DNA of 64,000 nucleotides from positions 62,001-126,000 of the forward strand of contig NZ_WWEP01000001.1 in the NCBI RefSeq assembly GCF_009848495.1. The letters run 5' to 3'. This DNA comes from Flavobacterium sp. MK4S-17 (GTDB taxonomy: Bacteria; Bacteroidota; Bacteroidia; Flavobacteriales; Flavobacteriaceae). A program made the position numbers and the translations under genes. Below, in pieces: positions 1-64,000 of the stretch. The notes beneath the pieces are model-generated. The model was not told the DNA's origin and searched no databases. It saw only the letters and a program-made list of their open reading frames with translations. Within the stretch, counting starts at the first letter, position 1, and every line of letters begins with the position of its first letter.

Positions 1-402
1 GGTGGCACAAAAGATAGAAATACTAATCGGCAGGAGCGAGGATCTTCTAAACCCTATACAGCTGAACAAAAACACAACATAATCCAACAAAAGCTTTACA
101 GCAGACTTGTGGCTGAACATGGGGAAGAAAATGTAATTATGGAGCAAAATAGGGTAGATATAAAATTGTTTCATCTTAATTTCATCTGTTTTTATGAAGT
201 AAAATCAGCATCTTTTGCTGCCGAATGTGTGAAACAGGCATTAGGTCAAATACTACTATATTCCATCAATGATACAGATTCAAGGCCGAAAAAACATATT
301 GTTGTTGGGCAATATCCGCCGACAGAAATTGATTTAAAGTATATAAATTTTATAAAACAAAACCTGAAAGTTGAGTTTGATTATTTAGCTGTAGCTTTAT
401 AG
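1..402 (+). CDS. PD-(D/E)XK nuclease-like protein, C-terminal part (5' end outside window)
   Basis: The reading frame is open from base 1, so this is the last ~133 residues of a longer protein; the first internal ATG is at about 120 and is not a convincing start. The visible part holds VDIKLFHLNFICFYEVKSA followed by a helix with QALGQILLY. An Asp, then a Glu-x-Lys on the next strand, then a Gln-rich helix is the arrangement of PD-(D/E)XK-fold nucleases and of the C-terminal domains of several restriction or defence proteins. It ends 16 bases before the HEPN-like gene and so leads the same operon as sspA. The N-terminal part is missing, so the family cannot be named. A non-catalytic remnant of the fold is possible. 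Confidence 0.5.
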   Translation, partial: GGTKDRNTNRQERGSSKPYTAEQKHNIIQQKLYSRLVAEHGEENVIMEQNRVDIKLFHLNFICFYEVKSASFAAECVKQALGQILLYSINDTDSRPKKHIVVGQYPPTEIDLKYINFIKQNLKVEFDYLAVAL

Positions 403-418
403 TAAACCAAAAGTAACA

Positions 419-1291
419 ATGATAGAAATTAAATTGGGAACAATTGCCCAAACGGATAGAGGAGCATATATAGAATTAGATAAGGAAATTAGTAGTAGCG
501 AGCACGAAAAGTTACTTAAAGCAATATCGGAACTTCATTTTTATGAGAGTAATTTGAGATTGTTGGAAATGATAATTCTTAATAACAATGAGCTAACCGA
601 TTTAGCTAACACTGGGAAAGACTTAGTACATAACTCTCTTTCTTTTACAGGCGACAAAAGAGCTTACTATGTGCATCACCTTAATATGAACCGTAAATTT
701 TTAAACTATCTAAGTTCGATACGTAGTTTTTTGGATCACATTGAAACAAACACAAAACGTAGATATGGAAAGGAATCTTATAAAATTCAAGAATTTAAAA
801 AAATCACTGGTTATCTATACGATTCATATTTTGCGTACAGATTTTTGTATAAGCTAAGAAATTATTCTTTGCATTGTGGACTTCCAATTGATGACATAGA
901 GCTATCTGTGACAAAGGTTGGCGAAAATTCATTCAGACCTGAATATAAAGTTGAATTCGATGCAAGAGAATTGTTAGCAAATTATGCCGAATGGGGTCCT
1001 GTAAAATCTGATTTAAAGAAGATGGATAAATTCTCCGTATTTGAAGTAACCAATGATATGTTTCCGATTTTAACCGAATTATGGCAGAAAATTATGCAAC
1101 TATTCGAACCTGAGTTGAAGGAAGCAATTTCCTATATTACAAAAGAGACAGGTCATTTGAGGACCGATCATAATCATGTTTCTATATTTACTAACATTAT
1201 TTATGAAAATGACTCGCCTCGGTATTTCACTAATCAAATTATCCCATATGACATAATAGACTCAATCTTGTCTGAACTTAATTCGAAATAA
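419..1291 (+). CDS. HEPN-like helical protein, hypothetical
   Basis: This 290-residue protein is mostly helical and has no signal peptide or membrane segment. Residues 147-152 read RNYSLH inside a predicted helix (KLRNYSLHCG), which fits the R-x4-H motif of HEPN-domain ribonucleases common in abortive-infection and toxin systems. It follows the nuclease-like tail by 16 bases and lies 62 bases before the cysteine desulfurase, on the same strand, inside a defence island. This suggests an RNase-type effector or a regulatory HEPN partner, but the motif is short and the rest of the protein is not recognised. It could be an unrelated conserved hypothetical. Confidence 0.45.
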   Translation: MIEIKLGTIAQTDRGAYIELDKEISSSEHEKLLKAISELHFYESNLRLLEMIILNNNELTDLANTGKDLVHNSLSFTGDKRAYYVHHLNMNRKFLNYLSSIRSFLDHIETNTKRRYGKESYKIQEFKKITGYLYDSYFAYRFLYKLRNYSLHCGLPIDDIELSVTKVGENSFRPEYKVEFDARELLANYAEWGPVKSDLKKMDKFSVFEVTNDMFPILTELWQKIMQLFEPELKEAISYITKETGHLRTDHNHVSIFTNIIYENDSPRYFTNQIIPYDIIDSILSELNSK

Positions 1292-1353
1292 ACCTATTAG
1301 CAAAATAATTTATTCCCGAATTTTAAAGTGGCTAATTTCATTAAATTTGATGT

Positions 1354-2481
1354 ATGGACGAAAAAATAATATACCTTGATAATGCTTCAACAACCAGGCC
1401 GGATGATGACGTTATAAATGCGATGTCACTTGCAATGTCGCAAAATTATGGTAATGCAAGTAGTTCACATCAATTTGGTGAAAGAATAGGACAGGATGTA
1501 GAAAAAGCAAGAATGATGGTTGCCAGTTTAATTGGCGCTGATGCGGAGGAGATTACATTTACCTCAGGAGCTACTGAATCGATAAATACTATCCTAAAAG
1601 GTGTTGTTTCTAAAAATAAAAGTAATAGAGAGAAAATTATAACTGTTGAAACTGAACATTCTGCTGTACTCGACACGTGCAGATTTCTCGAAGAACAGGG
1701 TGTTGAAGTTGTTTATTTACCGGTTAATAGTGATGGGCTTATCGACCTTTCACTTTTGGAAAAAAATTTAGATGAAGACACTTTACTTGTCTGTGTTATG
1801 ATGGTTAACAATGAAACCGGAGTAGTCCAGCCTATTAAGGAAATAACACAGCTTGTTCACAAAGCTGGAGCTCTAATGATGACAGATGCCACTCAGTCGG
1901 TTGGAAAATTACCGATTGATGTCAGTTATTTAGACGTTGACTTCATGGCGTTTTCAGCCCATAAATATTATGGGCCAAAAGGGGTAGGAGGACTTTTTAC
2001 TAAAAAAGGAGTAAACGTCTTTTCTCCACTTATACATGGTGGAAACCATGAAAAGGGTAAGAGAAGTGGTACACTCAATGTTCCAAGTATAATTGGAATG
2101 GGAGTTGCTTCGCAAAAAGCACAAGATTCTATGGAGGAAAATCTGAAATTTATTTCCGATCTGCGCAACTTACTTGAATCAGAACTTCTACAAATACATG
2201 GTAGTTTTATAAATGGTTCATCTGAGCGTCGAGTTTATAATATAACAAATATATATTTCCCCAATATTGAAGCATCAGTACTAATAAAAAAACTTGATAA
2301 TATTTGTGTTTCAAATGGTTCTGCTTGCACCTCAAATATAATTGAACCATCACATGTCCTTAAAGCAATGGGTAAAGATGATAATATTTCATTCTCTTCA
2401 ATACGGTTCAGTTTAGGGAAGTACAATACAAAGGAAGAAATATTACAAGTTATAACCAGAATAAAAGAACTAATTGGATAA
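1354..2481 (+). CDS. sspA: Cysteine desulfurase of a DNA phosphorothioation (Ssp/Dnd-type) system
   Basis: A 375-residue fold-type I PLP enzyme of the NifS/IscS family, of ordinary length. It would release sulfur from L-cysteine as an enzyme persulfide and pass it to the ATP-pyrophosphatase SspD. The PLP lysine is Lys204 in SAHKYYGPKG, and the mobile persulfide cysteine is Cys325 in SNGSACTSN. The N-terminal YLDNASTTRPDD is typical of the family. A housekeeping IscS or SufS role is possible from sequence alone, but the gene is flanked by defence genes and faces an operon with DUF4007, ATPase and PAPS-reductase-like genes. It is transcribed convergently to sspBCD and is tightly joined to the GHKL ATPase gene downstream. 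A TAAATTTG box at 1342 is too close to the ATG to be confidently its promoter. Confidence 0.85.
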   Translation: MDEKIIYLDNASTTRPDDDVINAMSLAMSQNYGNASSSHQFGERIGQDVEKARMMVASLIGADAEEITFTSGATESINTILKGVVSKNKSNREKIITVETEHSAVLDTCRFLEEQGVEVVYLPVNSDGLIDLSLLEKNLDEDTLLVCVMMVNNETGVVQPIKEITQLVHKAGALMMTDATQSVGKLPIDVSYLDVDFMAFSAHKYYGPKGVGGLFTKKGVNVFSPLIHGGNHEKGKRSGTLNVPSIIGMGVASQKAQDSMEENLKFISDLRNLLESELLQIHGSFINGSSERRVYNITNIYFPNIEASVLIKKLDNICVSNGSACTSNIIEPSHVLKAMGKDDNISFSSIRFSLGKYNTKEEILQVITRIKELIG

Positions 2482-2485
2482 TTCT

Positions 2486-4897
2486 ATGTTTGAAATTACT
2501 AATGAGGAACTGTTTAAAGCGCTGTATTTTAGCGGAACTGAGGAGGACGTAGAAGTACTCCTTCAGAAATTTCCAACCATTTTTAACGACGATAACTGGG
2601 CTCCGCTAGGGGGGAATGAAAATATGTTTGGTATCGTAAGAAATCAGCAGTCAAGTCCCATTGCCGCATTAGTAGAAAAAGTAACTAATTCAATCGATGC
2701 TATTTTAACAAAGGAATGTCTTATAAAGGGAATTCAACCCGATTCTAGTGATGCACCTCAATCAATGGAAGATGCTATAAGAACTTTTTACCCCAATTAT
2801 AAAAATTGGGATTTGAAGCAGGCAAGGCGCAAACAATCTGAGGATATTCAAATTGTGGCAGATGGAACGCCACGTAATACCTCGGTCATTATTTATGATA
2901 ATGGCGAAGGGCAGCATCCTGAAAAGTTTGAGACAACTTTTCTTTCCCTAGTAAGAGGGAATAAGATTAATATCCAGTTTGTACAGGGAAAATATAATAT
3001 GGGTGGAAGTGGAGCACTGGTTTTTTGCGGTAAAAAGAGATTCCAATTAATTGGTTCAAAACGATATGACAATACAGGCGAATTTGGATTCACCCTAATA
3101 CGTCAAAAGAAAATTAGTGAAGCAGGAACCAACAGACGTTCCAGCCATTTTGAATATTTAAAAATCAATGGTGCCATTCCAAGCTTCGCGATACATGAGC
3201 TTGATTTAAAATTATATAATAGGAAGTTCTTAACAGGTACAATTATTAAACTATATTCATATCAGTTTCCTTCAGGTTATTCGGGTTTTGCGCAAGATTT
3301 AAATCAGTCTCTGAATGAATTCTTATTTGAGCCCGTTCTCCCATTGCTTACGGTTGATAAAAAAGAAAGGTATCCAAATAACAAAGTCCTTGAACTTGAC
3401 TTGTTTGGTTTAAAAAGGCGGCTGGAGGAAACAAATAGTGATTACATAGAAGACTATTTTTCAGAGGAATATGTGGACGAACTTTTTGGGAAGGCAAAAG
3501 TTACCTGTTACGTTTTTAAATCCAAGGCTGAAAAACATGATGTAAAAAAAAGCAAAGAAATTATCAGAAGTAGATTCTTCAAGAATAATATGTCTGTTAT
3601 GTTTTCAATAAATGGCCAGGTGCACGCTAGCTACACTTCGGAGTTTATCACAAGAACATTAAAATTTAATCTACTTAAGGACTATTTGCTGATCCATGTG
3701 GATTGTACCAACATGAATCCGGATTTCAGAGAAGAATTATTTATGGCCTCAAGAGATCGCCTGCGCGATGGCGATGAAGCTTTGGCACTACGGGAATACT
3801 TAGGCAAAAAATTGAGAAAAAGTTATCTTGATGAGATAAACAGACACCGTAAAGATAGTATTGGCCTTGAGAATGAAGATACTACAGAATTGATCAAGTC
3901 CTTTGCCAAGAATCTACCTAAGAACAGTGAACTATTTAAATTGCTTCAGCATACCCTGAAGCTCGAGGATAAGAAAGAAGAAAAAGAAAAGGAAGCAAAC
4001 AAAAAGCCATCTGAACCTAAAACAAAGCCTGAACCAAAACCGTTTTTACCACAACGTTTCCCTACCTTCTTTCAACTTTACAGTAAAAAAGATGGGATTA
4101 ATATTATAACCTTACCTAAAAACGGTGAGCGTACTGTAAGATTCGCCACGGATGTAGAGAATAACTATTTTGATCGTAGCGATAATCCCGGCGATTTAGA
4201 AATAAGTATACTATCAATAAAAAGAAATTCTTCGAATGGAGGTGATGAACCAGGAAATGGCACTAACATTTCCGGAACTTTAAATATTGCGAAAAGTAGC
4301 CCACATGAGGGCACAATTAAACTTTCTATTGAACCAACGGAAGAGATAAATGTTGGAGATGAAATAGAGGTTAAAGCATCACTGTCTGCTCCGGGAACAA
4401 CATTCGAAGAGATTGTATTGGTACGAGTAGCGGATAAAGAGGCTGTTAAAGAGAAGGTACCTGATGATACAGAAGATGACGATTCTATCGGGTTACCGAA
4501 ACTTCATAGAGTTAAAGAAGAAAACTGGAAAGCCTTAGAACAAAATAGTATTGAAATGAACCACCGTACGGTTATGAATCTTATCGCGGAAGGGGACCAG
4601 CTTCAGGATATATTTGTCAATCTGGATAGTCAAGTCTTTCTTAATCACAGATCAAAACTAAAAAGTGAGCAGCAAATACTAACCGCAGAGAAAAAGTATA
4701 TCACATCAGTCTATTTTCACACTTTATTCTTATACATGATTACCAAAAGAAGAAAGTATTCAATTTCGGTAGAAAGTGAAACAGGTACCAATCCAATTAG
4801 TATTGATGAATACATAAAAGATATCTTTGATAACTATTACTCCGACTTTCTATTGAATTTTGGAATGGAGCAATTGATGAATGTATTGGAAGAATAG
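2486..4897 (+). CDS. GHKL (Hsp90/MutL-fold) ATPase, ~800 residues
   Basis: Numbering here is from a possible TTG start at 2474, which overlaps sspA; the ATG at 2486, four bases after the sspA stop, is preferred, and either implies translational coupling. The N-terminal third is a GHKL ATPase: E68xxxNxxDA (Bergerat N-box helix), DNGEG at 142-146 (G1) and GKYNMGGSGA at 172-181 (G2, glycine-rich lid). A Lys/Glu/Pro-rich linker lies near residues 500-530. After it come a beta-rich region and a helical C-terminus that I cannot assign. GHKL proteins of this size occur in several antiphage systems as ATP-driven clamps or signal-transducing modules. Coupling to sspA suggests it belongs to the phosphorothioate system, perhaps in target sensing. 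Its role is inferred. Confidence 0.7.
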   Translation: MFEITNEELFKALYFSGTEEDVEVLLQKFPTIFNDDNWAPLGGNENMFGIVRNQQSSPIAALVEKVTNSIDAILTKECLIKGIQPDSSDAPQSMEDAIRTFYPNYKNWDLKQARRKQSEDIQIVADGTPRNTSVIIYDNGEGQHPEKFETTFLSLVRGNKINIQFVQGKYNMGGSGALVFCGKKRFQLIGSKRYDNTGEFGFTLIRQKKISEAGTNRRSSHFEYLKINGAIPSFAIHELDLKLYNRKFLTGTIIKLYSYQFPSGYSGFAQDLNQSLNEFLFEPVLPLLTVDKKERYPNNKVLELDLFGLKRRLEETNSDYIEDYFSEEYVDELFGKAKVTCYVFKSKAEKHDVKKSKEIIRSRFFKNNMSVMFSINGQVHASYTSEFITRTLKFNLLKDYLLIHVDCTNMNPDFREELFMASRDRLRDGDEALALREYLGKKLRKSYLDEINRHRKDSIGLENEDTTELIKSFAKNLPKNSELFKLLQHTLKLEDKKEEKEKEANKKPSEPKTKPEPKPFLPQRFPTFFQLYSKKDGINIITLPKNGERTVRFATDVENNYFDRSDNPGDLEISILSIKRNSSNGGDEPGNGTNISGTLNIAKSSPHEGTIKLSIEPTEEINVGDEIEVKASLSAPGTTFEEIVLVRVADKEAVKEKVPDDTEDDDSIGLPKLHRVKEENWKALEQNSIEMNHRTVMNLIAEGDQLQDIFVNLDSQVFLNHRSKLKSEQQILTAEKKYITSVYFHTLFLYMITKRRKYSISVESETGTNPISIDEYIKDIFDNYYSDFLLNFGMEQLMNVLEE

Positions 4898-4913
4898 CAT
4901 TAATTAGCAGAAT

Positions 4914-5747
4914 CTAGATTTTTATTATTTCTGCAACATACTCTTGTATTTCTATATAATTGTCACGTGGATCAAAAGGGATTATATTAATGTTATAATC
5001 TTTTCTCCATCTACTAACCTCTGTATTCGTTATTTCATTTTTATTCATTAATGCGAAGTGATCTGGAGATCCGCCGTGGAATATATTATGAATATACCCT
5101 AAAAGTAGTTTTAGTTCTGGGTCTTTCAAGGATGCACCAAAGAATAAAACATTACAGGTCGAAAATAAAACATGTAAGACACTTTGGTATCCTTTTTCCT
5201 TAAAAATAATATTTCGGTAATCTTTCTCAGTTAAAATAATTTCATTGGCTGCACTACCTGCATCACCATGAGCCTTGAGTAGAAAATGTTCATTAGTCAG
5301 AATATTGTAATTTACGGCACTAGCATTCTTATAAGTTAAGGGATTTTTGCTTTCGTGATATACTTTAGCGTATGCTTTTTCAATTAAAGTATCATAGTTA
5401 GTAGTGATTATAAATCTATTTTTTATTTTTATGATATCACACAACGTATCGGATGGGACCAAAGACTTATCGTCAAATCTCTTCTTAAAAAACTTAGGTA
5501 AATCGGATCCTAAAATATCTTTCAAATCTTCCGCTACGAGAAGAAAATTATTGGAATCATCCGTTAATTGAATAAGTTCTTCCCTTTTATCGTTCGTAAT
5601 TAAAGTATTACTATACGCTAAGTTAATCATTTCAATTAATAAATCTTTCCAGTTTGGTAACCCAGAAGACCTAGATATTCCCGCTCCAATATATATACCG
5701 AATGCACCTTTTACATAGGCTTCGCGAAGTTTAGGGATTACTTCCAT
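4914..5747 (-). CDS. SIR2-family protein (putative NAD-consuming effector)
   Basis: A 277-residue protein that is essentially one SIR2 domain. It has GAGIS at 21-25 with SSGLPNW after it, TTNYD at 115-119 and HG at 160-161, so the NAD-site Asn117 and His160 are present. It lacks the zinc-binding cysteine pairs of deacetylase sirtuins. SIR2 domains of this type act as NAD+ hydrolases in Thoeris, DSR and short-Argonaute defence systems, killing the infected cell by NAD depletion. It is the last gene of the operon that starts with sspB, seven bases after the DUF262 gene, and ends 16 bases from the convergent GHKL gene. No sensing domain is fused to it, so activation should come from a partner. 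NADase activity is inferred from the family. Confidence 0.8.
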   Translation of the reverse strand: MEVIPKLREAYVKGAFGIYIGAGISRSSGLPNWKDLLIEMINLAYSNTLITNDKREELIQLTDDSNNFLLVAEDLKDILGSDLPKFFKKRFDDKSLVPSDTLCDIIKIKNRFIITTNYDTLIEKAYAKVYHESKNPLTYKNASAVNYNILTNEHFLLKAHGDAGSAANEIILTEKDYRNIIFKEKGYQSVLHVLFSTCNVLFFGASLKDPELKLLLGYIHNIFHGGSPDHFALMNKNEITNTEVSRWRKDYNINIIPFDPRDNYIEIQEYVAEIIKI

Positions 5748-5754
5748 GATAATT

Positions 5755-6804
5755 TTAATTTAAAAACTTATTAGTAAAAACTCTATGTCTAATTTTGATG
5801 TTGTTTATTTCAGCACCACTAGTTTTAAATGCAATTATATAATCATAAAGGTCTTTATCATAAATTAGACTAGTTTTATCTTCAATTAGTTGTTCTGGTT
5901 GAGCATTATATTTTCTCCTTAAATTCTCAAATTTTACAAAGTCATCTGCAATTTTAGAGGCTTTTATTGTTTTAATTTTATCATAATTATTATATAACAA
6001 GTAAAACATATCGACGAAAGCCCATTTATTTTTAAAAATTCCTTTTTTGTAACTGTTGATTTTTTTTAATGTGTCCAAAACATCATTAGTCTTTTTCATT
6101 AAAGGTTGTAACTCCGCTAATGTAGAGTTTGCCTTGTCAATATACAATTGTCGCATATCAACTGCCTTTATGCTACGCTTACCATCGTAGTTACAAAGAC
6201 ACACCACATTATCTAGATAATCTTGATGTTTATATCTTGAATTAGATATTTTACAGTCATTATCAAAAAAGGGATGATTTTCAACTATTGAATTTATAGC
6301 TGTTCCAATGTTACTAGCTAAGGCATGTCGTAACTCTACAGGATTCAATCTCTCGCCCATTTGTAGTCTAGCAAAAAGCGATCTTATTTCTTCAGGTGTA
6401 GTGTTGTCAATAATGGATACATGAAGTTTATAATTAAGAAAGTGGTTAAGTAGTGTTTTATCATTATTTGATTTTAGACTTTTAAACTTTACCCCTTTGG
6501 TATTAAAACCATTTATTAATGCATCATTCAAGGTATAATTTACGCTATCATTATCGTCTACAAATTCCCAAATAGCTCTAATACGTTGCTGACCATCAGT
6601 TACTTCATACTTATAGCTTAGATCTGCAGGCGTCTCTCGTAGATAAAATTTTGGAATATCGTAACCTCTTAATATCGAGTCAATTAAAAGCTTTTTTTTC
6701 TGGGGATTCCAAACTGATGTTCGTTGATATTGAGGTTTTGGATTTATTTTATTTTTTAGCTGGATAAGTTCTTTAATGGACCAAGTCTCACTTTTAATTT
6801 GCAT
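5755..6804 (-). CDS. DUF262 protein without a recognised nuclease domain
   Basis: This 349-residue protein has the DUF262 (ParB/sulfiredoxin-like) signature: YQR at 26-28, VWNPQKKKLLIDSILRGYDIP, and DGQQR at 70-74 (YEVTDGQQRIRAIWEF). In SspE and GmrSD the equivalent domain binds and hydrolyses nucleotide, and in SspE it couples phosphorothioate sensing to nicking by a C-terminal HNH (DUF1524) domain. Here the protein ends at 349 residues, and I see no HNH motif in the helical C-terminal half. It could therefore be a sensor or switch that passes the signal to a separate effector. It sits 5 bases after the membrane-protein gene and 7 bases before SIR2. A DNA-sensing role is inference. Confidence 0.75.
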   Translation of the reverse strand: MQIKSETWSIKELIQLKNKINPKPQYQRTSVWNPQKKKLLIDSILRGYDIPKFYLRETPADLSYKYEVTDGQQRIRAIWEFVDDNDSVNYTLNDALINGFNTKGVKFKSLKSNNDKTLLNHFLNYKLHVSIIDNTTPEEIRSLFARLQMGERLNPVELRHALASNIGTAINSIVENHPFFDNDCKISNSRYKHQDYLDNVVCLCNYDGKRSIKAVDMRQLYIDKANSTLAELQPLMKKTNDVLDTLKKINSYKKGIFKNKWAFVDMFYLLYNNYDKIKTIKASKIADDFVKFENLRRKYNAQPEQLIEDKTSLIYDKDLYDYIIAFKTSGAEINNIKIRHRVFTNKFLN

Positions 6805-6809
6805 AGCCG

Positions 6810-7424
6810 CTACCTGTTAAGTTTGGTTAAACGTTGTTCAAGTTCAAATTTTCTTTGTTCTAGTAATTGATCGAGATTTCTAGGAAATGTTAAATTAGTA
6901 AATCTGCTTATGTCTCCAGTTAAAGCTCCATCGTAGGCCAATCTCAGTATTAAAAAATGGGTTGTTGCTAGAGGTAAAGTTACAGTTCTTAAGTTTGTAT
7001 CATCAATTAATCCCGCTTTATCGTGGATTAACTTTTCTGTTAATTCACCTATTTTTATAATTTCATCTAGAAGAATTTTGTCGTTTCCAGAAAATACATG
7101 CCCATTAAGAAGATAAATTAAAGTTGAAAAATTTGCATCATTAACTCTATATTTCTCTGTAAACTTTTCATATAGTAAGTTACTCTTTTTTCGAAGTTGT
7201 AGGAGCGGCCCATATAATTCGTCTAATTTTTTCCTAATTTCTGCTCTTTCCTCATCTTCTTTCTTAGCTTTCAATGTTTTCATTATCTGAATATAAGAAA
7301 ACCATAAAGCTAATAACCCTATAATTATAGGACCAAGATCTTTAACATATGACAACCAATCCAAAGGAATTTTGCTTGGTTCATTGAAGTTATTTATCAC
7401 ATTATTTAGGCAAAGTGATACCAT
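6810..7424 (-). CDS. Single-pass membrane protein with cytoplasmic coiled coil
   Basis: A 204-residue protein with one hydrophobic segment, LGPIIIGLLALWFSYIQI (about residues 30-47), then a charged helix (KAKKEDEERAEIRKKLDELYGPLLQLRKK) and a helical remainder. No enzymatic motif is visible. Its start overlaps the end of the NDT-like gene by 23 bases and its stop lies 5 bases before the DUF262 gene, so it is embedded in the operon. Small membrane proteins in defence operons often anchor a sensor or disturb the membrane. Either would fit, but I do not recognise the family. Confidence 0.6.
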   Translation of the reverse strand: MVSLCLNNVINNFNEPSKIPLDWLSYVKDLGPIIIGLLALWFSYIQIMKTLKAKKEDEERAEIRKKLDELYGPLLQLRKKSNLLYEKFTEKYRVNDANFSTLIYLLNGHVFSGNDKILLDEIIKIGELTEKLIHDKAGLIDDTNLRTVTLPLATTHFLILRLAYDGALTGDISRFTNLTFPRNLDQLLEQRKFELEQRLTKLNR

Positions 7425-7818
7425 TCATTATTTTTTTTAAAAAATTTATACCGTCTTCTAGATTATCAAATACAATAGTAGCGCTTTCACGAACAATTTC
7501 AAATCTTGCGGCAAAATTTTTGTCTACTTTGGATTTTTCGTCAATTAATATTATTGATTTATCCATAGCTCTAGCATACCCGACCTCCAAAGTTAGTCCA
7601 ATACCGGAAGGATTGTCACTTTGCATATAGGCAAATAGAATGTCAGATTGCTTTACGTAAAATAAATCCCAGAAAGTATATTCCGTGCTATCTGTCAGGG
7701 AGTGCTCTCTTGGATTGTAAAAAATAAAATTTTCAGAGTTAATAGATTCAATTACATTTTTTTGCCAGTTTGATTGATTCATTCCACCAGCTAAATATAC
7801 TTTTGTTTTCATGTTCAT
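7402..7818 (-). CDS. Nucleoside 2-deoxyribosyltransferase-like protein
   Basis: About 139 residues from the ATG at 7818, which overlaps the sspD stop in an ATGA arrangement; an in-frame ATG 18 bases upstream lies inside sspD and is less likely. The protein begins KVYLAGGM and has SDILFAYM, then SGIGLTLEVGYARAM with Glu78. This is the nucleoside 2-deoxyribosyltransferase (NDT) Rossmann-like fold with its catalytic glutamate in the G-xx-xE-xGYA context. NDT-like proteins cleave or transfer the glycosidic bond of deoxynucleosides, and relatives have been proposed as nucleotide-targeting or ligand-binding parts of conflict systems. Next to a SIR2 gene this suggests nucleotide or NAD-derivative processing. 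The substrate is unknown. Confidence 0.75.
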   Translation of the reverse strand: MNMKTKVYLAGGMNQSNWQKNVIESINSENFIFYNPREHSLTDSTEYTFWDLFYVKQSDILFAYMQSDNPSGIGLTLEVGYARAMDKSIILIDEKSKVDKNFAARFEIVRESATIVFDNLEDGINFLKKIMNGITLPK

Positions 7819-8921
7819 ATAAAACAAGACGCGCAACCTTCCTCTTCAGTATCGTCCAGGATATCCAAGAGGTAAGGGGATTTTTTATCTTGTGTTGATT
7901 TTAAAGTTTTTGCTATATGGTCTTGTTTTATTCTTGCCATACGTTCAGGTTTAATAATATCTTCAAGGCTTTCTTCCTGCATCCAAGTATATCCTGACTT
8001 TTCATACTCCATAGCTAAAGCAAACTTATCGGGATGCTGTTCATATAGCCAAATCCATTCTATTTTCTGTTGAAAAAAGCAGAAATAGCAGCCTGATCTA
8101 CTGCGGGCATAAGCTCCAGTTTCTCCATTAATTTCGTAGGGCACTTTTTCATAATACTTCGGAACGCCTACACCACTATTCCGCAACAGGTTAAAAATAT
8201 CTTCACGTACGAGATTATCTTCATTTTCTAACAACTGAAAATCATCGCAATGCGATAGCGGATACTCTGTTGTCTTTATATATTGGAATACAACCTTATT
8301 AAAAGACTTAGTACTAATTTCCAACAAATCCTGAAGTTTTGAATGCATATCATATTTCGCTGATATACGCTCTTCCAAAATTTCATTTACTCTACTTAAG
8401 TGGTGTTGTTCTATAGTATCAGCATACAAGTTCTTAAGTTGATCAATGTTACTATTCTTAAGCACTTTTTTTATGACATCTTCACTCCAAATGTTTTTTC
8501 TAAAAGGAAATATTGATTGGATGTTATTTTTTTTTGAAATATATCCTTCACGATTCTCGTCTCCTCTAATGCCGACATAAGATATGACAGGATCATTACC
8601 AATCCATTTCTCAAAAGGTTCAAGTTTTAATTTTTTGGTACACCAGCGAGCATTAGATGAAGGTAGGTATCCACCAAACAGATTCAAAAAATGATCAAAA
8701 GGTTCCTCATGGCTACCGGGAGCCGCTTCAATACGCGCTACGGTTTTTCCGGTGTATACTTCAATGCCTTTTATCAGGTCATAAGTTTCCTGAAGTTCTT
8801 TACCTGTATCTGTAAAGTAATATTCTATATCAAGATCCGGATATTTGTCATAGAGGTAAATAGCAAGTGCACCGCTATCCTTACCGCCCGATATACCCAT
8901 CACGTGCCTTACTTTCTTCAT
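7815..8921 (-). CDS. sspD: DNA phosphorothioation ATP-pyrophosphatase (PAPS-reductase-like)
   Basis: A 368-residue protein of the PAPS reductase/ATP-PPase superfamily, like DndC and SspD. The PP-loop SGGKDS is at 11-16 (HVMGISGGKDSGALA), followed by FTDTGKELQETY. Cysteines that could hold an Fe-S cluster are in WCTKK, SGCYFCFFQQ and the extreme C-terminal CASC. The enzyme would activate the DNA backbone by adenylation and receive sulfur from SspA. The start overlaps the sspC stop as ATGA, and the stop overlaps the start of the NDT-like gene, so the three genes are translationally coupled. Assignment to Ssp rather than Dnd rests on the DUF4007 gene in the same operon and the absence of DndB and DndE homologues. 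Confidence 0.82.
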   Translation of the reverse strand: MKKVRHVMGISGGKDSGALAIYLYDKYPDLDIEYYFTDTGKELQETYDLIKGIEVYTGKTVARIEAAPGSHEEPFDHFLNLFGGYLPSSNARWCTKKLKLEPFEKWIGNDPVISYVGIRGDENREGYISKKNNIQSIFPFRKNIWSEDVIKKVLKNSNIDQLKNLYADTIEQHHLSRVNEILEERISAKYDMHSKLQDLLEISTKSFNKVVFQYIKTTEYPLSHCDDFQLLENEDNLVREDIFNLLRNSGVGVPKYYEKVPYEINGETGAYARSRSGCYFCFFQQKIEWIWLYEQHPDKFALAMEYEKSGYTWMQEESLEDIIKPERMARIKQDHIAKTLKSTQDKKSPYLLDILDDTEEEGCASCFI

Positions 8922-11900
8922 TTTTTCAGTTCTTTCTGCAGTAAGCTGGTTAAAACTGCTATATTCACCCTGCTATCTTTACTTAAAGCTAATTTAAGCT
9001 CAGCCTCTTTGTTTTCAACTTCTTTGTTTTTATTCTTTGGTAAACGTACCAAATTTTTCTTTAATCCATCTACAAAAGACGTAATTTCAATCTGAAAGAC
9101 GTTCTCGTTTGCTTCGTCAAAATCCTGTTTACTTAAATCACAAAGGTTATCCAATTCACGAATCATTTCAGTAAATAAGCTATACAGTCTAATTTCCTCA
9201 TCGTCCGAAATGTTCTCAAGCGTTTTACCTAAACACACCTGCACCAAAGAATTTAGCCATGCTATCCTGTCGTCAAGCGGCGAGTTAATTCTTTGGATGA
9301 ACGCTTTTTGTTCCGGTTTGAGAAAATGTCGTTTTATTGCTGAAAACCTGTTTTGCAATTCCGACTTATATGTTTCAAAATCATTTGATTTGCCCAAAAT
9401 GTCTTCTGCCAAGAAATTCTCAAACCTTTCGATCAGGTGGGTGTAACTGAACCTTATTTCTTTAATACTCAATTGTAGGTCAGTAACATAGTTGCCCAGT
9501 AATTTTTCATCTTTCTGTAGCTGAGTAAGACTATAACCCATAGCAGCAGGAAAATCCTCAAAGAAGGCTTTTTCTGGATCCGTTGATTGGGCAATAGCAG
9601 CTCGCAACCGTATTGATTGCAAACTAATACGTTCAGTGTTCTTTGAGTAATAATTTATATCCTTTGCATAAAATTTCAAGAATGGCTTGATTGTTTCAAT
9701 GAAACTTTGATTGCTAAGCTTTTCCTTTTCAGATTGCTGAAGGAGTTTTCGATATTGATTAAATAAGGCTAGTCTGATTCCTTGTACATCAAACGCTTTC
9801 ACTTCGAATTTCTGTGGGTCCCTTGAAACCAATTCTAATGTCTCATCTGTCAGCTCAGGAATATAGATATCATTACTAAATAATGCAAAATCATTTCTGT
9901 TAATATAGAGAAATATTGGAATCCAAAAATCAATAAATCCCTGTTTTAGTTTAAATGGCTTTGTCGACATTTGTTGTACAAAATCGCCAAGGTTTCTCTT
10001 ACTATGTTTGGCTGAATTCAAGAAATCAATTCCCAAATGCCATAATGGGGCAAAGCTAGGGTCATTCGGTTCACCTAAATCAAAGCTACCGTTATTATTC
10101 TCATAGTGTATTCCGGTTTGAGAAATTAAACTCAAATAAATTGTTTTATCTGGTGGGAATGTGTTGGGAAGATAGCCTATTTGTGGCGAATTCCAGTTGC
10201 CCGTAAGGTGTCTCATCATCATTTTTCGCGCTGTAGATATTGCAGATGATATTTTTGTTTTATTTACCATCTCATTTTTATAAATAGGAACAGCATGATA
10301 TATATTATCCGAAAGCCTGGATAACCACCTATTTAAATCTCTCATGCCATTTATCTCTCTACGTTGCCCCTGAATGATCCAATCTACAGAATGTTCATTT
10401 GAATAAAGATCTTCTAAAACTAATTTGTTAAGCATCATGATATGGTGATCCTCTATGAGAGTCAACTCTTCTGTTGCTATCTTATCATCAATATGGTCTG
10501 CCTTAACTTTCCTTATTTTAAGGATTTCATATATTGCATTTTGGATTTTGGAAGTATTCTTGTACAGTACGAAAATAATTGCTTCGTTACAGTTTTCGGA
10601 TAAATTAATTACATCTTCTAATGTACTGTCCGTATCGAATATAAGTTGGATGTAACCGTCTATCTCACCTTCCGGAGTAAGTGTAACCGGTCTGTCAACT
10701 AATTGAAAAGAAAAAATACGAGGCGTGCCTTTCTCATGGAATACAGATTTAGCGGACAAATGATGAAAATTAAAAAATTCTGACAGGTAGGGTATTAGCG
10801 AGCGCGGTGCTTCTACATGAACGGCAGCATCCAGCAGTTCTTTCTCGATATCAAGATCCGTACCTTCCCATATTTTATAACGGCTAGAGAATTCAACATA
10901 TCTAATTACGCGAAGAACGGTCAGTTCTTCCAATACTTTAGCAGTATTTGAGAAGGAAAAGGTATATCGAGCGTACTTATCAAGGAAGTCTGGGTCTATA
11001 TGTCCTGAGGCAGACGAAAATATATTTAATAAACCTATGGTTTTTACAATATTAATTGCGTTAGCTTTTTCTCCGCTATAAAAACCCTCAATACGCTCAA
11101 TGGCTACCCTAATGTTTGTCCACTGTGCAAAATGAGGATTAAACTTACTTGTCAGAAAAGTATAATAGTTGTGAATTAGATAATCATAAACATTTGATAG
11201 GTTAAAATATTTATTATTTTCTAAGTCAAACGATGAAATACCATATGGATCATTAGATTCCAGGAACGAAAATAGTGACCGCTCGTTTTGTCCATAATTT
11301 TGTAGGGCTAGTGTAAGTGCTGCCGCTGATAGTAAGTCGAAAGGTACTAGCTCTTTTGCAATTTCTTCAGTAAAATAATCACGTAAAGGAAAAAGCCTAC
11401 TTTTATTAATTGCTTTAAAAAGTTCATTGGCATTTTCAGAATCTTTGTTAAAAGAAAGCTGAGCGGTCCTTTTCGCTGCTAGGAAGAGTAGTTGTTCGAC
11501 CGGTTCATTGAAAGTTATTTCCTTAAGACGCCCTTTTACTTTATCCCATTCATTCTGCTGTGTTTTATTTAAAGTATACGCATACTGGCTGAAATCCTGA
11601 TGTAACGTACTAATCAACAAAATATTTTTAGCCGGGTCATTTACATATTCAGCAAGTTGTTGAATAAAATATAATTCAGTATCAGGATTATTTTTTGCTG
11701 CAAACTCAAGAAACTTTCCAAATTCATCAATTACTATAATTATACCCTTGTTCTTTTCCTCGGATTCCTTGTATAGCTTGGTTAGGCATTTGAGAATATC
11801 TTCAGTATTGGAAGAACTAATTCCAAAATGTTTTGCAAATACATTGGTCAAGGAACCATGGGTTCCGACAAATTTTATTACATCGAAAGAATTTATTGAG

Positions 11901-12154
11901 GTAGTAAATTTGTTTTGAAAATAATTAGTGGAATTTTCTAAATCGCTTAAAAGCGCTTTTAAAAAAGCGGACTTTCCAGTTCCGTATGCTCCAACAAGAT
12001 TAAATGCCCTAGTACCAATTTTATAGTCTTTAACTATTTGTTTATAAACCTGTAGTGAGTTAGGGGTAACAATATAGTTCAAGTCAACATTCTGATCTCT
12101 AATAATATTGACTGAAGGTGAGAACGCCTTATATGTATTATCTGTAATATTCAT
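8918..12154 (-). CDS. sspC: Large P-loop ATPase of the Ssp phosphorothioation module
   Basis: This 1,078-residue ATPase has Walker A GAYGTGKS at 55-62 and Walker B IIIVIDEFGKF with D143-E144, an AAA/STAND-like N-terminal domain. About 700 residues of helical, unassigned sequence follow. The N-terminus (FSPSVNIIRDQNVDLNYIVTPNS) resembles BrxC/DndF-type defence ATPases. SspC in characterised systems is an ATPase needed for single-strand phosphorothioate modification; the detailed role is not settled. The start overlaps the end of sspB by 17 bases and the end overlaps sspD by 4, so B-C-D form one unit. The name is given on gene order and ATPase signature. The protein is long, and a BREX-like ATPase is the main alternative. 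Confidence 0.75.
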   Translation of the reverse strand: MNITDNTYKAFSPSVNIIRDQNVDLNYIVTPNSLQVYKQIVKDYKIGTRAFNLVGAYGTGKSAFLKALLSDLENSTNYFQNKFTTSINSFDVIKFVGTHGSLTNVFAKHFGISSSNTEDILKCLTKLYKESEEKNKGIIIVIDEFGKFLEFAAKNNPDTELYFIQQLAEYVNDPAKNILLISTLHQDFSQYAYTLNKTQQNEWDKVKGRLKEITFNEPVEQLLFLAAKRTAQLSFNKDSENANELFKAINKSRLFPLRDYFTEEIAKELVPFDLLSAAALTLALQNYGQNERSLFSFLESNDPYGISSFDLENNKYFNLSNVYDYLIHNYYTFLTSKFNPHFAQWTNIRVAIERIEGFYSGEKANAINIVKTIGLLNIFSSASGHIDPDFLDKYARYTFSFSNTAKVLEELTVLRVIRYVEFSSRYKIWEGTDLDIEKELLDAAVHVEAPRSLIPYLSEFFNFHHLSAKSVFHEKGTPRIFSFQLVDRPVTLTPEGEIDGYIQLIFDTDSTLEDVINLSENCNEAIIFVLYKNTSKIQNAIYEILKIRKVKADHIDDKIATEELTLIEDHHIMMLNKLVLEDLYSNEHSVDWIIQGQRREINGMRDLNRWLSRLSDNIYHAVPIYKNEMVNKTKISSAISTARKMMMRHLTGNWNSPQIGYLPNTFPPDKTIYLSLISQTGIHYENNNGSFDLGEPNDPSFAPLWHLGIDFLNSAKHSKRNLGDFVQQMSTKPFKLKQGFIDFWIPIFLYINRNDFALFSNDIYIPELTDETLELVSRDPQKFEVKAFDVQGIRLALFNQYRKLLQQSEKEKLSNQSFIETIKPFLKFYAKDINYYSKNTERISLQSIRLRAAIAQSTDPEKAFFEDFPAAMGYSLTQLQKDEKLLGNYVTDLQLSIKEIRFSYTHLIERFENFLAEDILGKSNDFETYKSELQNRFSAIKRHFLKPEQKAFIQRINSPLDDRIAWLNSLVQVCLGKTLENISDDEEIRLYSLFTEMIRELDNLCDLSKQDFDEANENVFQIEITSFVDGLKKNLVRLPKNKNKEVENKEAELKLALSKDSRVNIAVLTSLLQKELKK

Positions 12155-13043
12155 TTAATATTTGCCATTTATCGAAAGTCTTTTTAATCTGTAATGTTTG
12201 ATTACCTGCCGTTTCGTTGTAAACCAGTCCTTCGAATTTGTTGGTTATTTTAATAATTTGTTCGTAAAGGCCTTGTGCGCTCAAGGCAAATACATTACCC
12301 GGAGAATTAACTCCTGCTAAAAGCTGCCTGAAACTAATTGATTGTTGATCTTCATAGTTATCAAGGATTTGATAAAAGACAATTTCAAAAGGTAAATTCC
12401 TACGAATACCTGCCTCAATTTTGAACCAGTCAGTTAATGTTCCATCAATATTACGTTTCTGATATGGAACTATCAGTTCCAAATCCAGGAACATATTTGC
12501 AAAGGATTCTTCAATTTCAAGTTTGCTTTTTTTCTCAGGCCTGTTATAACTTCTTAGCAATACATTTATATCTGTATTTATCGTATTTTCATTATAACGT
12601 ATATTTGAATCATCGTCGTCACACTTCCTTTTAAGATACGAATGAAGTTGTTCCTTTGTAAAATCAACTCTTTCTTTACGAAATTCATTAAACATTAAAG
12701 AATATATTGACGCCTTATTTCTTTTTATTAGATGGTAATGTAAAAGCCATAATGTACCAATGTCCTCAATATATGGATCAAACCCAGCATTAGAAAAAAA
12801 ATTATCAGCAAAATCGGTCGGGTTTTCGTGCTCTTCATCAATAAGGTCAAAAGATTTCATCCAATATCTTATAGAAGCAACCATATTTTTACCAACCCCT
12901 AAATCCACAACAGCTGAAGTATCGTTAAATGACTTATTGGCAACAACAAAATCATATCCTTTTTTAAGCCAAAATTGTTTGCAAGCAAAAGTCTCATGAC
13001 CGGAAAAATGTAACCTTTGCTTTTCTAAATTCGTAATCATCAT
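12138..13043 (-). CDS. sspB: DUF4007 protein, SspB-type DNA nickase component
   Basis: A 301-residue protein opening with the DUF4007 hallmark: RLHFSGHETFACKQFWLKKGYDF (residues 10-32), then VVDLGVGKNMVASIRYWMK. DUF4007 is the defining domain of SspB in SspABCD systems, where SspB is reported to nick DNA for single-strand phosphorothioation at a short motif. There are two ATG codons in a row; the first is used here. It is the first gene of the minus-strand defence operon. The 105-base upstream gap separates it from the TPR/AraC gene on the same strand, and base composition changes there from AT-rich to GC-rich. I could not place a clear -33/-7 promoter in the gap. Family assignment is strong; nickase function follows from the family. 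Confidence 0.82.
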   Translation of the reverse strand: MMITNLEKQRLHFSGHETFACKQFWLKKGYDFVVANKSFNDTSAVVDLGVGKNMVASIRYWMKSFDLIDEEHENPTDFADNFFSNAGFDPYIEDIGTLWLLHYHLIKRNKASIYSLMFNEFRKERVDFTKEQLHSYLKRKCDDDDSNIRYNENTINTDINVLLRSYNRPEKKSKLEIEESFANMFLDLELIVPYQKRNIDGTLTDWFKIEAGIRRNLPFEIVFYQILDNYEDQQSISFRQLLAGVNSPGNVFALSAQGLYEQIIKITNKFEGLVYNETAGNQTLQIKKTFDKWQILNEYYR

Positions 13044-13148
13044 CTCAAATCAATTTGACTGTAAATTAACGAAAAAATTGTAGATTTTCTTCTAAGCTGC
13101 TATACAGTTGCTAACAATTTATTAACCAATTGCTTGATTTTAGGAAGG

Positions 13149-14804
13149 TTATGATTGGTTTATTTTCTTAATTTCCTCCACAAAATACCCAGGCGAAATC
13201 TCTGTCCTCTTCTTAAAAGCCGTCGTGAAATGCTGTGCCGTGCTAAACCCCGCCTCATCTGCCAGGGCGCCATTGGTATATTTGCGCAATAGCGGTTCCG
13301 CCTTTAACCGCTCTACGATATAATCAATCCGCAGGTCGTTGATATAATTGACAAAGCTCTTTTGCTTTTGATGGCGTATCACTTTGGACAGGTATTTATA
13401 ATTGGTATTAAAGCTTTCCGCTAATTTTGTGGCGGTAATTTCCTTTTTTAAAAAGCCGTTCTTTTTCTCAAAATCCTGCAGCTTTGAAATTATGTGCTGC
13501 ACTATTTCAGGATTGATATCCAGTTCACCATTAGTGGGACGTACAGGCTCAGGCTGCTGACGCATATCTTTTTTTAAGAGGGTCTCAAAACGTTCCTTAT
13601 AGCGCCTTCGCAAGCCCAGGTATCTTCTGACAATTAATGTAACCGCAATCAGCATCACTACCAGCAAAGCCTTAAAGAGCCAGCCTGACCACCTGCTCCT
13701 TGATAGGTCGTCCTGCAACTTCTTTTTTTCTGCCTGCAGGTCTGCCGTATCGTATTCCTTGTGGACTTTCGTTAACAGGTACCGGAACCTCAGGTTCAGG
13801 ATGCTGTCCGCCTGTAACAGCCGGTCCACATACTTTAGCTGTTCAGTTGTATTCCCTTTTCTATGATAATGCCGGATGAGGAATTCATAGCTTTCCCGCA
13901 GGTCGGGCCGGATGTACTGCCTCGCAGTGAACGTACTGTCCACTTTGATAAAGTAGTGTACCGCTTTAGCCGTATCGGCCTTTGCAGCGTAGGATTTTCC
14001 CAAATAAAAGTGGGCAACAGCCTCATTGGCAAAGTCGTCTGCCTTGCGCAGTTCCGGCAGCGAGTAGCGAAGGTGGGTAATGGCCCGGTCAAACCGCTGC
14101 CGCTTGTAATTGGTGATCCCATCTGCCAATTCAATATAAGGCAGCAGCAACCTGATCCCAAGGCGCCGGCTCTCTTCCAGCGCCAGCACGCTTGTAGCCT
14201 CAGCAAGATCGAGGGCATCAGTGTAAGTGTAGCATAAGCTCAGGCTGTGGAGTGAAATGAGGTAGGGCAGGGGTTCAGTATCCCCGTAATAATCCACACA
14301 CTGCCGGAATAACGCTATGGCCTCGTTATAGTAGCCCAGGTAGTATTTGATCTGCGCGATACTGTATTTTACTTTGTGAATAAGATATTGATCCCGTGTC
14401 CCAACAAGGTAACGGTTAGCAGTAAGGTAATTGTCAAGGGCAAGGCGGTGCTGCTTGCGCTGGTAGTAAACCACTCCCTTTGACAGGTATGCAGACCCTA
14501 TCAGGTCATTGTCTTCAGCTTTTTTGGCGGCCATTATCATGCTGTCCGCATACACCAGGCGTTTGCTTTCATCGCACTCATGCATGATCTCCTGATACGC
14601 TGCAACCATTTGCGCCCAGTCCTTTTCCTTTTTCGTTTTCGCCAGATAGGCATCCAGGTACTGCCAGACCTTCGGCGTGCCCTGGTACATTCCTATACGT
14701 TCAATAAGGCTATCGTACGGTGATCCTTCCGGGATATTCTGCTGAGCAGTCATGACAGACGGCAAAACGATATACAGGAGGGCTCCCAAAAATTTTACTT
14801 TCAT
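13149..14804 (-). CDS. TPR-containing, membrane-spanning AraC-type regulator
   Basis: The preferred start is the ATG at 14,804, which gives a signal-peptide-like N-terminus (MKVKFLGALLYIVLPSVMTAQQ); an ATG 33 bases upstream is open but adds a poor leader. Residues ~30-380 are TPR-like helical pairs predicted to be periplasmic. A transmembrane helix (WLFKALLVVMLIAVTLIV) follows. The C-terminal ~100 residues are an AraC helix-turn-helix (LAESFNTNYKYLSKVIRHQKQKSFVNYIND, then DEAGFSTAQHFTTAFKKRTEISPGYFV). This one-protein sensor/regulator architecture is widespread in Bacteroidota. It stands alone at the edge of the GC-rich ICE backbone, upstream of and co-oriented with the ssp operon. It could control its own divergent neighbour, the transfer operon or the cargo; the target is unknown. 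Confidence 0.85.
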   Translation of the reverse strand: MKVKFLGALLYIVLPSVMTAQQNIPEGSPYDSLIERIGMYQGTPKVWQYLDAYLAKTKKEKDWAQMVAAYQEIMHECDESKRLVYADSMIMAAKKAEDNDLIGSAYLSKGVVYYQRKQHRLALDNYLTANRYLVGTRDQYLIHKVKYSIAQIKYYLGYYNEAIALFRQCVDYYGDTEPLPYLISLHSLSLCYTYTDALDLAEATSVLALEESRRLGIRLLLPYIELADGITNYKRQRFDRAITHLRYSLPELRKADDFANEAVAHFYLGKSYAAKADTAKAVHYFIKVDSTFTARQYIRPDLRESYEFLIRHYHRKGNTTEQLKYVDRLLQADSILNLRFRYLLTKVHKEYDTADLQAEKKKLQDDLSRSRWSGWLFKALLVVMLIAVTLIVRRYLGLRRRYKERFETLLKKDMRQQPEPVRPTNGELDINPEIVQHIISKLQDFEKKNGFLKKEITATKLAESFNTNYKYLSKVIRHQKQKSFVNYINDLRIDYIVERLKAEPLLRKYTNGALADEAGFSTAQHFTTAFKKRTEISPGYFVEEIKKINQS

Positions 14805-14935
14805 GGCAATCTTTTGTATGGCTTTGAGTGATAGCAAAGCAATAGGCGGTTATCATACTGTTTGGGAGACTTACTATCCCAAATTTAATTTAAAGTCCGT
14901 TAAAGAAAACTTAACACTCCGATAAAGTTACACTC

Positions 14936-14953
14936 TGTAATTCCGGAATTACA
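14936..14953. promoter_or_regulatory. 18-bp perfect palindrome in divergent intergenic region
   Basis: TGTAATTCCGGAATTACA is a perfect 18-bp inverted repeat between the TPR/AraC gene and the lipoprotein gene, about 50 bases upstream of the lipoprotein promoter's -33 box. This is the size and placement of a dimeric repressor or activator operator. Which regulator binds is unknown. The rest of the 14,805-15,123 gap holds this palindrome and the promoter, and I see no credible gene in it. Confidence 0.5.
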
Positions 14954-14985
14954 CAGCTGCTATACCGGAACGCCACAGGTATTCC

Positions 14986-15017
14986 TTTGTTTTGCAAGAG
15001 GTTGTAAAATAGTTTTG
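14986..15017 (+). promoter_or_regulatory. Bacteroidota sigma-ABfr-type promoter for the lipoprotein gene
   Basis: TTTG at 14,986-14,989 and TAGTTTTG at 15,010-15,017 are separated by 20 bases, matching the Bacteroidota consensus TTTG-N19-21-TAnnTTTG. Transcription would start near 15,024 and leave a leader of about 100 bases before the ATG at 15,124. Confidence 0.55.
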
Positions 15018-15123
15018 TCCTGAATTCACAACTGAGGGAATCGTGAAAAAATTTCCTTGTTCTGCTCCCCGGGCGAATGGAACTGAAGAAAAGATTCAGT
15101 AACATTTTTTAAACTATCCAACT

Positions 15124-15825
15124 ATGAAGGCAATTACTTCATCTATCGTTTTGTTATCCCTGATGGCTGCCTGCAGCCCTGAAGATACTGTGTCGGATAT
15201 GACAACAATTGAGCAGGCCGCTTATAATAAACAAGGTGCTGTTTCACCGTCAAATCCCGCCAACCCCTACGACCACATTGGCTCCATCTATAGGAACCTG
15301 CTTGACAGTTACTATGCCATACCCCACCAAAACCTAACCCTTGAACAGGTAATTTCCGGGGGAGAAGCACTCCTGATGCAGGATCAGGCCTTTCTGACGC
15401 TGCTGAAAAATGAGCCTTATGTTCCGGTAACTGCTGAAGAAATCCAACCTTACCTTGACGTTGAAGGTAATATTTCTGCGCTGCTTGACCAGCGGTATGG
15501 CCTTGAAGCCGTTGAAATTTACCAGTCTGTCACCAATACACTGGAACCGCTACTACAGGCTGATGCCCCATACTCCGAAATCCGCGCTGCACTTATCGCG
15601 ATTGAAGATCTCGCCATCCATTCGGAAGAGCTATCTGAAGCTGACCGCGCTGTGGTACTCACCACTATATCAATAGTACGCAACGCCCTTCATAAAGGCG
15701 GCAAGCCAAGGCGGCGTGACAGGGATTGGGAATGGATGATCGGTAATATCGCAGCCACTGCCAATGCGACCCTGGACTCCAAACCACAGGCTATTATGGC
15801 TTGCTTTGCGACTGACGTGTATTAG
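15124..15825 (+). CDS. Hypothetical lipoprotein
   Basis: A 233-residue protein with a lipoprotein signal peptide: MKAITSSIVLLSLMAACS, with lipobox LMAAC and lipidated Cys17. The mature part is acidic and helical, with no motif I recognise. It lies in the regulatory head of the ICE between two AraC-type genes, has its own promoter upstream, and ends 6 bases before a strong terminator, so it appears to be a single-gene transcript. Envelope location is supported. Function is unknown. Confidence 0.7.
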   Translation: MKAITSSIVLLSLMAACSPEDTVSDMTTIEQAAYNKQGAVSPSNPANPYDHIGSIYRNLLDSYYAIPHQNLTLEQVISGGEALLMQDQAFLTLLKNEPYVPVTAEEIQPYLDVEGNISALLDQRYGLEAVEIYQSVTNTLEPLLQADAPYSEIRAALIAIEDLAIHSEELSEADRAVVLTTISIVRNALHKGGKPRRRDRDWEWMIGNIAATANATLDSKPQAIMACFATDVY

Positions 15826-15831
15826 AACAGC

Positions 15832-15866
15832 ATAATCCCGAAAGCCTTTTTCGGGATTATTTTTTA
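15832..15866 (+). terminator. Rho-independent terminator after the lipoprotein gene
   Basis: ATAATCCCGAAA (15,832-15,843) pairs perfectly with TTTCGGGATTAT (15,849-15,860), a 12-bp stem with a 5-base loop, followed by TTTTTAT on the plus strand. Confidence 0.85.
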
Positions 15867-15877
15867 TACGAGTGTTT

Positions 15878-16729
15878 ATGGATCTACAAAACGACTCCGG
15901 ACATGCAGGGCTACAGGTTAACCTTCTCCGCTTGGCTGCTTCATCATTTTCCATTGCATTCCTTTATAGCTTAAACCATTACAGGTATAATTTAATTGCA
16001 GTAACAAATGGCGAGGCAGAACTTACTGTGGGAGAAAGCATCGTAAAGATTAAACCTTCAGGGATCTGCCTTTTGCCTTCCCATTGCTATCTACGGCCAG
16101 CTGCCGGCTGTGATGCCGCCTTCTGGATGGTCAGGATAACCGAACGCTATGCAGCAACCGCCATGTACAGCGGAAACAATGACTTTTTAACCCAGCCCCG
16201 AAGTGGTGCGGTGCACTATCTGGAAGCAGGCCCCTCCAGCTTCAAGGTGATAAAACAGCTGCTACAGTTGCTCAACAAGCATCAGTCATACAGTGAATCG
16301 GCAAATTCACAGGTCATATGCAGGCTTAGCATTAACCTGTTGATAAGCTTGCTGAAAGAACTGACCGTCTCTGCCGCCCCGGAGTTCAAAGCGGCCCTAA
16401 AGAGGAAGGAATATATAACAGTGGAATTCCTAAGGCTCGCAGAAAAGGAAGCCCAAGTGCATCATGATGTGCATTATTATGCCGGGATGCTTTGCATGAC
16501 CCAGGGGAACCTGACAAAAATAGTAAAGGAAGTCACGGGCAGGCCACCCAAGGCGCTACTTGAAGAAATTCTTACCCGTATGGCGAAAGAGCTGCTGGAT
16601 AACAGCCTTTTGCCCGTTTATTTGGTAGCTGAAGAACTTAATTTCAAATCCTCGTCAGCATTTATTAATTTCTTTCGCACGCAAACAGGCAGCACTCCCA
16701 ATGAGTACCGTAACAGAAACACGCGATAG
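15878..16729 (+). CDS. AraC-family transcriptional regulator
   Basis: About 283 residues from the ATG at 15,878; an in-frame GTG two codons earlier is possible and neither has a clear Shine-Dalgarno. The N-terminal half (YNLIAVTNGEAELTVGESIVKIKPSGICLLPS) is a cupin-like ligand-sensing domain. The C-terminal ~100 residues contain two HTH motifs (YYAGMLCMTQGNLTKIVKEVTGRPP and VAEELNFKSSSAFINFFRTQTGSTPNEY) typical of AraC/XylS. The next gene starts 2 bases after the stop, so they are probably co-transcribed. Regulators of this type in Bacteroidota ICEs often control excision and transfer, but the target here is not shown by the sequence. Confidence 0.85.
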   Translation: MDLQNDSGHAGLQVNLLRLAASSFSIAFLYSLNHYRYNLIAVTNGEAELTVGESIVKIKPSGICLLPSHCYLRPAAGCDAAFWMVRITERYAATAMYSGNNDFLTQPRSGAVHYLEAGPSSFKVIKQLLQLLNKHQSYSESANSQVICRLSINLLISLLKELTVSAAPEFKAALKRKEYITVEFLRLAEKEAQVHHDVHYYAGMLCMTQGNLTKIVKEVTGRPPKALLEEILTRMAKELLDNSLLPVYLVAEELNFKSSSAFINFFRTQTGSTPNEYRNRNTR

Positions 16730-16731
16730 TC

Positions 16732-17436
16732 ATGAAAACCGTCCGCACCTATTCCCTGGAATGGCTTGATTCGCTGGTGTCCGTGACACTTAACCCTCAC
16801 AAGCCCTATCGCAGCAGGCTCCGCGCAGCAGACATTGCGTCCCTTGCAGAACAGCTTCCCGAAGAAGTGCTGCAGGTCCGGTCTGAGCTGATCGACAAAG
16901 TATTTGCCCTGAACAAGGACAGCCAGGTGCAGCACCTCGTCAAAAAGTATCATGAAGCCTTGCTATCATTGCAGGGGCTTTTGGCAGAGTACCGGAATGA
17001 CGCTACATTTAATGCCCCACAACTTAACGGGCTCGATACAAAAATAGCTGCCTGCCTTGATGACCTGCTAACTTTCATAAAAAGGCGCTTTGGCTACTAC
17101 ATCGGTGCAGAAATCAAAAATGCTGATGCAGCCATTCCGGCGGATATCCCGCCAGGCCAAAAAGAAAGGCAACCGGATCATAAGCAGAAGATCCTGTGCA
17201 CGCTTTCCGGCGACCAGATCGCCCTGATACTAAGAGGGGCTGATGAGGCGCAGCTACTAAAAGCCCGCTCCATGAATGCCGTCTTTAAAAGCATTGTCCC
17301 TTTCCTGTCCACCGAGCACAGGGAACATCTCTCGCCTGATTCCATCCGCAGCAAGGCCTATAATCCTGAGGAGGCCGACCGTGAAGCGGCAATTTCCGCC
17401 CTGCAGGCTATCATCCGGAAAATCCAAAGCTACTAG
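16732..17436 (+). CDS. Hypothetical ICE protein with RteC-like C-terminus
   Basis: A 234-residue soluble protein. The C-terminal ~80 residues (LSGDQIALILRGADEAQLL, then FKSIVPFLSTEHREHLSPDSIRSKAYNPEE) resemble the C-terminal region of RteC-type ICE regulatory proteins in general pattern: a helix with L-x-x-QIAL-x-L, then an S-x-x-S(I/L)R-x-K-x-(Y/F) turn. RteC regulates excision in CTnDOT. The similarity is from memory of the pattern only. The gene follows the AraC regulator by 2 bases and is followed by a terminator, so the pair forms a two-gene regulatory unit. Confidence 0.45.
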   Translation: MKTVRTYSLEWLDSLVSVTLNPHKPYRSRLRAADIASLAEQLPEEVLQVRSELIDKVFALNKDSQVQHLVKKYHEALLSLQGLLAEYRNDATFNAPQLNGLDTKIAACLDDLLTFIKRRFGYYIGAEIKNADAAIPADIPPGQKERQPDHKQKILCTLSGDQIALILRGADEAQLLKARSMNAVFKSIVPFLSTEHREHLSPDSIRSKAYNPEEADREAAISALQAIIRKIQSY

Positions 17437-17449
17437 GGAACAATTTGGG

Positions 17450-17472
17450 GCACAACTTTAAGTTGTGCTTTT
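17450..17472 (+). terminator. Rho-independent terminator
   Basis: GCACAACTTTAAGTTGTGC (17,450-17,468) folds into a tight hairpin followed by TTTT. It lies 13 bases after the RteC-like gene and separates the regulatory unit from the transfer genes. Confidence 0.75.
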
Positions 17473-17571
17473 ACAGCATAAACCAAGAAGGTAACTTCGT
17501 CAATGTAAAAATGAGTTGAGCGGTACTGCCGCAATGATGCCGATTAATGTTGAACGAAAAAATTAAAGCTT

Positions 17572-18048
17572 ATGTTTACCGAAATTACCTGGGCTACCTA
17601 CCTGAAGGTTACAGCCGCCGCACTTTTCATCTACTACACTTTATTGCTGCTTAAACTTTATTTCCCCCAGATCAGGACATCGATTTCAAACGGAAGCATG
17701 GCCTTCAGCCAATCCCGCACTACTGAAGTAAATCACGCTACAGGCATTATGGGAGAACAAGGTAACCTTGTACCCGCCGGAGAATTCAATGAACCCGGTT
17801 ACAGTGATTACGAAATCATTGAGGAGATGGTTGATAGGGTTAAGGGCGCTTTAAAAGAAGCTGTCACTAACGAGCAAGGTGAAGACAAGACCATCGTACA
17901 GCTGAAAGCGATTGTCAATGATTACCCGTTACTTTCCAGATCGAATTTCAGGCCCTCCATTAATGAATTTATCGCCACTGAAAGCCAGCAGCACGGCTTT
18001 GTTTCCATAACGGAAGAAGTAGCGGAACAATTCTGGAAGACTACATAA
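17572..18048 (+). CDS. Small membrane protein at the head of the tra region
   Basis: A 158-residue protein with one N-terminal transmembrane segment (YLKVTAAALFIYYTLLLLKLYF, about residues 10-31) and a hydrophilic, acidic remainder. I do not recognise the family. It is the first gene of the co-oriented transfer block, 117 bases before traE, so it is likely an ICE-specific envelope or regulatory protein, perhaps occupying the position of traC or traD of other elements. The ATG at 17,572 is preceded by an A-rich sequence without an obvious Shine-Dalgarno, as is common in Bacteroidota. Confidence 0.6.
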   Translation: MFTEITWATYLKVTAAALFIYYTLLLLKLYFPQIRTSISNGSMAFSQSRTTEVNHATGIMGEQGNLVPAGEFNEPGYSDYEIIEEMVDRVKGALKEAVTNEQGEDKTIVQLKAIVNDYPLLSRSNFRPSINEFIATESQQHGFVSITEEVAEQFWKTT

Positions 18049-18051
18049 TAC

Positions 18052-18138
18052 AGCGAAGGCCAGGCCCCTGTTCATCCTGCAGCAGTGAGAAGAAGGTGAC
18101 AGAAGGAGGGGGGAGCGCAACGGCGGCCAGCCTTCGCT
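18052..18138 (+). repeat. Long-range inverted repeat upstream of traE
   Basis: AGCGAAGGC (18,052-18,060) is exactly complementary to GCCTTCGCT (18,130-18,138); pairing can extend inward with mismatches through the neighbouring GGCC tracts. The enclosed ~69 bases are purine-rich. In RNA this would make a closed leader domain ending 27 bases before the traE start. Function is unknown. Confidence 0.45.
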
Positions 18139-18165
18139 ATTCTATAACTTAAATCAAAGGACATC

Positions 18166-18480
18166 ATGAAAAATACTGTAAGCAAGGCGATGCACGTAGT
18201 GGCATTTGCCCTTTTGCTGGCATTGCCCTTGGTAGCCAATGCCCAGGACGGGCTCGCCGGCATCAACGAGGCCAACCAGCAGGTGAGGAGCTATTTTGAC
18301 GCCGGGACTGACCTTATGTATGCTGTCGGTGCGATACTGGGGCTGATAGGAGCCGTTAAGGTTTACCAGAAATGGAATGCCGGAGACCCTGATACCGGAA
18401 AAGTTGCCGCCGCCTGGTTTGGCAGCTGCGTGTTCCTCGTCGTTGTGGCCACTGTGATCCAGTCATTCTTTGGCATATAG
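18166..18480 (+). CDS. traE: Conjugative transfer protein TraE (DUF4134)
   Basis: A 104-residue protein with a cleavable signal peptide (ending LVANAQD) and two transmembrane segments (LMYAVGAILGLIGAVKVY and AAWFGSCVFLVVVATVI). This is the DUF4134 architecture of CTnDOT TraE, the VirB2/VirB3-like small inner-membrane component of the mating apparatus. The QKWNAGDPDTGK loop between the membrane segments is characteristic of the family. It starts a run of genes separated by 2-20 bases (traE to the DUF3945-like gene), which should be one operon. Confidence 0.88.
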   Translation: MKNTVSKAMHVVAFALLLALPLVANAQDGLAGINEANQQVRSYFDAGTDLMYAVGAILGLIGAVKVYQKWNAGDPDTGKVAAAWFGSCVFLVVVATVIQSFFGI

Positions 18481-18482
18481 CT

Positions 18483-18803
18483 ATGGGGACAGTATACAAG
18501 GTCAATAAGGGCATCAACAAAAGCATCGAGTTCAAGGGGCTGAAGGCGCAGTACATCTGGTACCTCGGCGGGGGCATAATCATACTGATGATCCTGTTCG
18601 CCGCCCTGTTCATCATCGGGCTGCCCTCGCTCGTTTGCGTAGGCCTGATAGGAGTGCTGGGGACGCTTCTGGTTGTGAATATATACGGGCTCAGCCGCAA
18701 ATACGGGGAGCATGGCATGATGAAAGCCCTGGCTAAAAAACAGCTGCCTAAAGCCCTGAAGTGCTACAGCCGTAAGGTGTTTATGCGAAACGGAAAATTA
18801 TGA
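18483..18803 (+). CDS. traF: Conjugative transfer protein TraF (DUF4133)
   Basis: A 106-residue protein with the DUF4133 signature: YKVNKGINKSIEFKGLKAQYIWYLGGG, then two membrane helices and a basic tail (YGEHGMMKALAKKQLPK). It corresponds to TraF of CTnDOT-type elements and is VirB3-like. It starts 2 bases after traE and ends 4 bases before traG, an arrangement conserved in Bacteroidota ICEs. Confidence 0.88.
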   Translation: MGTVYKVNKGINKSIEFKGLKAQYIWYLGGGIIILMILFAALFIIGLPSLVCVGLIGVLGTLLVVNIYGLSRKYGEHGMMKALAKKQLPKALKCYSRKVFMRNGKL

Positions 18804-18807
18804 GTTT

Positions 18808-21282
18808 ATGGAAAAGACACTGGAAAAAATGTTGCCGGTACTGGATGTCCAGCAGGGAGTCATCGTATCGAGGCAGGGGGATGCCACCCTGGCCTACCGG
18901 CTGGAATTGCCGGAGATCTTTACCCTATCGGATACGGAATATGAAGCGTTCCACCAGGCATGGCTGAAAGCCATCCGCGTGCTGCCAAAGCATACGGTGC
19001 TGTATAAGCAGGACTGGTTCATCAGGGCCGGGCACCGGCCTGACTTCTCAAAAGGCACTACCAGCTTCCTGGACCGCAGCAGCGACCGCTTTTTTAATGA
19101 GCGCCCCTATTTGGACCACAGCAGCTACCTGTTCCTTACTAAAAAGCCTTCGGGAAGGAAAGCGGCGACATCCTTGTTCTCGAGCCTTGCCAGGCCATCA
19201 TTGCTACCCAGGGAAACATTGGGCCCGCAGGAATTGCAGGATTTCAGGGATGCGGCAGGCCAGTTCCAAAGGATATTGGAGGACAGCGGCTTTGTCAAGG
19301 CAGGACTTTTAGGGGATGCTGACATTTATAGCGATAAAGTAAAAGCAGGGCTATTGGAACGATACTGCACCCTGAGTGATAAAGAAGGGGAGCACGTTTT
19401 TGGGGACCTTGTCTTTGATGATGCACTGCTGGTTAACGGAAAATATGTGCAGCTCTACACCCTCGCTGATGCTGCCAACCTTCCCTCACTATGCGGGCCG
19501 CGGATCACCTATGACCGTTATTCGACCGACCGGACCAGTTTCAGCGTGGGATTTGCTTCACCGCTGGGGCAGCTACTTCCCTGCAACCACATTTACAGCC
19601 AGTACATCTTCATAGAAGATGCCGCTAAAACCCTGCAGCGTATGGAGAGCAAGCGGCTGCGCCTCCAGTCCCTGTCGGCGTACAGCAGGGAGAACCTTAT
19701 TGCCAGGGATGCTACCAACGATTTCCTTAATGAAGCCATCAGCAGGCAGCGCCTGCCAGTGAGGGCCCACTTTAACATTCTCGTCTGGTCGGACAGGAAG
19801 GATGACCTTAATGACCTGAAGAACATGGTATCCTCAGCGCTGGCGCAGATGGATGCTTCTGCCAAGCAGGAAACGGTGGGTGCCGCCCAGATCTATTGGG
19901 CGGGAATACCGGGCAATGCTGCCGACTTTCCCATGAACGATACTTTTGACACTTTTGCTGAGCAGGCAACCTGTTTCCTCAACCTTGAAACGGGTTACCG
20001 CAGCTCCTTAAGCCCAGTCGGCATACGGCTCGGTGATCGCCTTACGGGCAGGCCTGTGCATGTGGATATTAGTGATGAGCCTATGAAAATGGGCATTTGC
20101 ACCAACCGCAACAAGTTCATCCTCGGCCCCTCGGGCAGTGGAAAGTCCTTTTTTACCAACCATATGGTACGAAGTTATTATGAGCAGGGCACGCATGTGG
20201 TACTGGTCGATGTCGGCCACAGCTACAAGGGGCTTTGCGATATGGTGGGTGGCTATTACTTTACCTATGAAGAAAGCAATCCCATCCGCTTCAACCCCTT
20301 TTACATCGGCGAGGGTGACAGGCTGGATACCGAGAAAAAGGAAAGCATCAAAACCTTGCTGCTGGCGCTGTGGAAAAAGGACAATGAGACCTTCAGGCGC
20401 AGCGAATATGTGGCGCTTTCCAATGCGTTGCAGCTGTACTACGAAAAACTGGATACTGATGCAGCGCTATTCCCGGGCTTTGATACCTTCTATGAGTTCC
20501 TGCGGGATGATTTTACAAAAGTGCTGGAATCTGATAAGGTAAAGGACAGGGATTTTGATGTCAGCAACTTCTTATATGTGCTCAGGCCGTACTACAGCGG
20601 CGGTGAATTCGATTACCTGCTCAACGCGACGGAAAACCTTGAGCTCCTGCAGGAGCGGTTGATCGTTTTTGAGCTGGACAACATCAAGGACCACCCGATA
20701 TTGTTCCCGGTGGTGACCATCATCATCATGGAAGTATTCATCAGCAAGATGCGCAAACTGAAGGGCATACGCAAAATGATCCTTATCGAGGAAGCATGGA
20801 AAGCCATTGCCAAGGAAGGCATGGCCGAATACATCAAATATTTGTTCAAGACCGTGCGCAAGTTTTTCGGGGAAGCCATTGTGGTAACCCAGGAAGTGGA
20901 GGACATCATTTCTTCTCCCGTGGTCAAGCAGGCCATCATCAATAACAGCGACTGCAAGATCCTTCTCGACCAGCGCAAGTACCAGAACAAGTTTAACCAG
21001 ATACAGGAGCTCCTGGGGCTGACCGAAAAGGAAAAGGCGCTTGTGCTGTCTGTGAATAAGGCTAACGACCCCGACAAAAAATATAAAGAAGTATTTATCT
21101 CCCTGGGCGGCGTACTATCAAAAGTGTACCGCACAGAGGTTTCGCCTGAGGAATACCTGGCCTATACCACGGAAGAGAGCGAAAAAGTAAAAGTCCAGGA
21201 ATACGCTGCCCGCTTCGGGGGCGACATCCGCAAAGGCATTGCGGCCCTGGCTCAGGACCTACAGGACAATTCTAAAAAATAA
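18808..21282 (+). CDS. traG: Conjugation ATPase TraG (VirB4-like)
   Basis: An 824-residue cytoplasmic ATPase that powers assembly of the type IV secretion channel. Walker A GPSGSGKS is at 440-447 (KFILGPSGSGKSFFTNHMVRSYY), and the Walker B region near 657 reads MILIEEAWKAI. The N-terminal ~400 residues are the VirB4/CagE-like domain. The length matches CTnDOT TraG. The helicase-like C-terminal region (FKTVRKFFGEAIVVTQEVEDI) is intact, with no frameshift. It lies between traF and traI with gaps of 4 and 5 bases. Confidence 0.93.
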   Translation: MEKTLEKMLPVLDVQQGVIVSRQGDATLAYRLELPEIFTLSDTEYEAFHQAWLKAIRVLPKHTVLYKQDWFIRAGHRPDFSKGTTSFLDRSSDRFFNERPYLDHSSYLFLTKKPSGRKAATSLFSSLARPSLLPRETLGPQELQDFRDAAGQFQRILEDSGFVKAGLLGDADIYSDKVKAGLLERYCTLSDKEGEHVFGDLVFDDALLVNGKYVQLYTLADAANLPSLCGPRITYDRYSTDRTSFSVGFASPLGQLLPCNHIYSQYIFIEDAAKTLQRMESKRLRLQSLSAYSRENLIARDATNDFLNEAISRQRLPVRAHFNILVWSDRKDDLNDLKNMVSSALAQMDASAKQETVGAAQIYWAGIPGNAADFPMNDTFDTFAEQATCFLNLETGYRSSLSPVGIRLGDRLTGRPVHVDISDEPMKMGICTNRNKFILGPSGSGKSFFTNHMVRSYYEQGTHVVLVDVGHSYKGLCDMVGGYYFTYEESNPIRFNPFYIGEGDRLDTEKKESIKTLLLALWKKDNETFRRSEYVALSNALQLYYEKLDTDAALFPGFDTFYEFLRDDFTKVLESDKVKDRDFDVSNFLYVLRPYYSGGEFDYLLNATENLELLQERLIVFELDNIKDHPILFPVVTIIIMEVFISKMRKLKGIRKMILIEEAWKAIAKEGMAEYIKYLFKTVRKFFGEAIVVTQEVEDIISSPVVKQAIINNSDCKILLDQRKYQNKFNQIQELLGLTEKEKALVLSVNKANDPDKKYKEVFISLGGVLSKVYRTEVSPEEYLAYTTEESEKVKVQEYAARFGGDIRKGIAALAQDLQDNSKK

Positions 21283-21287
21283 CAGTT

Positions 21288-21971
21288 ATGAAAGCACTTG
21301 CATTAAAAACAATACTATGCTTTATGCTGCTCAGCAGCATCGAGGCAAGGCCAGAAGCGGCTGCGCCACCGATCTTCGGAATCGTCCGCGCCGCAATCGT
21401 CAAGGCCATTAAAGCGATGGACCTGAAGATACAGAAGCTCCAGAACAAGACGATATGGCTGCAAAACGCGCAGAAGGAACTTGAGAACACGCTCTCGAAA
21501 GTAAAGCTGGATGAGATATCCGACTGGGCCAATAAGCAAAAGGAGCTATACAAGGAATATTATGATGAGCTCAAACAGGTGAAGGCCATAGTCAGCCAGT
21601 ACCAGCGCATCCGTGACATAACACAGAAGCAGGCGCGGCTGCTGTCGGAATACCAACGCTTCCGGCAGCTCTTCCAGCAGGATGACCATTTTACCCCTGA
21701 AGAGCTATCCTATATGGAACGGGTTTATAATGGTATACTTCAGGAAAGCCTCAACAATATGGAACAGATCTTCCACGTCATCGAATCCTATTCGACCAGC
21801 ATGAGCGATGCGGAGCGCCTTGCACTTATCAACAAGGCTGCGGACAGGATCGACCAAAACTATGACGACCTGCGATTGTTTAACCGGCAAAATGTACTGC
21901 TGACACTGCAACGCGCCAAGGGCAAAAAAGAAGTGGAGCAGATGAGGCGCCTCTATGGTATCGCCAACTAA
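21288..21971 (+). CDS. traI: Conjugative transfer protein TraI (DUF4141)
   Basis: A 227-residue protein with an N-terminal hydrophobic leader and the typical segment KLQNKTIWLQNAQKELENTLSKVKLDEISDWANKQKELYKEYYDELKQVKA, which I recognise as the DUF4141/TraI signature of Bacteroidota ICEs. It is long, helical and probably periplasmic, VirB5-like in position. Its C-terminal half (MSDAERLALINKAADRIDQNYDDLRLFNRQNVLLTLQRAKGKKEVEQMRRLYG) has the same pattern as the C-terminus of the next two genes, so the three look like a tandem family. Confidence 0.82.
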   Translation: MKALALKTILCFMLLSSIEARPEAAAPPIFGIVRAAIVKAIKAMDLKIQKLQNKTIWLQNAQKELENTLSKVKLDEISDWANKQKELYKEYYDELKQVKAIVSQYQRIRDITQKQARLLSEYQRFRQLFQQDDHFTPEELSYMERVYNGILQESLNNMEQIFHVIESYSTSMSDAERLALINKAADRIDQNYDDLRLFNRQNVLLTLQRAKGKKEVEQMRRLYGIAN

Positions 21972-21983
21972 AACCTTTGCAAT

Positions 21984-22601
21984 ATGAAAAATATCTTTAC
22001 GACACTTGCGCTGCTGGCAGCCCTTACTGTTTCGGCCCAATCCGGCCAGGACAGGGTCATGTTGCAGCAGATCGCTGCCCTTAAGACCTATGGCAGCTAT
22101 ATCAAGAAAGGCTACCGTATTGCCAAAGACGGCCTTGCCTTTATCGGCAGCGTTAAAGATGGCGAACTCAGCCTGCATACGCTGTTTTTTGATGGGCTTA
22201 AAAATGTTGGCTCCTTTGTCAGGCAATATCCCAAAGCAGGAGCAATCCTCGAACTGAACAACCGGATAGGAGAACTCCACGAAAAACTGTCCGCCCAACT
22301 GGCCACTGACCTGTTCCATGGCAATGAGAAGGATTATATCCGAAGGGTGGTGGCGCGCGTACTGGAAGGTTGTGCAGATGATATAGACGCGCTGAACTCG
22401 CTGCTGTCACAAAGCAGCTTAGTGATGGATGACGCACAAAGGCTGGAGAGGATAGATGCTTTATATGACGGCATGGAAGACAGGTATATTTTCAGCCGGG
22501 CATACCATAATGCATGCGTAACGCTGGCCGCTGCGCGGCAGCAGGAATGCTCGGGAATCAGGCAGTCAAGAGAATTACTTAACCTAAACGAACTCCCATG
22601 A
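21984..22601 (+). CDS. TraI-like paralogue, secreted helical protein
   Basis: A 205-residue protein with a signal peptide (LLAALTVSAQS). The body carries the pattern GYRIAKDGLAFIGSVKDGELSLHTLFFDGL and a C-terminal MDDAQRLERIDALYDGMEDRYIFSRAYHNACVTLAAAR, paralleling the third copy (GYNMVKDLTQGNFDLHKTFLDAL; MSDEERLAAIDRIYMAMQDKMLFVRDFNSETSVLAVQRA). It lies 12 bases after traI and overlaps the following gene by 4 bases. It is probably a periplasmic mating-apparatus component or accessory. It is more divergent than its neighbours. Confidence 0.6.
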   Translation: MKNIFTTLALLAALTVSAQSGQDRVMLQQIAALKTYGSYIKKGYRIAKDGLAFIGSVKDGELSLHTLFFDGLKNVGSFVRQYPKAGAILELNNRIGELHEKLSAQLATDLFHGNEKDYIRRVVARVLEGCADDIDALNSLLSQSSLVMDDAQRLERIDALYDGMEDRYIFSRAYHNACVTLAAARQQECSGIRQSRELLNLNELP

Positions 22602-23233
22602 AAAAAATACAATACCTGATGCTTCTCGTTGCTTTTACCGCCCTTTCACCAAAAGCTACTGCGCAGGTGCAGGAACTGAAGCAGCTTGCGCTGAATATTG
22701 AGAAGCTCACCCAGTTCAGGGCCATTTTGAAGGACATGAAAGAAGGTTACCAAATCCTGACCAAGGGCTATAATATGGTAAAAGACCTTACACAGGGAAA
22801 CTTTGACCTGCACAAAACATTTTTGGATGCACTCCTGCAGGTTAGCCCTGCAGTCCGGAACTATAAGCGGGTAGGGGACATCATTGACTATCAGGTAAGG
22901 ATCGTGCAGGATTGCGGGAGGCACCGCAACAAACTCCATTCGAGCGGGCTTTTCGCGGCGGAAGAGCTACTCTATTTTTCAGGGGTTTATGATAAGGTCT
23001 TTGAAGAAAGCTTAAGAAATCTGGATGAACTGACTGACGTGCTTACGGCCGGAAAAATGCGGATGTCGGATGAGGAGCGCCTTGCTGCCATTGACAGGAT
23101 CTACATGGCGATGCAGGACAAGATGCTGTTCGTGCGTGATTTCAACTCGGAAACTTCGGTTTTAGCGGTCCAGCGGGCTAAGGAAGCCCGCGATGTGGAG
23201 GCGATACGGCTGCTTACCGGCACCAACCCTTAA
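22598..23233 (+). CDS. TraI-like paralogue, secreted helical protein
   Basis: A 211-residue protein with a signal peptide (LVAFTALSPKATAQ). It shares the middle and C-terminal pattern of the two preceding genes (GYQILTKGYNMVKDLTQGNFDLHKTFLD; MSDEERLAAIDRIYMAMQDKMLFVRDFN). It starts inside the end of the previous gene and ends 10 bases before the traJ ATG. Tandem TraI-like proteins may form a hetero-oligomeric part of the channel; this is inferred only from position and repetition. Confidence 0.62.
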   Translation: MKKIQYLMLLVAFTALSPKATAQVQELKQLALNIEKLTQFRAILKDMKEGYQILTKGYNMVKDLTQGNFDLHKTFLDALLQVSPAVRNYKRVGDIIDYQVRIVQDCGRHRNKLHSSGLFAAEELLYFSGVYDKVFEESLRNLDELTDVLTAGKMRMSDEERLAAIDRIYMAMQDKMLFVRDFNSETSVLAVQRAKEARDVEAIRLLTGTNP

Positions 23234-23243
23234 TCAAAATGTT

Positions 23244-24446
23244 ATGATTAAAATCAATTTTAAGGCTGCCCTATACGCAGCCGCGGCCCTTCTTTTGCCC
23301 GTCGCCGGATTCGGCCAGTCACTGGCTGAAGAGATGAATGGCCTTCATGGGATACTTGAACAGCTGTATGATGAGATGATGCCCCTTTGCAGTGACCTTA
23401 TCGGTATCTCGCAGGGAATTGCGGGCTTCGCCGCGTTGTTCTATATCGCTTCACGGGTATGGAGGCACCTGGCCAATGCGGAGCCCATAGACTTTTATCC
23501 GTTGTTCCGTCCCTTTGTGATAGGCTTTTGCATTGTTTCATTTCCCTTGGTACTTGCCATGATCAATGGCATTATGAAGCCCACGGTTACAGCCACAGGC
23601 GCTATGGTAGAAAATTCGAACCAGGCGATCGAGGAGCTGCTCCGCCAGAAAGAGGAAGCCATCAAGACCACTGATGCCTGGCAGATGTATGTGGGCGAGG
23701 ACGGCAGCGGCGACCGGGACCGTTGGTACAAATACACCCATGACGGGGAGGAGCCTTCCGGTGAGGGGCTTATCGAAGGCATTGGCAACGATATCAAATT
23801 CGCGATGGCAAAAGCGTCCTACAGCTTCAGGAATTCGGTCAAGGAGTGGATGAGCGAAGTGCTTCGGGTGCTTTTTGAAGCAGCCTCACTATGCATTGAT
23901 ACCCTGCGCACGTTCCAGCTCGTAGTGCTGTCCATCTTAGGCCCGCTGGTCTTCGGCCTCGCCGTTTTTGACGGCTTCCAGCATACGCTGACGGTCTGGC
24001 TGGCACGGTATATCAATATCTTCCTGTGGCTCCCTGTCGCCAACATCTTTGGCAGCATCATCGGCAAGATCCAGGAGAAAATGCTGCAGGTCGATATTGC
24101 GCAGGTCAACGAATATGGCGATACCTTCTTCAGCAGGACCGACATGGCCTACCTGGTCTTTATGATCATCGGTATCGTGGGTTATTTCACAGTGCCTTCC
24201 GTTGCCAATTACATTGTCCATGCGGGCGGCGGCGGTGCGTTGAGCCAGAAGGTCACGACCATTTTCAACACCACCACCACATCTGCGGTAAGCTCCGCTT
24301 CCACGGGTGCAGGCATGGCGGCAGACGGCTTGGGGGATGCCGTGAGCAGGGTTACCGGAAGCTTCTCCAGCCATGCCCGTAGCTCGCAGTACTTTGATGA
24401 TGACAAGGATAACTATATGAAGGATAAACTAAAAGGAAATGGATAA
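23244..24446 (+). CDS. traJ: Conjugative transfer membrane protein TraJ
   Basis: The chosen start is the ATG at 23,244 (MIKINFKAALYAAAALLLPVAGFGQS, a signal sequence); the upstream in-frame ATG at 23,193 lies inside the preceding gene. The ~400-residue protein is polytopic, with membrane segments near AGFAALFYIASRVW, PFVIGFCIVSFPLVLAMI, VVLSILGPLVFGLAVFDGF, INIFLWLPVANIFGSIIG and VFMIIGIVGYFTVPSVANYI. A Gly/Ala/Ser-rich cytoplasmic tail follows. This is the VirB6-like TraJ of CTnDOT-type elements, between the TraI group and traK as expected. Confidence 0.88.
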   Translation: MIKINFKAALYAAAALLLPVAGFGQSLAEEMNGLHGILEQLYDEMMPLCSDLIGISQGIAGFAALFYIASRVWRHLANAEPIDFYPLFRPFVIGFCIVSFPLVLAMINGIMKPTVTATGAMVENSNQAIEELLRQKEEAIKTTDAWQMYVGEDGSGDRDRWYKYTHDGEEPSGEGLIEGIGNDIKFAMAKASYSFRNSVKEWMSEVLRVLFEAASLCIDTLRTFQLVVLSILGPLVFGLAVFDGFQHTLTVWLARYINIFLWLPVANIFGSIIGKIQEKMLQVDIAQVNEYGDTFFSRTDMAYLVFMIIGIVGYFTVPSVANYIVHAGGGGALSQKVTTIFNTTTTSAVSSASTGAGMAADGLGDAVSRVTGSFSSHARSSQYFDDDKDNYMKDKLKGNG

Positions 24447-24448
24447 CC

Positions 24449-25069
24449 ATGTTTAAGAAACTCAATAACATCGACACCGCTTTCCGCCATGTCAGGGCCT
24501 TTACCCTGGTAGTTGTAATAGCAAGCGCGCTGGTCAGCATATTCGCACTCTATCAAAGCTTCAAGACGGTGAACCGCATGCAGGATAAAATATATGTTTT
24601 GGCCAATGGCAAAGCCATAGAAGCCTATGCTTCCGACCGAAGGGACAACATAGCGGTTGAGGCGCGCGACCATGTGCGGAATTTCCATCACTATTTTTTT
24701 ACCCTTGACCCTGATGAGAAGGTCATCCGCCAGAACGTTTCAAAGGCATTGTATTTGGCCGACAACACAGCTAAAAGGGTATACGATGACCTGAAGGAGG
24801 GCGGCTATTACTCCGGTATTATCTCCGGCAATATCAGCCAGGGCATTAGTATCGACAGTATACAAATTTCCGTCGCCAGCTATCCGTACTATTTCCGGTG
24901 TTATGCAAAGCAGCAAATCGTACGGCCTACAAGCATCCTCACCAGGAGTCTGATCACGGAAGGCAACCTCAGGAATGTATCGCGGAGCGACAACAATCCG
25001 CACGGATTCCTTATCGAGCGCTGGAGGACTATTGAGAATAAAGACATCAGAACTGAAAACCGCAAGTAA
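24449..25069 (+). CDS. traK: Conjugative transfer protein TraK (VirB8-like)
   Basis: A 206-residue protein with one N-terminal membrane anchor (VRAFTLVVVIASALVSIFALYQSF) and a periplasmic domain of VirB8 type. The segment YVLANGKAIEAYASDRRDNIAVEARDHVRNFHHYFFTLDPDEK is typical of TraK, a core scaffold protein of the mating channel. It starts 2 bases after traJ and ends 2 bases before the traL-like gene. Confidence 0.9.
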   Translation: MFKKLNNIDTAFRHVRAFTLVVVIASALVSIFALYQSFKTVNRMQDKIYVLANGKAIEAYASDRRDNIAVEARDHVRNFHHYFFTLDPDEKVIRQNVSKALYLADNTAKRVYDDLKEGGYYSGIISGNISQGISIDSIQISVASYPYYFRCYAKQQIVRPTSILTRSLITEGNLRNVSRSDNNPHGFLIERWRTIENKDIRTENRK

Positions 25070-25071
25070 CC

Positions 25072-25539
25072 ATGAAAAAAGACAAAGATGCGATCCATAA
25101 GGCAACCCTGCCGCAGCACCTTAACGCGCTGTATTTACGGCTAAAGCTGGCGTGGGCAGAGTGGATGGACCACAGATCCAGACGGTTGGCACGGCGCGGG
25201 CAGTATATTGCCCTGGTGTTGTTTGTCACGGTCTCTTCCTGCTGTTGCCTGCTATTGCTATTGGGCGCTACCCGTAACCTTGGTACAATGGATTTAGCGC
25301 CTGTACCGATAAGTAAAGTGAAGGCAGCGGTAGAAAGCCCTGCCGCTGTAGTAAATGATTCCCTGTTGGAAACCCGTGTGCGCAGGTTCCGCAAGTATAT
25401 GGACAGCCTTGCCCGCTCACCGTCAGGGCGAAGGATTCGTGACAGCATAGTATCCGCCCGGCCCGGCCTTATTGATAGCATAAGAATGGCCGAATCATTA
25501 ATTAAAAATCGAAAAACAAATACGTATGAAAAGCAATGA
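25072..25539 (+). CDS. traL: Small membrane protein in the traL position
   Basis: A 155-residue protein with a basic N-terminus (LKLAWAEWMDHRSRRLARRGQ), one membrane helix (YIALVLFVTVSSCCCLLLLLGA) and a periplasmic tail. CTnDOT-type elements carry a small membrane protein, TraL, between traK and traM, and this gene occupies that slot. The sequence alone would not identify it. It overlaps traM by 14 bases. Confidence 0.65.
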   Translation: MKKDKDAIHKATLPQHLNALYLRLKLAWAEWMDHRSRRLARRGQYIALVLFVTVSSCCCLLLLLGATRNLGTMDLAPVPISKVKAAVESPAAVVNDSLLETRVRRFRKYMDSLARSPSGRRIRDSIVSARPGLIDSIRMAESLIKNRKTNTYEKQ

Positions 25540-26782
25540 ACAATCAAGAAAAGACAGGAGGAGGAAACTGCTCTGGCTCCTTCCGCTTTTAGCCCTTCCT
25601 TTTGCTACCTTATTCTTTTGGGCAATGGGGGGAGGCGGGGCAGCGCAGTCCGAAGGCACCACTGCGAAAGGGTTTAACCTCAAACTGCCTTCTGCCAAGG
25701 TAAATAATGATGAGGGCCTGGACAAGCTCAATTATTATGATCAGGCAGCACTCGATTCGTCAAAAGTAGCGGAACTGCGCAAAAAGGATCCTAATTACCG
25801 GCATGATTCACTGGAAATAGCCAGTGATTCTGCCGCACTTCAGCGAAAGTATGGCGGCCTTGCCGTAAGCCGCTTCCAAAGCCCACAGGAAAAGCAGGTT
25901 TATGAGCGGCTGGAAGCATTACAGCGCGCTGTCAGCTCGCCCCTGCCTGCAAAGGCATCAATAGCTGAAAGCGCTCCTGTAATTCAACAACCGGATGCCC
26001 ATTTTGCCCCGCAGGCAGCAAAACTGGAGGAGATGATGCAGTCCATGGGCGCACCATCAGAGTGCGATCCAGAGCTGGAACAGATAGGGGGGATGCTGGA
26101 AAGCATACTCGATATACAGTACCCTGAGCGTATGGAGCAGAAGCTCAAGGCAGCTTCCAGCGCAGAGAGGGGCAGGGTCTATCCTGTAGCCACCACTAAA
26201 GAAACTAATGTAATAACAACGCTCGATGGTCAGCAGCTATCGGTCAGCAGCACATTCAGCAACGGTAGCACGCACAACGGCTTTTTTTCCCTCGAGCAAA
26301 GCAATGAGCAGTCAAAAGAAAATGCCGTACAGGCAGTGGTTGCGGAAACACAGGTTGTCGTCAACGGCTCTACTGTCAAAATGCAATTGGGCCAGGACAT
26401 CTATATCAATGGTAAAAAGATCCCTAAAAATACCTATGTGTATGGGACTGCCTCACTGAAAGGCGAACGGTTGACAATAGCAATAACCAATATCAGGCAC
26501 GGCAATTCACTATTCCCGGTAGAACTCAAGGTATATGACCTTGACGGGCTGGATGGTATTTACATACCCGGGGCCATTAACCGTGAAGTGGCTAAATCAT
26601 CAGCCGACCGATCCGTGCAAACCCTTGGGGTCACCACATTAAGCGATTCCTGGGGCGCCCAGGCTGCAGGAGCCGGCATCGAAGCGGCCAAAGGGCTATT
26701 CAGTAAGAAAGTGAAGCTTGTCAAAGTTACCCTTAAGGCCGGTTACAATATTTTACTGAAAGACGAAAAGCAGAAAGAATAA
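25526..26782 (+). CDS. traM: Conjugative transfer protein TraM
   Basis: A 418-residue protein with one membrane helix (LLWLLPLLALPFATLFFWAMGGG), a long low-complexity, helical periplasmic linker, and a C-terminal domain with KMQLGQDIYINGKKIPKNTYVYGTASLKGERLTIAITNI and GLFSKKVKLVKVTLKAGYNILL. This is the TraM family, with a VirB10-like core function. The N-terminus overlaps traL, and traN follows after 16 bases. Confidence 0.9.
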   Translation: MKSNEQSRKDRRRKLLWLLPLLALPFATLFFWAMGGGGAAQSEGTTAKGFNLKLPSAKVNNDEGLDKLNYYDQAALDSSKVAELRKKDPNYRHDSLEIASDSAALQRKYGGLAVSRFQSPQEKQVYERLEALQRAVSSPLPAKASIAESAPVIQQPDAHFAPQAAKLEEMMQSMGAPSECDPELEQIGGMLESILDIQYPERMEQKLKAASSAERGRVYPVATTKETNVITTLDGQQLSVSSTFSNGSTHNGFFSLEQSNEQSKENAVQAVVAETQVVVNGSTVKMQLGQDIYINGKKIPKNTYVYGTASLKGERLTIAITNIRHGNSLFPVELKVYDLDGLDGIYIPGAINREVAKSSADRSVQTLGVTTLSDSWGAQAAGAGIEAAKGLFSKKVKLVKVTLKAGYNILLKDEKQKE

Positions 26783-26798
26783 CCTTAAATCTAATACC

Positions 26799-27629
26799 AT
26801 GAAAATCCGAACCATTATTAAAATTCTACTTCTGGCGCTGCCGTGGCCTGTCCTTTCACAATCTGCAGGTACAGCGCTACCCGTAACACGATCGATCGAC
26901 ATTACTGACCAGCAGACTACGAGCCTCCTTTTTCCCTATCCCATTGCAAGTGTGGACAGGGGAAGCCAGGACATACTGGCACAAAAGCCAAAAGGTGTAG
27001 AAAATGTGCTGCAGATTAAGGCGGCACAAGAACAGTTTATGCAATCTAACCTTACAGTTGTCACTACAGACGGTAAGCTTTACAATTTCCAGGTATGCTA
27101 TACTAACGAGCCGGCAGCGCTTGCCTATGATTTCAGCAACGGCGACAAACAGGCTGTCGTATCACTCACCGACTTTGAGAAAGCTGACAGTATCAATGCT
27201 TTGGCTTCCGCAGCCTACCACGACCGCAACCGCATCAGCCTAAAGGAAAGCGACTACGGCATTACCTTATCCATCACCGGGATGTTTGTGGCGGATGATT
27301 ACTTCTTTTACAGGATAACAATTGCGAATGACAGCAACATCAGCTACGATATTGACCAGCTGCGCTTCTTTGTTAAAGACCAGAAAAGAAGCAGGAGAAC
27401 CGCGTCGCAGGAAGTGGAAATCGCACCCTTAACCTACTGGATGCACATAGAAAAAGTACCCGCTAAAGGGATAAAAACTTTTGTAGCCGTGCTTCCGAAA
27501 TTTACAATTCCAAACAAGAAGAATCTCCATCTGCAGCTAACTGAAAAATCGGGCGGCAGGCACCTGCAGATGAAGGTAAGGAACAGCAAGAGGGACGATG
27601 TAGTGCCGCTGCCCACATTCAGCAAATAA
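26799..27629 (+). CDS. traN: Conjugative transfer protein TraN (VirB9-like)
   Basis: A 276-residue secreted protein with a signal peptide (LLLALPWPVLSQSAG). The segment DITDQQTTSLLFPYPIASVDRGSQDILAQKPKGVENVLQIKAA and the following beta-rich domain are characteristic of Bacteroidota TraN (DUF4138), the outer-membrane-side partner of TraM. It closes the canonical transfer-gene run; traO, traP and traQ are not seen after it. Confidence 0.9.
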   Translation: MKIRTIIKILLLALPWPVLSQSAGTALPVTRSIDITDQQTTSLLFPYPIASVDRGSQDILAQKPKGVENVLQIKAAQEQFMQSNLTVVTTDGKLYNFQVCYTNEPAALAYDFSNGDKQAVVSLTDFEKADSINALASAAYHDRNRISLKESDYGITLSITGMFVADDYFFYRITIANDSNISYDIDQLRFFVKDQKRSRRTASQEVEIAPLTYWMHIEKVPAKGIKTFVAVLPKFTIPNKKNLHLQLTEKSGGRHLQMKVRNSKRDDVVPLPTFSK

Positions 27630-27644
27630 TTAAATTATACTATC

Positions 27645-28442
27645 ATGAACGAGAAGAATTTTGATTACCTGAAAGACCAGGTAAAGTATACCGGTTTTGG
27701 CGAGGCGCTTGAGGGAGAGCTCAGGCAGAATATTGAGCAGCAGCAGGCTACCTTCAGCCTGAAACATGATACCTTTTATGGTGATGATAAAGTTTCTGCG
27801 GAACTCCATTTCAAGAAATCGGACCAGACGGACCTTTACTTTTTCAACTCCTATAAAGTTACTTTACAAAAAGAGGGGAGGCCGGAATCGCTGGAACAGA
27901 CGTTTTACATCAACAGGGGAAACAATATAACCCTAAAGGAGGCTTATAACCTGATGGAAGGCAGGGCCGTCAACAAAAACCTCACCAATAAGGAGGGGCA
28001 GGAGTATAATGCATGGGTACAGCTCGACTTCAAAGATGCCGACGCTAACGGTAATTTCCGCCAGAAGCATTACCATGAGAACTACGGATACGACCTGGAG
28101 GCTGTAGTCTCCAGGCACCCTATAAAGGAACTGGATAACCCATCCCATAAAGATGACCTGCTGAATTCACTGAAAAAAGGCAACCGGCAATCCGCGACCT
28201 TCATCAAAGACGGCCAGGAAGTGAAGCAATATATAGAGGCCACGCCACAGTTCAAAACACTCACGATCTATGATGCTGACCAAAGGCGCCTTGATACCCG
28301 CCAGGCTAAAGAGCAGCAACAATCCCAGAGCAGCGAAACCTCCAAGAAGCAGGATATAAAAGCTAAGCAGTCAAACGGTGAGGAGGACGGCCCGGGTGAG
28401 CAACAGGAAAAGAAGCAGCGGCGTAAAGCACAAAAATTGTAG
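27645..28442 (+). CDS. DUF3945-like mobile-element protein
   Basis: A 265-residue cytoplasmic protein. The middle (YKVTLQKEGRPESLEQTFYINRGNNITLKEAYNLMEGRAVNKNLTNKEGQEYNAWVQLDF) matches the DUF3945-type repeats of Bacteroidota mobile-element proteins. The C-terminus (from about residue 205) is Gln/Lys/Glu-rich and disordered. It is often found beside DNA-processing genes of ICEs. The function is not known to me. It lies 15 bases after traN. Confidence 0.65.
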   Translation: MNEKNFDYLKDQVKYTGFGEALEGELRQNIEQQQATFSLKHDTFYGDDKVSAELHFKKSDQTDLYFFNSYKVTLQKEGRPESLEQTFYINRGNNITLKEAYNLMEGRAVNKNLTNKEGQEYNAWVQLDFKDADANGNFRQKHYHENYGYDLEAVVSRHPIKELDNPSHKDDLLNSLKKGNRQSATFIKDGQEVKQYIEATPQFKTLTIYDADQRRLDTRQAKEQQQSQSSETSKKQDIKAKQSNGEEDGPGEQQEKKQRRKAQKL

Positions 28443-28444
28443 AG

Positions 28445-28729
28445 ATGAGTACCAGTAAGCCCCTTTTTGCTTTTTTTGATAAGGCGCGCGACGATATGCG
28501 TATCAGCAGTACACATATCGGAATTTTTGCAGCGCTGCTTAAGTACAGGCAGGAAAGGGGCTTTTCCAACCCCATACAGGCGTACAGCCATGATATCATG
28601 CCGCTGGCGAAAATCTCCGCTATTAAAACCTATTGCCGTTGCCTTAAGGACCTGAGCAACTACGGATACATCAAATATGAGCCGTCGAAAAAGAAAAATA
28701 AGCCGAGTACCATCTACTTCCCTGAATAA
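28445..28729 (+). CDS. Small winged-helix-like protein
   Basis: A 94-residue protein. The pattern THIGIFAALLKYRQERGFSNPIQAYSHDIMPLAKISAIKTYCRCLKDLSNYGYIKYEPS is a helix-turn-helix followed by a wing, typical of small replication- or transfer-control proteins of Bacteroidota mobile elements. It starts 2 bases after the DUF3945-like gene and is followed by the excisionase-like gene after 9 bases, so it is part of the same transcript. Confidence 0.65.
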   Translation: MSTSKPLFAFFDKARDDMRISSTHIGIFAALLKYRQERGFSNPIQAYSHDIMPLAKISAIKTYCRCLKDLSNYGYIKYEPSKKKNKPSTIYFPE

Positions 28730-28738
28730 TCAAACATT

Positions 28739-29065
28739 ATGAAGCCTTATACCTTTGACCAGATACCAAAGCTGATAGGAAAGCTATTTGACAAGATGGA
28801 GCGGATTGAGCTCCTGTTGAAGACGCTTTCTCCTGAGTCAAAGCAGCAGGAGGAATTGCTGAACATCACTGAAGCTGCTAAACTGCTTAATTTATCCGTG
28901 CCGACAGTATATTCTAAGGTCAGCCGGAACGAGATACCTGTCTGTAAAAAAGGCAAGCGGCTTTATTTTTACAAATCAGAATTACTATTCTGGATAAAGT
29001 CCGGGAAGGTTAAAACTATCGAGGAAATACACAGCGATGTTGAGAAGCGCCTTAATAACCGCTGA
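28739..29065 (+). CDS. Excisionase-like MerR-type DNA-binding protein
   Basis: A 108-residue protein. The N-terminal half is a coiled-coil-like helix (LIGKLFDKMERIELLLKTLSPESKQQ). The C-terminal half is an HTH_17/excisionase-type domain (LLNITEAAKLLNLSVPTVYSKVSRNEIPVCKKGKRLYFYKSELLFWIKSGK). Such proteins are Xis-like directionality factors or regulators in ICEs. Its 3' end overlaps the end of the convergent integrase gene by 14 bases. Confidence 0.8.
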   Translation: MKPYTFDQIPKLIGKLFDKMERIELLLKTLSPESKQQEELLNITEAAKLLNLSVPTVYSKVSRNEIPVCKKGKRLYFYKSELLFWIKSGKVKTIEEIHSDVEKRLNNR

Positions 29066-30224
29066 TTTTGTTTTCCGAAACAAATGTTATCTTTCCCGCA
29101 GCTGCCCTTTTCTTCTCATCTACAAGCTTCGCATATACCTGCGTTGTCCTTACATTTTTATGGCCAAGCATTTTCGATACCGTAAAAATATCGGTACCTG
29201 CTGAGACCTGCAGTGTTGCATATGTATGGCGAAAGCAGTGAAAGGTAATATGCTTCTTAATTCCTGCCTCGGCTACCCATACAGGCAGTATGCGGTCAAC
29301 ATCCCACTTCTTTAGTCCGGAGAATACTTTTTCCTTATCATCCTTTCTTTCACCCAGCAGCATATACGCCTCTTCAGATATTGGCAGGAGTTCCCATCCC
29401 TCGGTCTTTTCCTGCCGGAAGCTTATACCTGCACCCGTACTTTTACTGTAGTGCACCTCGCCCCAAGATAACTTAGCTATATCAGAGTAACGCAGGCCTG
29501 TCAAGATCGAGAAAAGCGAAATTCGTTTGACAATCTCTTTTTTACAGGGTGCATGGAACAATGCGATTGCTTCTTCACGGGTCAGGAAATCCCTTTTCGC
29601 CTCGTATTCCGGAATACTGTCAACAGCTGCATTAACATCATTTTGCAACATCTGCTGCTTGTAGGCTTTACGCAGTGTAGCTTTTAGCTTATTGAAATAG
29701 GAGAGGGCAGTATTCCTTGATAATGGTTTTCCGTTCTCCCTAAGGCTTTTAGCGCTCAGGAGATAGGCCTTGAACCCTTCTGCCAGCTCTACGGTCATAT
29801 CACTAAAAACGGTAGGTTTTCCTGCGCGAAACATCTCGAAATGGGCTATTGAGCTATCCCATATTATCCTGTTGTTGCCTTCCTTTAAATCTGCCTGCTT
29901 CCTGAAATAATCTAAAAAAGAGGCTTCCATCACTTTCTGCTTTTTGAGCTGTTCTATTTCAAAGGGCGTATAAATGTGGTCCTTGTTTACCTCGTTCTGC
30001 CGCTTAGCGCAGATCAGTTCCGCTATATGCCAATTTTCATGGTTAATAATCTTGTCCGCCTGGCTCTTTGGCTTGGCTATGAGGTGCAACCTTAGAAATT
30101 CGCGCCTTGAATATTCCCCTGTTTGCGCATTAAAGTAAGGAGGATAGAAATCAAGGTACAGTGACAGCCTTCCTTTTGATATCGATTTCTTGCGAAGTGT
30201 AACTTTTATCTTTTTCATAATCAT
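29052..30224 (-). CDS. Tyrosine recombinase (ICE integrase)
   Basis: A 390-residue site-specific recombinase of the Bacteroidota phage-integrase type. It has an N-terminal arm-binding domain, a SAM-like core-binding domain (about 95-200) and a catalytic domain with R245 (TGLRYSDI), H329-x-x-R332 (HCFRHTYATL), H355 (MLGHKN) and nucleophile Tyr364 (TTQVYAK). All catalytic residues are present, so it should be active. The start overlaps the stop of the upstream double-HTH gene as ATGA; a second ATG two codons in is possible. It is the gene cluster nearest the mnmE junction, as expected for the integrase of this element. Confidence 0.93.
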   Translation of the reverse strand: MIMKKIKVTLRKKSISKGRLSLYLDFYPPYFNAQTGEYSRREFLRLHLIAKPKSQADKIINHENWHIAELICAKRQNEVNKDHIYTPFEIEQLKKQKVMEASFLDYFRKQADLKEGNNRIIWDSSIAHFEMFRAGKPTVFSDMTVELAEGFKAYLLSAKSLRENGKPLSRNTALSYFNKLKATLRKAYKQQMLQNDVNAAVDSIPEYEAKRDFLTREEAIALFHAPCKKEIVKRISLFSILTGLRYSDIAKLSWGEVHYSKSTGAGISFRQEKTEGWELLPISEEAYMLLGERKDDKEKVFSGLKKWDVDRILPVWVAEAGIKKHITFHCFRHTYATLQVSAGTDIFTVSKMLGHKNVRTTQVYAKLVDEKKRAAAGKITFVSENKISGY

Positions 30225-30778
30225 GCGGCATTGAAGAGAAGGTTAATATCTTTTTTTGAGACATAGGTAAACCTGCCGATTGCATACTTTGCAATCCCGA
30301 ACTGCTGGATCAGGTTATATAGCGCGGCAGAGGAAACATTGAATCGCTGCTGTACTTCGGTGATGGTATAGCAACTCTCAATACCGGGAAACTCCTGAAC
30401 CGGCGGGTCAATTTCGGTGGTAATCGGAGCTATGAAGAAGCTTTCCATGTCTGCCCTTTTAAGTACGGTACGGTTGCCAAATTTGGCAATATTCAGACAT
30501 CCCCGGTTAATTAACCTGTAAATTGTCCTGCGGCTGATGCCAAAAAGCAGCGCTGCCTGGTCGACGTTTAAGAACTCCATAGCCTTGACACGGGTAAGGT
30601 CCCCGGTTAAAATAAGTTCTGTTTCGGCCGCGGTTTTCAGGACTTTGGCCTGTCTTTCAACATCTTTGTACGCACGACTGTTGCATTTGTGCGAGCAGTA
30701 CCTTGTGCGGGTAGTCCTTGCGATAAATTCATTTTTACAGAATTCGCAGATCTTCGGAATCTTTAAATTAGAGCTCAT
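30221..30778 (-). CDS. Zinc-ribbon plus double excisionase-type HTH protein
   Basis: A 185-residue protein. The N-terminus has CEFC...YCSHKC, a four-ligand zinc-binding ribbon. Two excisionase-like HTH domains follow (FLNVDQAALLFGISRRTIYRLINRGCLNIAKFGNRTVLKRADMESFF and YTITEVQQRFNVSSAALYNLIQQFGIAKYAIGRFTYVSKKDI). It is translationally coupled to the integrase. Likely a regulator of integration and excision that binds the adjacent repeats. Two HTH units in one chain would suit tandem sites, but binding is inferred. Confidence 0.82.
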   Translation of the reverse strand: MSSNLKIPKICEFCKNEFIARTTRTRYCSHKCNSRAYKDVERQAKVLKTAAETELILTGDLTRVKAMEFLNVDQAALLFGISRRTIYRLINRGCLNIAKFGNRTVLKRADMESFFIAPITTEIDPPVQEFPGIESCYTITEVQQRFNVSSAALYNLIQQFGIAKYAIGRFTYVSKKDINLLFNAA

Positions 30779-30780
30779 AA

Positions 30781-30830
30781 TGTGACTGTTTGTGTCCCAT
30801 TGTGTCTATGTGTGCCTCTGTGTGCCATAA
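30781..30830. repeat. Five TGTG units phased exactly 10 bp apart
   Basis: TGTG begins at 30,781, 30,791, 30,801, 30,811 and 30,821; most copies continue as TGTGTC or TGTGCC. The spacing is one helical turn, so the repeats face the same side of the DNA. They lie immediately upstream of the double-HTH gene (start 30,778, minus strand) and next to the integrase cluster, so they are candidate binding sites for the HTH protein or integrase. Confidence 0.6.
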
Positions 30831-30840
30831 TTTCCCCTGA

Positions 30841-30890
30841 TTTTGTACCTCCAATCATTGTTGATCTCGGGGTACAAATGGGGTACAAAA
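30841..30890. repeat. GGGGTACAAA direct repeats with an inverted copy near the ICE end
   Basis: GGGGTACAAA occurs at 30,869-30,878 and again at 30,880-30,889, an 11-bp period, and TTTTGTACC at 30,841-30,849 is an inverted copy. This arrangement beside an integrase gene is typical of arm-type binding sites at an attachment site. Composition turns AT-rich just after, near 30,897. Confidence 0.6.
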
Positions 30891-30934
30891 CGGAGCAAAA
30901 TATCTATAACTAAAATAAAGTAACAGAAAAATAA

Positions 30935-30975
30935 AAACCAGTTAAATTGCTGTTTTATAACAATTTAACTGGTTT
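30935..30975 (-). terminator. Terminator hairpin after mnmE
   Basis: AAACCAGTTAAATTG (30,935-30,949) pairs perfectly with CAATTTAACTGGTTT (30,961-30,975), a 15-bp stem with an 11-base loop. Read on the minus strand it is followed by TTTTATTTTTC, so it would terminate mnmE. It may also shield the chromosome from ICE transcription. Confidence 0.75.
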
Positions 30976-31006
30976 AGTTTGTTTTGTTTTGCGATATTAT
31001 GTGCTG

Positions 31007-31024
31007 CTACTTACCGATACAGAA
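31007..31024 (-). other. Candidate right attachment site at the mnmE 3' end
   Basis: The last codons of mnmE read TTCTGTATCGGTAAGTAG on the minus strand. The 3' end of mnmE (trmE/thdF) is a known integration site for other islands such as SGI1, and here an integrase operon begins about 230 bases away. I found no second copy of this sequence in the window, so the left junction must lie beyond base 1 if this is the site. The true core could instead lie between 30,890 and 31,007. Confidence 0.35.
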
Positions 31025-32404
31025 ATTAGCAAATATATTACCAAGCAACTCATCATTTGTAACTTGCCCTGTAATTTCTCCGAAGTAAAAAAGTGCCTGG
31101 CGTATATCTATTGCCATTAAGTCGGCTGATACGCCCGAATTTAAACCAAATTTGACCTTTTGGATTTCCTCCAGTGCTTTTAAAAGGGAATCATAATGCC
31201 GTGTATTTGTAACTATAGTTTCATTATTGCGCAGGGCGCCTGTATTAACAAACGATAGGAGTTTTTCTTTCAAAATTTCAATACCTGAATGTTGTTTTGC
31301 AGATATTAAAAATATATCCTCAACAGAATATAACAGCATATCCTTTTGTTCCTCTGTAAGGGCATCAGCTTTATTGCCTATTATTAAAAGCGGTTTTTGC
31401 GGGAAACGGTTTTTAATCTTTTCAATTTCAATATTTATCGTTTCAATGAATGAAGCTTTACTATTTATCTGTAATGTGTCAACCAGGTAAATAACAACTT
31501 TTGCCTGTTCTATTTTTTCAAAGGTTTTTTTTATGCCTATGCTTTCAACAATATCCTGTGTTTCGCGTATTCCTGCCGTATCAATAAAGCGAAATCCGAT
31601 ACCGTTGATAACCAACTCATCTTCTATAGTATCGCGTGTTGTACCTGCTATGTCCGATACTATAGCTCTTTCCTCATTTAATAATGCATTCAACAGTGTA
31701 GATTTTCCTACATTCGGCTCACCTACAATAGTTACAGGTATGCCGTTTTTAATAACATTGCCAATAGCAAAGGAGTCTATAAGGCGTTTTAGCACAAATT
31801 CAATCCTTTCTAATAAATCATAAAACTGTGTCCTGTCGGCAAACTCCACATCTTCTTCCGAAAAATCAAGTTCCAGTTCAATCAGAGAGGCAAAATTCAA
31901 TAGCTCTTCACGCAGTTTTGCTATTTCGGTACTAAAACCGCCACGCATTTGCTGCATGGCTACCTGATGAGATGCTTCATTATCTGATGCTATAAGGTCG
32001 GCAACGGCTTCCGCCTGGCTTAAATCCAGTTTGCCGTTTAAAAAAGCACGCAGTGTAAATTCGCCAGCGTTTGCCATACGGCAACCCTTACGCAACAATA
32101 ACTGTATGATTTGCTGTTGTATATAAACCGAACCGTGGCAGGAAATTTCAATAACATCCTCGCCTGTATAGGAATTGGGGCCCCTGAATAGCGAAACCAG
32201 CACCTGGTCGAAAATTTTATTGTTTTCAACGATATTTCCTAAGTGGATGGTGTGTGTTTTTTGGGTTGAGATATCTTTGCCCGAAACTGACTGGAATATT
32301 TGCGATGCTATTGTAAAGGCATTGTTTCCTGAAAGGCGTATAATGGCAATTGCCCCTGCGCCGGAAGGGGTAGCTAAAGCTACTATAGTGTCCTGCGGTA
32401 TCAT
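31007..32404 (-). CDS. mnmE: tRNA modification GTPase MnmE
   Basis: A 465-residue protein of normal length. It has an N-terminal tetrahydrofolate-binding domain (TIVALATPSGAGAIAIIRLSG), a helical domain with an inserted G domain (GEPNVGKSTLLNALL, then DIAGTTRDT and DTAGIRET), and the C-terminal FCIGK whose cysteine is essential in the family. With MnmG it builds the 5-carboxymethylaminomethyl group on wobble uridine 34 of certain tRNAs. A TATCTTTG box on the minus strand (32,421-32,428) suits a -7 promoter element 17 bases upstream of the start. The reading frame is intact although an ICE abuts its 3' end. Confidence 0.97.
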   Translation of the reverse strand: MIPQDTIVALATPSGAGAIAIIRLSGNNAFTIASQIFQSVSGKDISTQKTHTIHLGNIVENNKIFDQVLVSLFRGPNSYTGEDVIEISCHGSVYIQQQIIQLLLRKGCRMANAGEFTLRAFLNGKLDLSQAEAVADLIASDNEASHQVAMQQMRGGFSTEIAKLREELLNFASLIELELDFSEEDVEFADRTQFYDLLERIEFVLKRLIDSFAIGNVIKNGIPVTIVGEPNVGKSTLLNALLNEERAIVSDIAGTTRDTIEDELVINGIGFRFIDTAGIRETQDIVESIGIKKTFEKIEQAKVVIYLVDTLQINSKASFIETINIEIEKIKNRFPQKPLLIIGNKADALTEEQKDMLLYSVEDIFLISAKQHSGIEILKEKLLSFVNTGALRNNETIVTNTRHYDSLLKALEEIQKVKFGLNSGVSADLMAIDIRQALFYFGEITGQVTNDELLGNIFANFCIGK

Positions 32405-32420
32405 TATCGTTTATTTTTTA

Positions 32421-32428
32421 CAAAGATA
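32421..32428 (-). promoter_or_regulatory. -7 box for mnmE
   Basis: TATCTTTG on the minus strand matches TAnnTTTG. It is about 17-24 bases upstream of the mnmE ATG. A clear -33 TTTG is not seen at the usual distance. Confidence 0.4.
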
Positions 32429-32571
32429 AACCTTTTAAAGTAGCCATTTCAGGCAGTTTAACGTTCTTTAAAATTATGATTTGTTATAGGTTATTATTAT
32501 TGTGTTAAGTAAATTTAAAAGTAGGAATTATCCGCATTTTTTTATATCTTTAATGAGAAATAATTAGTACC

Positions 32572-33405
32572 ATGAAACGGATTCTTTTTCCAACCGACTT
32601 TTCTGAGGCTGCCAAAACAGCATATGTATATGCTTTAAAGTTTGCCGATTCATTTAACGCGGAAGTAATTATACTGCACGTGTATGACCTGCCAATTGTT
32701 GAAACGCCTCCAATGCCGGAAACCACGAAAGAAATTTTTGACATTGTGGAGATGAACCAGTTTGAAAGTTTCAGGGAGCAGCTTCCCGAACTTCATACCC
32801 TTGCGGAAAGCAAAGGCCTTGGACATGTTAAAATGAGAAGCGTGCTACTGTATGGTGACCTTATTTATAATATCAATAAAGTTTGTGAGGAGGAAGGGGT
32901 TGATATGGTAATAATGGGTACTAAAGGTGCTACAGGTTTAAAGGAAACTTTTATAGGTTCTGTAACTGCTTCTGTCATAGCAAATGTTACTGTGCCTGTT
33001 TTAGGGATACCTGCAGAGGCTGATTTTAATGATATTAAAACTATAGCTTTTACTACGCAGTATAAGGATAAAGATAATGATGCTTTAAAACGGGCTTTGG
33101 AAATAGCGGATAAATTTGATGCCGGTATTGCCTGCCTGTATATAAAGAATCCTGATGATCCTGAGGATATTGATGAGCGTATTAATGACTGGAAAATTTA
33201 TTACAAGGATAAGAATATTGACTTTTTTAATATAGCCGGCGACCATATTGAGCAGACCATACTGGATTTTATAGAAAACCAAAAGGTTGACATGCTTGTA
33301 ATGAGAACACACAAAAGAGGTTTTTTTGAAGGTTTATTTCACAGAAGCTTAACAAAGAAAATGGCCTACCATACAAAAGTGCCAATCTTAATATTTCATA
33401 ATTAG
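32572..33405 (+). CDS. Universal stress protein with two Usp domains
   Basis: A 277-residue cytoplasmic protein. The first Usp domain starts KRILFPTDFSEAAKTAYVYALKFADSFNAEVIILHVYD and ends VIMGTKGATGLKETFIGSVTASVIANVTVPVLGIP, giving the ATP-binding G-x2-G-x9-G(S/T) pattern. The second domain (IKTIAFTTQYKDKDNDALKRALEIADKFDAGIACLYI to MLVMRTHKRGFFEGLFHRSLTKKMAYHTKVPILIF) lacks a perfect ATP motif. It is transcribed divergently from mnmE with a 167-base gap. A stress-related role is by family only. Confidence 0.92.
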   Translation: MKRILFPTDFSEAAKTAYVYALKFADSFNAEVIILHVYDLPIVETPPMPETTKEIFDIVEMNQFESFREQLPELHTLAESKGLGHVKMRSVLLYGDLIYNINKVCEEEGVDMVIMGTKGATGLKETFIGSVTASVIANVTVPVLGIPAEADFNDIKTIAFTTQYKDKDNDALKRALEIADKFDAGIACLYIKNPDDPEDIDERINDWKIYYKDKNIDFFNIAGDHIEQTILDFIENQKVDMLVMRTHKRGFFEGLFHRSLTKKMAYHTKVPILIFHN

Positions 33406-33529
33406 TGAGTTATGTTTAATTATTTAACTTTTAAATAATTTATAATTTTAATTTGTTGTTAATTTATTTTATATAAGTCATTTCAAATTTGTTTTTTATA
33501 AGGAAAATTCATAATATTGTATTGCATCC

Positions 33530-33584
33530 ACCCCTAAAAAGATTACCTACATATTGATTTTCTAAAATAACCCCTAAAAAGGTT
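33530..33584 (+). promoter_or_regulatory. Paired ACCCCTAAAAAG direct repeats, 40 bp apart
   Basis: ACCCCTAAAAAGATT begins at 33,530 and ACCCCTAAAAAGGTT at 33,570, exactly 40 bp (about four helical turns) apart, in an otherwise very AT-rich 215-base gap. The second copy ends about 37 bases upstream of the hypothetical gene at 33,621, a typical position for an activator binding as two dimers. The regulator is unknown. Confidence 0.5.
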
Positions 33585-33620
33585 GTGCTGTTTATTTTAT
33601 AATAATAAAATAATAGTGGC

Positions 33621-34472
33621 ATGAATTTTAGAACAAGACTGTCATATAATAACAGGTTGTTATTTGTGTACAAAGACGGACAAGTGAAACAGACAAGATT
33701 TGTTGAAGTTTCATATTTTGGAGATAACTATGTATTGGCAAAATGCAGCGACAGTGTATTTTATACTTTGCTGGATTTAGATGGAAATGAGCTTTCGGAA
33801 GAGATTCACGTGGTACACCGTTTTCAAAACGGACTTTTGCTTACTTACAATTTTTTTGAGAAAAACTATAAGTCATCTGACGGTATAAGTTATGTTATTA
33901 ATTATAACGTATACAAAGCTTTAAATTTTGATACCGGTAAGTCTTTTGTTGTTAATGTTATCCAGTCAGATAATCTGCTGAATAGTAATGAGAATGATTT
34001 TCTCAAGAATAAACATTGGAAGGTTACGGTTAAAGAATTTTTAAATAAGCCAATATACTGCTTTAAAGATTTTGTTTTTTCAGAATTGCTTGATAACCAG
34101 TATTTAATTGTTGCTTCATATTTTGATTTCAACATTGCAAAAGCATCAGCAGAGAAGGGTACAGGCACTACTTTTAACTTTGATGTGCATAAATATAAAA
34201 GAATATGGGGAGTAGTCGATATTTATAACTGTAAGGAATATAATGACGAAACTGATATTAATGATAAAATACTTTCTAAATTAACCTTTAATGAAGCCGA
34301 ATATGAACTGGCTGAGTTAATGGAACTTCCTGAAAAACCTATTCTTGAAGATTACAAAGAGAAAGCCGTATTTAACGATGTGGCTGCCGAATTTGTGATG
34401 TACAATAACTGGAAGAAGAAGAACAGGTGGAAATCAATGCTTTTAGGAATTTTGTCTTTGAACATCAACTAA
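33621..34472 (+). CDS. Hypothetical protein
   Basis: A 283-residue protein that I do not recognise. It has no signal peptide or membrane helix and is rich in aromatic residues and beta-strand patterns in its first two thirds (NRLLFVYKDGQVKQTRFVEVSYFGDNYVLAKC), with a charged helical C-terminus (YNNWKKKNRWKSMLLG). It is flanked by the paired repeats upstream and a perfect terminator downstream, so it is a single-gene unit under its own control. Confidence 0.7.
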   Translation: MNFRTRLSYNNRLLFVYKDGQVKQTRFVEVSYFGDNYVLAKCSDSVFYTLLDLDGNELSEEIHVVHRFQNGLLLTYNFFEKNYKSSDGISYVINYNVYKALNFDTGKSFVVNVIQSDNLLNSNENDFLKNKHWKVTVKEFLNKPIYCFKDFVFSELLDNQYLIVASYFDFNIAKASAEKGTGTTFNFDVHKYKRIWGVVDIYNCKEYNDETDINDKILSKLTFNEAEYELAELMELPEKPILEDYKEKAVFNDVAAEFVMYNNWKKKNRWKSMLLGILSLNIN

Positions 34473-34483
34473 CTAATTACTAT

Positions 34484-34514
34484 AAAAGCTGTAGAATTAA
34501 TTCTACAGCTTTTT
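34484..34514 (+). terminator. Bidirectional terminator hairpin
   Basis: AAAAGCTGTAGAATT (34,484-34,498) followed directly by its exact complement AATTCTACAGCTTTT makes a perfect palindrome with a T-run on the plus strand. It lies 12 bases after the hypothetical gene. Confidence 0.85.
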
Positions 34515-34549
34515 ATTCGTTAATTTTATCTTAATAAGATGATAATTTA

Positions 34550-34557
34550 TATATTTG
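34550..34557 (+). promoter_or_regulatory. -7 box for the small membrane protein gene
   Basis: TATATTTG matches the Bacteroidota -7 consensus TAnnTTTG and lies 23 bases upstream of the ATG at 34,580. The -33 box is only approximate (TTTT near 34,524). Confidence 0.45.
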
Positions 34558-34579
34558 CGGTGCCCAAAATATCGTAAAT

Positions 34580-34792
34580 ATGTTTAAATTAATTTTACCT
34601 CCCGTGCCTTTATTAAGGCTTGTAGGCAATGCCTTACAACTTTGGTTGTTGCCATTACCAGGTTTAAAACCTGCCGTAATCAAATTAAACAAAAAAGATG
34701 TATCTGTAGTTTTTTATGCTGCTGTTGCTTATGTAGTTGCAGTTATGGTTACTATGGTACATGGTTTTTCATCAATTAGTAAAATTTGCTAA
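34580..34792 (+). CDS. Small hydrophobic protein, 70 residues
   Basis: A short, strongly hydrophobic protein with a C-terminal membrane helix (VVFYAAVAYVVAVMVTMVHGF) and an N-terminal amphipathic, proline-rich stretch (LPPVPLLRLVGNALQLWLLPLPGL). A TATATTTG box just upstream, and a terminator before that, support a separate transcript. No family recognised. The small size leaves a chance that it is spurious. Confidence 0.45.
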   Translation: MFKLILPPVPLLRLVGNALQLWLLPLPGLKPAVIKLNKKDVSVVFYAAVAYVVAVMVTMVHGFSSISKIC

Positions 34793-34931
34793 ACCAAGCA
34801 GATTAATTCCGGAAATTGATAAGAGCCTTACTGCTCATACTATCATAATTAAGATTTATAATTTTAACCAATTATTTATTTGTGAACTTCTGTATAGATA
34901 GTTCAGATAATAGGAAAAAAACTAATTCGTT

Positions 34932-36164
34932 ATGAGATTCATTTTTGATTATATAGAGCATTTTTGGATATCATTAAGCTCATTTCCATTTGTTATACAA
35001 ATAGCAATATTTTTTATACTTTTTAGCTGTTTAGCAACTATGTCTTTTATGATTATTGTATTTGCTGTGCGCAGGACAAAAGCAATTAAAGAAAAGATTG
35101 TAAAGGAGTTAAGGCCCAGGATGTTTACATTTTTAAGGAACATTGTAATATCCAAAGACGAATATACGGAAGAAGAAATCCTTAATTCATTTGTAGAAAA
35201 TTTTGGCGAACTTACTAAAAAGGTATATGTATCACTGATACCTACGCTCGAAGATGTTTTTAAGCAGGAAAAACACCAATTGAATTATAACAATTATATG
35301 AATATTGTAAATTCATTAAAAATTGACGAGTACCTTGAAAAACGACTTGATTTTTCCAATACACGTGTACGTTTAAGAGCCTTTCAGTCATTATCAAGGC
35401 TTGAACTTACAATTTCAGACTCAAAAATATTACCACATACTTACGCCAAGAACTCATCTTTGCGTAAAGAATCGAGGGCTTCATACGTAGGTGTAAGTAA
35501 TAATGACCCGTTTAAATTTTTCGACCAGGAAAATGACCTTAACGACTGGGACCAGATAAGCCTTATGCAGCAGTTTTTACTGCACCATAAAGATAACCTG
35601 CCCAACTTTAGTAAATGGATTAAATACTCTAAAGATACTGCACAAATAAGGTTTTTTATTAAAATGGCAGCCTATTTTAAACAATCATCTGCCATAAACA
35701 CAGTGAAAGAACTTTTAGTGCATGAAGACCATATAGTGCGAAAAGAAGCCATTTTAGGCTTGGGCAGGATGAGGGTAAAAGAAGTGGAAAAAAGGTTTAT
35801 CCAAATGTATTTTACACAGCCTTTGGTTTGTCAAAATGCAATAATTGAGGCTATATCATATATAAATTCGGGGGAATCACTTGAATTTTTAACAGAAGCC
35901 TATCATTCGGTTAATAACAGCGATTCTAAAAAACTTATTGCTGAAGTTATCTATTTATACGGAGATGCCGGCAGGGCTTATTTTAATGAACTTCTTAAAG
36001 TGGAGGAGGAGTTTAACCTACTTATATTAAAGCACGTTCAAAACCCTTTAATACCTTCGGCACTAAAAGTGTATCACGAAAAATTAAAACAGCAAACTGA
36101 AGAAACTACATCCGATAAACCTGCATCAATTAAAAGCAAAATAATTTCCAAGGCAGGATACTAA
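34932..36164 (+). CDS. Membrane-anchored HEAT-repeat protein
   Basis: A 410-residue protein with an N-terminal membrane helix (FVIQIAIFFILFSCLATMSFMIIVFAV) and a cytoplasmic alpha-solenoid. HEAT-like units are visible at HEDHIVRKEAILGLGRMRVKEVEKRFIQMY and the following YINSGESLEFLTEAYHSVNNSDSKKLIAEVIYLYG. It begins the five-gene envelope locus; the GT2 gene follows after 35 bases. It may act as a scaffold or regulator of the synthase, but this is inferred from position only. Confidence 0.75.
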   Translation: MRFIFDYIEHFWISLSSFPFVIQIAIFFILFSCLATMSFMIIVFAVRRTKAIKEKIVKELRPRMFTFLRNIVISKDEYTEEEILNSFVENFGELTKKVYVSLIPTLEDVFKQEKHQLNYNNYMNIVNSLKIDEYLEKRLDFSNTRVRLRAFQSLSRLELTISDSKILPHTYAKNSSLRKESRASYVGVSNNDPFKFFDQENDLNDWDQISLMQQFLLHHKDNLPNFSKWIKYSKDTAQIRFFIKMAAYFKQSSAINTVKELLVHEDHIVRKEAILGLGRMRVKEVEKRFIQMYFTQPLVCQNAIIEAISYINSGESLEFLTEAYHSVNNSDSKKLIAEVIYLYGDAGRAYFNELLKVEEEFNLLILKHVQNPLIPSALKVYHEKLKQQTEETTSDKPASIKSKIISKAGY

Positions 36165-36199
36165 TATTAATATGATAATCATATTAAAAAAACTATTAC

Positions 36200-37654
36200 A
36201 TGGGGGCAACCTTTGACTTTTTTGAATACTTTGTCTTCTTTTACGCATCTTCAATGTTTTTTGTGTATCTGGTGCTGGGTGTGCTTTCAATACTGAATAT
36301 AACCCGATACCGTACTTACAATTCAAGGCTTGATGACCAGTTTTTAATTGACTCTCCGCTAACACCGGGTATCTCGGTTGTGGCTCCGGCTTATAATGAA
36401 GAAAAAACCATAATTGTAAACGTAAAATCGCTGCTGACTTTAAATTATCCGTTGTTTGAGGTAATTATTGTGAATGACGGTAGTAAAGATAAAACACTGG
36501 ATCTTTTAATTGAGGAATTTGATCTTGAGGAAACACCCTATGCTTATGTTGAAAGGATAAAAACAAAGCCGTTTAAAAGGATATTTAAGTCTACCAATCC
36601 AAAATATTCTAAACTTACGGTTGTAGATAAAGTAAATGGCGGTACTAAGGCAGATGCATCCAATGCAGGTATCAATGCCTCGCAATATCCTTATTTTGTT
36701 TGTACCGATGTGGATTGTATATTAGACAGGAACACGATGCTGCGCATGATTAAGCCCATCCTTAACTCTAAGGTTAAAGTAATTGCTGTAGGCGCAACGT
36801 TAAGAATGTCTAATAGTTGCGAAATTGATGAAGGTGTAATTGAGCGTGTAAAGCCGCCAAAAAGATTAATCCCAAGATTTCAGGAACTGGAATATCTGCG
36901 TGCCTACCTTTTTGGTAAAATGGGGTGGAGCCTTATAAACTGTGTGCCGAACGTGTCGGGCGGTCTAGGGCTATTTGATAAGGAAGTGGCTGTAAATGCC
37001 GGTGGATATGATGGTGCTTCGCATGCCGAGGATATGGATATTATGGTGAAGATGGCAGCTTATATGATTAATAACCACCAAAAATATAAAATAGGCTACA
37101 TACCGGTTTCCTGCTGCTGGACGGAAGGCCCGCCTAACGTAAGGATTTTGGGCAGGCAGCGTGTGCGTTGGGCTACAGGCCTTGCCCAGATATTTTTTGT
37201 GCACAGGAAAATATTGCTAAACCCTACATATAAAAAATTAGGACTTGTAACTTTCCCATTCCAGTTAATTTATGAATTCCTTGCACCGATTATTGAAGCA
37301 ATAGGTATTGTTTACTTCATATTCCTTGTACTTAAAGGGGATGTAAACTGGCAGATGGCAGGTTATATTTTCCTTTATTCCTATTCGCTTGCTATAATGT
37401 TCGGTACTATGGTTATTTTTCTTGATAACTTTGTTAAAAGGCAATATAAAACAGCAAGGGAAACCATGAAGCTGTGGCTGGTAGTATTTTTAGAACCGTT
37501 TTTATACCACCCTTTACTGATTTATTTTTCTTTAAAAGGATACTTTAATTTTTACACCTCCAGGCAAATGGAGTGGGGAACTATGACCCGGCAGGGATAT
37601 GAAAATACAAATAAGCAACCCAAAATAAATACTGATTCACAGGATAATGGATAA
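36200..37654 (+). CDS. Processive-type family 2 glycosyltransferase, membrane-bound
   Basis: A 484-residue protein. It has an N-terminal membrane helix, then a GT2 catalytic domain (ISVVAPAYNEEKTIIVNVKSLL, VIIVNDGSKDKT, VCTDVDCIL as the DxD motif) and the QRVRW motif (QxxRW), followed by three or four C-terminal membrane helices. This is the cellulose/hyaluronan/PgaC-like architecture that polymerises a sugar and extrudes it across the inner membrane. The sugar cannot be told from sequence. It overlaps the following TPR/barrel gene by 8 bases, indicating coupled synthesis and export. Confidence 0.9.
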   Translation: MGATFDFFEYFVFFYASSMFFVYLVLGVLSILNITRYRTYNSRLDDQFLIDSPLTPGISVVAPAYNEEKTIIVNVKSLLTLNYPLFEVIIVNDGSKDKTLDLLIEEFDLEETPYAYVERIKTKPFKRIFKSTNPKYSKLTVVDKVNGGTKADASNAGINASQYPYFVCTDVDCILDRNTMLRMIKPILNSKVKVIAVGATLRMSNSCEIDEGVIERVKPPKRLIPRFQELEYLRAYLFGKMGWSLINCVPNVSGGLGLFDKEVAVNAGGYDGASHAEDMDIMVKMAAYMINNHQKYKIGYIPVSCCWTEGPPNVRILGRQRVRWATGLAQIFFVHRKILLNPTYKKLGLVTFPFQLIYEFLAPIIEAIGIVYFIFLVLKGDVNWQMAGYIFLYSYSLAIMFGTMVIFLDNFVKRQYKTARETMKLWLVVFLEPFLYHPLLIYFSLKGYFNFYTSRQMEWGTMTRQGYENTNKQPKINTDSQDNG

Positions 37655-40520
37655 GAGTTTAACCCCGGGTTTTTTCAGGCTTTTTATCTGCATATTATTA
37701 TTTAATGTTCAGTGGGCTTTGCATGCGCAAAGCATATCATCGGATGAATATTATGCAATGGCAAAAGTAGAAGGGAACGAGAAAAAGAATTTTGCCAAGG
37801 CAGCCGATTACTGTGAAAAAGCACTAAAGCAGGCACCGTTTGATATGGATATTAAGGAATATCTGGGTAAATGTTATATGGAAATGGGCCAGCTTGAAAA
37901 GGCACGCATTGTTTTGCTTGAGGTTTTGCAGCGCAGCCCTAAAAGGGTTGATGCCCGCCATTACCTTTTAAATATAGAAACTCAGGAAAAAAGGTATTCC
38001 AGCGCGGTTTGCTATGCTAACGAACTGCTTGAAATTACCCCCTACAGCAAAACACTGTGGATGCGTAAAATAAACCTGTATAACCTTATGAACAACAGGA
38101 TGGAAGCCAACAGGGAAACGCGCCGCCTGTACCAGATTTTCCCTGATGATGCGGAAATAAGGATAATGTACAATAATGTGCTTAAGGAAGATGCCCTTAA
38201 AATGAATAAGGAAGGCGACCTTACCAGCGCAGTTAAACAATATGAAGAAGCCCTTAAGGTGACTAAAGATGATGCCAATTTATATTTAAACCTTATAAAC
38301 CTGTATTTAAAGTTAGGCAATACAAATGCTGCGCTTAACATGGCTGACAGGGGATTGTTTTACCTGCCCAACAACAGGGAAATATTAAATAAAAAGATCG
38401 GGATTTTACAGGAGCAGGGGCAATACCAGCAAGCTATTGATTTGGTACAAAAACAGCTTAAAAAAGGACCGTCAGCCTATTACAGCGAATTATTAATTTA
38501 CCTCACTGCCGAAGCAGCAAGGTATTATAAAAATTCTGACCCATATATATTATACGGGCAGTTGTATGAAAGGGATAAAGGCAATACTGAAGCACACGAT
38601 TACCTGTTAAGTACTGCTTTAAGCAGGGGGTATTATTATGATGCACAACAGATGCTTACGCAGGATTTAAAATCAAATCCCAATTCAAAAGAGTTGTTGT
38701 CTAAGCAGCTCTATTTATACGAAAGCCAACAGAATATACAGGGGGCAAACAGTACTATCGAAAAGTTGTATGCCCTGTATCCGCAGGATGCAGATATACG
38801 TGCCAAATATGATGCTTTATCATACCAGAATGCCAAAATGCGTTTTATGGAACAGGATTATAAAGCAGCACTTCCTGTATTTGTAAGGCTATCAAGTCAT
38901 CCGGAATATGGCAGGTCAGCCAATAATTATATCTATTCCATTTACCTTGCGCAAAAGTCATACAGCAAGGCTATGGATTTAATTGACACTCTTATAAATG
39001 AAAATCCCGGGGAACACCAGTTAGTACTTAAAAAAATAGATTTGCTGGCCACAATGCAGGATTATGAAAACGCATATGAAATGGCACGGGAGTACAGGGA
39101 CAGGTATCCTGATTATCCTGAGTATGGGTATATGGTAAAAGACCTTTCTATTGAATATATTAAATACCTTAATGAAAGGGAAGGCTATGCTACTATTAAG
39201 GTTATAGCAGATGAACTTCTGGAAACCGACCCTTATAATATGCAGGCTTATCAGTATGGTATAGGCGCAAGAATTTCCATGGGCGAAAACCAGGAAGCTA
39301 TGCAGCTTATACAGGCAGCGCTGGAACGCTTTCCAGATTCAAAAGAAATGAAGCTTAAAGAAGCAGGTGTTTATTCAGCCTTGGGTGAACATGAAAAGGC
39401 TGTTGCCTCATTAAAGGCATTATCTGAAAAGTATCCTTACAATAATACTATGAGGGGTGCCCTGATTGAAGAAATGTTTCTGCTTGCCAAGCAAAGGGAA
39501 GATGATGATGATTTTTTCCATGCCAAAGATGTTTATCATGAAATTCTGGCAATAAAGCCTAATGATACGCTTGCAGCACTTAAACTTGCCAATATTTACA
39601 TAAAGAGGCAGGAATATGTAGAAGCGATGGTAATTGTTGACCGCAGCCTTGAGCTTAATAAGGATAACAATGAACTTTTATATAAAAAAGGCCAGATTTA
39701 TGAAGCAATGGGCGATTATAAAAGGGCTTTGGCCTTTCAAAAGAAATATGTGCCGCCTTATTATAAATATGATGAGCACATGGATCACCTGGATTACCTT
39801 GAAGCCAAGACCTTTAAAAACCAGGTTAATATAAGCTATCTTAGTGCTACTACCGATTCCATACCTATTAATACCTCTGTGGCTACTGTTGAGTATTTGA
39901 GGTTTGAAAAGAACAATACATACGTAGGCCGTATGAACTATGCTGCAAGGAATACCGGAGTAGGTGTGCAGGGTGAGGTTGACTGGTACCATACGTTTAA
40001 AAATAAATCAAGCTTTTTGGCCAATGCTGGTATTGCCAACCAGTTTTTTTCAAAATACAAAGTAGGGTTGTCTTATTTCCAGCCGTATAAAAAAGTATGG
40101 CAAAGTGAGTTGGGCATACGCTACACAGCCTTGCAGGACGACAGGAACCTTATATCAGGTATTTTGGGACTGGAACGCGCATTTGACCGTGTATGGCTTA
40201 ACGCAAGGGTTTCATTAATGAGGGATGAGGAAGATGTATATAATAATATCCTTTTACAGGCAAGGTTTTACATGCGTAACGAAAGGAATTATGTTATAGC
40301 CATGGCATCGGCCGGTACAGCACCCGAAGACCAGAAACTCGATTTCCAGACCAATACTTTCCTGTCTTATGTAAATACTATGGTAGGCGGTGGCTATTTT
40401 CACTACACCAGTCACAGGACAAGTGTGGGTATAATGGGCAACTGGTATAATTACCGGGTTACTGAGAACAGCTATATCAACCAGTATAATTTATTCTTAA
40501 CCATCAGGACAAGGTTTTAA
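37647..40520 (+). CDS. TPR periplasmic protein with C-terminal outer-membrane beta-barrel
   Basis: A 957-residue protein with a signal peptide (FRLFICILLFNVQWALHAQ). About 700 residues of TPR repeats follow (e.g. YCEKALKQAPFDMDIKEYLGKCYMEMGQLEKARIVLLEVLQRSP). The C-terminal ~200 residues are alternating aromatic beta-strands ending in a terminal aromatic-Phe strand (YNLFLTIRTRF), consistent with a YaiO-like barrel. TPR plus porin in one chain resembles PgaA, BcsC and other exopolysaccharide exporters, so it should carry the product of the adjacent GT2 synthase across the outer membrane. Confidence 0.85.
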   Translation: MDKSLTPGFFRLFICILLFNVQWALHAQSISSDEYYAMAKVEGNEKKNFAKAADYCEKALKQAPFDMDIKEYLGKCYMEMGQLEKARIVLLEVLQRSPKRVDARHYLLNIETQEKRYSSAVCYANELLEITPYSKTLWMRKINLYNLMNNRMEANRETRRLYQIFPDDAEIRIMYNNVLKEDALKMNKEGDLTSAVKQYEEALKVTKDDANLYLNLINLYLKLGNTNAALNMADRGLFYLPNNREILNKKIGILQEQGQYQQAIDLVQKQLKKGPSAYYSELLIYLTAEAARYYKNSDPYILYGQLYERDKGNTEAHDYLLSTALSRGYYYDAQQMLTQDLKSNPNSKELLSKQLYLYESQQNIQGANSTIEKLYALYPQDADIRAKYDALSYQNAKMRFMEQDYKAALPVFVRLSSHPEYGRSANNYIYSIYLAQKSYSKAMDLIDTLINENPGEHQLVLKKIDLLATMQDYENAYEMAREYRDRYPDYPEYGYMVKDLSIEYIKYLNEREGYATIKVIADELLETDPYNMQAYQYGIGARISMGENQEAMQLIQAALERFPDSKEMKLKEAGVYSALGEHEKAVASLKALSEKYPYNNTMRGALIEEMFLLAKQREDDDDFFHAKDVYHEILAIKPNDTLAALKLANIYIKRQEYVEAMVIVDRSLELNKDNNELLYKKGQIYEAMGDYKRALAFQKKYVPPYYKYDEHMDHLDYLEAKTFKNQVNISYLSATTDSIPINTSVATVEYLRFEKNNTYVGRMNYAARNTGVGVQGEVDWYHTFKNKSSFLANAGIANQFFSKYKVGLSYFQPYKKVWQSELGIRYTALQDDRNLISGILGLERAFDRVWLNARVSLMRDEEDVYNNILLQARFYMRNERNYVIAMASAGTAPEDQKLDFQTNTFLSYVNTMVGGGYFHYTSHRTSVGIMGNWYNYRVTENSYINQYNLFLTIRTRF

Positions 40521-40521
40521 T

Positions 40522-42648
40522 ATGCTTAATAAATTAACCATATATATATTTATCTTTTTTTGCACAGGGTGTAGTGGTGCTTCCAAAGATGTTATATTCT
40601 ACCAAAAAGGAAAGATAGCTCCTGTTATAGTAGTTGAAGATATGGGTGCAGCTTCTGTTGCTGTTGATTTCAGGGATTTGTTTGAAAAGGCTACCGGAGC
40701 AAGGTTACAGATTCTCAATAAAATTGGTACAGAAAAACATTATATTAAAATAGGCTTTAGTAAAGACAACAAAGGTTATTTCAATATTAAATGGGATAAT
40801 GATGCATTACATATTACTGCTGCCGGTAAAGAAAGTTTGTATTATGGCTGTAGGCACTTTTTATCTGAATATGCAGGGATAAGCCAGTTTAATGTTTACA
40901 GGAATAACAGTTTAACTGATACAATAAAATTTCCCCAGGATTTGGATTATACCTTTATACCTGATTTTGAATACAGGGAACCTTTTTTTACAGATAATTA
41001 TAATGCTGAATTCCGAAAGTGGAATAAAACTAATACGCTTGATGAACATTGGGGGTTGTGGGGGCATAATATTGCAAAGGTTATAAAACCTACCGCCGAA
41101 ATGATGGCTGAAATAAATGGCGAAAAAAATGAGGAGCAATTCTGTTTTTCCAGCCCCGAACTTGAAAAAGCTATTATTAATCACATAAACAGGCAGGAGC
41201 AGGATAACCCAGGGCATGATAAATTTATGATAATGCCCAACGATAACGCAATTGTTTGCCAATGCAGCAAGTGTATTGCAAAAGGCAATACAAAAACAAA
41301 TGCAAGCCCTGCTGTTTTTTCTTTACTAAATAAACTTTCTGTTAAGTTTCCATATAAGCAGTTTTTTAGCACTGCTTATATTACTACACAGCACCCGCCC
41401 GCATTTAAACTGGCTGACAATGCAGGGGTAATGATAAGCACAATGGATTTTCCTAAGGGAGTGGTAATTAGCAAATCGAATAAAAAAGAGAAAATTGCCG
41501 CAATTTTTTCAGATTGGAAAAAAGTAACCGACAAAATTTATATTTGGGATTATGCAGTAAACTTTGATAATTATTTCCAGTCCTACCCAACATTATCCAT
41601 AACGCAGGAAAACCTGAAATTTTATAAAAATGCCGGGGCAAAGGGTGTTTTTATGCATGGCAGGGAGGATGCTTACTGTGCTTTTGGAGATCTTAAATGT
41701 TATGTTTATGCACAGCTACTCTCGAATGTAGGTATTGATATTGATACTGCCGTTGCTTATTATTTTAAACAACAATACCCTGAATTCAGCGAAATACTAA
41801 CCGATTATTATCTTAAAATTGACCATCTTTCGCTGGAATCAAACAAAGTGCTTGATATTTATGGCGGACTGAAACAGGCGAAGAAAAAATATTTAAACAC
41901 TGATGAATTTAATACCTTTTATTCCAATATCATTCAAAGGGCAGATAATAATGAATATAGGGAACTAAATCCTTTATTGCTGGCCTTAACATTCCAAAAA
42001 CTGGAATTAATGCGTACCAATAGTATTGGAAAAAATGGATATGCCAATTTTGATAGTGCTACAGCAACAGCAAAATTGAATACTGAAGTAGAGGAATTAC
42101 TGGAAAGGTTGACAAAATTGCAGAAATCAACAGGTATTGAATCATTTAAAGAAGCAGGCTTTTCCATAAATGATTACATAGGCTTGTGGAGGGACGAAAT
42201 TGTAAAACCGGGTTATAAAAACCTGTTGTATGGTAAAAATTTTACGTTGCTTTCTGCTCAGGATGAAGATTATACAGATATGAACATGCTGAACGATGGC
42301 GCAATAGGCTTTCATGATTATTATAATAACTGGGTTTTGAATACAGTTGACGCCTTTTCGGTAAAAATAAATGCATCTGATATCGCCGGGGCCCATGAAC
42401 TGGAAATGAATTTTTTAAGCGATGTGCGCCATAATATATATTTACCCCAAAAGCTTGAAGTTACTGTTGACGGTAAAAAATATGAAACTGTATTAGCTTT
42501 TGATAACAACAGAGACAGGATATATAAACACAAAGCTGTAATGCCGTTACAGGTTAATACAGACAGCAGGGAGGTTATTATAAAAGTTATTAAGCAAAAT
42601 GATTTTAAAAGTAAATCAATAGCCTGCGATGAAATTATTTTTAAATAG
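40522..42648 (+). CDS. DUF4838 lipoprotein, glycoside-hydrolase-like
   Basis: A 708-residue lipoprotein: MLNKLTIYIFIFFCTGC with lipidated Cys17. After a small alpha/beta N-terminal domain like those in front of GH20/GH67 enzymes comes the DUF4838 domain (FMIMPNDNAIVCQCSKCIAK; FSTAYITTQHPP; GAKGVFMHGREDAYCAFGDLKCYVYAQLL). The C-terminal ~140 residues are a beta-sandwich (LNDGAIGFHDYYNNWVLN). DUF4838 proteins are predicted to act on polysaccharides. Here it follows the exporter by 1 base, so it could trim or modify the exported polymer, as PgaB does in Pga systems. No catalytic residue is claimed. Confidence 0.8.
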   Translation: MLNKLTIYIFIFFCTGCSGASKDVIFYQKGKIAPVIVVEDMGAASVAVDFRDLFEKATGARLQILNKIGTEKHYIKIGFSKDNKGYFNIKWDNDALHITAAGKESLYYGCRHFLSEYAGISQFNVYRNNSLTDTIKFPQDLDYTFIPDFEYREPFFTDNYNAEFRKWNKTNTLDEHWGLWGHNIAKVIKPTAEMMAEINGEKNEEQFCFSSPELEKAIINHINRQEQDNPGHDKFMIMPNDNAIVCQCSKCIAKGNTKTNASPAVFSLLNKLSVKFPYKQFFSTAYITTQHPPAFKLADNAGVMISTMDFPKGVVISKSNKKEKIAAIFSDWKKVTDKIYIWDYAVNFDNYFQSYPTLSITQENLKFYKNAGAKGVFMHGREDAYCAFGDLKCYVYAQLLSNVGIDIDTAVAYYFKQQYPEFSEILTDYYLKIDHLSLESNKVLDIYGGLKQAKKKYLNTDEFNTFYSNIIQRADNNEYRELNPLLLALTFQKLELMRTNSIGKNGYANFDSATATAKLNTEVEELLERLTKLQKSTGIESFKEAGFSINDYIGLWRDEIVKPGYKNLLYGKNFTLLSAQDEDYTDMNMLNDGAIGFHDYYNNWVLNTVDAFSVKINASDIAGAHELEMNFLSDVRHNIYLPQKLEVTVDGKKYETVLAFDNNRDRIYKHKAVMPLQVNTDSREVIIKVIKQNDFKSKSIACDEIIFK

Positions 42649-42661
42649 AGTAAAGGGAGGT

Positions 42662-43225
42662 ATGAAAAATTTTAATTTCAGCAGAAAATATTTAGGCATT
42701 GCATATACATGTTTTTTTGCCCTTATGCTTGCAGGCTGTGGTGGAGATGGAGAGAATGCATTACTGGAACCTACTACTATAGAAATTGAAGACCCATTGA
42801 GGCATTATTATCCTATAATACAGGGGCAGAAGCAAAATATAGTAGTAAAGATTACCAATACCGGAGATGAGCCCCTTAAAATTTTTAATGTGCTGCCTTC
42901 CTGCGGATGCACACTTGCCAAATTTCCAAAAAACGCAATTGCGCCCGATAACTACGGGCTTATTGAAATGGAATATAACAGTACCAAAAATATTGGCTAT
43001 GTAGGTATTTACACTACCATAATAGCAAATACCAAAATAAAATCTCATACCATATTTTTTGACCTTTATGTAGTGCCCGATGCGCTTTACACTAAAGATT
43101 ATGAAGAACTTTACCAGATAGAGATGGAAAAGGAAAAAGGGCTTGGTATACAGAAAATGGTTGATGGCGAAACAAACCAAAGGGGGTATATAGTTGACTC
43201 TACAGGGGTAAGAAAATTTAAATAA
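42662..43225 (+). CDS. DUF1573 lipoprotein
   Basis: The chosen start is the ATG at 42,662, preceded by the strong Shine-Dalgarno AAAGGGAGGT; an upstream in-frame ATG lies inside the previous gene. The 187-residue product has a lipobox (LMLAGCGG) and one DUF1573 domain (VVKITNTGDEPLKIFNVLPSCGCTLAKFP), an ASPM-SPD-2-Hydin-like Ig fold with the family's CGC motif. DUF1573 proteins are abundant in Bacteroidota envelopes. It is the last gene of the polysaccharide-type operon and is followed by a terminator. Confidence 0.85.
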   Translation: MKNFNFSRKYLGIAYTCFFALMLAGCGGDGENALLEPTTIEIEDPLRHYYPIIQGQKQNIVVKITNTGDEPLKIFNVLPSCGCTLAKFPKNAIAPDNYGLIEMEYNSTKNIGYVGIYTTIIANTKIKSHTIFFDLYVVPDALYTKDYEELYQIEMEKEKGLGIQKMVDGETNQRGYIVDSTGVRKFK

Positions 43226-43244
43226 ACAACTACTACACAAATAT

Positions 43245-43266
43245 TCCCGCTTCGGCGGGATTTTTT
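43245..43266 (+). terminator. Terminator at the end of the envelope locus
   Basis: TCCCGC-TTCG-GCGGGA (43,245-43,260) forms a 6-bp stem with a TTCG tetraloop, followed by TTTTTT. Confidence 0.85.
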
Positions 43267-43277
43267 ATTTGCAGATG

Positions 43278-43285
43278 TATCTTTG
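43278..43285 (+). promoter_or_regulatory. -7 box for the MutS-like gene
   Basis: TATCTTTG matches TAnnTTTG and lies 18 bases before the ATG at 43,304. It overlaps the alternative TTG start at 43,283, which argues that translation begins at the ATG. Confidence 0.5.
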
Positions 43286-43303
43286 CTTTTCATCAATATC
43301 ACA

Positions 43304-45076
43304 ATGCAATACTATACCTCACGCAAGCAAAAGTTTGAAGCACAACTTTCAGCTTTAAAAATAAAGTATAACCAAATAAGCATTCTCCGCCTGTTATTAA
43401 TAGTGTTATGCTTTATATCCGGTTATTATTACCTTCAGCCCGGCAGCAATATTTTATATTTAACCGCCATGGCATTGTGTATAATTGCTTTTATTTACGT
43501 AATGCGTTACCATTCTGTACTTGCAAGGCGCAAATTGCATGCAGCCACTATTGTTGCTATTAATGATGATGAGATAAACTTTTTAAAAAGGGAAAAGAAC
43601 ACTTTTGATAATGGAGCAGAATATACTGACCACAAGCATTCTTACTTGTATGACCTGGATATTTTTGGCACCCATTCCTTATTTCAGCATATTAACCGTA
43701 CAGAAACGTGGAAAGGAAAAGATGTTTTAGCTTCGCTGTTTAAAAAAGTCCTGCCACAGGAACAGATAACTGACAACCAGGAAGCCATAAAGGAACTTGC
43801 AGATAAAACAGACTGGCGGCAGGAAATAACAGCTTTGGGCAGGATAAAAAAAGATGACAAGGCTATTTATAATAAGTTGATAGACTGGAGTAACAGCAGG
43901 AGTAAAGCTGTTACATTTCTTCAAAATATAATTGCCGTGGTTTCACCATTTATATTAGTAGCCTGTTTTGTTACTTACCTTATTACAGATAATACAGCGT
44001 TTTTTTCTGCGTGCGGCTACCTTTTTGTATTTAACCTTATATGCCTTTCAACTGTTTCTAAAAGTATTAAGGCAGAGGTAAATTATATTACAGAAATAGA
44101 TGAGATAATTCATAACTATAGTTTGATAATCAAATCAATAGAAAATGAAAAATTTAACTCCGCAAAACTCAATAAATTAAAGAACCAGTTGTATCAGGAA
44201 ACAATACCTGCCAGTAGGCGGATAAAAAAACTGGCTGAACTATTTTCAAGAATGGACTCTATAGGTAACCTCTTTGCAGCCGTACTATTTAACGGCTTGT
44301 TCCTTTTCCATATCCATACTTTAAAATCCCTGCAAGGCTGGAAAGAGAAAAATGCAAAGAATATTGAAGGCTGGCTTAATGTTATTGCTGAAGTTGAAGC
44401 TTTAAGCAGTTTGGGGAACTTTTATTATAACAATAAAGGGTTTGTATTTCCACAACTGAACACACAAAATAAAATATCTTTTAAAAACCTTGCACACCCA
44501 TTACTAAATCCTGATACCAGGATAGGCAATGATATAGATTTTGAACCGCATTTTACAATCCTCACGGGTTCCAATATGTCAGGTAAAAGTACATTTTTAC
44601 GCAGTTTAGGGGTTAATATGGTGCTTGCAGGTATTGGTGCGCCTGTGTGTGCTTCCTCAGCAGTGGTGCATCCTTTACCTATACTTGTTTCCATGCGCCT
44701 TTCCGATTCACTTTCCGATAGCGAATCCTACTTTTTTGCAGAAGTGAAAAGGTTGAAGGAAATAATGGAAAAGCTTGATAAAAAGCAATGCTTTGTTTTG
44801 CTGGATGAAATACTGCGGGGCACCAATTCTGACGATAAGCGTGCAGGAACTATTGGTGTAATAAAAAAAATGGTAGAAAAAAATGCTTTAGGCGCGATTG
44901 CCACACATGATATTGAAGTATGCAACATTGCAGCCGATTTCCCTCATGCTTTGATAAACCGCTGCTTTGAGGTAGAAATTAACAAAGGTGAGCTTTACTT
45001 TGATTATAAACTGCGGAATGGCGTATGCCGCAATAAGAGTGCAACTTTTTTAATGGAAAAAATGGATGTTATATAA
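43304..45076 (+). CDS. Membrane-anchored MutS-like ATPase
   Basis: About 590 residues. The N-terminal half has two hydrophobic hairpins (LLLIVLCFISGYYYL plus LTAMALCIIAFIYVM, and IIAVVSPFILVACFVTYLI plus FFSACGYLFVFNLICL). The C-terminal ~200 residues are a MutS domain V ATPase: LTGSNMSGKSTFLRSLG (Walker A), MRLSDSLSDSESYFFAEVKRL, CFVLLDEILRGTNSDD (Walker B) and ATHDIEVC (His switch). The mismatch-recognition and connector domains of MutS1 are absent. Proteins of this type are conserved in Bacteroidota, usually annotated as DNA mismatch repair, but membrane anchoring makes classic mismatch repair unlikely. The substrate is unknown. Confidence 0.85.
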   Translation: MQYYTSRKQKFEAQLSALKIKYNQISILRLLLIVLCFISGYYYLQPGSNILYLTAMALCIIAFIYVMRYHSVLARRKLHAATIVAINDDEINFLKREKNTFDNGAEYTDHKHSYLYDLDIFGTHSLFQHINRTETWKGKDVLASLFKKVLPQEQITDNQEAIKELADKTDWRQEITALGRIKKDDKAIYNKLIDWSNSRSKAVTFLQNIIAVVSPFILVACFVTYLITDNTAFFSACGYLFVFNLICLSTVSKSIKAEVNYITEIDEIIHNYSLIIKSIENEKFNSAKLNKLKNQLYQETIPASRRIKKLAELFSRMDSIGNLFAAVLFNGLFLFHIHTLKSLQGWKEKNAKNIEGWLNVIAEVEALSSLGNFYYNNKGFVFPQLNTQNKISFKNLAHPLLNPDTRIGNDIDFEPHFTILTGSNMSGKSTFLRSLGVNMVLAGIGAPVCASSAVVHPLPILVSMRLSDSLSDSESYFFAEVKRLKEIMEKLDKKQCFVLLDEILRGTNSDDKRAGTIGVIKKMVEKNALGAIATHDIEVCNIAADFPHALINRCFEVEINKGELYFDYKLRNGVCRNKSATFLMEKMDVI

Positions 45077-45185
45077 CTGCCGGTTTCTTTTAGCCTTAAA
45101 TTAACACCTAAAGAATTCTTAATTAGGTAAATGCCTGTTTGGGTTTTAGTAATTTCATTGAATATTAATTTAAAATAAAATTACT

Positions 45186-46034
45186 ATGCCTTTTATTACA
45201 ACCAACTCAGTTAGTTTATCAGGAAGTTCAGAACAAGTTAAAATATTTTACCAGGATATCGGCCGTGGTAAACCTGTAGTACTTATACATGGCTGGCCAC
45301 TTAATAATGAAATGTGGGAATACCAGTATAATGAATTGCCAAAGCACAATATACGGGTTATTAGTTATGACAGGAGAGGGTTTGGTAAATCATCACGCCC
45401 CTGGGACGGGTATGATTATGATACTTTTGCATCTGACCTTAAACTTGTACTGGAAGAACTTGACTTAACAGATGTAACACTTGTAGGCTTCTCCATGGGC
45501 GGGGGAGAGGTAGCCCGTTATCTTTCCAAATATAATACTGATGGCAGGGTAACACGTGCTGCCCTTGTAAGTGCTGTTACACCTTACCTGCTAAAGACTG
45601 ATAATAACCCAAATGGCATGCTTCAGGAAGAGTTTGACGGCATACGTGAGCAGCTTGAGGATGATAGGCCAAAATTTTTGGCTTCTTTCAGTAAATCATT
45701 TTATGGCGTGCATTTATTCAGCCAGCCTGTAAGCGATGACTTCCTGCACAGGGATTTAATGCTCACACTCAACTCGGCAGGTTATGCTACTATCAAATCC
45801 ATGCAGGCATGGTCATCTACAGATTTCAGGGACGACCTTACTAAAATTAAAATACCACTGCTTGTTATACATGGTAAAGCAGACGAAACTGTGCCCATCA
45901 GTGCTTCGGCAGAAGAAACGGTTAAGTTAGTACCACACGCAGCATATATAGTATATGATGATGCACCACACGGCTTATTCTATACACATAAAAATAAGTT
46001 TAATGAAGATATTATCAACTTCATAAATTCCTAA
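45186..46034 (+). CDS. Alpha/beta hydrolase, non-haem haloperoxidase-like
   Basis: A 282-residue protein with the alpha/beta-hydrolase fold: oxyanion segment VVLIHGWPLNNEMWEYQ, YDRRGFGKSSRP, nucleophile serine in GFSMGGGEVARYLSKY, catalytic Asp in VIHGKADETVP and His in DDAPHGLF. The GxSMGGGEVARY context is typical of the bacterial perhydrolase/non-haem chloroperoxidase subfamily. The physiological substrate is unknown. It stands alone with a terminator downstream. Confidence 0.9.
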   Translation: MPFITTNSVSLSGSSEQVKIFYQDIGRGKPVVLIHGWPLNNEMWEYQYNELPKHNIRVISYDRRGFGKSSRPWDGYDYDTFASDLKLVLEELDLTDVTLVGFSMGGGEVARYLSKYNTDGRVTRAALVSAVTPYLLKTDNNPNGMLQEEFDGIREQLEDDRPKFLASFSKSFYGVHLFSQPVSDDFLHRDLMLTLNSAGYATIKSMQAWSSTDFRDDLTKIKIPLLVIHGKADETVPISASAEETVKLVPHAAYIVYDDAPHGLFYTHKNKFNEDIINFINS

Positions 46035-46052
46035 ACATAATTATGAATAACA

Positions 46053-46080
46053 AAAATACCGCCCGTAAAGGCGGTATTTT
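46053..46080. terminator. Bidirectional terminator between hydrolase and dnaN
   Basis: AAAATACCGCC (46,053-46,063) pairs with GGCGGTATTTT (46,070-46,080) around a 6-base loop. T-runs flank it in both orientations, which suits the convergent genes on either side. Confidence 0.88.
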
Positions 46081-46109
46081 TTATGGTTAAGGTTAGTTAA
46101 ATAGCTTTT

Positions 46110-47228
46110 TTAGCTGTTAAGCATTACCGGCATTACAAGCATGGTAACGGTTTCGCCTTCATCAAGCCCGTCAACGGGTGTAAGTATCCCTGCACGGTTA
46201 GGCAGCGACATTTCAAGCATAATTTCATCACTATGCAGGTTATTCAGCATCTCGGTAAGGAAACGTGAATTAAAGCCAATCTGCATATCATCACCCTGAT
46301 AGTCGCAGGTAAGCCTTTCTTCAGCCTTGTTAGAGTAGTCAATATCCTCGGCAGAAATATTAAGTTCGGTACCAGCAATTTTCAGGCGTATCTGGTGTGT
46401 AGTTTTGTTAGAAAATATGGCCACACGGCGCACAGAACTTAAAAACTGTGTACGGTTTATTAATAGCTTGTTAGGGTTCTCTTTAGGTATTACTGCTTCA
46501 TAATTAGGGTATTTACCATCAATAAGTCGGCAGGTCAATACATAATTATCAAAAGAGAAAGTAGCGTTGGAATCGTTATAATCAATCTTCACTTCCGCGT
46601 CAGAAGTAGAAAGTATTCCTTTTAAAATATTTAAAGGCTTTTTAGGCATGATAAAATCAGCAACCTGAGATGCCTTTACATCGGCTCTTGCATATTTTAC
46701 AAGCTTATGTGCATCGGTAGCTACAAAAATAAGCCCTTCCGGCGAAAACTGGAAAAACACACCCGACATAACCGGGCGCAAATCATCATTACCTGCGGCA
46801 AATATAGTTTTACTTATTGCTGTGGCAAGCACTTCGGCAGGAACAATAGTAGAAGACGGGTCTTCTAAGGTTACCGCTTTAGGAAATTCATCACCCGAAG
46901 CATAGGCTAAGGCATATTTACCCGAATTAGAGCTGATTTCTATAGTATTATTGTCTTCAACTGTAAATGTAAGCGGCTGCTCAGGGAAAGTTTTTAATGT
47001 TTCCAAAAGCAGTTTGGCAGGTACAGCCACGCTTCCCTGGCTCTCAGAATCAATATCCAGGGTTGCAGACATGGTAGTTTCCAGGTCTGATGCTGAAACT
47101 GTTAGTTGCTTGTTGTCTAATTCAAAAAGGAAATTATCTAAAATAGGCAGGGTATTGCTGCTGTTTATAACGCTTCCCAATACCTGTAGCTGCTTTAGCA
47201 AATATGAACTGGATACTATAAATTTCAT
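46110..47228 (-). CDS. dnaN: DNA polymerase III beta subunit (sliding clamp)
   Basis: A 372-residue protein of normal clamp length, made of three repeated DnaN domains (MKFIVSSSYLLKQLQVLGSVINSSNTLPILDNFLFEL; then PAEVLATAISKTIFAAGNDDLRPVMSGVFFQF; and LINRTQFLSSVRRVAIFSNKTTHQIRL). It ends in the usual hydrophobic C-terminal motif (VTMLVMPVMLNS). It rings DNA as a dimer and tethers polymerase III. Upstream on the minus strand is a TATATTTG box (47,275-47,282), about 47 bases before the ATG. dnaN is not next to dnaA here, as is common in Bacteroidota. Confidence 0.97.
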   Translation of the reverse strand: MKFIVSSSYLLKQLQVLGSVINSSNTLPILDNFLFELDNKQLTVSASDLETTMSATLDIDSESQGSVAVPAKLLLETLKTFPEQPLTFTVEDNNTIEISSNSGKYALAYASGDEFPKAVTLEDPSSTIVPAEVLATAISKTIFAAGNDDLRPVMSGVFFQFSPEGLIFVATDAHKLVKYARADVKASQVADFIMPKKPLNILKGILSTSDAEVKIDYNDSNATFSFDNYVLTCRLIDGKYPNYEAVIPKENPNKLLINRTQFLSSVRRVAIFSNKTTHQIRLKIAGTELNISAEDIDYSNKAEERLTCDYQGDDMQIGFNSRFLTEMLNNLHSDEIMLEMSLPNRAGILTPVDGLDEGETVTMLVMPVMLNS

Positions 47229-47274
47229 CTTGTTTTGTTTATTTATGCGTAAAACCGTTGCATTTTACATTTCA

Positions 47275-47282
47275 CAAATATA
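47275..47282 (-). promoter_or_regulatory. -7 box for dnaN
   Basis: TATATTTG on the minus strand, matching TAnnTTTG, about 47 bases upstream of the dnaN ATG. No convincing -33 TTTG at the expected spacing. Confidence 0.4.
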
Positions 47283-47322
47283 TCGTAATCAAATTGAATA
47301 CTGAAACATTTTTTATTAACAC

Positions 47323-48993
47323 TTATCGTGAATATTTACGCCTTCTGAGGTAAGTGAATAACAATCCTGCAATCAGCAATATAAGTAACGGTATCCCTAT
47401 TGTAACCAACTGCACAGTAGTGTAATTTTCCTCTACTTTTACATTATCTAAAAATTTAAGGTCAATTCTCTTGCTCCTTATGTTAATCAGACTGGAGTCA
47501 TTCATAAGATAGTTTACGCAGTTTAGCAGAAAATCTTTATTGCTATATATCTGTTGTGTCCATGGATCAATACCGCCGTCAAGTGGTTTTTTATTTACAT
47601 AGGTATAGTTGATAATATCGCCATCAGCAATAACAATCATTTTATTTTCCTTACCTTCATCGATATTGTTTTTAAGTTCAAAGGGTTTCACTCTGTTTTT
47701 AAATGCCGATGTAAATTTTCCTTCCAGTAATACTGCAATTGGTATATTTCCCTGAGTATATTCTCCAGGATTAAGGTTATCCATAAACTGCCCTAAGCTA
47801 ACTTCCTGGGGTGTGCCAACTGTTCGCGATTCAGATGAGCTTCTTAATAGTATTGTTTTTTTGATATTATTAGCAAGAGTGTCTATTGAATTGGCAAATT
47901 CAAGTTTTACTAAGTTGATATTTTTATTTACAGGATGATTTTCTTCTGACTGTACTATAGGGGAGTATAACCAATCAACAGGTGCAGGGCCGTTTGGTGA
48001 CTGCACGGTTATGGGTGTCGAAAACAAATCTTGTATAAGCCTGTCGTTAATACGAATTCCATATTTGAAAAACATATCATCAAGGTTCAGGTTGTTAGGA
48101 AATGCAAGCGAGGTCTGATTTTTATTTCTAAGACTATCAAGATCGATACTGACTTTATCAATCATCCAAATGCTTTTTCCGCCTGACATTATATACTGGT
48201 CAAAGACATATTTTTCATCATCTGTAAAAGTTGTGGTGGGTTTGGCAACAATTGCAAGGTCAAAACGGTTTAAGTTTTCCAAGGTTTTTTTCCTGTCGTT
48301 TTGCAATGAGTCGATATTAAACTCTCCCAATAAATAATATGCGCTAAGGTTTCTAAGAAAATCGGCCATATATTTATCTTCCAGTTCTCCATTGCCTTTA
48401 AGTACCGCTATTTTCTTTTTGTCGGTAGTAGTCAGCTTATATATTGCATCAGTAAATGCATATTCTAGTAATTCTACTGATTTATTAATGTTTGCCTCGG
48501 CTGTATGGCCATAGCTATTCACCAATAGAGGCACTTTTACCGATTTTTGACCGATATTAGCTATAGCCCAAGGGAATATCTGTACTATAGATTTTTTACC
48601 TTTTTTATTGATATTGATATTAGTAGGAGTAAAACCAAGTGCATAAAGTTCCTGCATATACTGTTCAGCAGTAGTTTCATCTTCAAGCGGATCATTAAAG
48701 TTGAATATGATGTTTGGATTCCTAAGTTGGTACTCTTCCAAAAGGCTACGTGTTTCCTTTTGCAGTCTTCTAAATTCTGGAGGTAATTCCCCTCCGAGGA
48801 AAACATCAATATATAAAGGTTCTGATACTTTTTCGATAAGCTCAGTAGTAGTTAAAGATAATGTATAACGTTTATCTGTAGTAAGGTCAAAACGGATATA
48901 TAGAAAATGCGCCAGTATGTTAATAAATACAATGGCAAAAATAACAACAACTAGTTTTAATATGCTTTTTTTCTTTATTCTTTCCATTACCAT
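47323..48993 (-). CDS. gldG: Gliding motility ABC transporter protein GldG
   Basis: A 556-residue protein with an N-terminal membrane helix (ILKLVVVIFAIVFINILAHFLYI), a large periplasmic domain (EPLYIDVFLGGELPPEFRRLQKETRSLLEEYQLRNPNIIFNFNDPLED is characteristic of GldG) and a C-terminal membrane helix (LVTIGIPLLILLIAGLLFTYLRRRKYS). GldF, GldG and the ATPase GldA form an ABC transporter associated with gliding in many Flavobacterium species. The start overlaps the gldF stop. gldA is not in the window. Confidence 0.93.
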   Translation of the reverse strand: MVMERIKKKSILKLVVVIFAIVFINILAHFLYIRFDLTTDKRYTLSLTTTELIEKVSEPLYIDVFLGGELPPEFRRLQKETRSLLEEYQLRNPNIIFNFNDPLEDETTAEQYMQELYALGFTPTNININKKGKKSIVQIFPWAIANIGQKSVKVPLLVNSYGHTAEANINKSVELLEYAFTDAIYKLTTTDKKKIAVLKGNGELEDKYMADFLRNLSAYYLLGEFNIDSLQNDRKKTLENLNRFDLAIVAKPTTTFTDDEKYVFDQYIMSGGKSIWMIDKVSIDLDSLRNKNQTSLAFPNNLNLDDMFFKYGIRINDRLIQDLFSTPITVQSPNGPAPVDWLYSPIVQSEENHPVNKNINLVKLEFANSIDTLANNIKKTILLRSSSESRTVGTPQEVSLGQFMDNLNPGEYTQGNIPIAVLLEGKFTSAFKNRVKPFELKNNIDEGKENKMIVIADGDIINYTYVNKKPLDGGIDPWTQQIYSNKDFLLNCVNYLMNDSSLINIRSKRIDLKFLDNVKVEENYTTVQLVTIGIPLLILLIAGLLFTYLRRRKYSR

Positions 48994-49712
48994 TTCAGCG
49001 ATTTAAGTTTATAAACAGTTAACGCCAAAAATAAAGCAGCAATACTAAAAAAGTATATAATATCACGTGTATCTAAAACCCCGCGGCTCATACTTTTAAA
49101 ATGGTAGTCCATGCCCAAAGCAGCTATTAATCTGCCGGACTGTCCCATAATGCCGGAAATACCCTCAAAACCAAAATAAAATATAAAACAAAGAAATACT
49201 GAAATTATAAAGGCAACAATCTGGTTATCGGACAGGGCAGAAGTAAATATTCCTATCGCCGTATAACCTGCAATTAAAAAAAGCAGCCCGAAATAGGAGC
49301 CGAGAGTACTGCCCATATCAATATTCCCTTCCGGGTTGCCAAGAGCCGAAAGCACAAATACATATACTAATGTTGGCAGCAAAGCAAGCAGTATTAAAAT
49401 AAATGCACCAAAAAATTTACCGTTTACAATTTCCCATGTGCTTAAAGGCTTGGTAAATAATAATTCGATTGTGCCCTGCTTTTTCTCGTCGGAAAAACTG
49501 CGCATGGTTACGGCAGGAATAAGAAACAATAATATCCACGGGGCAAGGGTAAAGAAGGGGGTAAGGTCGGCAAAGCCGCTGTCCAGTATATTAAAATCGC
49601 CTTCAAAAACCCAAAGGAAAAGTCCGTTTAACAAAAGGAAAATGGCAATAACCAAATACCCTGTCGGCGAACCGAAAAAAGATTTAATTTCCCTACTTAG
49701 TAATGCTTTCAT
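48987..49712 (-). CDS. gldF: Gliding motility ABC transporter permease GldF
   Basis: A 241-residue ABC-2-type permease with about six membrane helices (YLVIAIFLLLNGLFLWVFEG, LAPWILLFLIPAVTMRSFSDEKKQGTIELLFTKPLSTWEIV, and others). The FSDEKKQGT..LL..PLS motif between helices is the ABC-2 permease signature. It is co-transcribed with gldG, overlapping it by 7 bases. Confidence 0.93.
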   Translation of the reverse strand: MKALLSREIKSFFGSPTGYLVIAIFLLLNGLFLWVFEGDFNILDSGFADLTPFFTLAPWILLFLIPAVTMRSFSDEKKQGTIELLFTKPLSTWEIVNGKFFGAFILILLALLPTLVYVFVLSALGNPEGNIDMGSTLGSYFGLLFLIAGYTAIGIFTSALSDNQIVAFIISVFLCFIFYFGFEGISGIMGQSGRLIAALGMDYHFKSMSRGVLDTRDIIYFFSIAALFLALTVYKLKSLKW

Positions 49713-49747
49713 TTAGTTTATACTTATTTGTTAAAGTATGTATTTTT

Positions 49748-50044
49748 TTAATCCAGTGTAACAAGCCTGTCAACACTCCATGCCTGCGCTTTTTCGCTGA
49801 AAAGCTGCTTTGTAAATGCCCAAACCTCCTTAAATAAATCCGAATTGCGGTAATTTTCAAGGTCTTGTTCTGTTTCCCAGTAGCTATAGGTAAAAAACAC
49901 TGTAGCATCCTGCTTGTCCCTGTATAGTTCTAGAAAACGGTTTCCGGGAAAATTTCGTATGTGCTGTTTCACTTCATCAAAATTAGAAAGGAAAGCATCG
50001 GTTGTCCCTTCCCTGAAATGCATTTTTACAATTCTTATAAACAT
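49748..50044 (-). CDS. Antibiotic biosynthesis monooxygenase (ABM)-domain protein
   Basis: A 98-residue single-domain protein of the dimeric alpha/beta-barrel ABM fold: MFIRIVKMHFREGTTDAFLSNFDEVKQHIRNFPGNRFLELYRDKQDATVFFTYSYWETEQDLENYRNSDLFKEVWAFTKQLFS. These domains include haem-degrading, quinone-modifying and stress-related enzymes; the substrate here is not visible. It lies 9 bases after the SAM hydroxide adenosyltransferase gene and 35 bases before gldF, so the minus-strand run may be one transcript. Confidence 0.85.
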   Translation of the reverse strand: MFIRIVKMHFREGTTDAFLSNFDEVKQHIRNFPGNRFLELYRDKQDATVFFTYSYWETEQDLENYRNSDLFKEVWAFTKQLFSEKAQAWSVDRLVTLD

Positions 50045-50053
50045 TCTGATTAT

Positions 50054-50890
50054 TTATTGCTCGTTTTTAAATACAATACTCACCATATCACGGTATTTTA
50101 ACCCTAATAATGTTTTAGCCGAACCTACTGAAGAGGGGTTGCTGCGGTAAATGGCGATTTCTAAAAAGCCTACCTCATTAAAAATAGCAAGCCTTTCGCC
50201 CTCATAATTTTTTAGGGATGAATTTTCGCTTATCCTAAAGTCCGAATACCCTGCCTTTATATTTTTTATTGTCTTATTGCTAAAAACAATTTCATAATCC
50301 CTGCCGCGTCCCACATCTTTAAACATTTGCCTTGTTATATTGGTAACACAATTGCCAAAATGGTCTATATAAACCACATAGCCTTTAATGCTTGCTTTAT
50401 CGCCCGGTATTACCGGCTGAAGCTCGTTAACTTCCTTAATTTTTGCAGTTTCCCGGCCTATAACATTCAGCAGGCCGCCACGTGCTATGTGGCAGGCTAC
50501 TTTGGCAAATACATCCATTTCGGTTGAGCCTTCAGGCAGCCTGTCATGTATATTTATTTCCACTATTTTTTGTGGTACTATCTTTTGCGTAAGCATACTC
50601 AGTATACCGTTATCGGCACAAATAAAATACTGCTCGTTCCACTGCATGGCAATATGCCTGCTTTCTACTGTAAGTTCAGCGTCAACACCAATAATATGCA
50701 CGGTTCCTTTAGGGAAGCTTTTATACGCACAGCCAATTATATAACTGGCTTCGGGTATATTAAATAAATCTACGTGGTGCGATATATCAATAATTGTGGC
50801 TTCGCGGTATTCTGATATAATTTTCCCTTTCAAAGCGCCCACAAAATGGTCTTTGAGGCCAAAGTCGGTAGTAAGGGTAATTATTGACAT
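50054..50890 (-). CDS. S-adenosyl-L-methionine hydroxide adenosyltransferase (DUF62)
   Basis: A 278-residue protein: MSIITLTTDFGLKDHFVGALKGKI with the invariant TTDFG..D..VG, IIDISHHVDLF in the middle and IDHFGNCVTNI in the C-terminal domain. The family (DUF62, related to fluorinase and chlorinase) hydrolyses SAM to adenosine and methionine. The absence of a halogenase-specific insertion suggests the hydroxide-adding type. It is transcribed divergently from phoH. Confidence 0.9.
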   Translation of the reverse strand: MSIITLTTDFGLKDHFVGALKGKIISEYREATIIDISHHVDLFNIPEASYIIGCAYKSFPKGTVHIIGVDAELTVESRHIAMQWNEQYFICADNGILSMLTQKIVPQKIVEINIHDRLPEGSTEMDVFAKVACHIARGGLLNVIGRETAKIKEVNELQPVIPGDKASIKGYVVYIDHFGNCVTNITRQMFKDVGRGRDYEIVFSNKTIKNIKAGYSDFRISENSSLKNYEGERLAIFNEVGFLEIAIYRSNPSSVGSAKTLLGLKYRDMVSIVFKNEQ

Positions 50891-50993
50891 AAAATTGTGT
50901 AAAACTTTTAGAAAGTGCGATTAAAATTTCACTAAATTTGAATGCAAAGCTAATAATTAAATAGCTACTATCTCTAATTAAAATGAACTGCTT

Positions 50994-51941
50994 TTGAACG
51001 AAAGGACTATTGAACTGACCGATATAGCCCCTAAAGATTTTTGGGGTGCGCAGGACTCACATCTTGAAACTATTAAAAAATACTATCCCAAGCTTAAAAT
51101 AGTAGCCAGGGGCACCACGCTGAAGGCTTTTGGGGAAAAAGAAATGCTGGACGAGTTTGAAAAGCGTTTTAAAAGGTTAATGCTGCATTTTTCCCGCTAC
51201 AATAATATTGATGATAATGTAATTGAAAGGGTTATACAAAGCGACCAGCAGGTAGAGCACATGAACCCAGATGATAAGATACTGGTGCACGGCGTAGGCG
51301 GCAAGCTGATAAAGGCAATGACACCCAACCAGCAGAAACTGGTAGAGTCAATGTATAAAAATGATATGGTATTTGCTGTTGGCCCGGCAGGAACGGGGAA
51401 AACATATACCGGTGTAGCCCTTGCTGTTAAGGCATTAAAGGAAAAGCAGGTTAAACGCATTATACTAACCCGACCTGCGGTTGAGGCAGGAGAGAACCTC
51501 GGCTTTTTACCGGGCGACATGAAGGAAAAACTTGACCCTTATATGCAGCCGCTTTATGATGCACTAAGGGATATGATTCCGCCTGAAAAACTGGAGGATT
51601 ATATTTTAAAAGGTATTATACAGATAGCACCGCTTGCATTTATGCGGGGGCGCACGCTTGACAATGCTTTTGTAATTCTTGATGAGGCACAAAATACCAC
51701 ACACTCCCAAATGAAAATGTTTTTAACCCGTATGGGCCGTAATGCCAAATTCATGATTACAGGCGACCCGGGGCAGGTTGACCTGCCGCGCCGGACTATC
51801 TCGGGACTTAAGGAAGCATTACTTATATTAAAGGACGTGGACGGTGTTGGCATTTTGTACCTTGACGATAAGGATATTGTGCGCCACAGGCTTGTTAAGA
51901 AAATTATTGATGCTTACAAGGCTATTGAAAACCATGATTAA
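50994..51941 (+). CDS. phoH: PhoH-family ATPase (PhoH/YbeZ-like)
   Basis: A 315-residue protein with the KH-like N-terminal domain and a PhoH ATPase: Walker A GPAGTGKT near residue 130 and Walker B VILDEAQN. The start is a TTG, since the nearest upstream ATG (50,983) is in another frame and meets a stop at once; the LNERTIELTD N-terminus fits the family. PhoH/YbeZ acts with YbeY in ribosome and RNA quality control. A TAAATTTG box near 50,934 may be its promoter. purC follows 59 bases downstream. Confidence 0.92.
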   Translation: MNERTIELTDIAPKDFWGAQDSHLETIKKYYPKLKIVARGTTLKAFGEKEMLDEFEKRFKRLMLHFSRYNNIDDNVIERVIQSDQQVEHMNPDDKILVHGVGGKLIKAMTPNQQKLVESMYKNDMVFAVGPAGTGKTYTGVALAVKALKEKQVKRIILTRPAVEAGENLGFLPGDMKEKLDPYMQPLYDALRDMIPPEKLEDYILKGIIQIAPLAFMRGRTLDNAFVILDEAQNTTHSQMKMFLTRMGRNAKFMITGDPGQVDLPRRTISGLKEALLILKDVDGVGILYLDDKDIVRHRLVKKIIDAYKAIENHD

Positions 51942-52000
51942 TTTTCAGTAAACTGTAAGTATTCTTACTATCTTCGTGCCTTAATAACAACACAACAACA

Positions 52001-52948
52001 ATGAGCACTATAACCAAAACTGATTTTCATTTTCCGGGGCAAAAAAATGTGTACCGCGGTAAGGTGAGGGATGTATATACTATTAATGACGACCTGCTTG
52101 TAATGGTAGCTACCGACAGGCTTTCGGCTTTCGATGTGGTAATGCCCAAAGGCATACCCTACAAAGGGCAGATACTGAACCAAATTGCCACTAAGTTTAT
52201 GCGCCTTACCGAAGATATTGTCCCGAACTGGCTTATAGACACACCCGACCCAAATGTAGCTGTTGGTATGCTTTGTGAACCGTTTAAGGTGGAAATGGTT
52301 ATACGCGGTTATCTTTCCGGCCATGCTGCACGGGAGTATGCCGCAGGGAAAAGAATTTTATGCGGGGTAGAACTTCCTGAAGGCATGAGGGAAAACGATA
52401 AATTTCCTTCGCCTATAATTACACCAACTACCAAAGCCGATAATGGCGAACATGATACCGATATATCCCGCCAGGATATTATAACGAAAGGTATAGTATC
52501 TGAACAGGATTATAAAGTACTGGAGCAATACACAAGAGCTTTGTTTAAGCGCGGCAGTGAAATTGCTGCTTCAAGGGGCTTGATACTGGTGGATACCAAA
52601 TACGAATTTGGACGGAACAAAGACGGCAAAATAGTTTTGATTGACGAAATACATACACCGGACTCTTCACGATATTTTTATGCCGAAGGTTATGAGCAGC
52701 GACAAAACAGGGGAGAGCAACAAAAGCAGCTAAGTAAGGAGTTTGTAAGGCAGTGGCTGATTGCTAACGGCTTTCAGGGTAAGGAAGGTCAGCAGATTCC
52801 GGAAATGACTGACGAATATATTGCCAGCGTCTCTGAAAGATATATTGAACTTTATGAAAATATTATTGGAGAAAAATTTGCTAAAGCTGACATCTCGGAT
52901 ATTCATAAGAGAATTGAAAATAATGTAACAGCTTTTTTGAGTAAATAA
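52001..52948 (+). CDS. purC: Phosphoribosylaminoimidazole-succinocarboxamide synthase
   Basis: A 315-residue SAICAR synthetase. Family segments seen: [32 protein letters not shown] (ATP and substrate site), [17 protein letters not shown] and [15 protein letters not shown]. It ligates aspartate to CAIR in purine synthesis. The length is that of the longer bacterial form, as in other Bacteroidota. A terminator follows the stop. Confidence 0.97.
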
Positions 52949-52969
52949 AAAAACTTTCAATATTAACGT

Positions 52970-52997
52970 AAACCGCCCAATAGTGGCGGTTTTTTTA
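52970..52997 (+). terminator. Rho-independent terminator after purC
   Basis: AAACCGCC (52,970-52,977) pairs with GGCGGTTT (52,985-52,992) around a 7-base loop, followed by TTTTTA. Confidence 0.88.
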
Positions 52998-53138
52998 TTT
53001 TATTGCAATAAAGGCAGATAAATAAATTTGTTAAAAATTATGTTAAAATAATGTTTTTGAGTAACGATTGTAATTTGTATGCGTCTATTAATTAAACAAT
53101 CAAAGTAAAATCAATCATCATTAAAAATCAAAATCATC

Positions 53139-53528
53139 ATGAAAAAAACGATCATTTATTTAGGACTTGCACTTGTAGCTTTCAGTAATGCAGCAATTGC
53201 AGAAAACACAGTAACAGACACAAAAAAAATTGAGTTAGTAAGGGAGTATAAAAATACTACCCCGCTTTGTGCTGCAATCCTTAAAGGCGATGTTGACGCC
53301 GTTAAAAAATTCATTCAGTACGGTGTTGATGTAAATCAAAAATCTAACGGTTTAACACCATTAATGCTGGCAGCCCGTTATAACAATGTTGAAATTGTTA
53401 ATCTTTTAATTGAGAACGGTGCCAATGTTAAAGAAGCTGATGAAAAGGGTTTCACTGCTGTTAAATATGCAGAGCTTTCTAATGCTACACAGGCTGCCGA
53501 AGTTTTGAAAAAAGCTATGAATGCCTAA
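53139..53528 (+). CDS. Secreted ankyrin-repeat protein
   Basis: A 129-residue protein with a signal peptide (IIYLGLALVAFSNAAIAEN) and two to three ankyrin repeats (TPLCAAILKGDVDAVKKFIQYGVDVNQKSNGLTPLMLAARYNNVEIVNLLIENGANVKEADEKGFTAVKYAELSNATQAAEVL). It is probably periplasmic and mediates protein binding; partner unknown. It is a monocistronic unit between two terminators. Confidence 0.9.
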   Translation: MKKTIIYLGLALVAFSNAAIAENTVTDTKKIELVREYKNTTPLCAAILKGDVDAVKKFIQYGVDVNQKSNGLTPLMLAARYNNVEIVNLLIENGANVKEADEKGFTAVKYAELSNATQAAEVLKKAMNA

Positions 53529-53547
53529 CCGTTGTTAGCACGATTAT

Positions 53548-53574
53548 AAAAAGCACCTTAATGAGGTGCTTTTT
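53548..53574. terminator. Bidirectional terminator between ankyrin gene and permease
   Basis: AAAAAGCACCT (53,548-53,558) pairs with AGGTGCTTTTT (53,564-53,574) around TAATG. It serves the two convergent genes. Confidence 0.88.
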
Positions 53575-53578
53575 TATT

Positions 53579-54403
53579 TTATGTAACGCTTAACAGTATC
53601 CTGATGCCTACCAATATAAGGCATCCTGCCAAAAACTGGATGATAACATTGCTTTTCAGCCTATGGGAAAAATAAGCCCCAATCTGTGCTCCGGGTACTA
53701 CGCCAAGGGCAAGCATTAAAACCATTTTTACAATAGCAGGATCATTGTAACTGCCATTTACAGCATGCGTAATAACGGTTACTGTTGCCATAACAGCAAG
53801 GATAAAATGTGATGTTGCAGTAGCAATGTGCACCGGGAATTTTAGCCAGTGCGCCATGGCAGGCACATGGATTATACCGCCGCCTATACCCAGCAAAGGG
53901 GAAATATAGCCAACCAAAATACTAACTATATTGCCTTTTACCTGATTATAGCTGTATTCATAGGTTACACCTTTATTATCGGTAACAATATGGTGTGTGT
54001 AACCTTTTTTAATTATCGGCTTTACATCGGGCAGGACATTCCTGTTTTTATAAAAAAGGTAAATAGACAGTAGTATAAGTAAGATACCAAAAATGATATT
54101 GAAAAGCTTTTCAGGTATGTATTGTACGGTAAATACTCCCAATATAGAGCCAGGTATGGTAAAAAGCGCAAAAGTAATACCGGCACGGTAATCTATACGG
54201 CCTGATTTTGCATAGGCAAAAGTACCGGAAACGGCATTGACCGAAACAACTGCCATGGATATTGCGGTTATTAATTCAGGAGTAAGGTCAGGGTAAAATA
54301 TAATAAGCAGCGGCACTAAAATAAAACCGCCCCCTGCACCTATTAAAGTGCCGAAAGCGCCTATAACCAATCCCACCAAAACAAGAACAAAACTATTTTC
54401 CAA
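53579..54403 (-). CDS. TauE/SafE-family (TSUP) membrane permease
   Basis: A 274-residue protein with about eight membrane helices. The paired motifs GAFGTLIGAGGGFILVPLL and GYISPLLGIGGGIIHVPAM are the repeated GxGGG(x)xxVP signature of the TSUP family, which exports sulfite or organosulfonates or takes up small sulfur compounds. The substrate is unknown. The gene is 13 bases after alanine dehydrogenase on the same strand. Confidence 0.92.
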   Translation of the reverse strand: MENSFVLVLVGLVIGAFGTLIGAGGGFILVPLLIIFYPDLTPELITAISMAVVSVNAVSGTFAYAKSGRIDYRAGITFALFTIPGSILGVFTVQYIPEKLFNIIFGILLILLSIYLFYKNRNVLPDVKPIIKKGYTHHIVTDNKGVTYEYSYNQVKGNIVSILVGYISPLLGIGGGIIHVPAMAHWLKFPVHIATATSHFILAVMATVTVITHAVNGSYNDPAIVKMVLMLALGVVPGAQIGAYFSHRLKSNVIIQFLAGCLILVGIRILLSVT

Positions 54404-54416
54404 TTAAAGGTATTCT

Positions 54417-55610
54417 TTAAAATATTAATAAATTAATATCCCTGTAAGACAGGGAAAACCAGTCGGCAATAAGCCTGTTTGTTAAAAGCCCGTGGTAGGC
54501 ATACACGCCATGCTTTAAACCGGTATTACAATGTATTGAGCTTTCCAGCCCGCCATCTTCAGCCATTTGAAGTAAAAAAGGACTGATTATATTACTTATG
54601 GATATTGATGCGGTTTTAGAATAGCGGGAAGGAATGTTAGGCACGCAATAATGCGTTACATTGTTTTTTACAAAAGTGGGCTTTTCATGTGTTGTAATTT
54701 CAGATGTTTCAAAGCAGCCTCCTGTATCTATACATACATCTACCACTACGGCACCTCTTTTCATATGCTCAACCATTGTTTCGGTAACAATAATAGGTGT
54801 CCTGTTTTTACCGCGCATAGCACCTATTGCCACATCGCAGCGCATTAATGCCTTTAGTAAGTTTTTTTCCTGTATGGTTGAAGTAAATATGCGCTGGTTT
54901 AAATTATTCTGCAGCCTACGCAGCTTGGTTATGGAATTATCAAAAACCTTTACATTGGCACCAAGCCCAATAGCTGTTTTAGCTGCAAATTCTGCTACTG
55001 TACCTGCACCAATTATCACTACTTCTGTAGGTGGCACACCAGTAATATTACCCAGTAAAAGCCCTTTACCCAGTTTTTCACTAATCATCAGTTCGGCAGC
55101 TATAAGTACCGAGGCTGTACCCGCAATTTCACTTAACGATTTTACGGCAGGGTAGGAGCCGTCCTCATCCTTAATAAACTCAAAGGCAAGTGCCGTAATT
55201 TTTTTGGCAGCCAGTGCCTCAAAATATTCTTTTTTTTGGGTTTTTAATTGTATGGCAGAAATGAGCAACGTTTTATGGTTCATCATTTCTATTTCGCCTA
55301 AAGTTGGCGGTTCAACTTTTAAAATAACAGGGCAGCTAAAAACCTTTTTGGTATCCTGTGTAATTTCAGCACCTGCATCGCTGTATTCTTTATCACAATA
55401 ACTGGCACTGTCTCCGGCGCCTGCTTCAATCATTACACGATGCCCATGTGCAGTAAGTGAGTTTACAGCATCAGGCGTAAGGCAAATCCTCCGTTCCTGG
55501 TAAGAAGTTTCTTTAGGTATGCCTATAAATAAATCGCTGCGCTCTCTTGCTACTTCAAGTTTTTCTTCCTGCGGGAGCAACTGCTGTTTTGTAAAAGGTG
55601 TAATTGACAT
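54417..55610 (-). CDS. ald: Alanine dehydrogenase
   Basis: A 397-residue protein of the alanine dehydrogenase/PNT family: IGIPKETSYQERRICLTPDAVNSLTAHGHRVMIEAGAG at the N-terminus, and the NAD-binding fold with VVIIGAGTVAEFAAKTAIGLGANVKVFDNS. It converts L-alanine and NAD+ to pyruvate, ammonia and NADH. It is somewhat longer at both ends than the classic enzyme, as is common in Bacteroidota, and a transhydrogenase-alpha-like role cannot be excluded. tsaE and porX lie upstream on the same strand. Confidence 0.88.
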   Translation of the reverse strand: MSITPFTKQQLLPQEEKLEVARERSDLFIGIPKETSYQERRICLTPDAVNSLTAHGHRVMIEAGAGDSASYCDKEYSDAGAEITQDTKKVFSCPVILKVEPPTLGEIEMMNHKTLLISAIQLKTQKKEYFEALAAKKITALAFEFIKDEDGSYPAVKSLSEIAGTASVLIAAELMISEKLGKGLLLGNITGVPPTEVVIIGAGTVAEFAAKTAIGLGANVKVFDNSITKLRRLQNNLNQRIFTSTIQEKNLLKALMRCDVAIGAMRGKNRTPIIVTETMVEHMKRGAVVVDVCIDTGGCFETSEITTHEKPTFVKNNVTHYCVPNIPSRYSKTASISISNIISPFLLQMAEDGGLESSIHCNTGLKHGVYAYHGLLTNRLIADWFSLSYRDINLLIF

Positions 55611-55664
55611 GGCTGGTTATGATAAATTGCTTCTAAATTACAAAAAATGAACAGATGTTAATAA

Positions 55665-56072
55665 CTATTTTACTATAACTTGCCTTTTATCATCCTGTAG
55701 CTGCCTAATGGTAATAGCGGTATGGTCAAGCGGAATAAGGTTTGGGGTTTTTTCCGGCCATTCAATAAGGCACAGGTTGCTGGAATAAAAATATTCGTCG
55801 ATACCCATATCATATGCTTCTTCCTCACTGTTAAGCCTGTAAAGGTCAAAATGGTAAATAACCTGTCCTTCTTCAGTTGCATATTCATTAACCAATGAAA
55901 AGGTAGGGCTGGAAGCCATATCCTTAACTCCCAGTTTTTTAGCAATAGCTTTTATCAGGGTTGTTTTTCCCGCTCCCATTTTGCCATGAAAAAGCACTAT
56001 ATTTTTTAAACCGCCATTTAAAATTTGTTGGGCAGTTTTATCTATTTCCTCCAGGGAAAAAGTTATTTCCAT
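55665..56072 (-). CDS. tsaE: tRNA N6-threonylcarbamoyladenosine synthesis ATPase TsaE
   Basis: A 135-residue P-loop protein: FHGKMGAGKTTLIKAIAKKLG (Walker A), SSPTFSLVNEY (the family's switch) and IYHFDLYRLNSEEEAYDMGIDEYF (Walker B). The LIEWPEK motif is diagnostic. It energises TsaB/TsaD turnover in t6A37 tRNA modification. It lies 11 bases after porX, so they are co-transcribed. Confidence 0.96.
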   Translation of the reverse strand: MEITFSLEEIDKTAQQILNGGLKNIVLFHGKMGAGKTTLIKAIAKKLGVKDMASSPTFSLVNEYATEEGQVIYHFDLYRLNSEEEAYDMGIDEYFYSSNLCLIEWPEKTPNLIPLDHTAITIRQLQDDKRQVIVK

Positions 56073-56083
56073 ATAACCGAAAG

Positions 56084-57637
56084 CTATTTTGGGTTAAAAA
56101 CTAAAAACGGTATAATCATTTCTTCCAGCGAAATACCACCATGCTGATAAGTATTCCTGTAATAACTTACATAATGATTAAAGTTATTTACATAAGCCAG
56201 GAACAAATCATTTTTGGCAAAAATAAAAGAACTGCTCATATTTATAGTAGGGAGCTGTACTTTTTTAGGGTCTTTTACATGATATACATCCTTTTCCTCA
56301 AAAGTAAGGCTGCGCCCTGTTTTATATCTTAAATTAAGGCTGGTGTTCCTGTCGCCAATAACTTTACTTGGGTTTTTTACATTTATAGTACCGTGGTCGG
56401 TGGTAAGAATTAATTTAAAGCCCATAACCTGTGCCTGTTGGATAATTTCCAGTAAAGGAGAATTCCTGAACCAGCTTAAAGTTAAGGAACGGTAAGCCTT
56501 ATCATTGCTGGCAAGTTCTTTCACCACTTCCATTTCGGTTTTAGCATGCGAAAGCATATCCACAAAATTATATACCACAGTAGTAAGGTCGTTATTTTTA
56601 AGCCCTTTAAAGCTATCAACAAGTTTTTTACCGTCTTTATAGTTGGTTATTTTGTAGTATTCCTGTTTCAGGTTGCTAAGCCCAAGGCGGCGTAGCTGTT
56701 CTGTTAAAAATTCACACTCATATAAATTTTTGCCTCCTTCATCCACATCGTTTTTCCAGTACTGCGGATATTTTTTTTCCATTTCAAGCGGAGTAAGCCC
56801 TGAAAATATGGCATTGCGTGCATATTGTGTAGCCGTAGGCAATATGGAATAATAAGCCGTTTCCTTTTCCAGTTTGTAATGGTTGGAAATAACACCTTCA
56901 AAAGCCTTCCACTGGTCATACCGCAAATTATCTATAACAACAAATAATATAGGTTGTTTCTTCTGGATTTCAGGCACAACAAGTTCGCGAAAAAGATTGT
57001 GCGACAATACGGGTTTATCAGCTTTCTGCTCAAACCAGTCTTCATAATTCTTTTCAATGAATTTGCCAAACTGTGAATTTGCTTCCAGTTTTTGCGATTC
57101 CAGTATTTCCACCATACTCTGGCTTTCTATGGTTTCAAGCTCAAGCTCCCAAAACAGTAACCTTTTATAAAGGTCTATCCAGTCTTCCCAACTGTTTACC
57201 ATAGCCATATCCATGGATATTTTACGAAATTCCTTTTGGTAGTCGAGGGTTGTTTTTTCGGATACCAGCCTGGAGTTATCAAGATTCTTTTTAAGGGAAA
57301 GCAATATCTGGTTTGGGTTTACAGGCTTAATAAGGTAGTCGGCTATTTTAGAGCCTATGGCTTCTTCCATTATGTATTCTTCCTCGCTTTTTGTAATCAT
57401 TATTACCGGTACAGAGGATTTTTTTTCTTTTATTTCAGAAAGGGTTTCCAGCCCGCTTAATCCCGGCATGTTTTCATCGAGAAAAACAATGTCAAAATTT
57501 TCATTCTCAAAAAGGTCTATAGCGTCCTGCCCGTTATTGGCAGTGGTAACCTTATAATTCTTTTTTTCAAGAAAAAGTATGTGGGGTTTCAGCATATCAA
57601 TCTCATCGTCAACCCAAAGTATCTTTATCTCATTCAT
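56084..57637 (-). CDS. porX: PorX-type response regulator with PglZ domain
   Basis: A 517-residue protein. The N-terminal receiver domain has phospho-acceptor Asp54 (FDIVFLDENMPGLSGLETL), acidic pair D10-D11 and the T/K residues (MITKSEEE; LIKPVNPNQ). The C-terminal ~350 residues are an alkaline-phosphatase-fold PglZ domain (ILFVVIDNLRYDQWKAFEGVI; YNFVDMLSHAKTEMEV; LILTTDHGTINVKNPSKV). In Bacteroidota PorX works with the sensor PorY in control of the type IX secretion system, and its PglZ domain is reported as a phosphodiesterase acting on oligonucleotides. The upstream gap contains a terminator-like hairpin that may affect expression. Confidence 0.93.
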   Translation of the reverse strand: MNEIKILWVDDEIDMLKPHILFLEKKNYKVTTANNGQDAIDLFENENFDIVFLDENMPGLSGLETLSEIKEKKSSVPVIMITKSEEEYIMEEAIGSKIADYLIKPVNPNQILLSLKKNLDNSRLVSEKTTLDYQKEFRKISMDMAMVNSWEDWIDLYKRLLFWELELETIESQSMVEILESQKLEANSQFGKFIEKNYEDWFEQKADKPVLSHNLFRELVVPEIQKKQPILFVVIDNLRYDQWKAFEGVISNHYKLEKETAYYSILPTATQYARNAIFSGLTPLEMEKKYPQYWKNDVDEGGKNLYECEFLTEQLRRLGLSNLKQEYYKITNYKDGKKLVDSFKGLKNNDLTTVVYNFVDMLSHAKTEMEVVKELASNDKAYRSLTLSWFRNSPLLEIIQQAQVMGFKLILTTDHGTINVKNPSKVIGDRNTSLNLRYKTGRSLTFEEKDVYHVKDPKKVQLPTINMSSSFIFAKNDLFLAYVNNFNHYVSYYRNTYQHGGISLEEMIIPFLVFNPK

Positions 57638-57734
57638 ATTTTATGAGTAATTTTTTATTAAAAAAAGCACTGCAATTTAAGGTATATTAAGGATTTTAAT
57701 CCTAATTTTTTTATAAAAACTCTAATGGCATAAA

Positions 57735-57768
57735 TAAAAAAGGCCCGCAAAATTTATTTTTGCAGGCC
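57735..57768 (-). terminator. Minus-strand terminator or attenuator upstream of porX
   Basis: GGCCCGCAAAA (57,742-57,752) pairs with TTTTGCAGGCC (57,758-57,768) with one mismatch around a 5-base loop; on the minus strand it is followed by TTTTTT. It lies about 100 bases upstream of the porX start with no gene before it on that strand, so it ends either a small RNA or a porX leader transcript. Confidence 0.65.
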
Positions 57769-58052
57769 CTCCTTCAATAACCTAAGTAACAAAAAATAAC
57801 GTTATTAATGTCCTACGGTGTGTTGAAGTTTCTTTGGTTGTTGATGTGTTGCCTAATTTACAGCTTTAGCAGCATGTATATTTTAAAAAATCATAATATC
57901 CGGGTATAAAATTACTTATATGTTTGTAGCCGTAAAAGCGATTAAAGCATATTAACCTAGGTTTAACTAATATTAATAAAACCGCGTTAATACAGTTGTT
58001 ATTCGTGTTAAAAAAGCTGTTTTGTAAACCTGCCTGCCACTTTGTTTATTGC

Positions 58053-58060
58053 TATATTTG
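58053..58060 (+). promoter_or_regulatory. -7 box for the HD hydrolase gene
   Basis: TATATTTG matches TAnnTTTG, 15 bases before the GTG start at 58,076, implying a very short leader. No well-spaced -33 box seen. Confidence 0.45.
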
Positions 58061-58075
58061 TTTAAAATTTAATTT

Positions 58076-59320
58076 GTGAGCCAGATAAACAAGCTGAAAA
58101 TACTAAATGACCCCGTTTACGGGTTTATATCAATTACCAATCCGCTATTATACGACCTTATACAGCATCCGTACTTCCAGAGGTTAAGGCGCATTTCCCA
58201 AATGGGAATGTCTTACCTGGTATATCCAGGTGCACACCATACGCGTTTTCATCATGCACTGGGCTGTATGCATTTAATGCAGCGTACTATACAGATATTA
58301 AAATTTAAAGGAGTCCAGATATCGGAAGAAGAAGAGAATGCTTTATGCATTGCCATACTACTGCACGATATAGGCCACGGGCCTTTTTCACACGCTATGG
58401 AGCACAGTATTGTGGAAGATGTAAACCATGAGTGTATTTCACTTTTATTTATGGACAGGCTAAACCAGGAAATGAATGGAAAGCTTACACTTGCCATAAA
58501 AATATTTAAAGGAGAATACCACCGGAAGTTTATGCTGCAGCTTATATCCAGCCAACTGGATATGGACAGGATGGATTACCTTAAAAGAGACAGCTTTTAT
58601 TCAGGCGTTGCCGAAGGAAATATAAATTCTGAAAGGCTTATACAGATGCTGAATGTTGAGGATGATGTACTTGTAATTGAAGAAAAAGGAATTTACTCCG
58701 TAGAGAAATTCCTGGTAGCGCGCAGGCTTATGTACTGGCAGGCCTACCTGCACAAAACAAGTGTTGCTGCCGAACTGATATTAACTAAAATATTAAAACG
58801 GGCGAAGGAACTTACTCATTTGGGCAAGGAGCTGAATTGCAGCAGGCCTTTGCAGTATTTCCTTAAGAATAAAATCAGTTTTGAAGATTTTAATGACGAG
58901 GTGCTTAAAACTTTTTCGCAGCTTGATGATTTTGACATTGTATCAGCTTTAAAGGAATGGCAGTTTAATGATGATTTTGTTCTAAGAGAACTGTGCAGGA
59001 TGATTATTAACCGCGACCTTTTAAAAATAAGGCTGCGCTCCGCAAAAGTAGATAAGGAAGAGGTGGAAAGGCTTAAAGCTGTAGTAATGGAATATTACAG
59101 TATTACTGAAAAAGAGGCATCCTACTTTGTTTTTAAAGGTAAAATAAAAAACCAGGCTTATAACAAAGCCGGGGAACCGATACGCATTTTAAAAAAGGAC
59201 AAAACGATGGAAGATGTTATAGAAGCTTCAGACCAGTTGAATCTTAAAGCATTATCAAAACCTGTAACCAAGTATTATATGTGTTTTCCAAAAGTAATTT
59301 TGGAAAAAGCAGGTATTTGA
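58076..59320 (+). CDS. HD-domain phosphohydrolase (dGTPase/SAMHD1-like)
   Basis: A 414-residue protein starting at GTG; the next in-frame ATG is 43 codons in, past the conserved LNDPVYGFISITNPLLYDLIQHPYFQRLRRISQMG. HD metal ligands are in HHTRFHHALGCMHLM and ILLHDIGHGPFSHAME, and a later Asp in SSQLDMDRMDYLKRD is the fourth ligand. The family hydrolyses (d)NTPs or nucleotides; some members affect phage resistance, but here it is a housekeeping neighbour of lpxD. It is 23 bases upstream of lpxD. Confidence 0.9.
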   Translation: MSQINKLKILNDPVYGFISITNPLLYDLIQHPYFQRLRRISQMGMSYLVYPGAHHTRFHHALGCMHLMQRTIQILKFKGVQISEEEENALCIAILLHDIGHGPFSHAMEHSIVEDVNHECISLLFMDRLNQEMNGKLTLAIKIFKGEYHRKFMLQLISSQLDMDRMDYLKRDSFYSGVAEGNINSERLIQMLNVEDDVLVIEEKGIYSVEKFLVARRLMYWQAYLHKTSVAAELILTKILKRAKELTHLGKELNCSRPLQYFLKNKISFEDFNDEVLKTFSQLDDFDIVSALKEWQFNDDFVLRELCRMIINRDLLKIRLRSAKVDKEEVERLKAVVMEYYSITEKEASYFVFKGKIKNQAYNKAGEPIRILKKDKTMEDVIEASDQLNLKALSKPVTKYYMCFPKVILEKAGI

Positions 59321-59343
59321 TATAATTTTATATTTTTGTCGGG

Positions 59344-60366
59344 ATGAAATTTACAGCAGAACAGATAGCAGGCATATTGGAGGGAGAAGTTGTGGGCAAC
59401 CCCAACGCAGAAGTCTATAAGCTTGCCAAAATAGAGGAGGGCACAGATGGCTCCCTTACCTTTTTGGCAAACCCTAAGTACCTGCAATATATATATTCTA
59501 CAAAAGCAAGTGTTACAATAGTTAACAAAAGCTTTGAGCCTGAGGCAGAAATAAACACTACACTTATAAAGGTTGACGATGCCTATAAATCATTTTCAAA
59601 ACTACTGGAATATTATAACCAGGTTAAGTTAATGAAATCAGGTATTGAGCAGCCTTCTTTTATTTCGGAAGGTGTTGAATATGGTGAAAACCTGTATTTG
59701 GGCAGTTTTTGCTATATCGGGAAAAATGTAAAAATTGGCGATAATGTAAAAATTTATCCCAACAGCTTTGTAGGGGATAATGTAACCATAGGCAACAATA
59801 CTATACTTTTTGCGGGTGTCCGTATATATTCTGAAACAGAAATAGGAAAAAACTGTACTATACATTCAGGCTCCATTATAGGTTCAGACGGTTTTGGATT
59901 TGCACCTAACGAAGAGGGTATTTACAGTAAGGTACCGCAGATTGGGAATGTAATTATTGAAGATAATGTAGATGTGGGCGCCTGCACTACTATAGACAGG
60001 GCAACACTGGGTTCAACGGTAATTAAAAAGGGCGTAAAACTTGATAACCAGATACAGATAGCCCACAATGTAGTTATAGGGGAAAATACGGTTATAGCTT
60101 CACAAACAGGCGTTGCCGGTTCAACCAAAATAGGCAAAAACTGCATTATTGGGGGGCAGGTAGGCATAGTAGGGCATATTACTATTGGCAATAATGTACG
60201 CATACAGGCACAATCGGGTGTAGCAAGAAATGTGGCAGATGGCGAGGCTGTACAGGGATCTCCTGCCTTAGCGTATGCCGATTTTAATAAATCGTATGTT
60301 TATTTTAAAAACTTCCCAAAAATTGTTGCCGACATAGAAGAGCTTAAACATCAAAATAAACAATAA
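59344..60366 (+). CDS. lpxD: UDP-3-O-(3-hydroxyacyl)glucosamine N-acyltransferase
   Basis: A 340-residue protein: an N-terminal uridine-binding domain ([42 protein letters not shown]) followed by left-handed beta-helix hexapeptide repeats and the catalytic His in [14 protein letters not shown]. It adds the second acyl chain in lipid A synthesis. It heads the lpxD - lpxC/fabZ - lpxA cluster, with gaps of 10 and 11 bases. Confidence 0.96.
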
Positions 60367-60376
60367 ATAAGTAAAG

Positions 60377-61765
60377 ATGGTTAAACAAACCACCATTAAA
60401 AGCGAAATTTCATTAAAAGGTGTAGGGCTTCATACAGGTAAGGATGTTACCATGACGTTTAAGCCCGCCCCAATAAATAACGGATTTACTTTTGTAAGGG
60501 TAGACCTTGAAGGCCAGCCGGTAGTTGAGGCCGATGCCAATTATGTAGTTAACACACAGAGAGGTACAAACCTTGAGAAGAAAGGGGTTAAGATACAAAC
60601 TTCTGAACACGTGCTGGCAGCACTTGTAGGCTGCGATGTTGATAATGTAATTATAGAGCTTGATGCATCTGAACCGCCTATTATGGATGGCTCTTCAAAA
60701 TTCTTTGTAGAGGCTATAGAAAAAGTGGGGCTGGTTGAACAGGATGCAGAACGCAATGTATATGTGGTTAAAGAGGTAATTTCTTATACCGATGAGGCTA
60801 CAGGCAGTGAAATAATTGTAATGCCTGCGGATGATTACCAAGTAACTGCAATGGTTGATTTTGGTACCAAGGTATTGGGTACACAAAATGCAACACTTAA
60901 AAATATAAAAGATTTTAAGACTGAAATAGCAGATTCAAGGACTTTCAGCTTTTTGCATGAACTGGAAACCCTTTTGAATAATGGGCTTATTAAAGGTGGC
61001 GACCTTAATAATGCCATAGTATATGTTGATAAGGAAATATCCCCGGAAACTATGGAAAGCCTTAAGGTTGCTTTTGGCAAGGAAAGTATAGCCATTAAGC
61101 CAAACGGTATATTAGATAATCTTACACTGCACTATCCTAATGAGGCAGCCCGCCATAAACTGCTTGATGTTATTGGTGACCTTGCTTTGATAGGTACAAG
61201 GATAAAAGGTAAGGTAATCGCCAATAAACCCGGTCATTTTGTAAATACGCAATTTGCTAAAAAACTATCTAAAATTATAAAGATAGAGCAGCGCAACCAG
61301 GTTCCGGTATATGACCTTAACCAGGAGCCGCTTATGGATGTAAACAAAATCATGAGCATGCTGCCACACCGCCCGCCTTTTCTTTTGGTGGATAAAATAC
61401 TGGAAATGTCGGACAGCCATGTGGTAGGATTGAAAAATGTTACCATGAACGAAAGCTTTTTTGTAGGCCATTTTCCCGGCGCTCCGGTAATGCCGGGGGT
61501 ACTTATAGTTGAGGCTATGGCGCAAACAGGAGGGATACTTATTTTAAGTTCCGTTCCCGATCCTGAAAACTACCTTACTTACTTTATGAAAATTGACAAC
61601 GTTAAGTTTAAACAAAAAGTATTGCCGGGCGATACACTGGTGTTTAAATGCGACCTTATCTCTCCTATCAGGAGGGGTATATGCCACATGCAGGCTAATG
61701 CCTATGCTAATGGCAGACTGGTTGCAGAGGCCGAACTAATGGCACAGATTGTCAAAAACAACTAA
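60377..61765 (+). CDS. lpxC-fabZ: Bifunctional LpxC deacetylase / FabZ dehydratase
   Basis: A 462-residue natural fusion. The N-terminal ~300 residues are LpxC, with zinc ligands in TSEHVLAAL and HKLLDVIGD; it commits UDP-acyl-GlcNAc to lipid A. The C-terminal ~150 residues are FabZ: LPHRPPFLLVDKI and HFPGAPVMPGVLIVEAMAQTGG, with catalytic His and Glu; it dehydrates 3-hydroxyacyl-ACP in fatty acid synthesis. The two enzymes compete for the same 3-hydroxyacyl pool, and the fusion is known in Bacteroidota. Confidence 0.97.
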   Translation: MVKQTTIKSEISLKGVGLHTGKDVTMTFKPAPINNGFTFVRVDLEGQPVVEADANYVVNTQRGTNLEKKGVKIQTSEHVLAALVGCDVDNVIIELDASEPPIMDGSSKFFVEAIEKVGLVEQDAERNVYVVKEVISYTDEATGSEIIVMPADDYQVTAMVDFGTKVLGTQNATLKNIKDFKTEIADSRTFSFLHELETLLNNGLIKGGDLNNAIVYVDKEISPETMESLKVAFGKESIAIKPNGILDNLTLHYPNEAARHKLLDVIGDLALIGTRIKGKVIANKPGHFVNTQFAKKLSKIIKIEQRNQVPVYDLNQEPLMDVNKIMSMLPHRPPFLLVDKILEMSDSHVVGLKNVTMNESFFVGHFPGAPVMPGVLIVEAMAQTGGILILSSVPDPENYLTYFMKIDNVKFKQKVLPGDTLVFKCDLISPIRRGICHMQANAYANGRLVAEAELMAQIVKNN

Positions 61766-61776
61766 AAGAACATTTT

Positions 61777-62562
61777 ATGAATCAACCTTTAGCATATGTA
61801 CATCCCGGAGCAAAAATTGCCAAAAATGTGGTAATTGAGCCTTTTACTACTATTCACAATAATGTGGAAATAGGAGAAGGTACCTGGATTGGCTCAAATG
61901 TTACTATTATGGAAGGTGCCAGGATTGGCAAAAACTGTAATATTTTTCCCGGTGCTGTAATCTCCGCAGTACCACAGGATTTAAAATTTGGAGGTGAAGA
62001 TTCACTTGCAATAATAGGGGATAACTCCACTATACGTGAGTGTGTTACCATTAACAGGGGTACCATTGCATCAGGCCAAACCAAACTCGGTAAAAACTGC
62101 CTTGTTATGGCTACCGCCCATATAGCCCATGACTGCCATATTGGTGATAATGCGATTATTGTAAACGGTGTTGCCCTTGCAGGGCATGTTACTGTTGGTA
62201 ATTATGCTATTATAGGCGGGCTTGCGGCAGTACACCAGTTTATAAGTATTGGCGACCATGCTATGATATCCGGCGGGTCGTTGGTGCGTAAAGATGTGCC
62301 GCCTTTTACAAAAGCGGCCAAAGAACCTTTATCTTATGTGGGTATTAACTCTATAGGTTTAAGGAGGAGGGGCTTTACTACTGAAAAAATCAGGGAGATA
62401 CAGGACATTTACCGAATACTGTACCAAAAAAATTATAACACCACACAGGCTTTAAGTATAATTGAAGCTGAAATGGAGGCTACCCCGGAGCGTGATGAAA
62501 TAATACTGTTTATAAGGAATTCATCAAGGGGTGTAATGAAAGGCTACACCGGCATATATTAA
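61777..62562 (+). CDS. lpxA: UDP-N-acetylglucosamine O-acyltransferase
   Basis: A 261-residue left-handed beta-helix acyltransferase with repeated hexapeptides (IHNNVEIGEGTWIGSNVTIMEGARIGKNC), catalytic His in MATAHIAHDCHIGDN, and the C-terminal helical domain (GLRRRGFTTEKIREIQDIYRILYQ). It catalyses the first step of lipid A synthesis. It ends 34 bases before efp. Confidence 0.97.
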   Translation: MNQPLAYVHPGAKIAKNVVIEPFTTIHNNVEIGEGTWIGSNVTIMEGARIGKNCNIFPGAVISAVPQDLKFGGEDSLAIIGDNSTIRECVTINRGTIASGQTKLGKNCLVMATAHIAHDCHIGDNAIIVNGVALAGHVTVGNYAIIGGLAAVHQFISIGDHAMISGGSLVRKDVPPFTKAAKEPLSYVGINSIGLRRRGFTTEKIREIQDIYRILYQKNYNTTQALSIIEAEMEATPERDEIILFIRNSSRGVMKGYTGIY

Positions 62563-62596
62563 TAAATTAAAGGCAACAAATAAACAAATTCAAATA

Positions 62597-63163
62597 ATGG
62601 CAAGTACATCTGACATCAGGAACGGGTTATGTATTAAGTTTAATAACGATATTTATAAAATTATTGAATTCCTTCATGTAAAGCCGGGTAAAGGCCCAGC
62701 TTTTGTAAGGACTAAATTAAAAAGCCTTACTACAGGCAAGGTGCTTGATAATACTTTTTCTGCGGGGCACAAAATTGATGACGTAAGGGTTGAAACACAC
62801 AAATATCAATTCCTTTACCCTGAGGGCGACCTGTATCATTTTATGCATGCTGAAAACTATGAGCAGATTTCATTAAACAAAAATATACTTGATGCTGCCG
62901 AGCTTTTAAAGGAAGGCGAAAACGTAATGGTTATATGGAACACCGAAACAGATTCGCCATTGTCAGTAGATATGCCTGCCTCTGTAGTGCTTGAAGTAAC
63001 TTATGCCGAGCCGGGCGTAAAAGGCAATACTGCCACAAATGCCACCAAGCCTGCTACTGTTGAAACAGGGGCTTCGGTTAATGTACCTTTATTTATTAAT
63101 GAAGGTGATAAAATTAAAATTGATACAGCTACAGGCGCTTATGTTGAGCGTGTAAAAGAATAA
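62597..63163 (+). CDS. efp: Elongation factor P
   Basis: A 188-residue protein of normal length with the three beta-barrel domains: domain I around HVKPGKGPAFVRTKLKSLTTGKVLDNTFSAG, where the first Lys in KPGKGPA is the site of modification in other bacteria, and C-terminal VPLFINEGDKIKIDTATGAYVERVKE. It relieves ribosome stalling at consecutive prolines. A terminator follows. Confidence 0.97.
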   Translation: MASTSDIRNGLCIKFNNDIYKIIEFLHVKPGKGPAFVRTKLKSLTTGKVLDNTFSAGHKIDDVRVETHKYQFLYPEGDLYHFMHAENYEQISLNKNILDAAELLKEGENVMVIWNTETDSPLSVDMPASVVLEVTYAEPGVKGNTATNATKPATVETGASVNVPLFINEGDKIKIDTATGAYVERVKE

Positions 63164-63169
63164 TAGTTA

Positions 63170-63193
63170 ATGGGCCTGTTTATGCAGGCCCAT
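63170..63193 (+). terminator. Hairpin between efp and the second lpxD
   Basis: ATGGGCCTG (63,170-63,178) pairs with CAGGCCCAT (63,185-63,193) around a 6-base loop. The following bases are ATTTT, so it is a modest terminator or attenuator before the next gene at 63,211. Confidence 0.6.
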
Positions 63194-63210
63194 ATTTTAA
63201 ACCAGCAAAT

Positions 63211-64000
63211 ATGAAATTTCCTAAAGTTTATCCTTTAAAGGAGATAGCAGCAATAATTGACAGTGAGTTTGTAGGAAATGAAGATTTTCCAGTGCATGGC
63301 ATGAATGAAATTCATGTGGTGGAACCGGGGGATATTGTATTTGTTGACCACCCAAAATATTATGATAAAGCTTTACAATCGGCGGCTACCATTGTGCTTA
63401 TCAACAAAAAAGTTGACTGCCCCGATGGTAAGGCTTTATTAATTTCAGACGATCCATTCAGGGATTTTAATAAACTCACAAGGCATTTTATGCCATTTAG
63501 GTCTTCCGCTGCTTCAATTTCCGATTCTGCTGAAATAGGCGAGGGGACTGTAATACAGCCTAACAGTTTTATTGGCAATAATGTAAAAATTGGCAAAAAC
63601 TGCCTTATTCATCCTAATGTGAGTATTTATGATAATACTGTAATAGGAGATAATGTAATTATACATGCTGGCACTGTACTTGGTGCCGATGCTTTTTATT
63701 ACAAAAAGCGCCCTGAAGGGTTTGACCAGTTGTTATCGGGCGGAAGGGTTGTTATTAAAGATAATGTTGGCATAGGTGCTGCCTGTACTATTGATAAAGG
63801 CGTTACAGGAGATACAACTATAGGCGAAGGTTCTAAAATAGACAACCAGGTGCACGTTGGGCATGATACCATAATTGGTAAAAAATGCCTTATTGCAGCC
63901 CAAACAGGTATTGCAGGATGCGTTGTTATTGAAGATGAAGTTACCATTTGGGGACAGGTTGGTACAACAAGCGGAGTAACTATTGGAAGTAAGGCAATAA
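63211..64000 (+). CDS. Second LpxD-like N-acyltransferase (3' end outside window)
   Basis: The reading frame is open from ATG at 63,211 to the window end (263 residues visible). It has an LpxD-like N-terminal domain (KEIAAIIDSEFVGNEDFPVHGMNEIHVVEPGDIVFVDHPKYYDKAL) and hexapeptide repeats (NSFIGNNVKIGKNCLIHPNVSIYDNTVIGDNVIIHAG) with His kept in KIDNQVHVGHDTIIG. It is clearly diverged from the lpxD 4 kb upstream. Flavobacteria often carry this paralogue beside efp; its acceptor may differ from that of canonical LpxD. Confidence 0.9.
   Translation, partial: MKFPKVYPLKEIAAIIDSEFVGNEDFPVHGMNEIHVVEPGDIVFVDHPKYYDKALQSAATIVLINKKVDCPDGKALLISDDPFRDFNKLTRHFMPFRSSAASISDSAEIGEGTVIQPNSFIGNNVKIGKNCLIHPNVSIYDNTVIGDNVIIHAGTVLGADAFYYKKRPEGFDQLLSGGRVVIKDNVGIGAACTIDKGVTGDTTIGEGSKIDNQVHVGHDTIIGKKCLIAAQTGIAGCVVIEDEVTIWGQVGTTSGVTIGSKAI

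Follow-up and report, generated by a model that had tools for sequence, protein, structure and literature searches.

A clade of GHKL ATPases is tied to Ssp phosphorothioation (PT) loci and partners the entire locus rather than sspA; the ATPase is optional and is not part of the PT-writing core. The member studied here lies in a 64,000-nucleotide stretch of Flavobacterium sp. MK4S-17 DNA (the window). With this ATPase as bait, 417 relatives were found, and the loci of the best 80 were fetched. In the fetched DNA of 70 of these, from seven named phyla, sspB, sspC or sspD was present; of the other ten, nine were truncated close to the end of a contig and the last stood beside sspA. The membership of the ATPase in a DNA-sulfur system, as proposed in the preliminary description, is thus borne out by the best 80 relatives.

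In a phylum sample of 395 genomes, sspC was detected in all six close carriers (at least 50% identity, window's genome included), and in a class sample of 395 genomes it was detected in four of five. The association between sspC and close carriers gave P values of 1.5e-8 (phylum) and 4.9e-6 (class) with the window's genome, and 2.6e-7 and 1.1e-4 without it. One close carrier, G452, had no detectable sspC, and its ATPase gene is cut by the contig start. The two samples have the window's own genome and G122 in common, and three sampled genomes recur among the 80 loci (G122 as L090, G385 as L080 and G664 as L032), so that the genome-sample and locus evidence overlap. Alphaproteobacteria plasmid homologs at 43–44% identity are also found in Ssp loci. 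In a tree of 35 hand-chosen rows, without L160 and L161 and with L156–L159 scored as non-Ssp on the basis of their flanks alone, the 23 Ssp-linked rows form one side of a branch labelled 98*. Down to about 43% identity, the ATPase of this clade is therefore neither mostly a stand-alone gene nor always the companion of a different system, the two outcomes that would have spoken against the preliminary description.

Given that defence genes cluster and that unrelated modules occupy the same islands, the ATPase could be a defence-island passenger, functionally unconnected to Ssp. Its linkage across the seven phyla, the one-sided distribution of Ssp-linked rows on the tree and the way it crosses between two SspBCD classes without leaving Ssp make this very improbable. 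An optional and mobile gene with relatives on eight IMG/VR contigs, one of them (597 kb) without an sspC match, and with an RIIA protein among its viral-model fold matches would suit a role in sensing phage or in counter-counter-defence, for example by shielding Ssp from an inhibitor, with only an indirect tie to PT. However, such a role does not in itself need Ssp linkage, and the phage-contig relatives are distant (27–35% identity) except L154 (45%), whose contig carries sspC; we regard this explanation as improbable. Among INPHARED phages, no match to the window ATPase was found.

The ATPase and its locus in the window

The ATPase open reading frame spans 2474–4897 (+) and encodes 807 amino acids counted from TTG. 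We favour the ATG at 2486 as the start (gene at 2486..4897) because homologs begin near it; the gene encodes a GHKL ATPase of the Ssp-dedicated family. The preliminary description placed the start either overlapping the sspA stop or 4 bases from it, and both distances recur here: TTG would overlap the stop by 8 nt, and ATG leaves a 4-nt gap. Directly upstream, sspA (1354..2481, +) encodes a cysteine desulfurase with SAHK and GSAC motifs that scores about equally on the PADLOC SspA (491 bits) and DndA (484 bits) models.

Homologs of sspA, sspB, sspC and sspD, as called by PADLOC, all lie within 12 kb, which marks this as a predicted Ssp locus. The last three occupy 7.8–13.0 kb on the strand opposite to the ATPase: sspD (7815..8921, −; PAPS-reductase-like, 310 bits), sspC (8918..12154, −; BrxC-like ATPase, 1,329 bits) and sspB (12138..13043, −; DUF4007 protein, 358 bits, and 274.5 bits to Pfam DUF4007). 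Next to the ATPase stands a SIR2-domain protein (4914..5747, −; Pfam SIR2_2 91 bits, ThsA model 95.7 bits), a candidate NADase effector that has both TTNYD and KAHG; the two strict motifs occur in 4/7 SIR2 relatives, the window's included. It is followed by a DUF262/GmrSD_N protein (5755..6804, −) with a DGQQR motif, for which PADLOC, Pfam and a motif check revealed no C-terminal nuclease half. This 349-residue protein consists of GmrSD_N only, lacks the SspE layout of an N-terminal DUF262 domain joined to a C-terminal HNH/DUF1524 domain, and had no SspE model match at E ≤ 0.001; among 23 DUF262 relatives, 19 have DG[QH]QR. Further on are a small protein with a hydrophobic stretch (6810..7424, −; a membrane protein as judged by eye), which has relatives in five fetched loci (L018 and L090, from one genome, L030, L063 and L083), and the gene with which it forms an accessory pair, encoding a nucleoside 2-deoxyribosyltransferase-like protein (7402..7836, −; Pfam PF15891, 52.5 bits). 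No sspF, sspG or sspH match was obtained among ten window proteins in PADLOC, which may not include models for these genes.

The GHKL protein itself had no PADLOC match, and its Pfam HATPase_c_3 match fell just below the cut-off (23.2 versus 25 bits). Its assignment to the GHKL superfamily comes from the Bergerat motifs (N-box, DxGxG and Gly-rich lid) and a transducer fold in the predicted model. We aligned the window protein with 69 of the 80 loci (alignment A2), omitting L031, L035, L036, L043, L054, L055, L057, L058, L064, L070 and L106 as partial, near-duplicate or interrupted. Residues E64, N68, D71, D138, G140, G142, Q143, G168, K169, N171, G173, G174, G176 and G251 (ATG numbering) are identical in 70/70 sequences, window included, and the three Bergerat motifs are thus as intact as first described. 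Residues 43–459 of the AlphaFold2 model match the N and middle domains of Hsp90/TRAP1 (Z 14.8, rmsd 4.3, 294 aligned), and together with the invariant motifs this sustains the earlier identification as a MutL/Hsp90-type GHKL ATPase. The Bergerat-fold domain, supported by the invariant residues and the Hsp90 N-domain match, covers approximately 2588..3253 (+), with DNGEG at 2897–2911, and the transducer, or Hsp90 middle-like, domain covers approximately 3254..3862 (+) by alignment and structural match, contains LFMASRDRL and has R415, R423 and R425 invariant in 70/70 sequences.

Beyond the transducer, a model of the C-terminal part predicts an Ig-like beta-sandwich domain (4049..4444, +; VIA-align Z up to 8.1, graded middling by the tool), followed by an alpha/beta tail (4499..4894, +) that received no fold assignment and for which alignment and model give the invariant residues N712, Y743, H745 and Y785. 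Fold prediction and search of this region, which the preliminary description had advised, recognised no nuclease or DNA-binding fold. Pfam matched no C-terminal nuclease in 70 members, PDB sequences contained none, and the fold lists, filled by the Hsp90 and Ig-like parts and hardly covering the last ~130 residues, contained no nuclease or restriction-endonuclease fold. Basic residues are not in excess in the protein, and both the Ig-like domain and the tail are net acidic; a DNA clamp is therefore not favoured. Recognition of modified or unmodified DNA, the role first suggested for this ATPase, is possible.

Optional presence and relation to the SspBCD backbone

The preliminary description treated sspA as the specific partner of the ATPase, a view that we reject: among the best 80 of 417 relatives, sspA is present in just 27 loci and directly upstream of the ATPase in 12, so the ATPase is linked to the entire Ssp locus. 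In those 12 loci, with starts called by a simple ORF script, three (L027, L029 and L031) show an 8-nt overlap, L030 has a gap of 3 nt and the remaining eight have gaps of 9–24 nt. Fetched with the ATPase as bait, the loci made it look like a constant Ssp component. Converse searches from sspC ruled this out, with the ATPase absent from 22/30 sspC genomes in the phylum and class samples; membership of these 30 required roughly 300 bits or more against a single model, PDLC02776, and weak matches (G025, G098, G159, G517 and G698) were excluded.

We based the identity, module and tree counts on the window and 60 of 61 full loci, L036, which carries a C5/C15/C10 module, having been dropped. Pairwise identities of the ATPase correlate with those of SspC at r 0.69, versus 0.95 for SspB and 0.92 for SspD, and we therefore also reject a tightly co-evolving core subunit. 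When two SspBCD classes are compared with each other, the median identity of the ATPase (55%) exceeds that of SspD (48%), SspB (29%) and SspC (25%). If the ATPase acted as a chaperone or remodeller in SspBCD assembly, or controlled PT sites and density, an Hsp90-type fold and a constant SspBCD neighbour whatever the effector could be expected, and both are seen here. Its absence from most sspC genomes and its looser tracking of SspC nevertheless point away from the modification side, as does the fact that the portions of PMC8092258 and PMC13251355 available to us name no such protein for the described Ssp systems; we consider this role rather unlikely.

Exchangeable modules and a proposed switch

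A further module accompanies the ATPase in 60/61 full loci, and the types found near it include DUF262 with SIR2, DUF262 with a kinase, SspE, DndB-like proteins and other GHKLs. In the 61 rows counted, one labelled module is present in 41, two in 15 and none in five. The labels take in as many as two ORFs ahead of the sspBCD and ATPase stretch and three behind it, and a few of the modules counted may therefore not belong to the operon. TM and PIN-like are labels assigned by eye, and Sau3AI-like denotes a presumed resemblance. Four of the no-label rows have other candidates: SspE beside the ATPase in L062 (SspE model 731 bits), a PDC-M62 (Septu-like) pair in L098, GIY-YIG-like and DndB-like genes, both below Pfam cut-offs, in L048, and ParB-like genes with a DUF6602 gene in L033. 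In the fifth, L085, the ATPase has no recognised module, and the same isolate carries a second Ssp–ATPase locus, L073, on another contig.

On the ATPase tree, module type requires 34 changes, versus 41.6 ± 1.8 when shuffled (0/200 shuffles as low), indicating that the ATPase and some modules have been passed on together; L100 and L103 have near-identical ATPases and different module types. Effector modules occur also in Ssp loci without the ATPase, so none strictly needs it, and such loci often show a single labelled module. A C3- or C6-type GHKL scoring at least 98 bits is present in 12 of 22 ATPase-less Ssp loci, and another labelled module in five; L138 and L147–L149 have no counted module, and L171 is too short to judge.

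The ATPase could itself be the effector of restriction, replacing SspE by a single gene: its C-terminal tail would inflict ATP-gated damage, and island building would have stacked it with other effectors. A single gene that crosses SspBCD classes and is often transcribed apart from sspBCD, as judged by orientation, would suit this explanation, as would the invariant tail residues, the common stacking (the 15 rows with two labelled modules besides the ATPase) and the companionless L085. By contrast, a companion is found in 60/61 full loci, whereas ATPase-less loci often have a single labelled module, and PADLOC, Pfam, PDB sequences and fold lists, with the tail seen within a larger model, recognised no nuclease or toxin family in the ATPase. 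We consider an effector role unlikely, and the scarcity of loci in which the ATPase has no companion argues for a helper.

We tentatively propose that the ATPase is an accessory subunit dedicated to Ssp systems, an ATP-driven switch that couples the PT mark or SspBCD to exchangeable effectors. As an accessory switch, it would form a dimerising clamp of the Hsp90/MutL type, presumably opening and closing with ATP hydrolysis, and would contact either PT-DNA or the SspD/SspBCD complex that writes PT. Its output would be to license or boost an effector, not to cut DNA itself, and the effector slot that it serves may hold DUF262 with SIR2 in the window and DUF262 with a kinase, SspE, DndB-like proteins or nucleases elsewhere. 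It is conceivable, if somewhat doubtful, that the ATPase reads PT status and licenses exchangeable effectors that include non-nuclease ones (a SIR2 NADase or a protein kinase), such that one sulfur-marking backbone would serve many attacks.

How PT discriminates self from non-self with only part of the sites sulfur-bearing is discussed as open in the part of PMC8092258 that we consulted. SspE or SspFGH account for the described Ssp systems. The ATPase persists across seven named phyla amid changing effectors and offers a concrete candidate, accessible to mutation, for what connects mark and attack. The loci suggest PT-gated NAD depletion or phosphorylation, with DUF262 separate from the nuclease and accompanied by SIR2 or a kinase. 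If the proposed role is true, the MutL/MORC theme of methylation-based restriction would extend to backbone sulfur.

Comparison with known systems

The original report of SspABCD–SspE reportedly dates from 2020. The window shares its sspA and sspBCD, and the window DUF262 protein has the DGQQR motif that the accessible part of PMC13251355 reports for the N-terminal domain of SspE; the window differs in lacking SspE, in having DUF262 as a separate gene adjoining SIR2 and in its extra GHKL ATPase. That part of the paper names no GHKL protein for SspABCD–SspE, and L062 has both SspE and the ATPase. SspABCD–SspFGH, as far as the consulted portion of PMC8092258 goes, resembles the window in combining PT-writing genes with separate restriction genes; SspF is described there with a Walker A motif and SspH as FtsK-like, and no GHKL protein is named. 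In open-licence PubMed Central, we found no description of a GHKL ATPase in Ssp phosphorothioation, and GHKL, MutL, MORC and Hsp90 do not occur in the main texts of PMC10853773 and PMC12839542, as far as these were available.

The MORC and paraMORC proteins of restriction–modification, described in the section of PMC2292703 that we saw as GHKL domains with an S5-type transducer in widely transferred DNA-modification neighbourhoods, resemble the window family in architecture and setting, by description only. MORC sensu stricto was rejected, because the S5 motif GhXhhpXXRhl (Iyer 2008), written as one strict regular expression, occurs in 0/70 aligned sequences. The window ATPase differs further in being attached to PT and in carrying a C-terminal Ig-like domain and tail. 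For the C-terminal restriction-endonuclease-fold domain of paraMORC3, Pfam (70 members) and the fold lists, in which the tail was part of a larger model, gave no match. Among non-Ssp relatives whose setting is known, L021 is the nearest; it adjoins a C5 methyltransferase and a MutH-domain protein, MutH being a kind of nuclease activated by MutL in mismatch repair. Hsp90 and TRAP1 match the predicted model of the window ATPase in their N and middle domains but have only 10–14% identity to it among the matches listed and a different C-terminal part, and the ATPase is set in DNA modification. The C3 (MzaB-like) and C6 (HATPase_c_3 with HATPase_c) proteins are likewise GHKL ATPases beside sspBCD; profile comparison assigns them to other families (1.7% and 2.0% probability to the window family, versus 96.9% between C3 and C6). 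On the reading in which the ATPase licenses effectors by PT status, somewhat doubtful as it is, unrelated GHKL families would have been recruited to Ssp repeatedly, which would suggest that PT-based immunity commonly needs such a switch.

The ATPase gene and its protein

PADLOC models identify a complete Ssp locus in the window: sspA (1354–2481, + strand) and, on the − strand, sspB (12138–13043), sspC (8918–12154) and sspD (7815–8921). The GHKL ATPase gene (to 4897, + strand) directly follows sspA, as the preliminary description had noted, either overlapping the sspA stop by 8 nt (TTG start, 2474) or beginning after a 4-nt gap (ATG start, 2486); homologs begin near the ATG. Between it and sspBCD lie, on the − strand, a DUF262/GmrSD_N gene with a SIR2 gene (4914–6804) and a nucleoside deoxyribosyltransferase-like gene with a small gene containing a hydrophobic stretch (6810–7836). 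The latter pair recurs in Ssp loci (L030, L063, L090 and L134) and may be a nucleotide-based effector, because it is the sole labelled module in L134. Two genes 5′ of sspA (1–402 and 419–1291) have no Pfam matches, and no relatives of them were found in loci L013–L106. The first has a complete copy in locus L012 (11362–12402), and its VDIK...FYEVKSA stretch resembles, by eye, a PD-(D/E)xK nuclease.

Searches of PADLOC, NCBIfam and PDB sequences gave no match to the ATPase, and its Pfam HATPase_c_3 match falls slightly below the cut-off. Its Bergerat motifs are indeed intact: all 70 sequences of the alignment share the same ATP-binding residues. In an AlphaFold2 model (mean pLDDT 78.8), residues 43–459 superpose on Hsp90/TRAP1 across its N and middle domains (best Z 14.8, rmsd 4.3, 294 aligned), and the Foldseek list includes SMCHD1, MORC2, topoisomerase VI and topoisomerase IV. 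In the C-terminal part, modelled separately (pLDDT 77.8, pTM 0.44), no nuclease or DNA-binding fold was recognised: the model shows a beta-sandwich of the Ig-like type, with a middling Z of up to 8.1, followed by an alpha/beta tail of around 130 residues with no fold assigned, and no nuclease family appears among its Pfam matches or fold lists. Basic residues are not in excess in the protein, and acidic ones outnumber them in its Ig-like domain and tail.

Association with phosphorothioation

A scan of one genome per species (84,980 species) found 417 relatives; among the best 80 of these, at least one of sspB, sspC and sspD is present in 70 loci and all three in 61. In nine of the other ten, the sequence stops within 2 kb on one or both sides. 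In locus L031, sspA lies directly upstream of the ATPase, with no sspBCD within about 10 kb. The 70 linked loci come from Bacteroidota (53), Poribacteria (8), Nitrospirota (2), Pseudomonadota (2), Ignavibacteriota, Gemmatimonadota and Acidobacteriota (1 each) and unassigned lineages (2). ATPase relatives occur in 11 of 395 sampled genomes of the phylum: carriers at 50% identity or more are sspC-positive (6/6, including the window's own genome), and those at 39% or less are sspC-negative (5/5). Four of five close carriers in the class sample (395 genomes) are sspC-positive, two of them shared with the phylum sample; the fifth (G452) has no sspC match, and its ATPase gene is cut by the contig start. 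With the window's genome excluded, the probability of such co-occurrence by chance is 2.6e-7 (phylum) and 1.1e-4 (class).

Plasmid homologs at 51, 44 and 43% identity lie within Ssp loci, and an IMG/VR contig carries a 45% homolog together with sspC; a plasmid homolog at 26% shows no Ssp locus within 8 kb. A tree built from 35 selected rows places the 23 that are Ssp-linked together on the same side of a 98* branch, long branches making the order of the outsiders unsure. Genome G409, with a 41% homolog, has no sspC and no adjoining Ssp gene. More distant relatives (27–35% identity) occur on further IMG/VR contigs, namely L155 (597 kb) and L156–L161; no Ssp genes were found in their flanks, nor an sspC match on the whole L155 contig. 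A relative at 39% identity outside Ssp loci (genome G103, locus L021) adjoins a C5 methyltransferase and a Sau3AI-like protein that contains two MutH domains; nucleases of the MutH kind are activated by MutL in mismatch repair. Also encoded at that locus (6015–16205) are a further GHKL protein and a calcineurin-like phosphoesterase.

The specific partnership with sspA that the preliminary description had drawn from their adjacency was rejected: sspA is present in 27 of the best 80 of 417 loci and immediately upstream in 12. A core writing subunit was also rejected: across the two samples, sspC is strongly matched in 30 genomes, and 22 of them lack the ATPase. The pairwise identities of SspC are followed less closely by those of the ATPase (r 0.69) than by those of SspB (0.95) or SspD (0.92). 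SspBCD sets divide into one class of 49 rows and another of 12. Median identity across this divide is 25% (SspC), 29% (SspB), 48% (SspD) and 55% (ATPase); the class label requires three changes on the ATPase tree. On a simple reading of these sequences, the ATPase would have moved between SspBCD backbones; slower ATPase change could be an alternative or added cause of the weaker between-class contrast.

Exchangeable modules and a candidate switch

The companion set around sspBCD and the ATPase is small. It includes DUF262 with SIR2 (the window type), DUF262 with a Ser/Thr kinase, a DndB-like protein with a small partner, a second GHKL protein (C3, MzaB-like) with GIY-YIG, a third (C6) with C14/C13 or C21, C5 with AAA-like C10 and C11, an Mrr-type nuclease, full SspE (L062) and a Septu-like pair (L098). 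DUF262 proteins without the SspE-type nuclease half adjoin SIR2 in the window (4914–6804), L028, L030, L049, L082, L097 and L105, and the kinase in L032, L034, L060, L069 and others; these pairs are candidates for phosphorothioate (PT)-gated NAD depletion or phosphorylation. A module accompanies 60 of the 61 full loci, the sole locus with none recognised being L085. Module type switches often, yet is non-random on the tree: the ATPase tree calls for 34 changes, fewer than any of 200 shuffles (mean 41.6, sd 1.8, minimum 35), and the SspC tree for 36. L100 and L103 carry different modules although their ATPases are nearly identical. Among Ssp loci without the window-type ATPase, 17 of 22 carry a labelled module from the same pool, which in 12 of the 17 includes a C3- or C6-type GHKL protein.

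Contact with what these loci have in common, either the PT mark or SspD and the writing complex, is most likely, because the ATPase is retained while effectors swap, requires no particular one of them, and accompanies diverged SspBCD sets yet stays with PT. Its predicted fold is the one seen in dimeric clamps and chaperones gated by ATP. Given this retention amid effector change, the clamp/chaperone fold and the MutH-domain neighbour of the L021 relative, we favour a switch, driven by ATP, that would license or boost the effector according to PT status; we infer that it hydrolyses ATP, and likewise its partner and its output. Less probably, the ATPase may be an effector in its own right, a modification-side chaperone or a phage sensor.

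Other GHKL proteins and described systems

C3- or C6-type GHKL proteins adjoin sspBCD in 12 of the 22 Ssp loci without the window-type ATPase (L135–L137, L139, L140, L142–L146, L169 and L173). C6 has HATPase_c_3 and HATPase_c domains. Profile comparison (C3 versus C6, 96.9%; window ATPase family versus C3 and C6, 1.7% and 2.0%) indicates that these two are mutually related and not detectably related to the window family; a candidate reading is that GHKL proteins were recruited to PT systems repeatedly. Upstream of the Ssp locus in L139 (683–5772), we noted by eye a tandem array of six similar proteins of about 230–260 aa (MITLFRRIRQKL...).

No account of a window-type ATPase with Ssp was found among the open-licence papers listed, and GHKL, MutL, MORC and Hsp90 are absent from the main texts of a PT-system survey (PMC10853773) and a BREX survey (PMC12839542). 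Passages on the described Ssp effectors, SspE (PMC13251355) and SspFGH (PMC8092258), name no GHKL protein. Defence or restriction loci are reported to encode GHKL proteins of other kinds, among them a Shedu with a GHKL domain (PMC12137116) and paraMORC-like kinases (PMC8011034). The nearest described kind, with paraMORC compared by description, are the MORC/paraMORC ATPases, which occur in restriction–modification systems and from which comes the concept of GHKL ATPases serving DNA-modification systems (PMC2292703); the window family differs from MORC in the motif of the latter, carried by 0 of 70 members.
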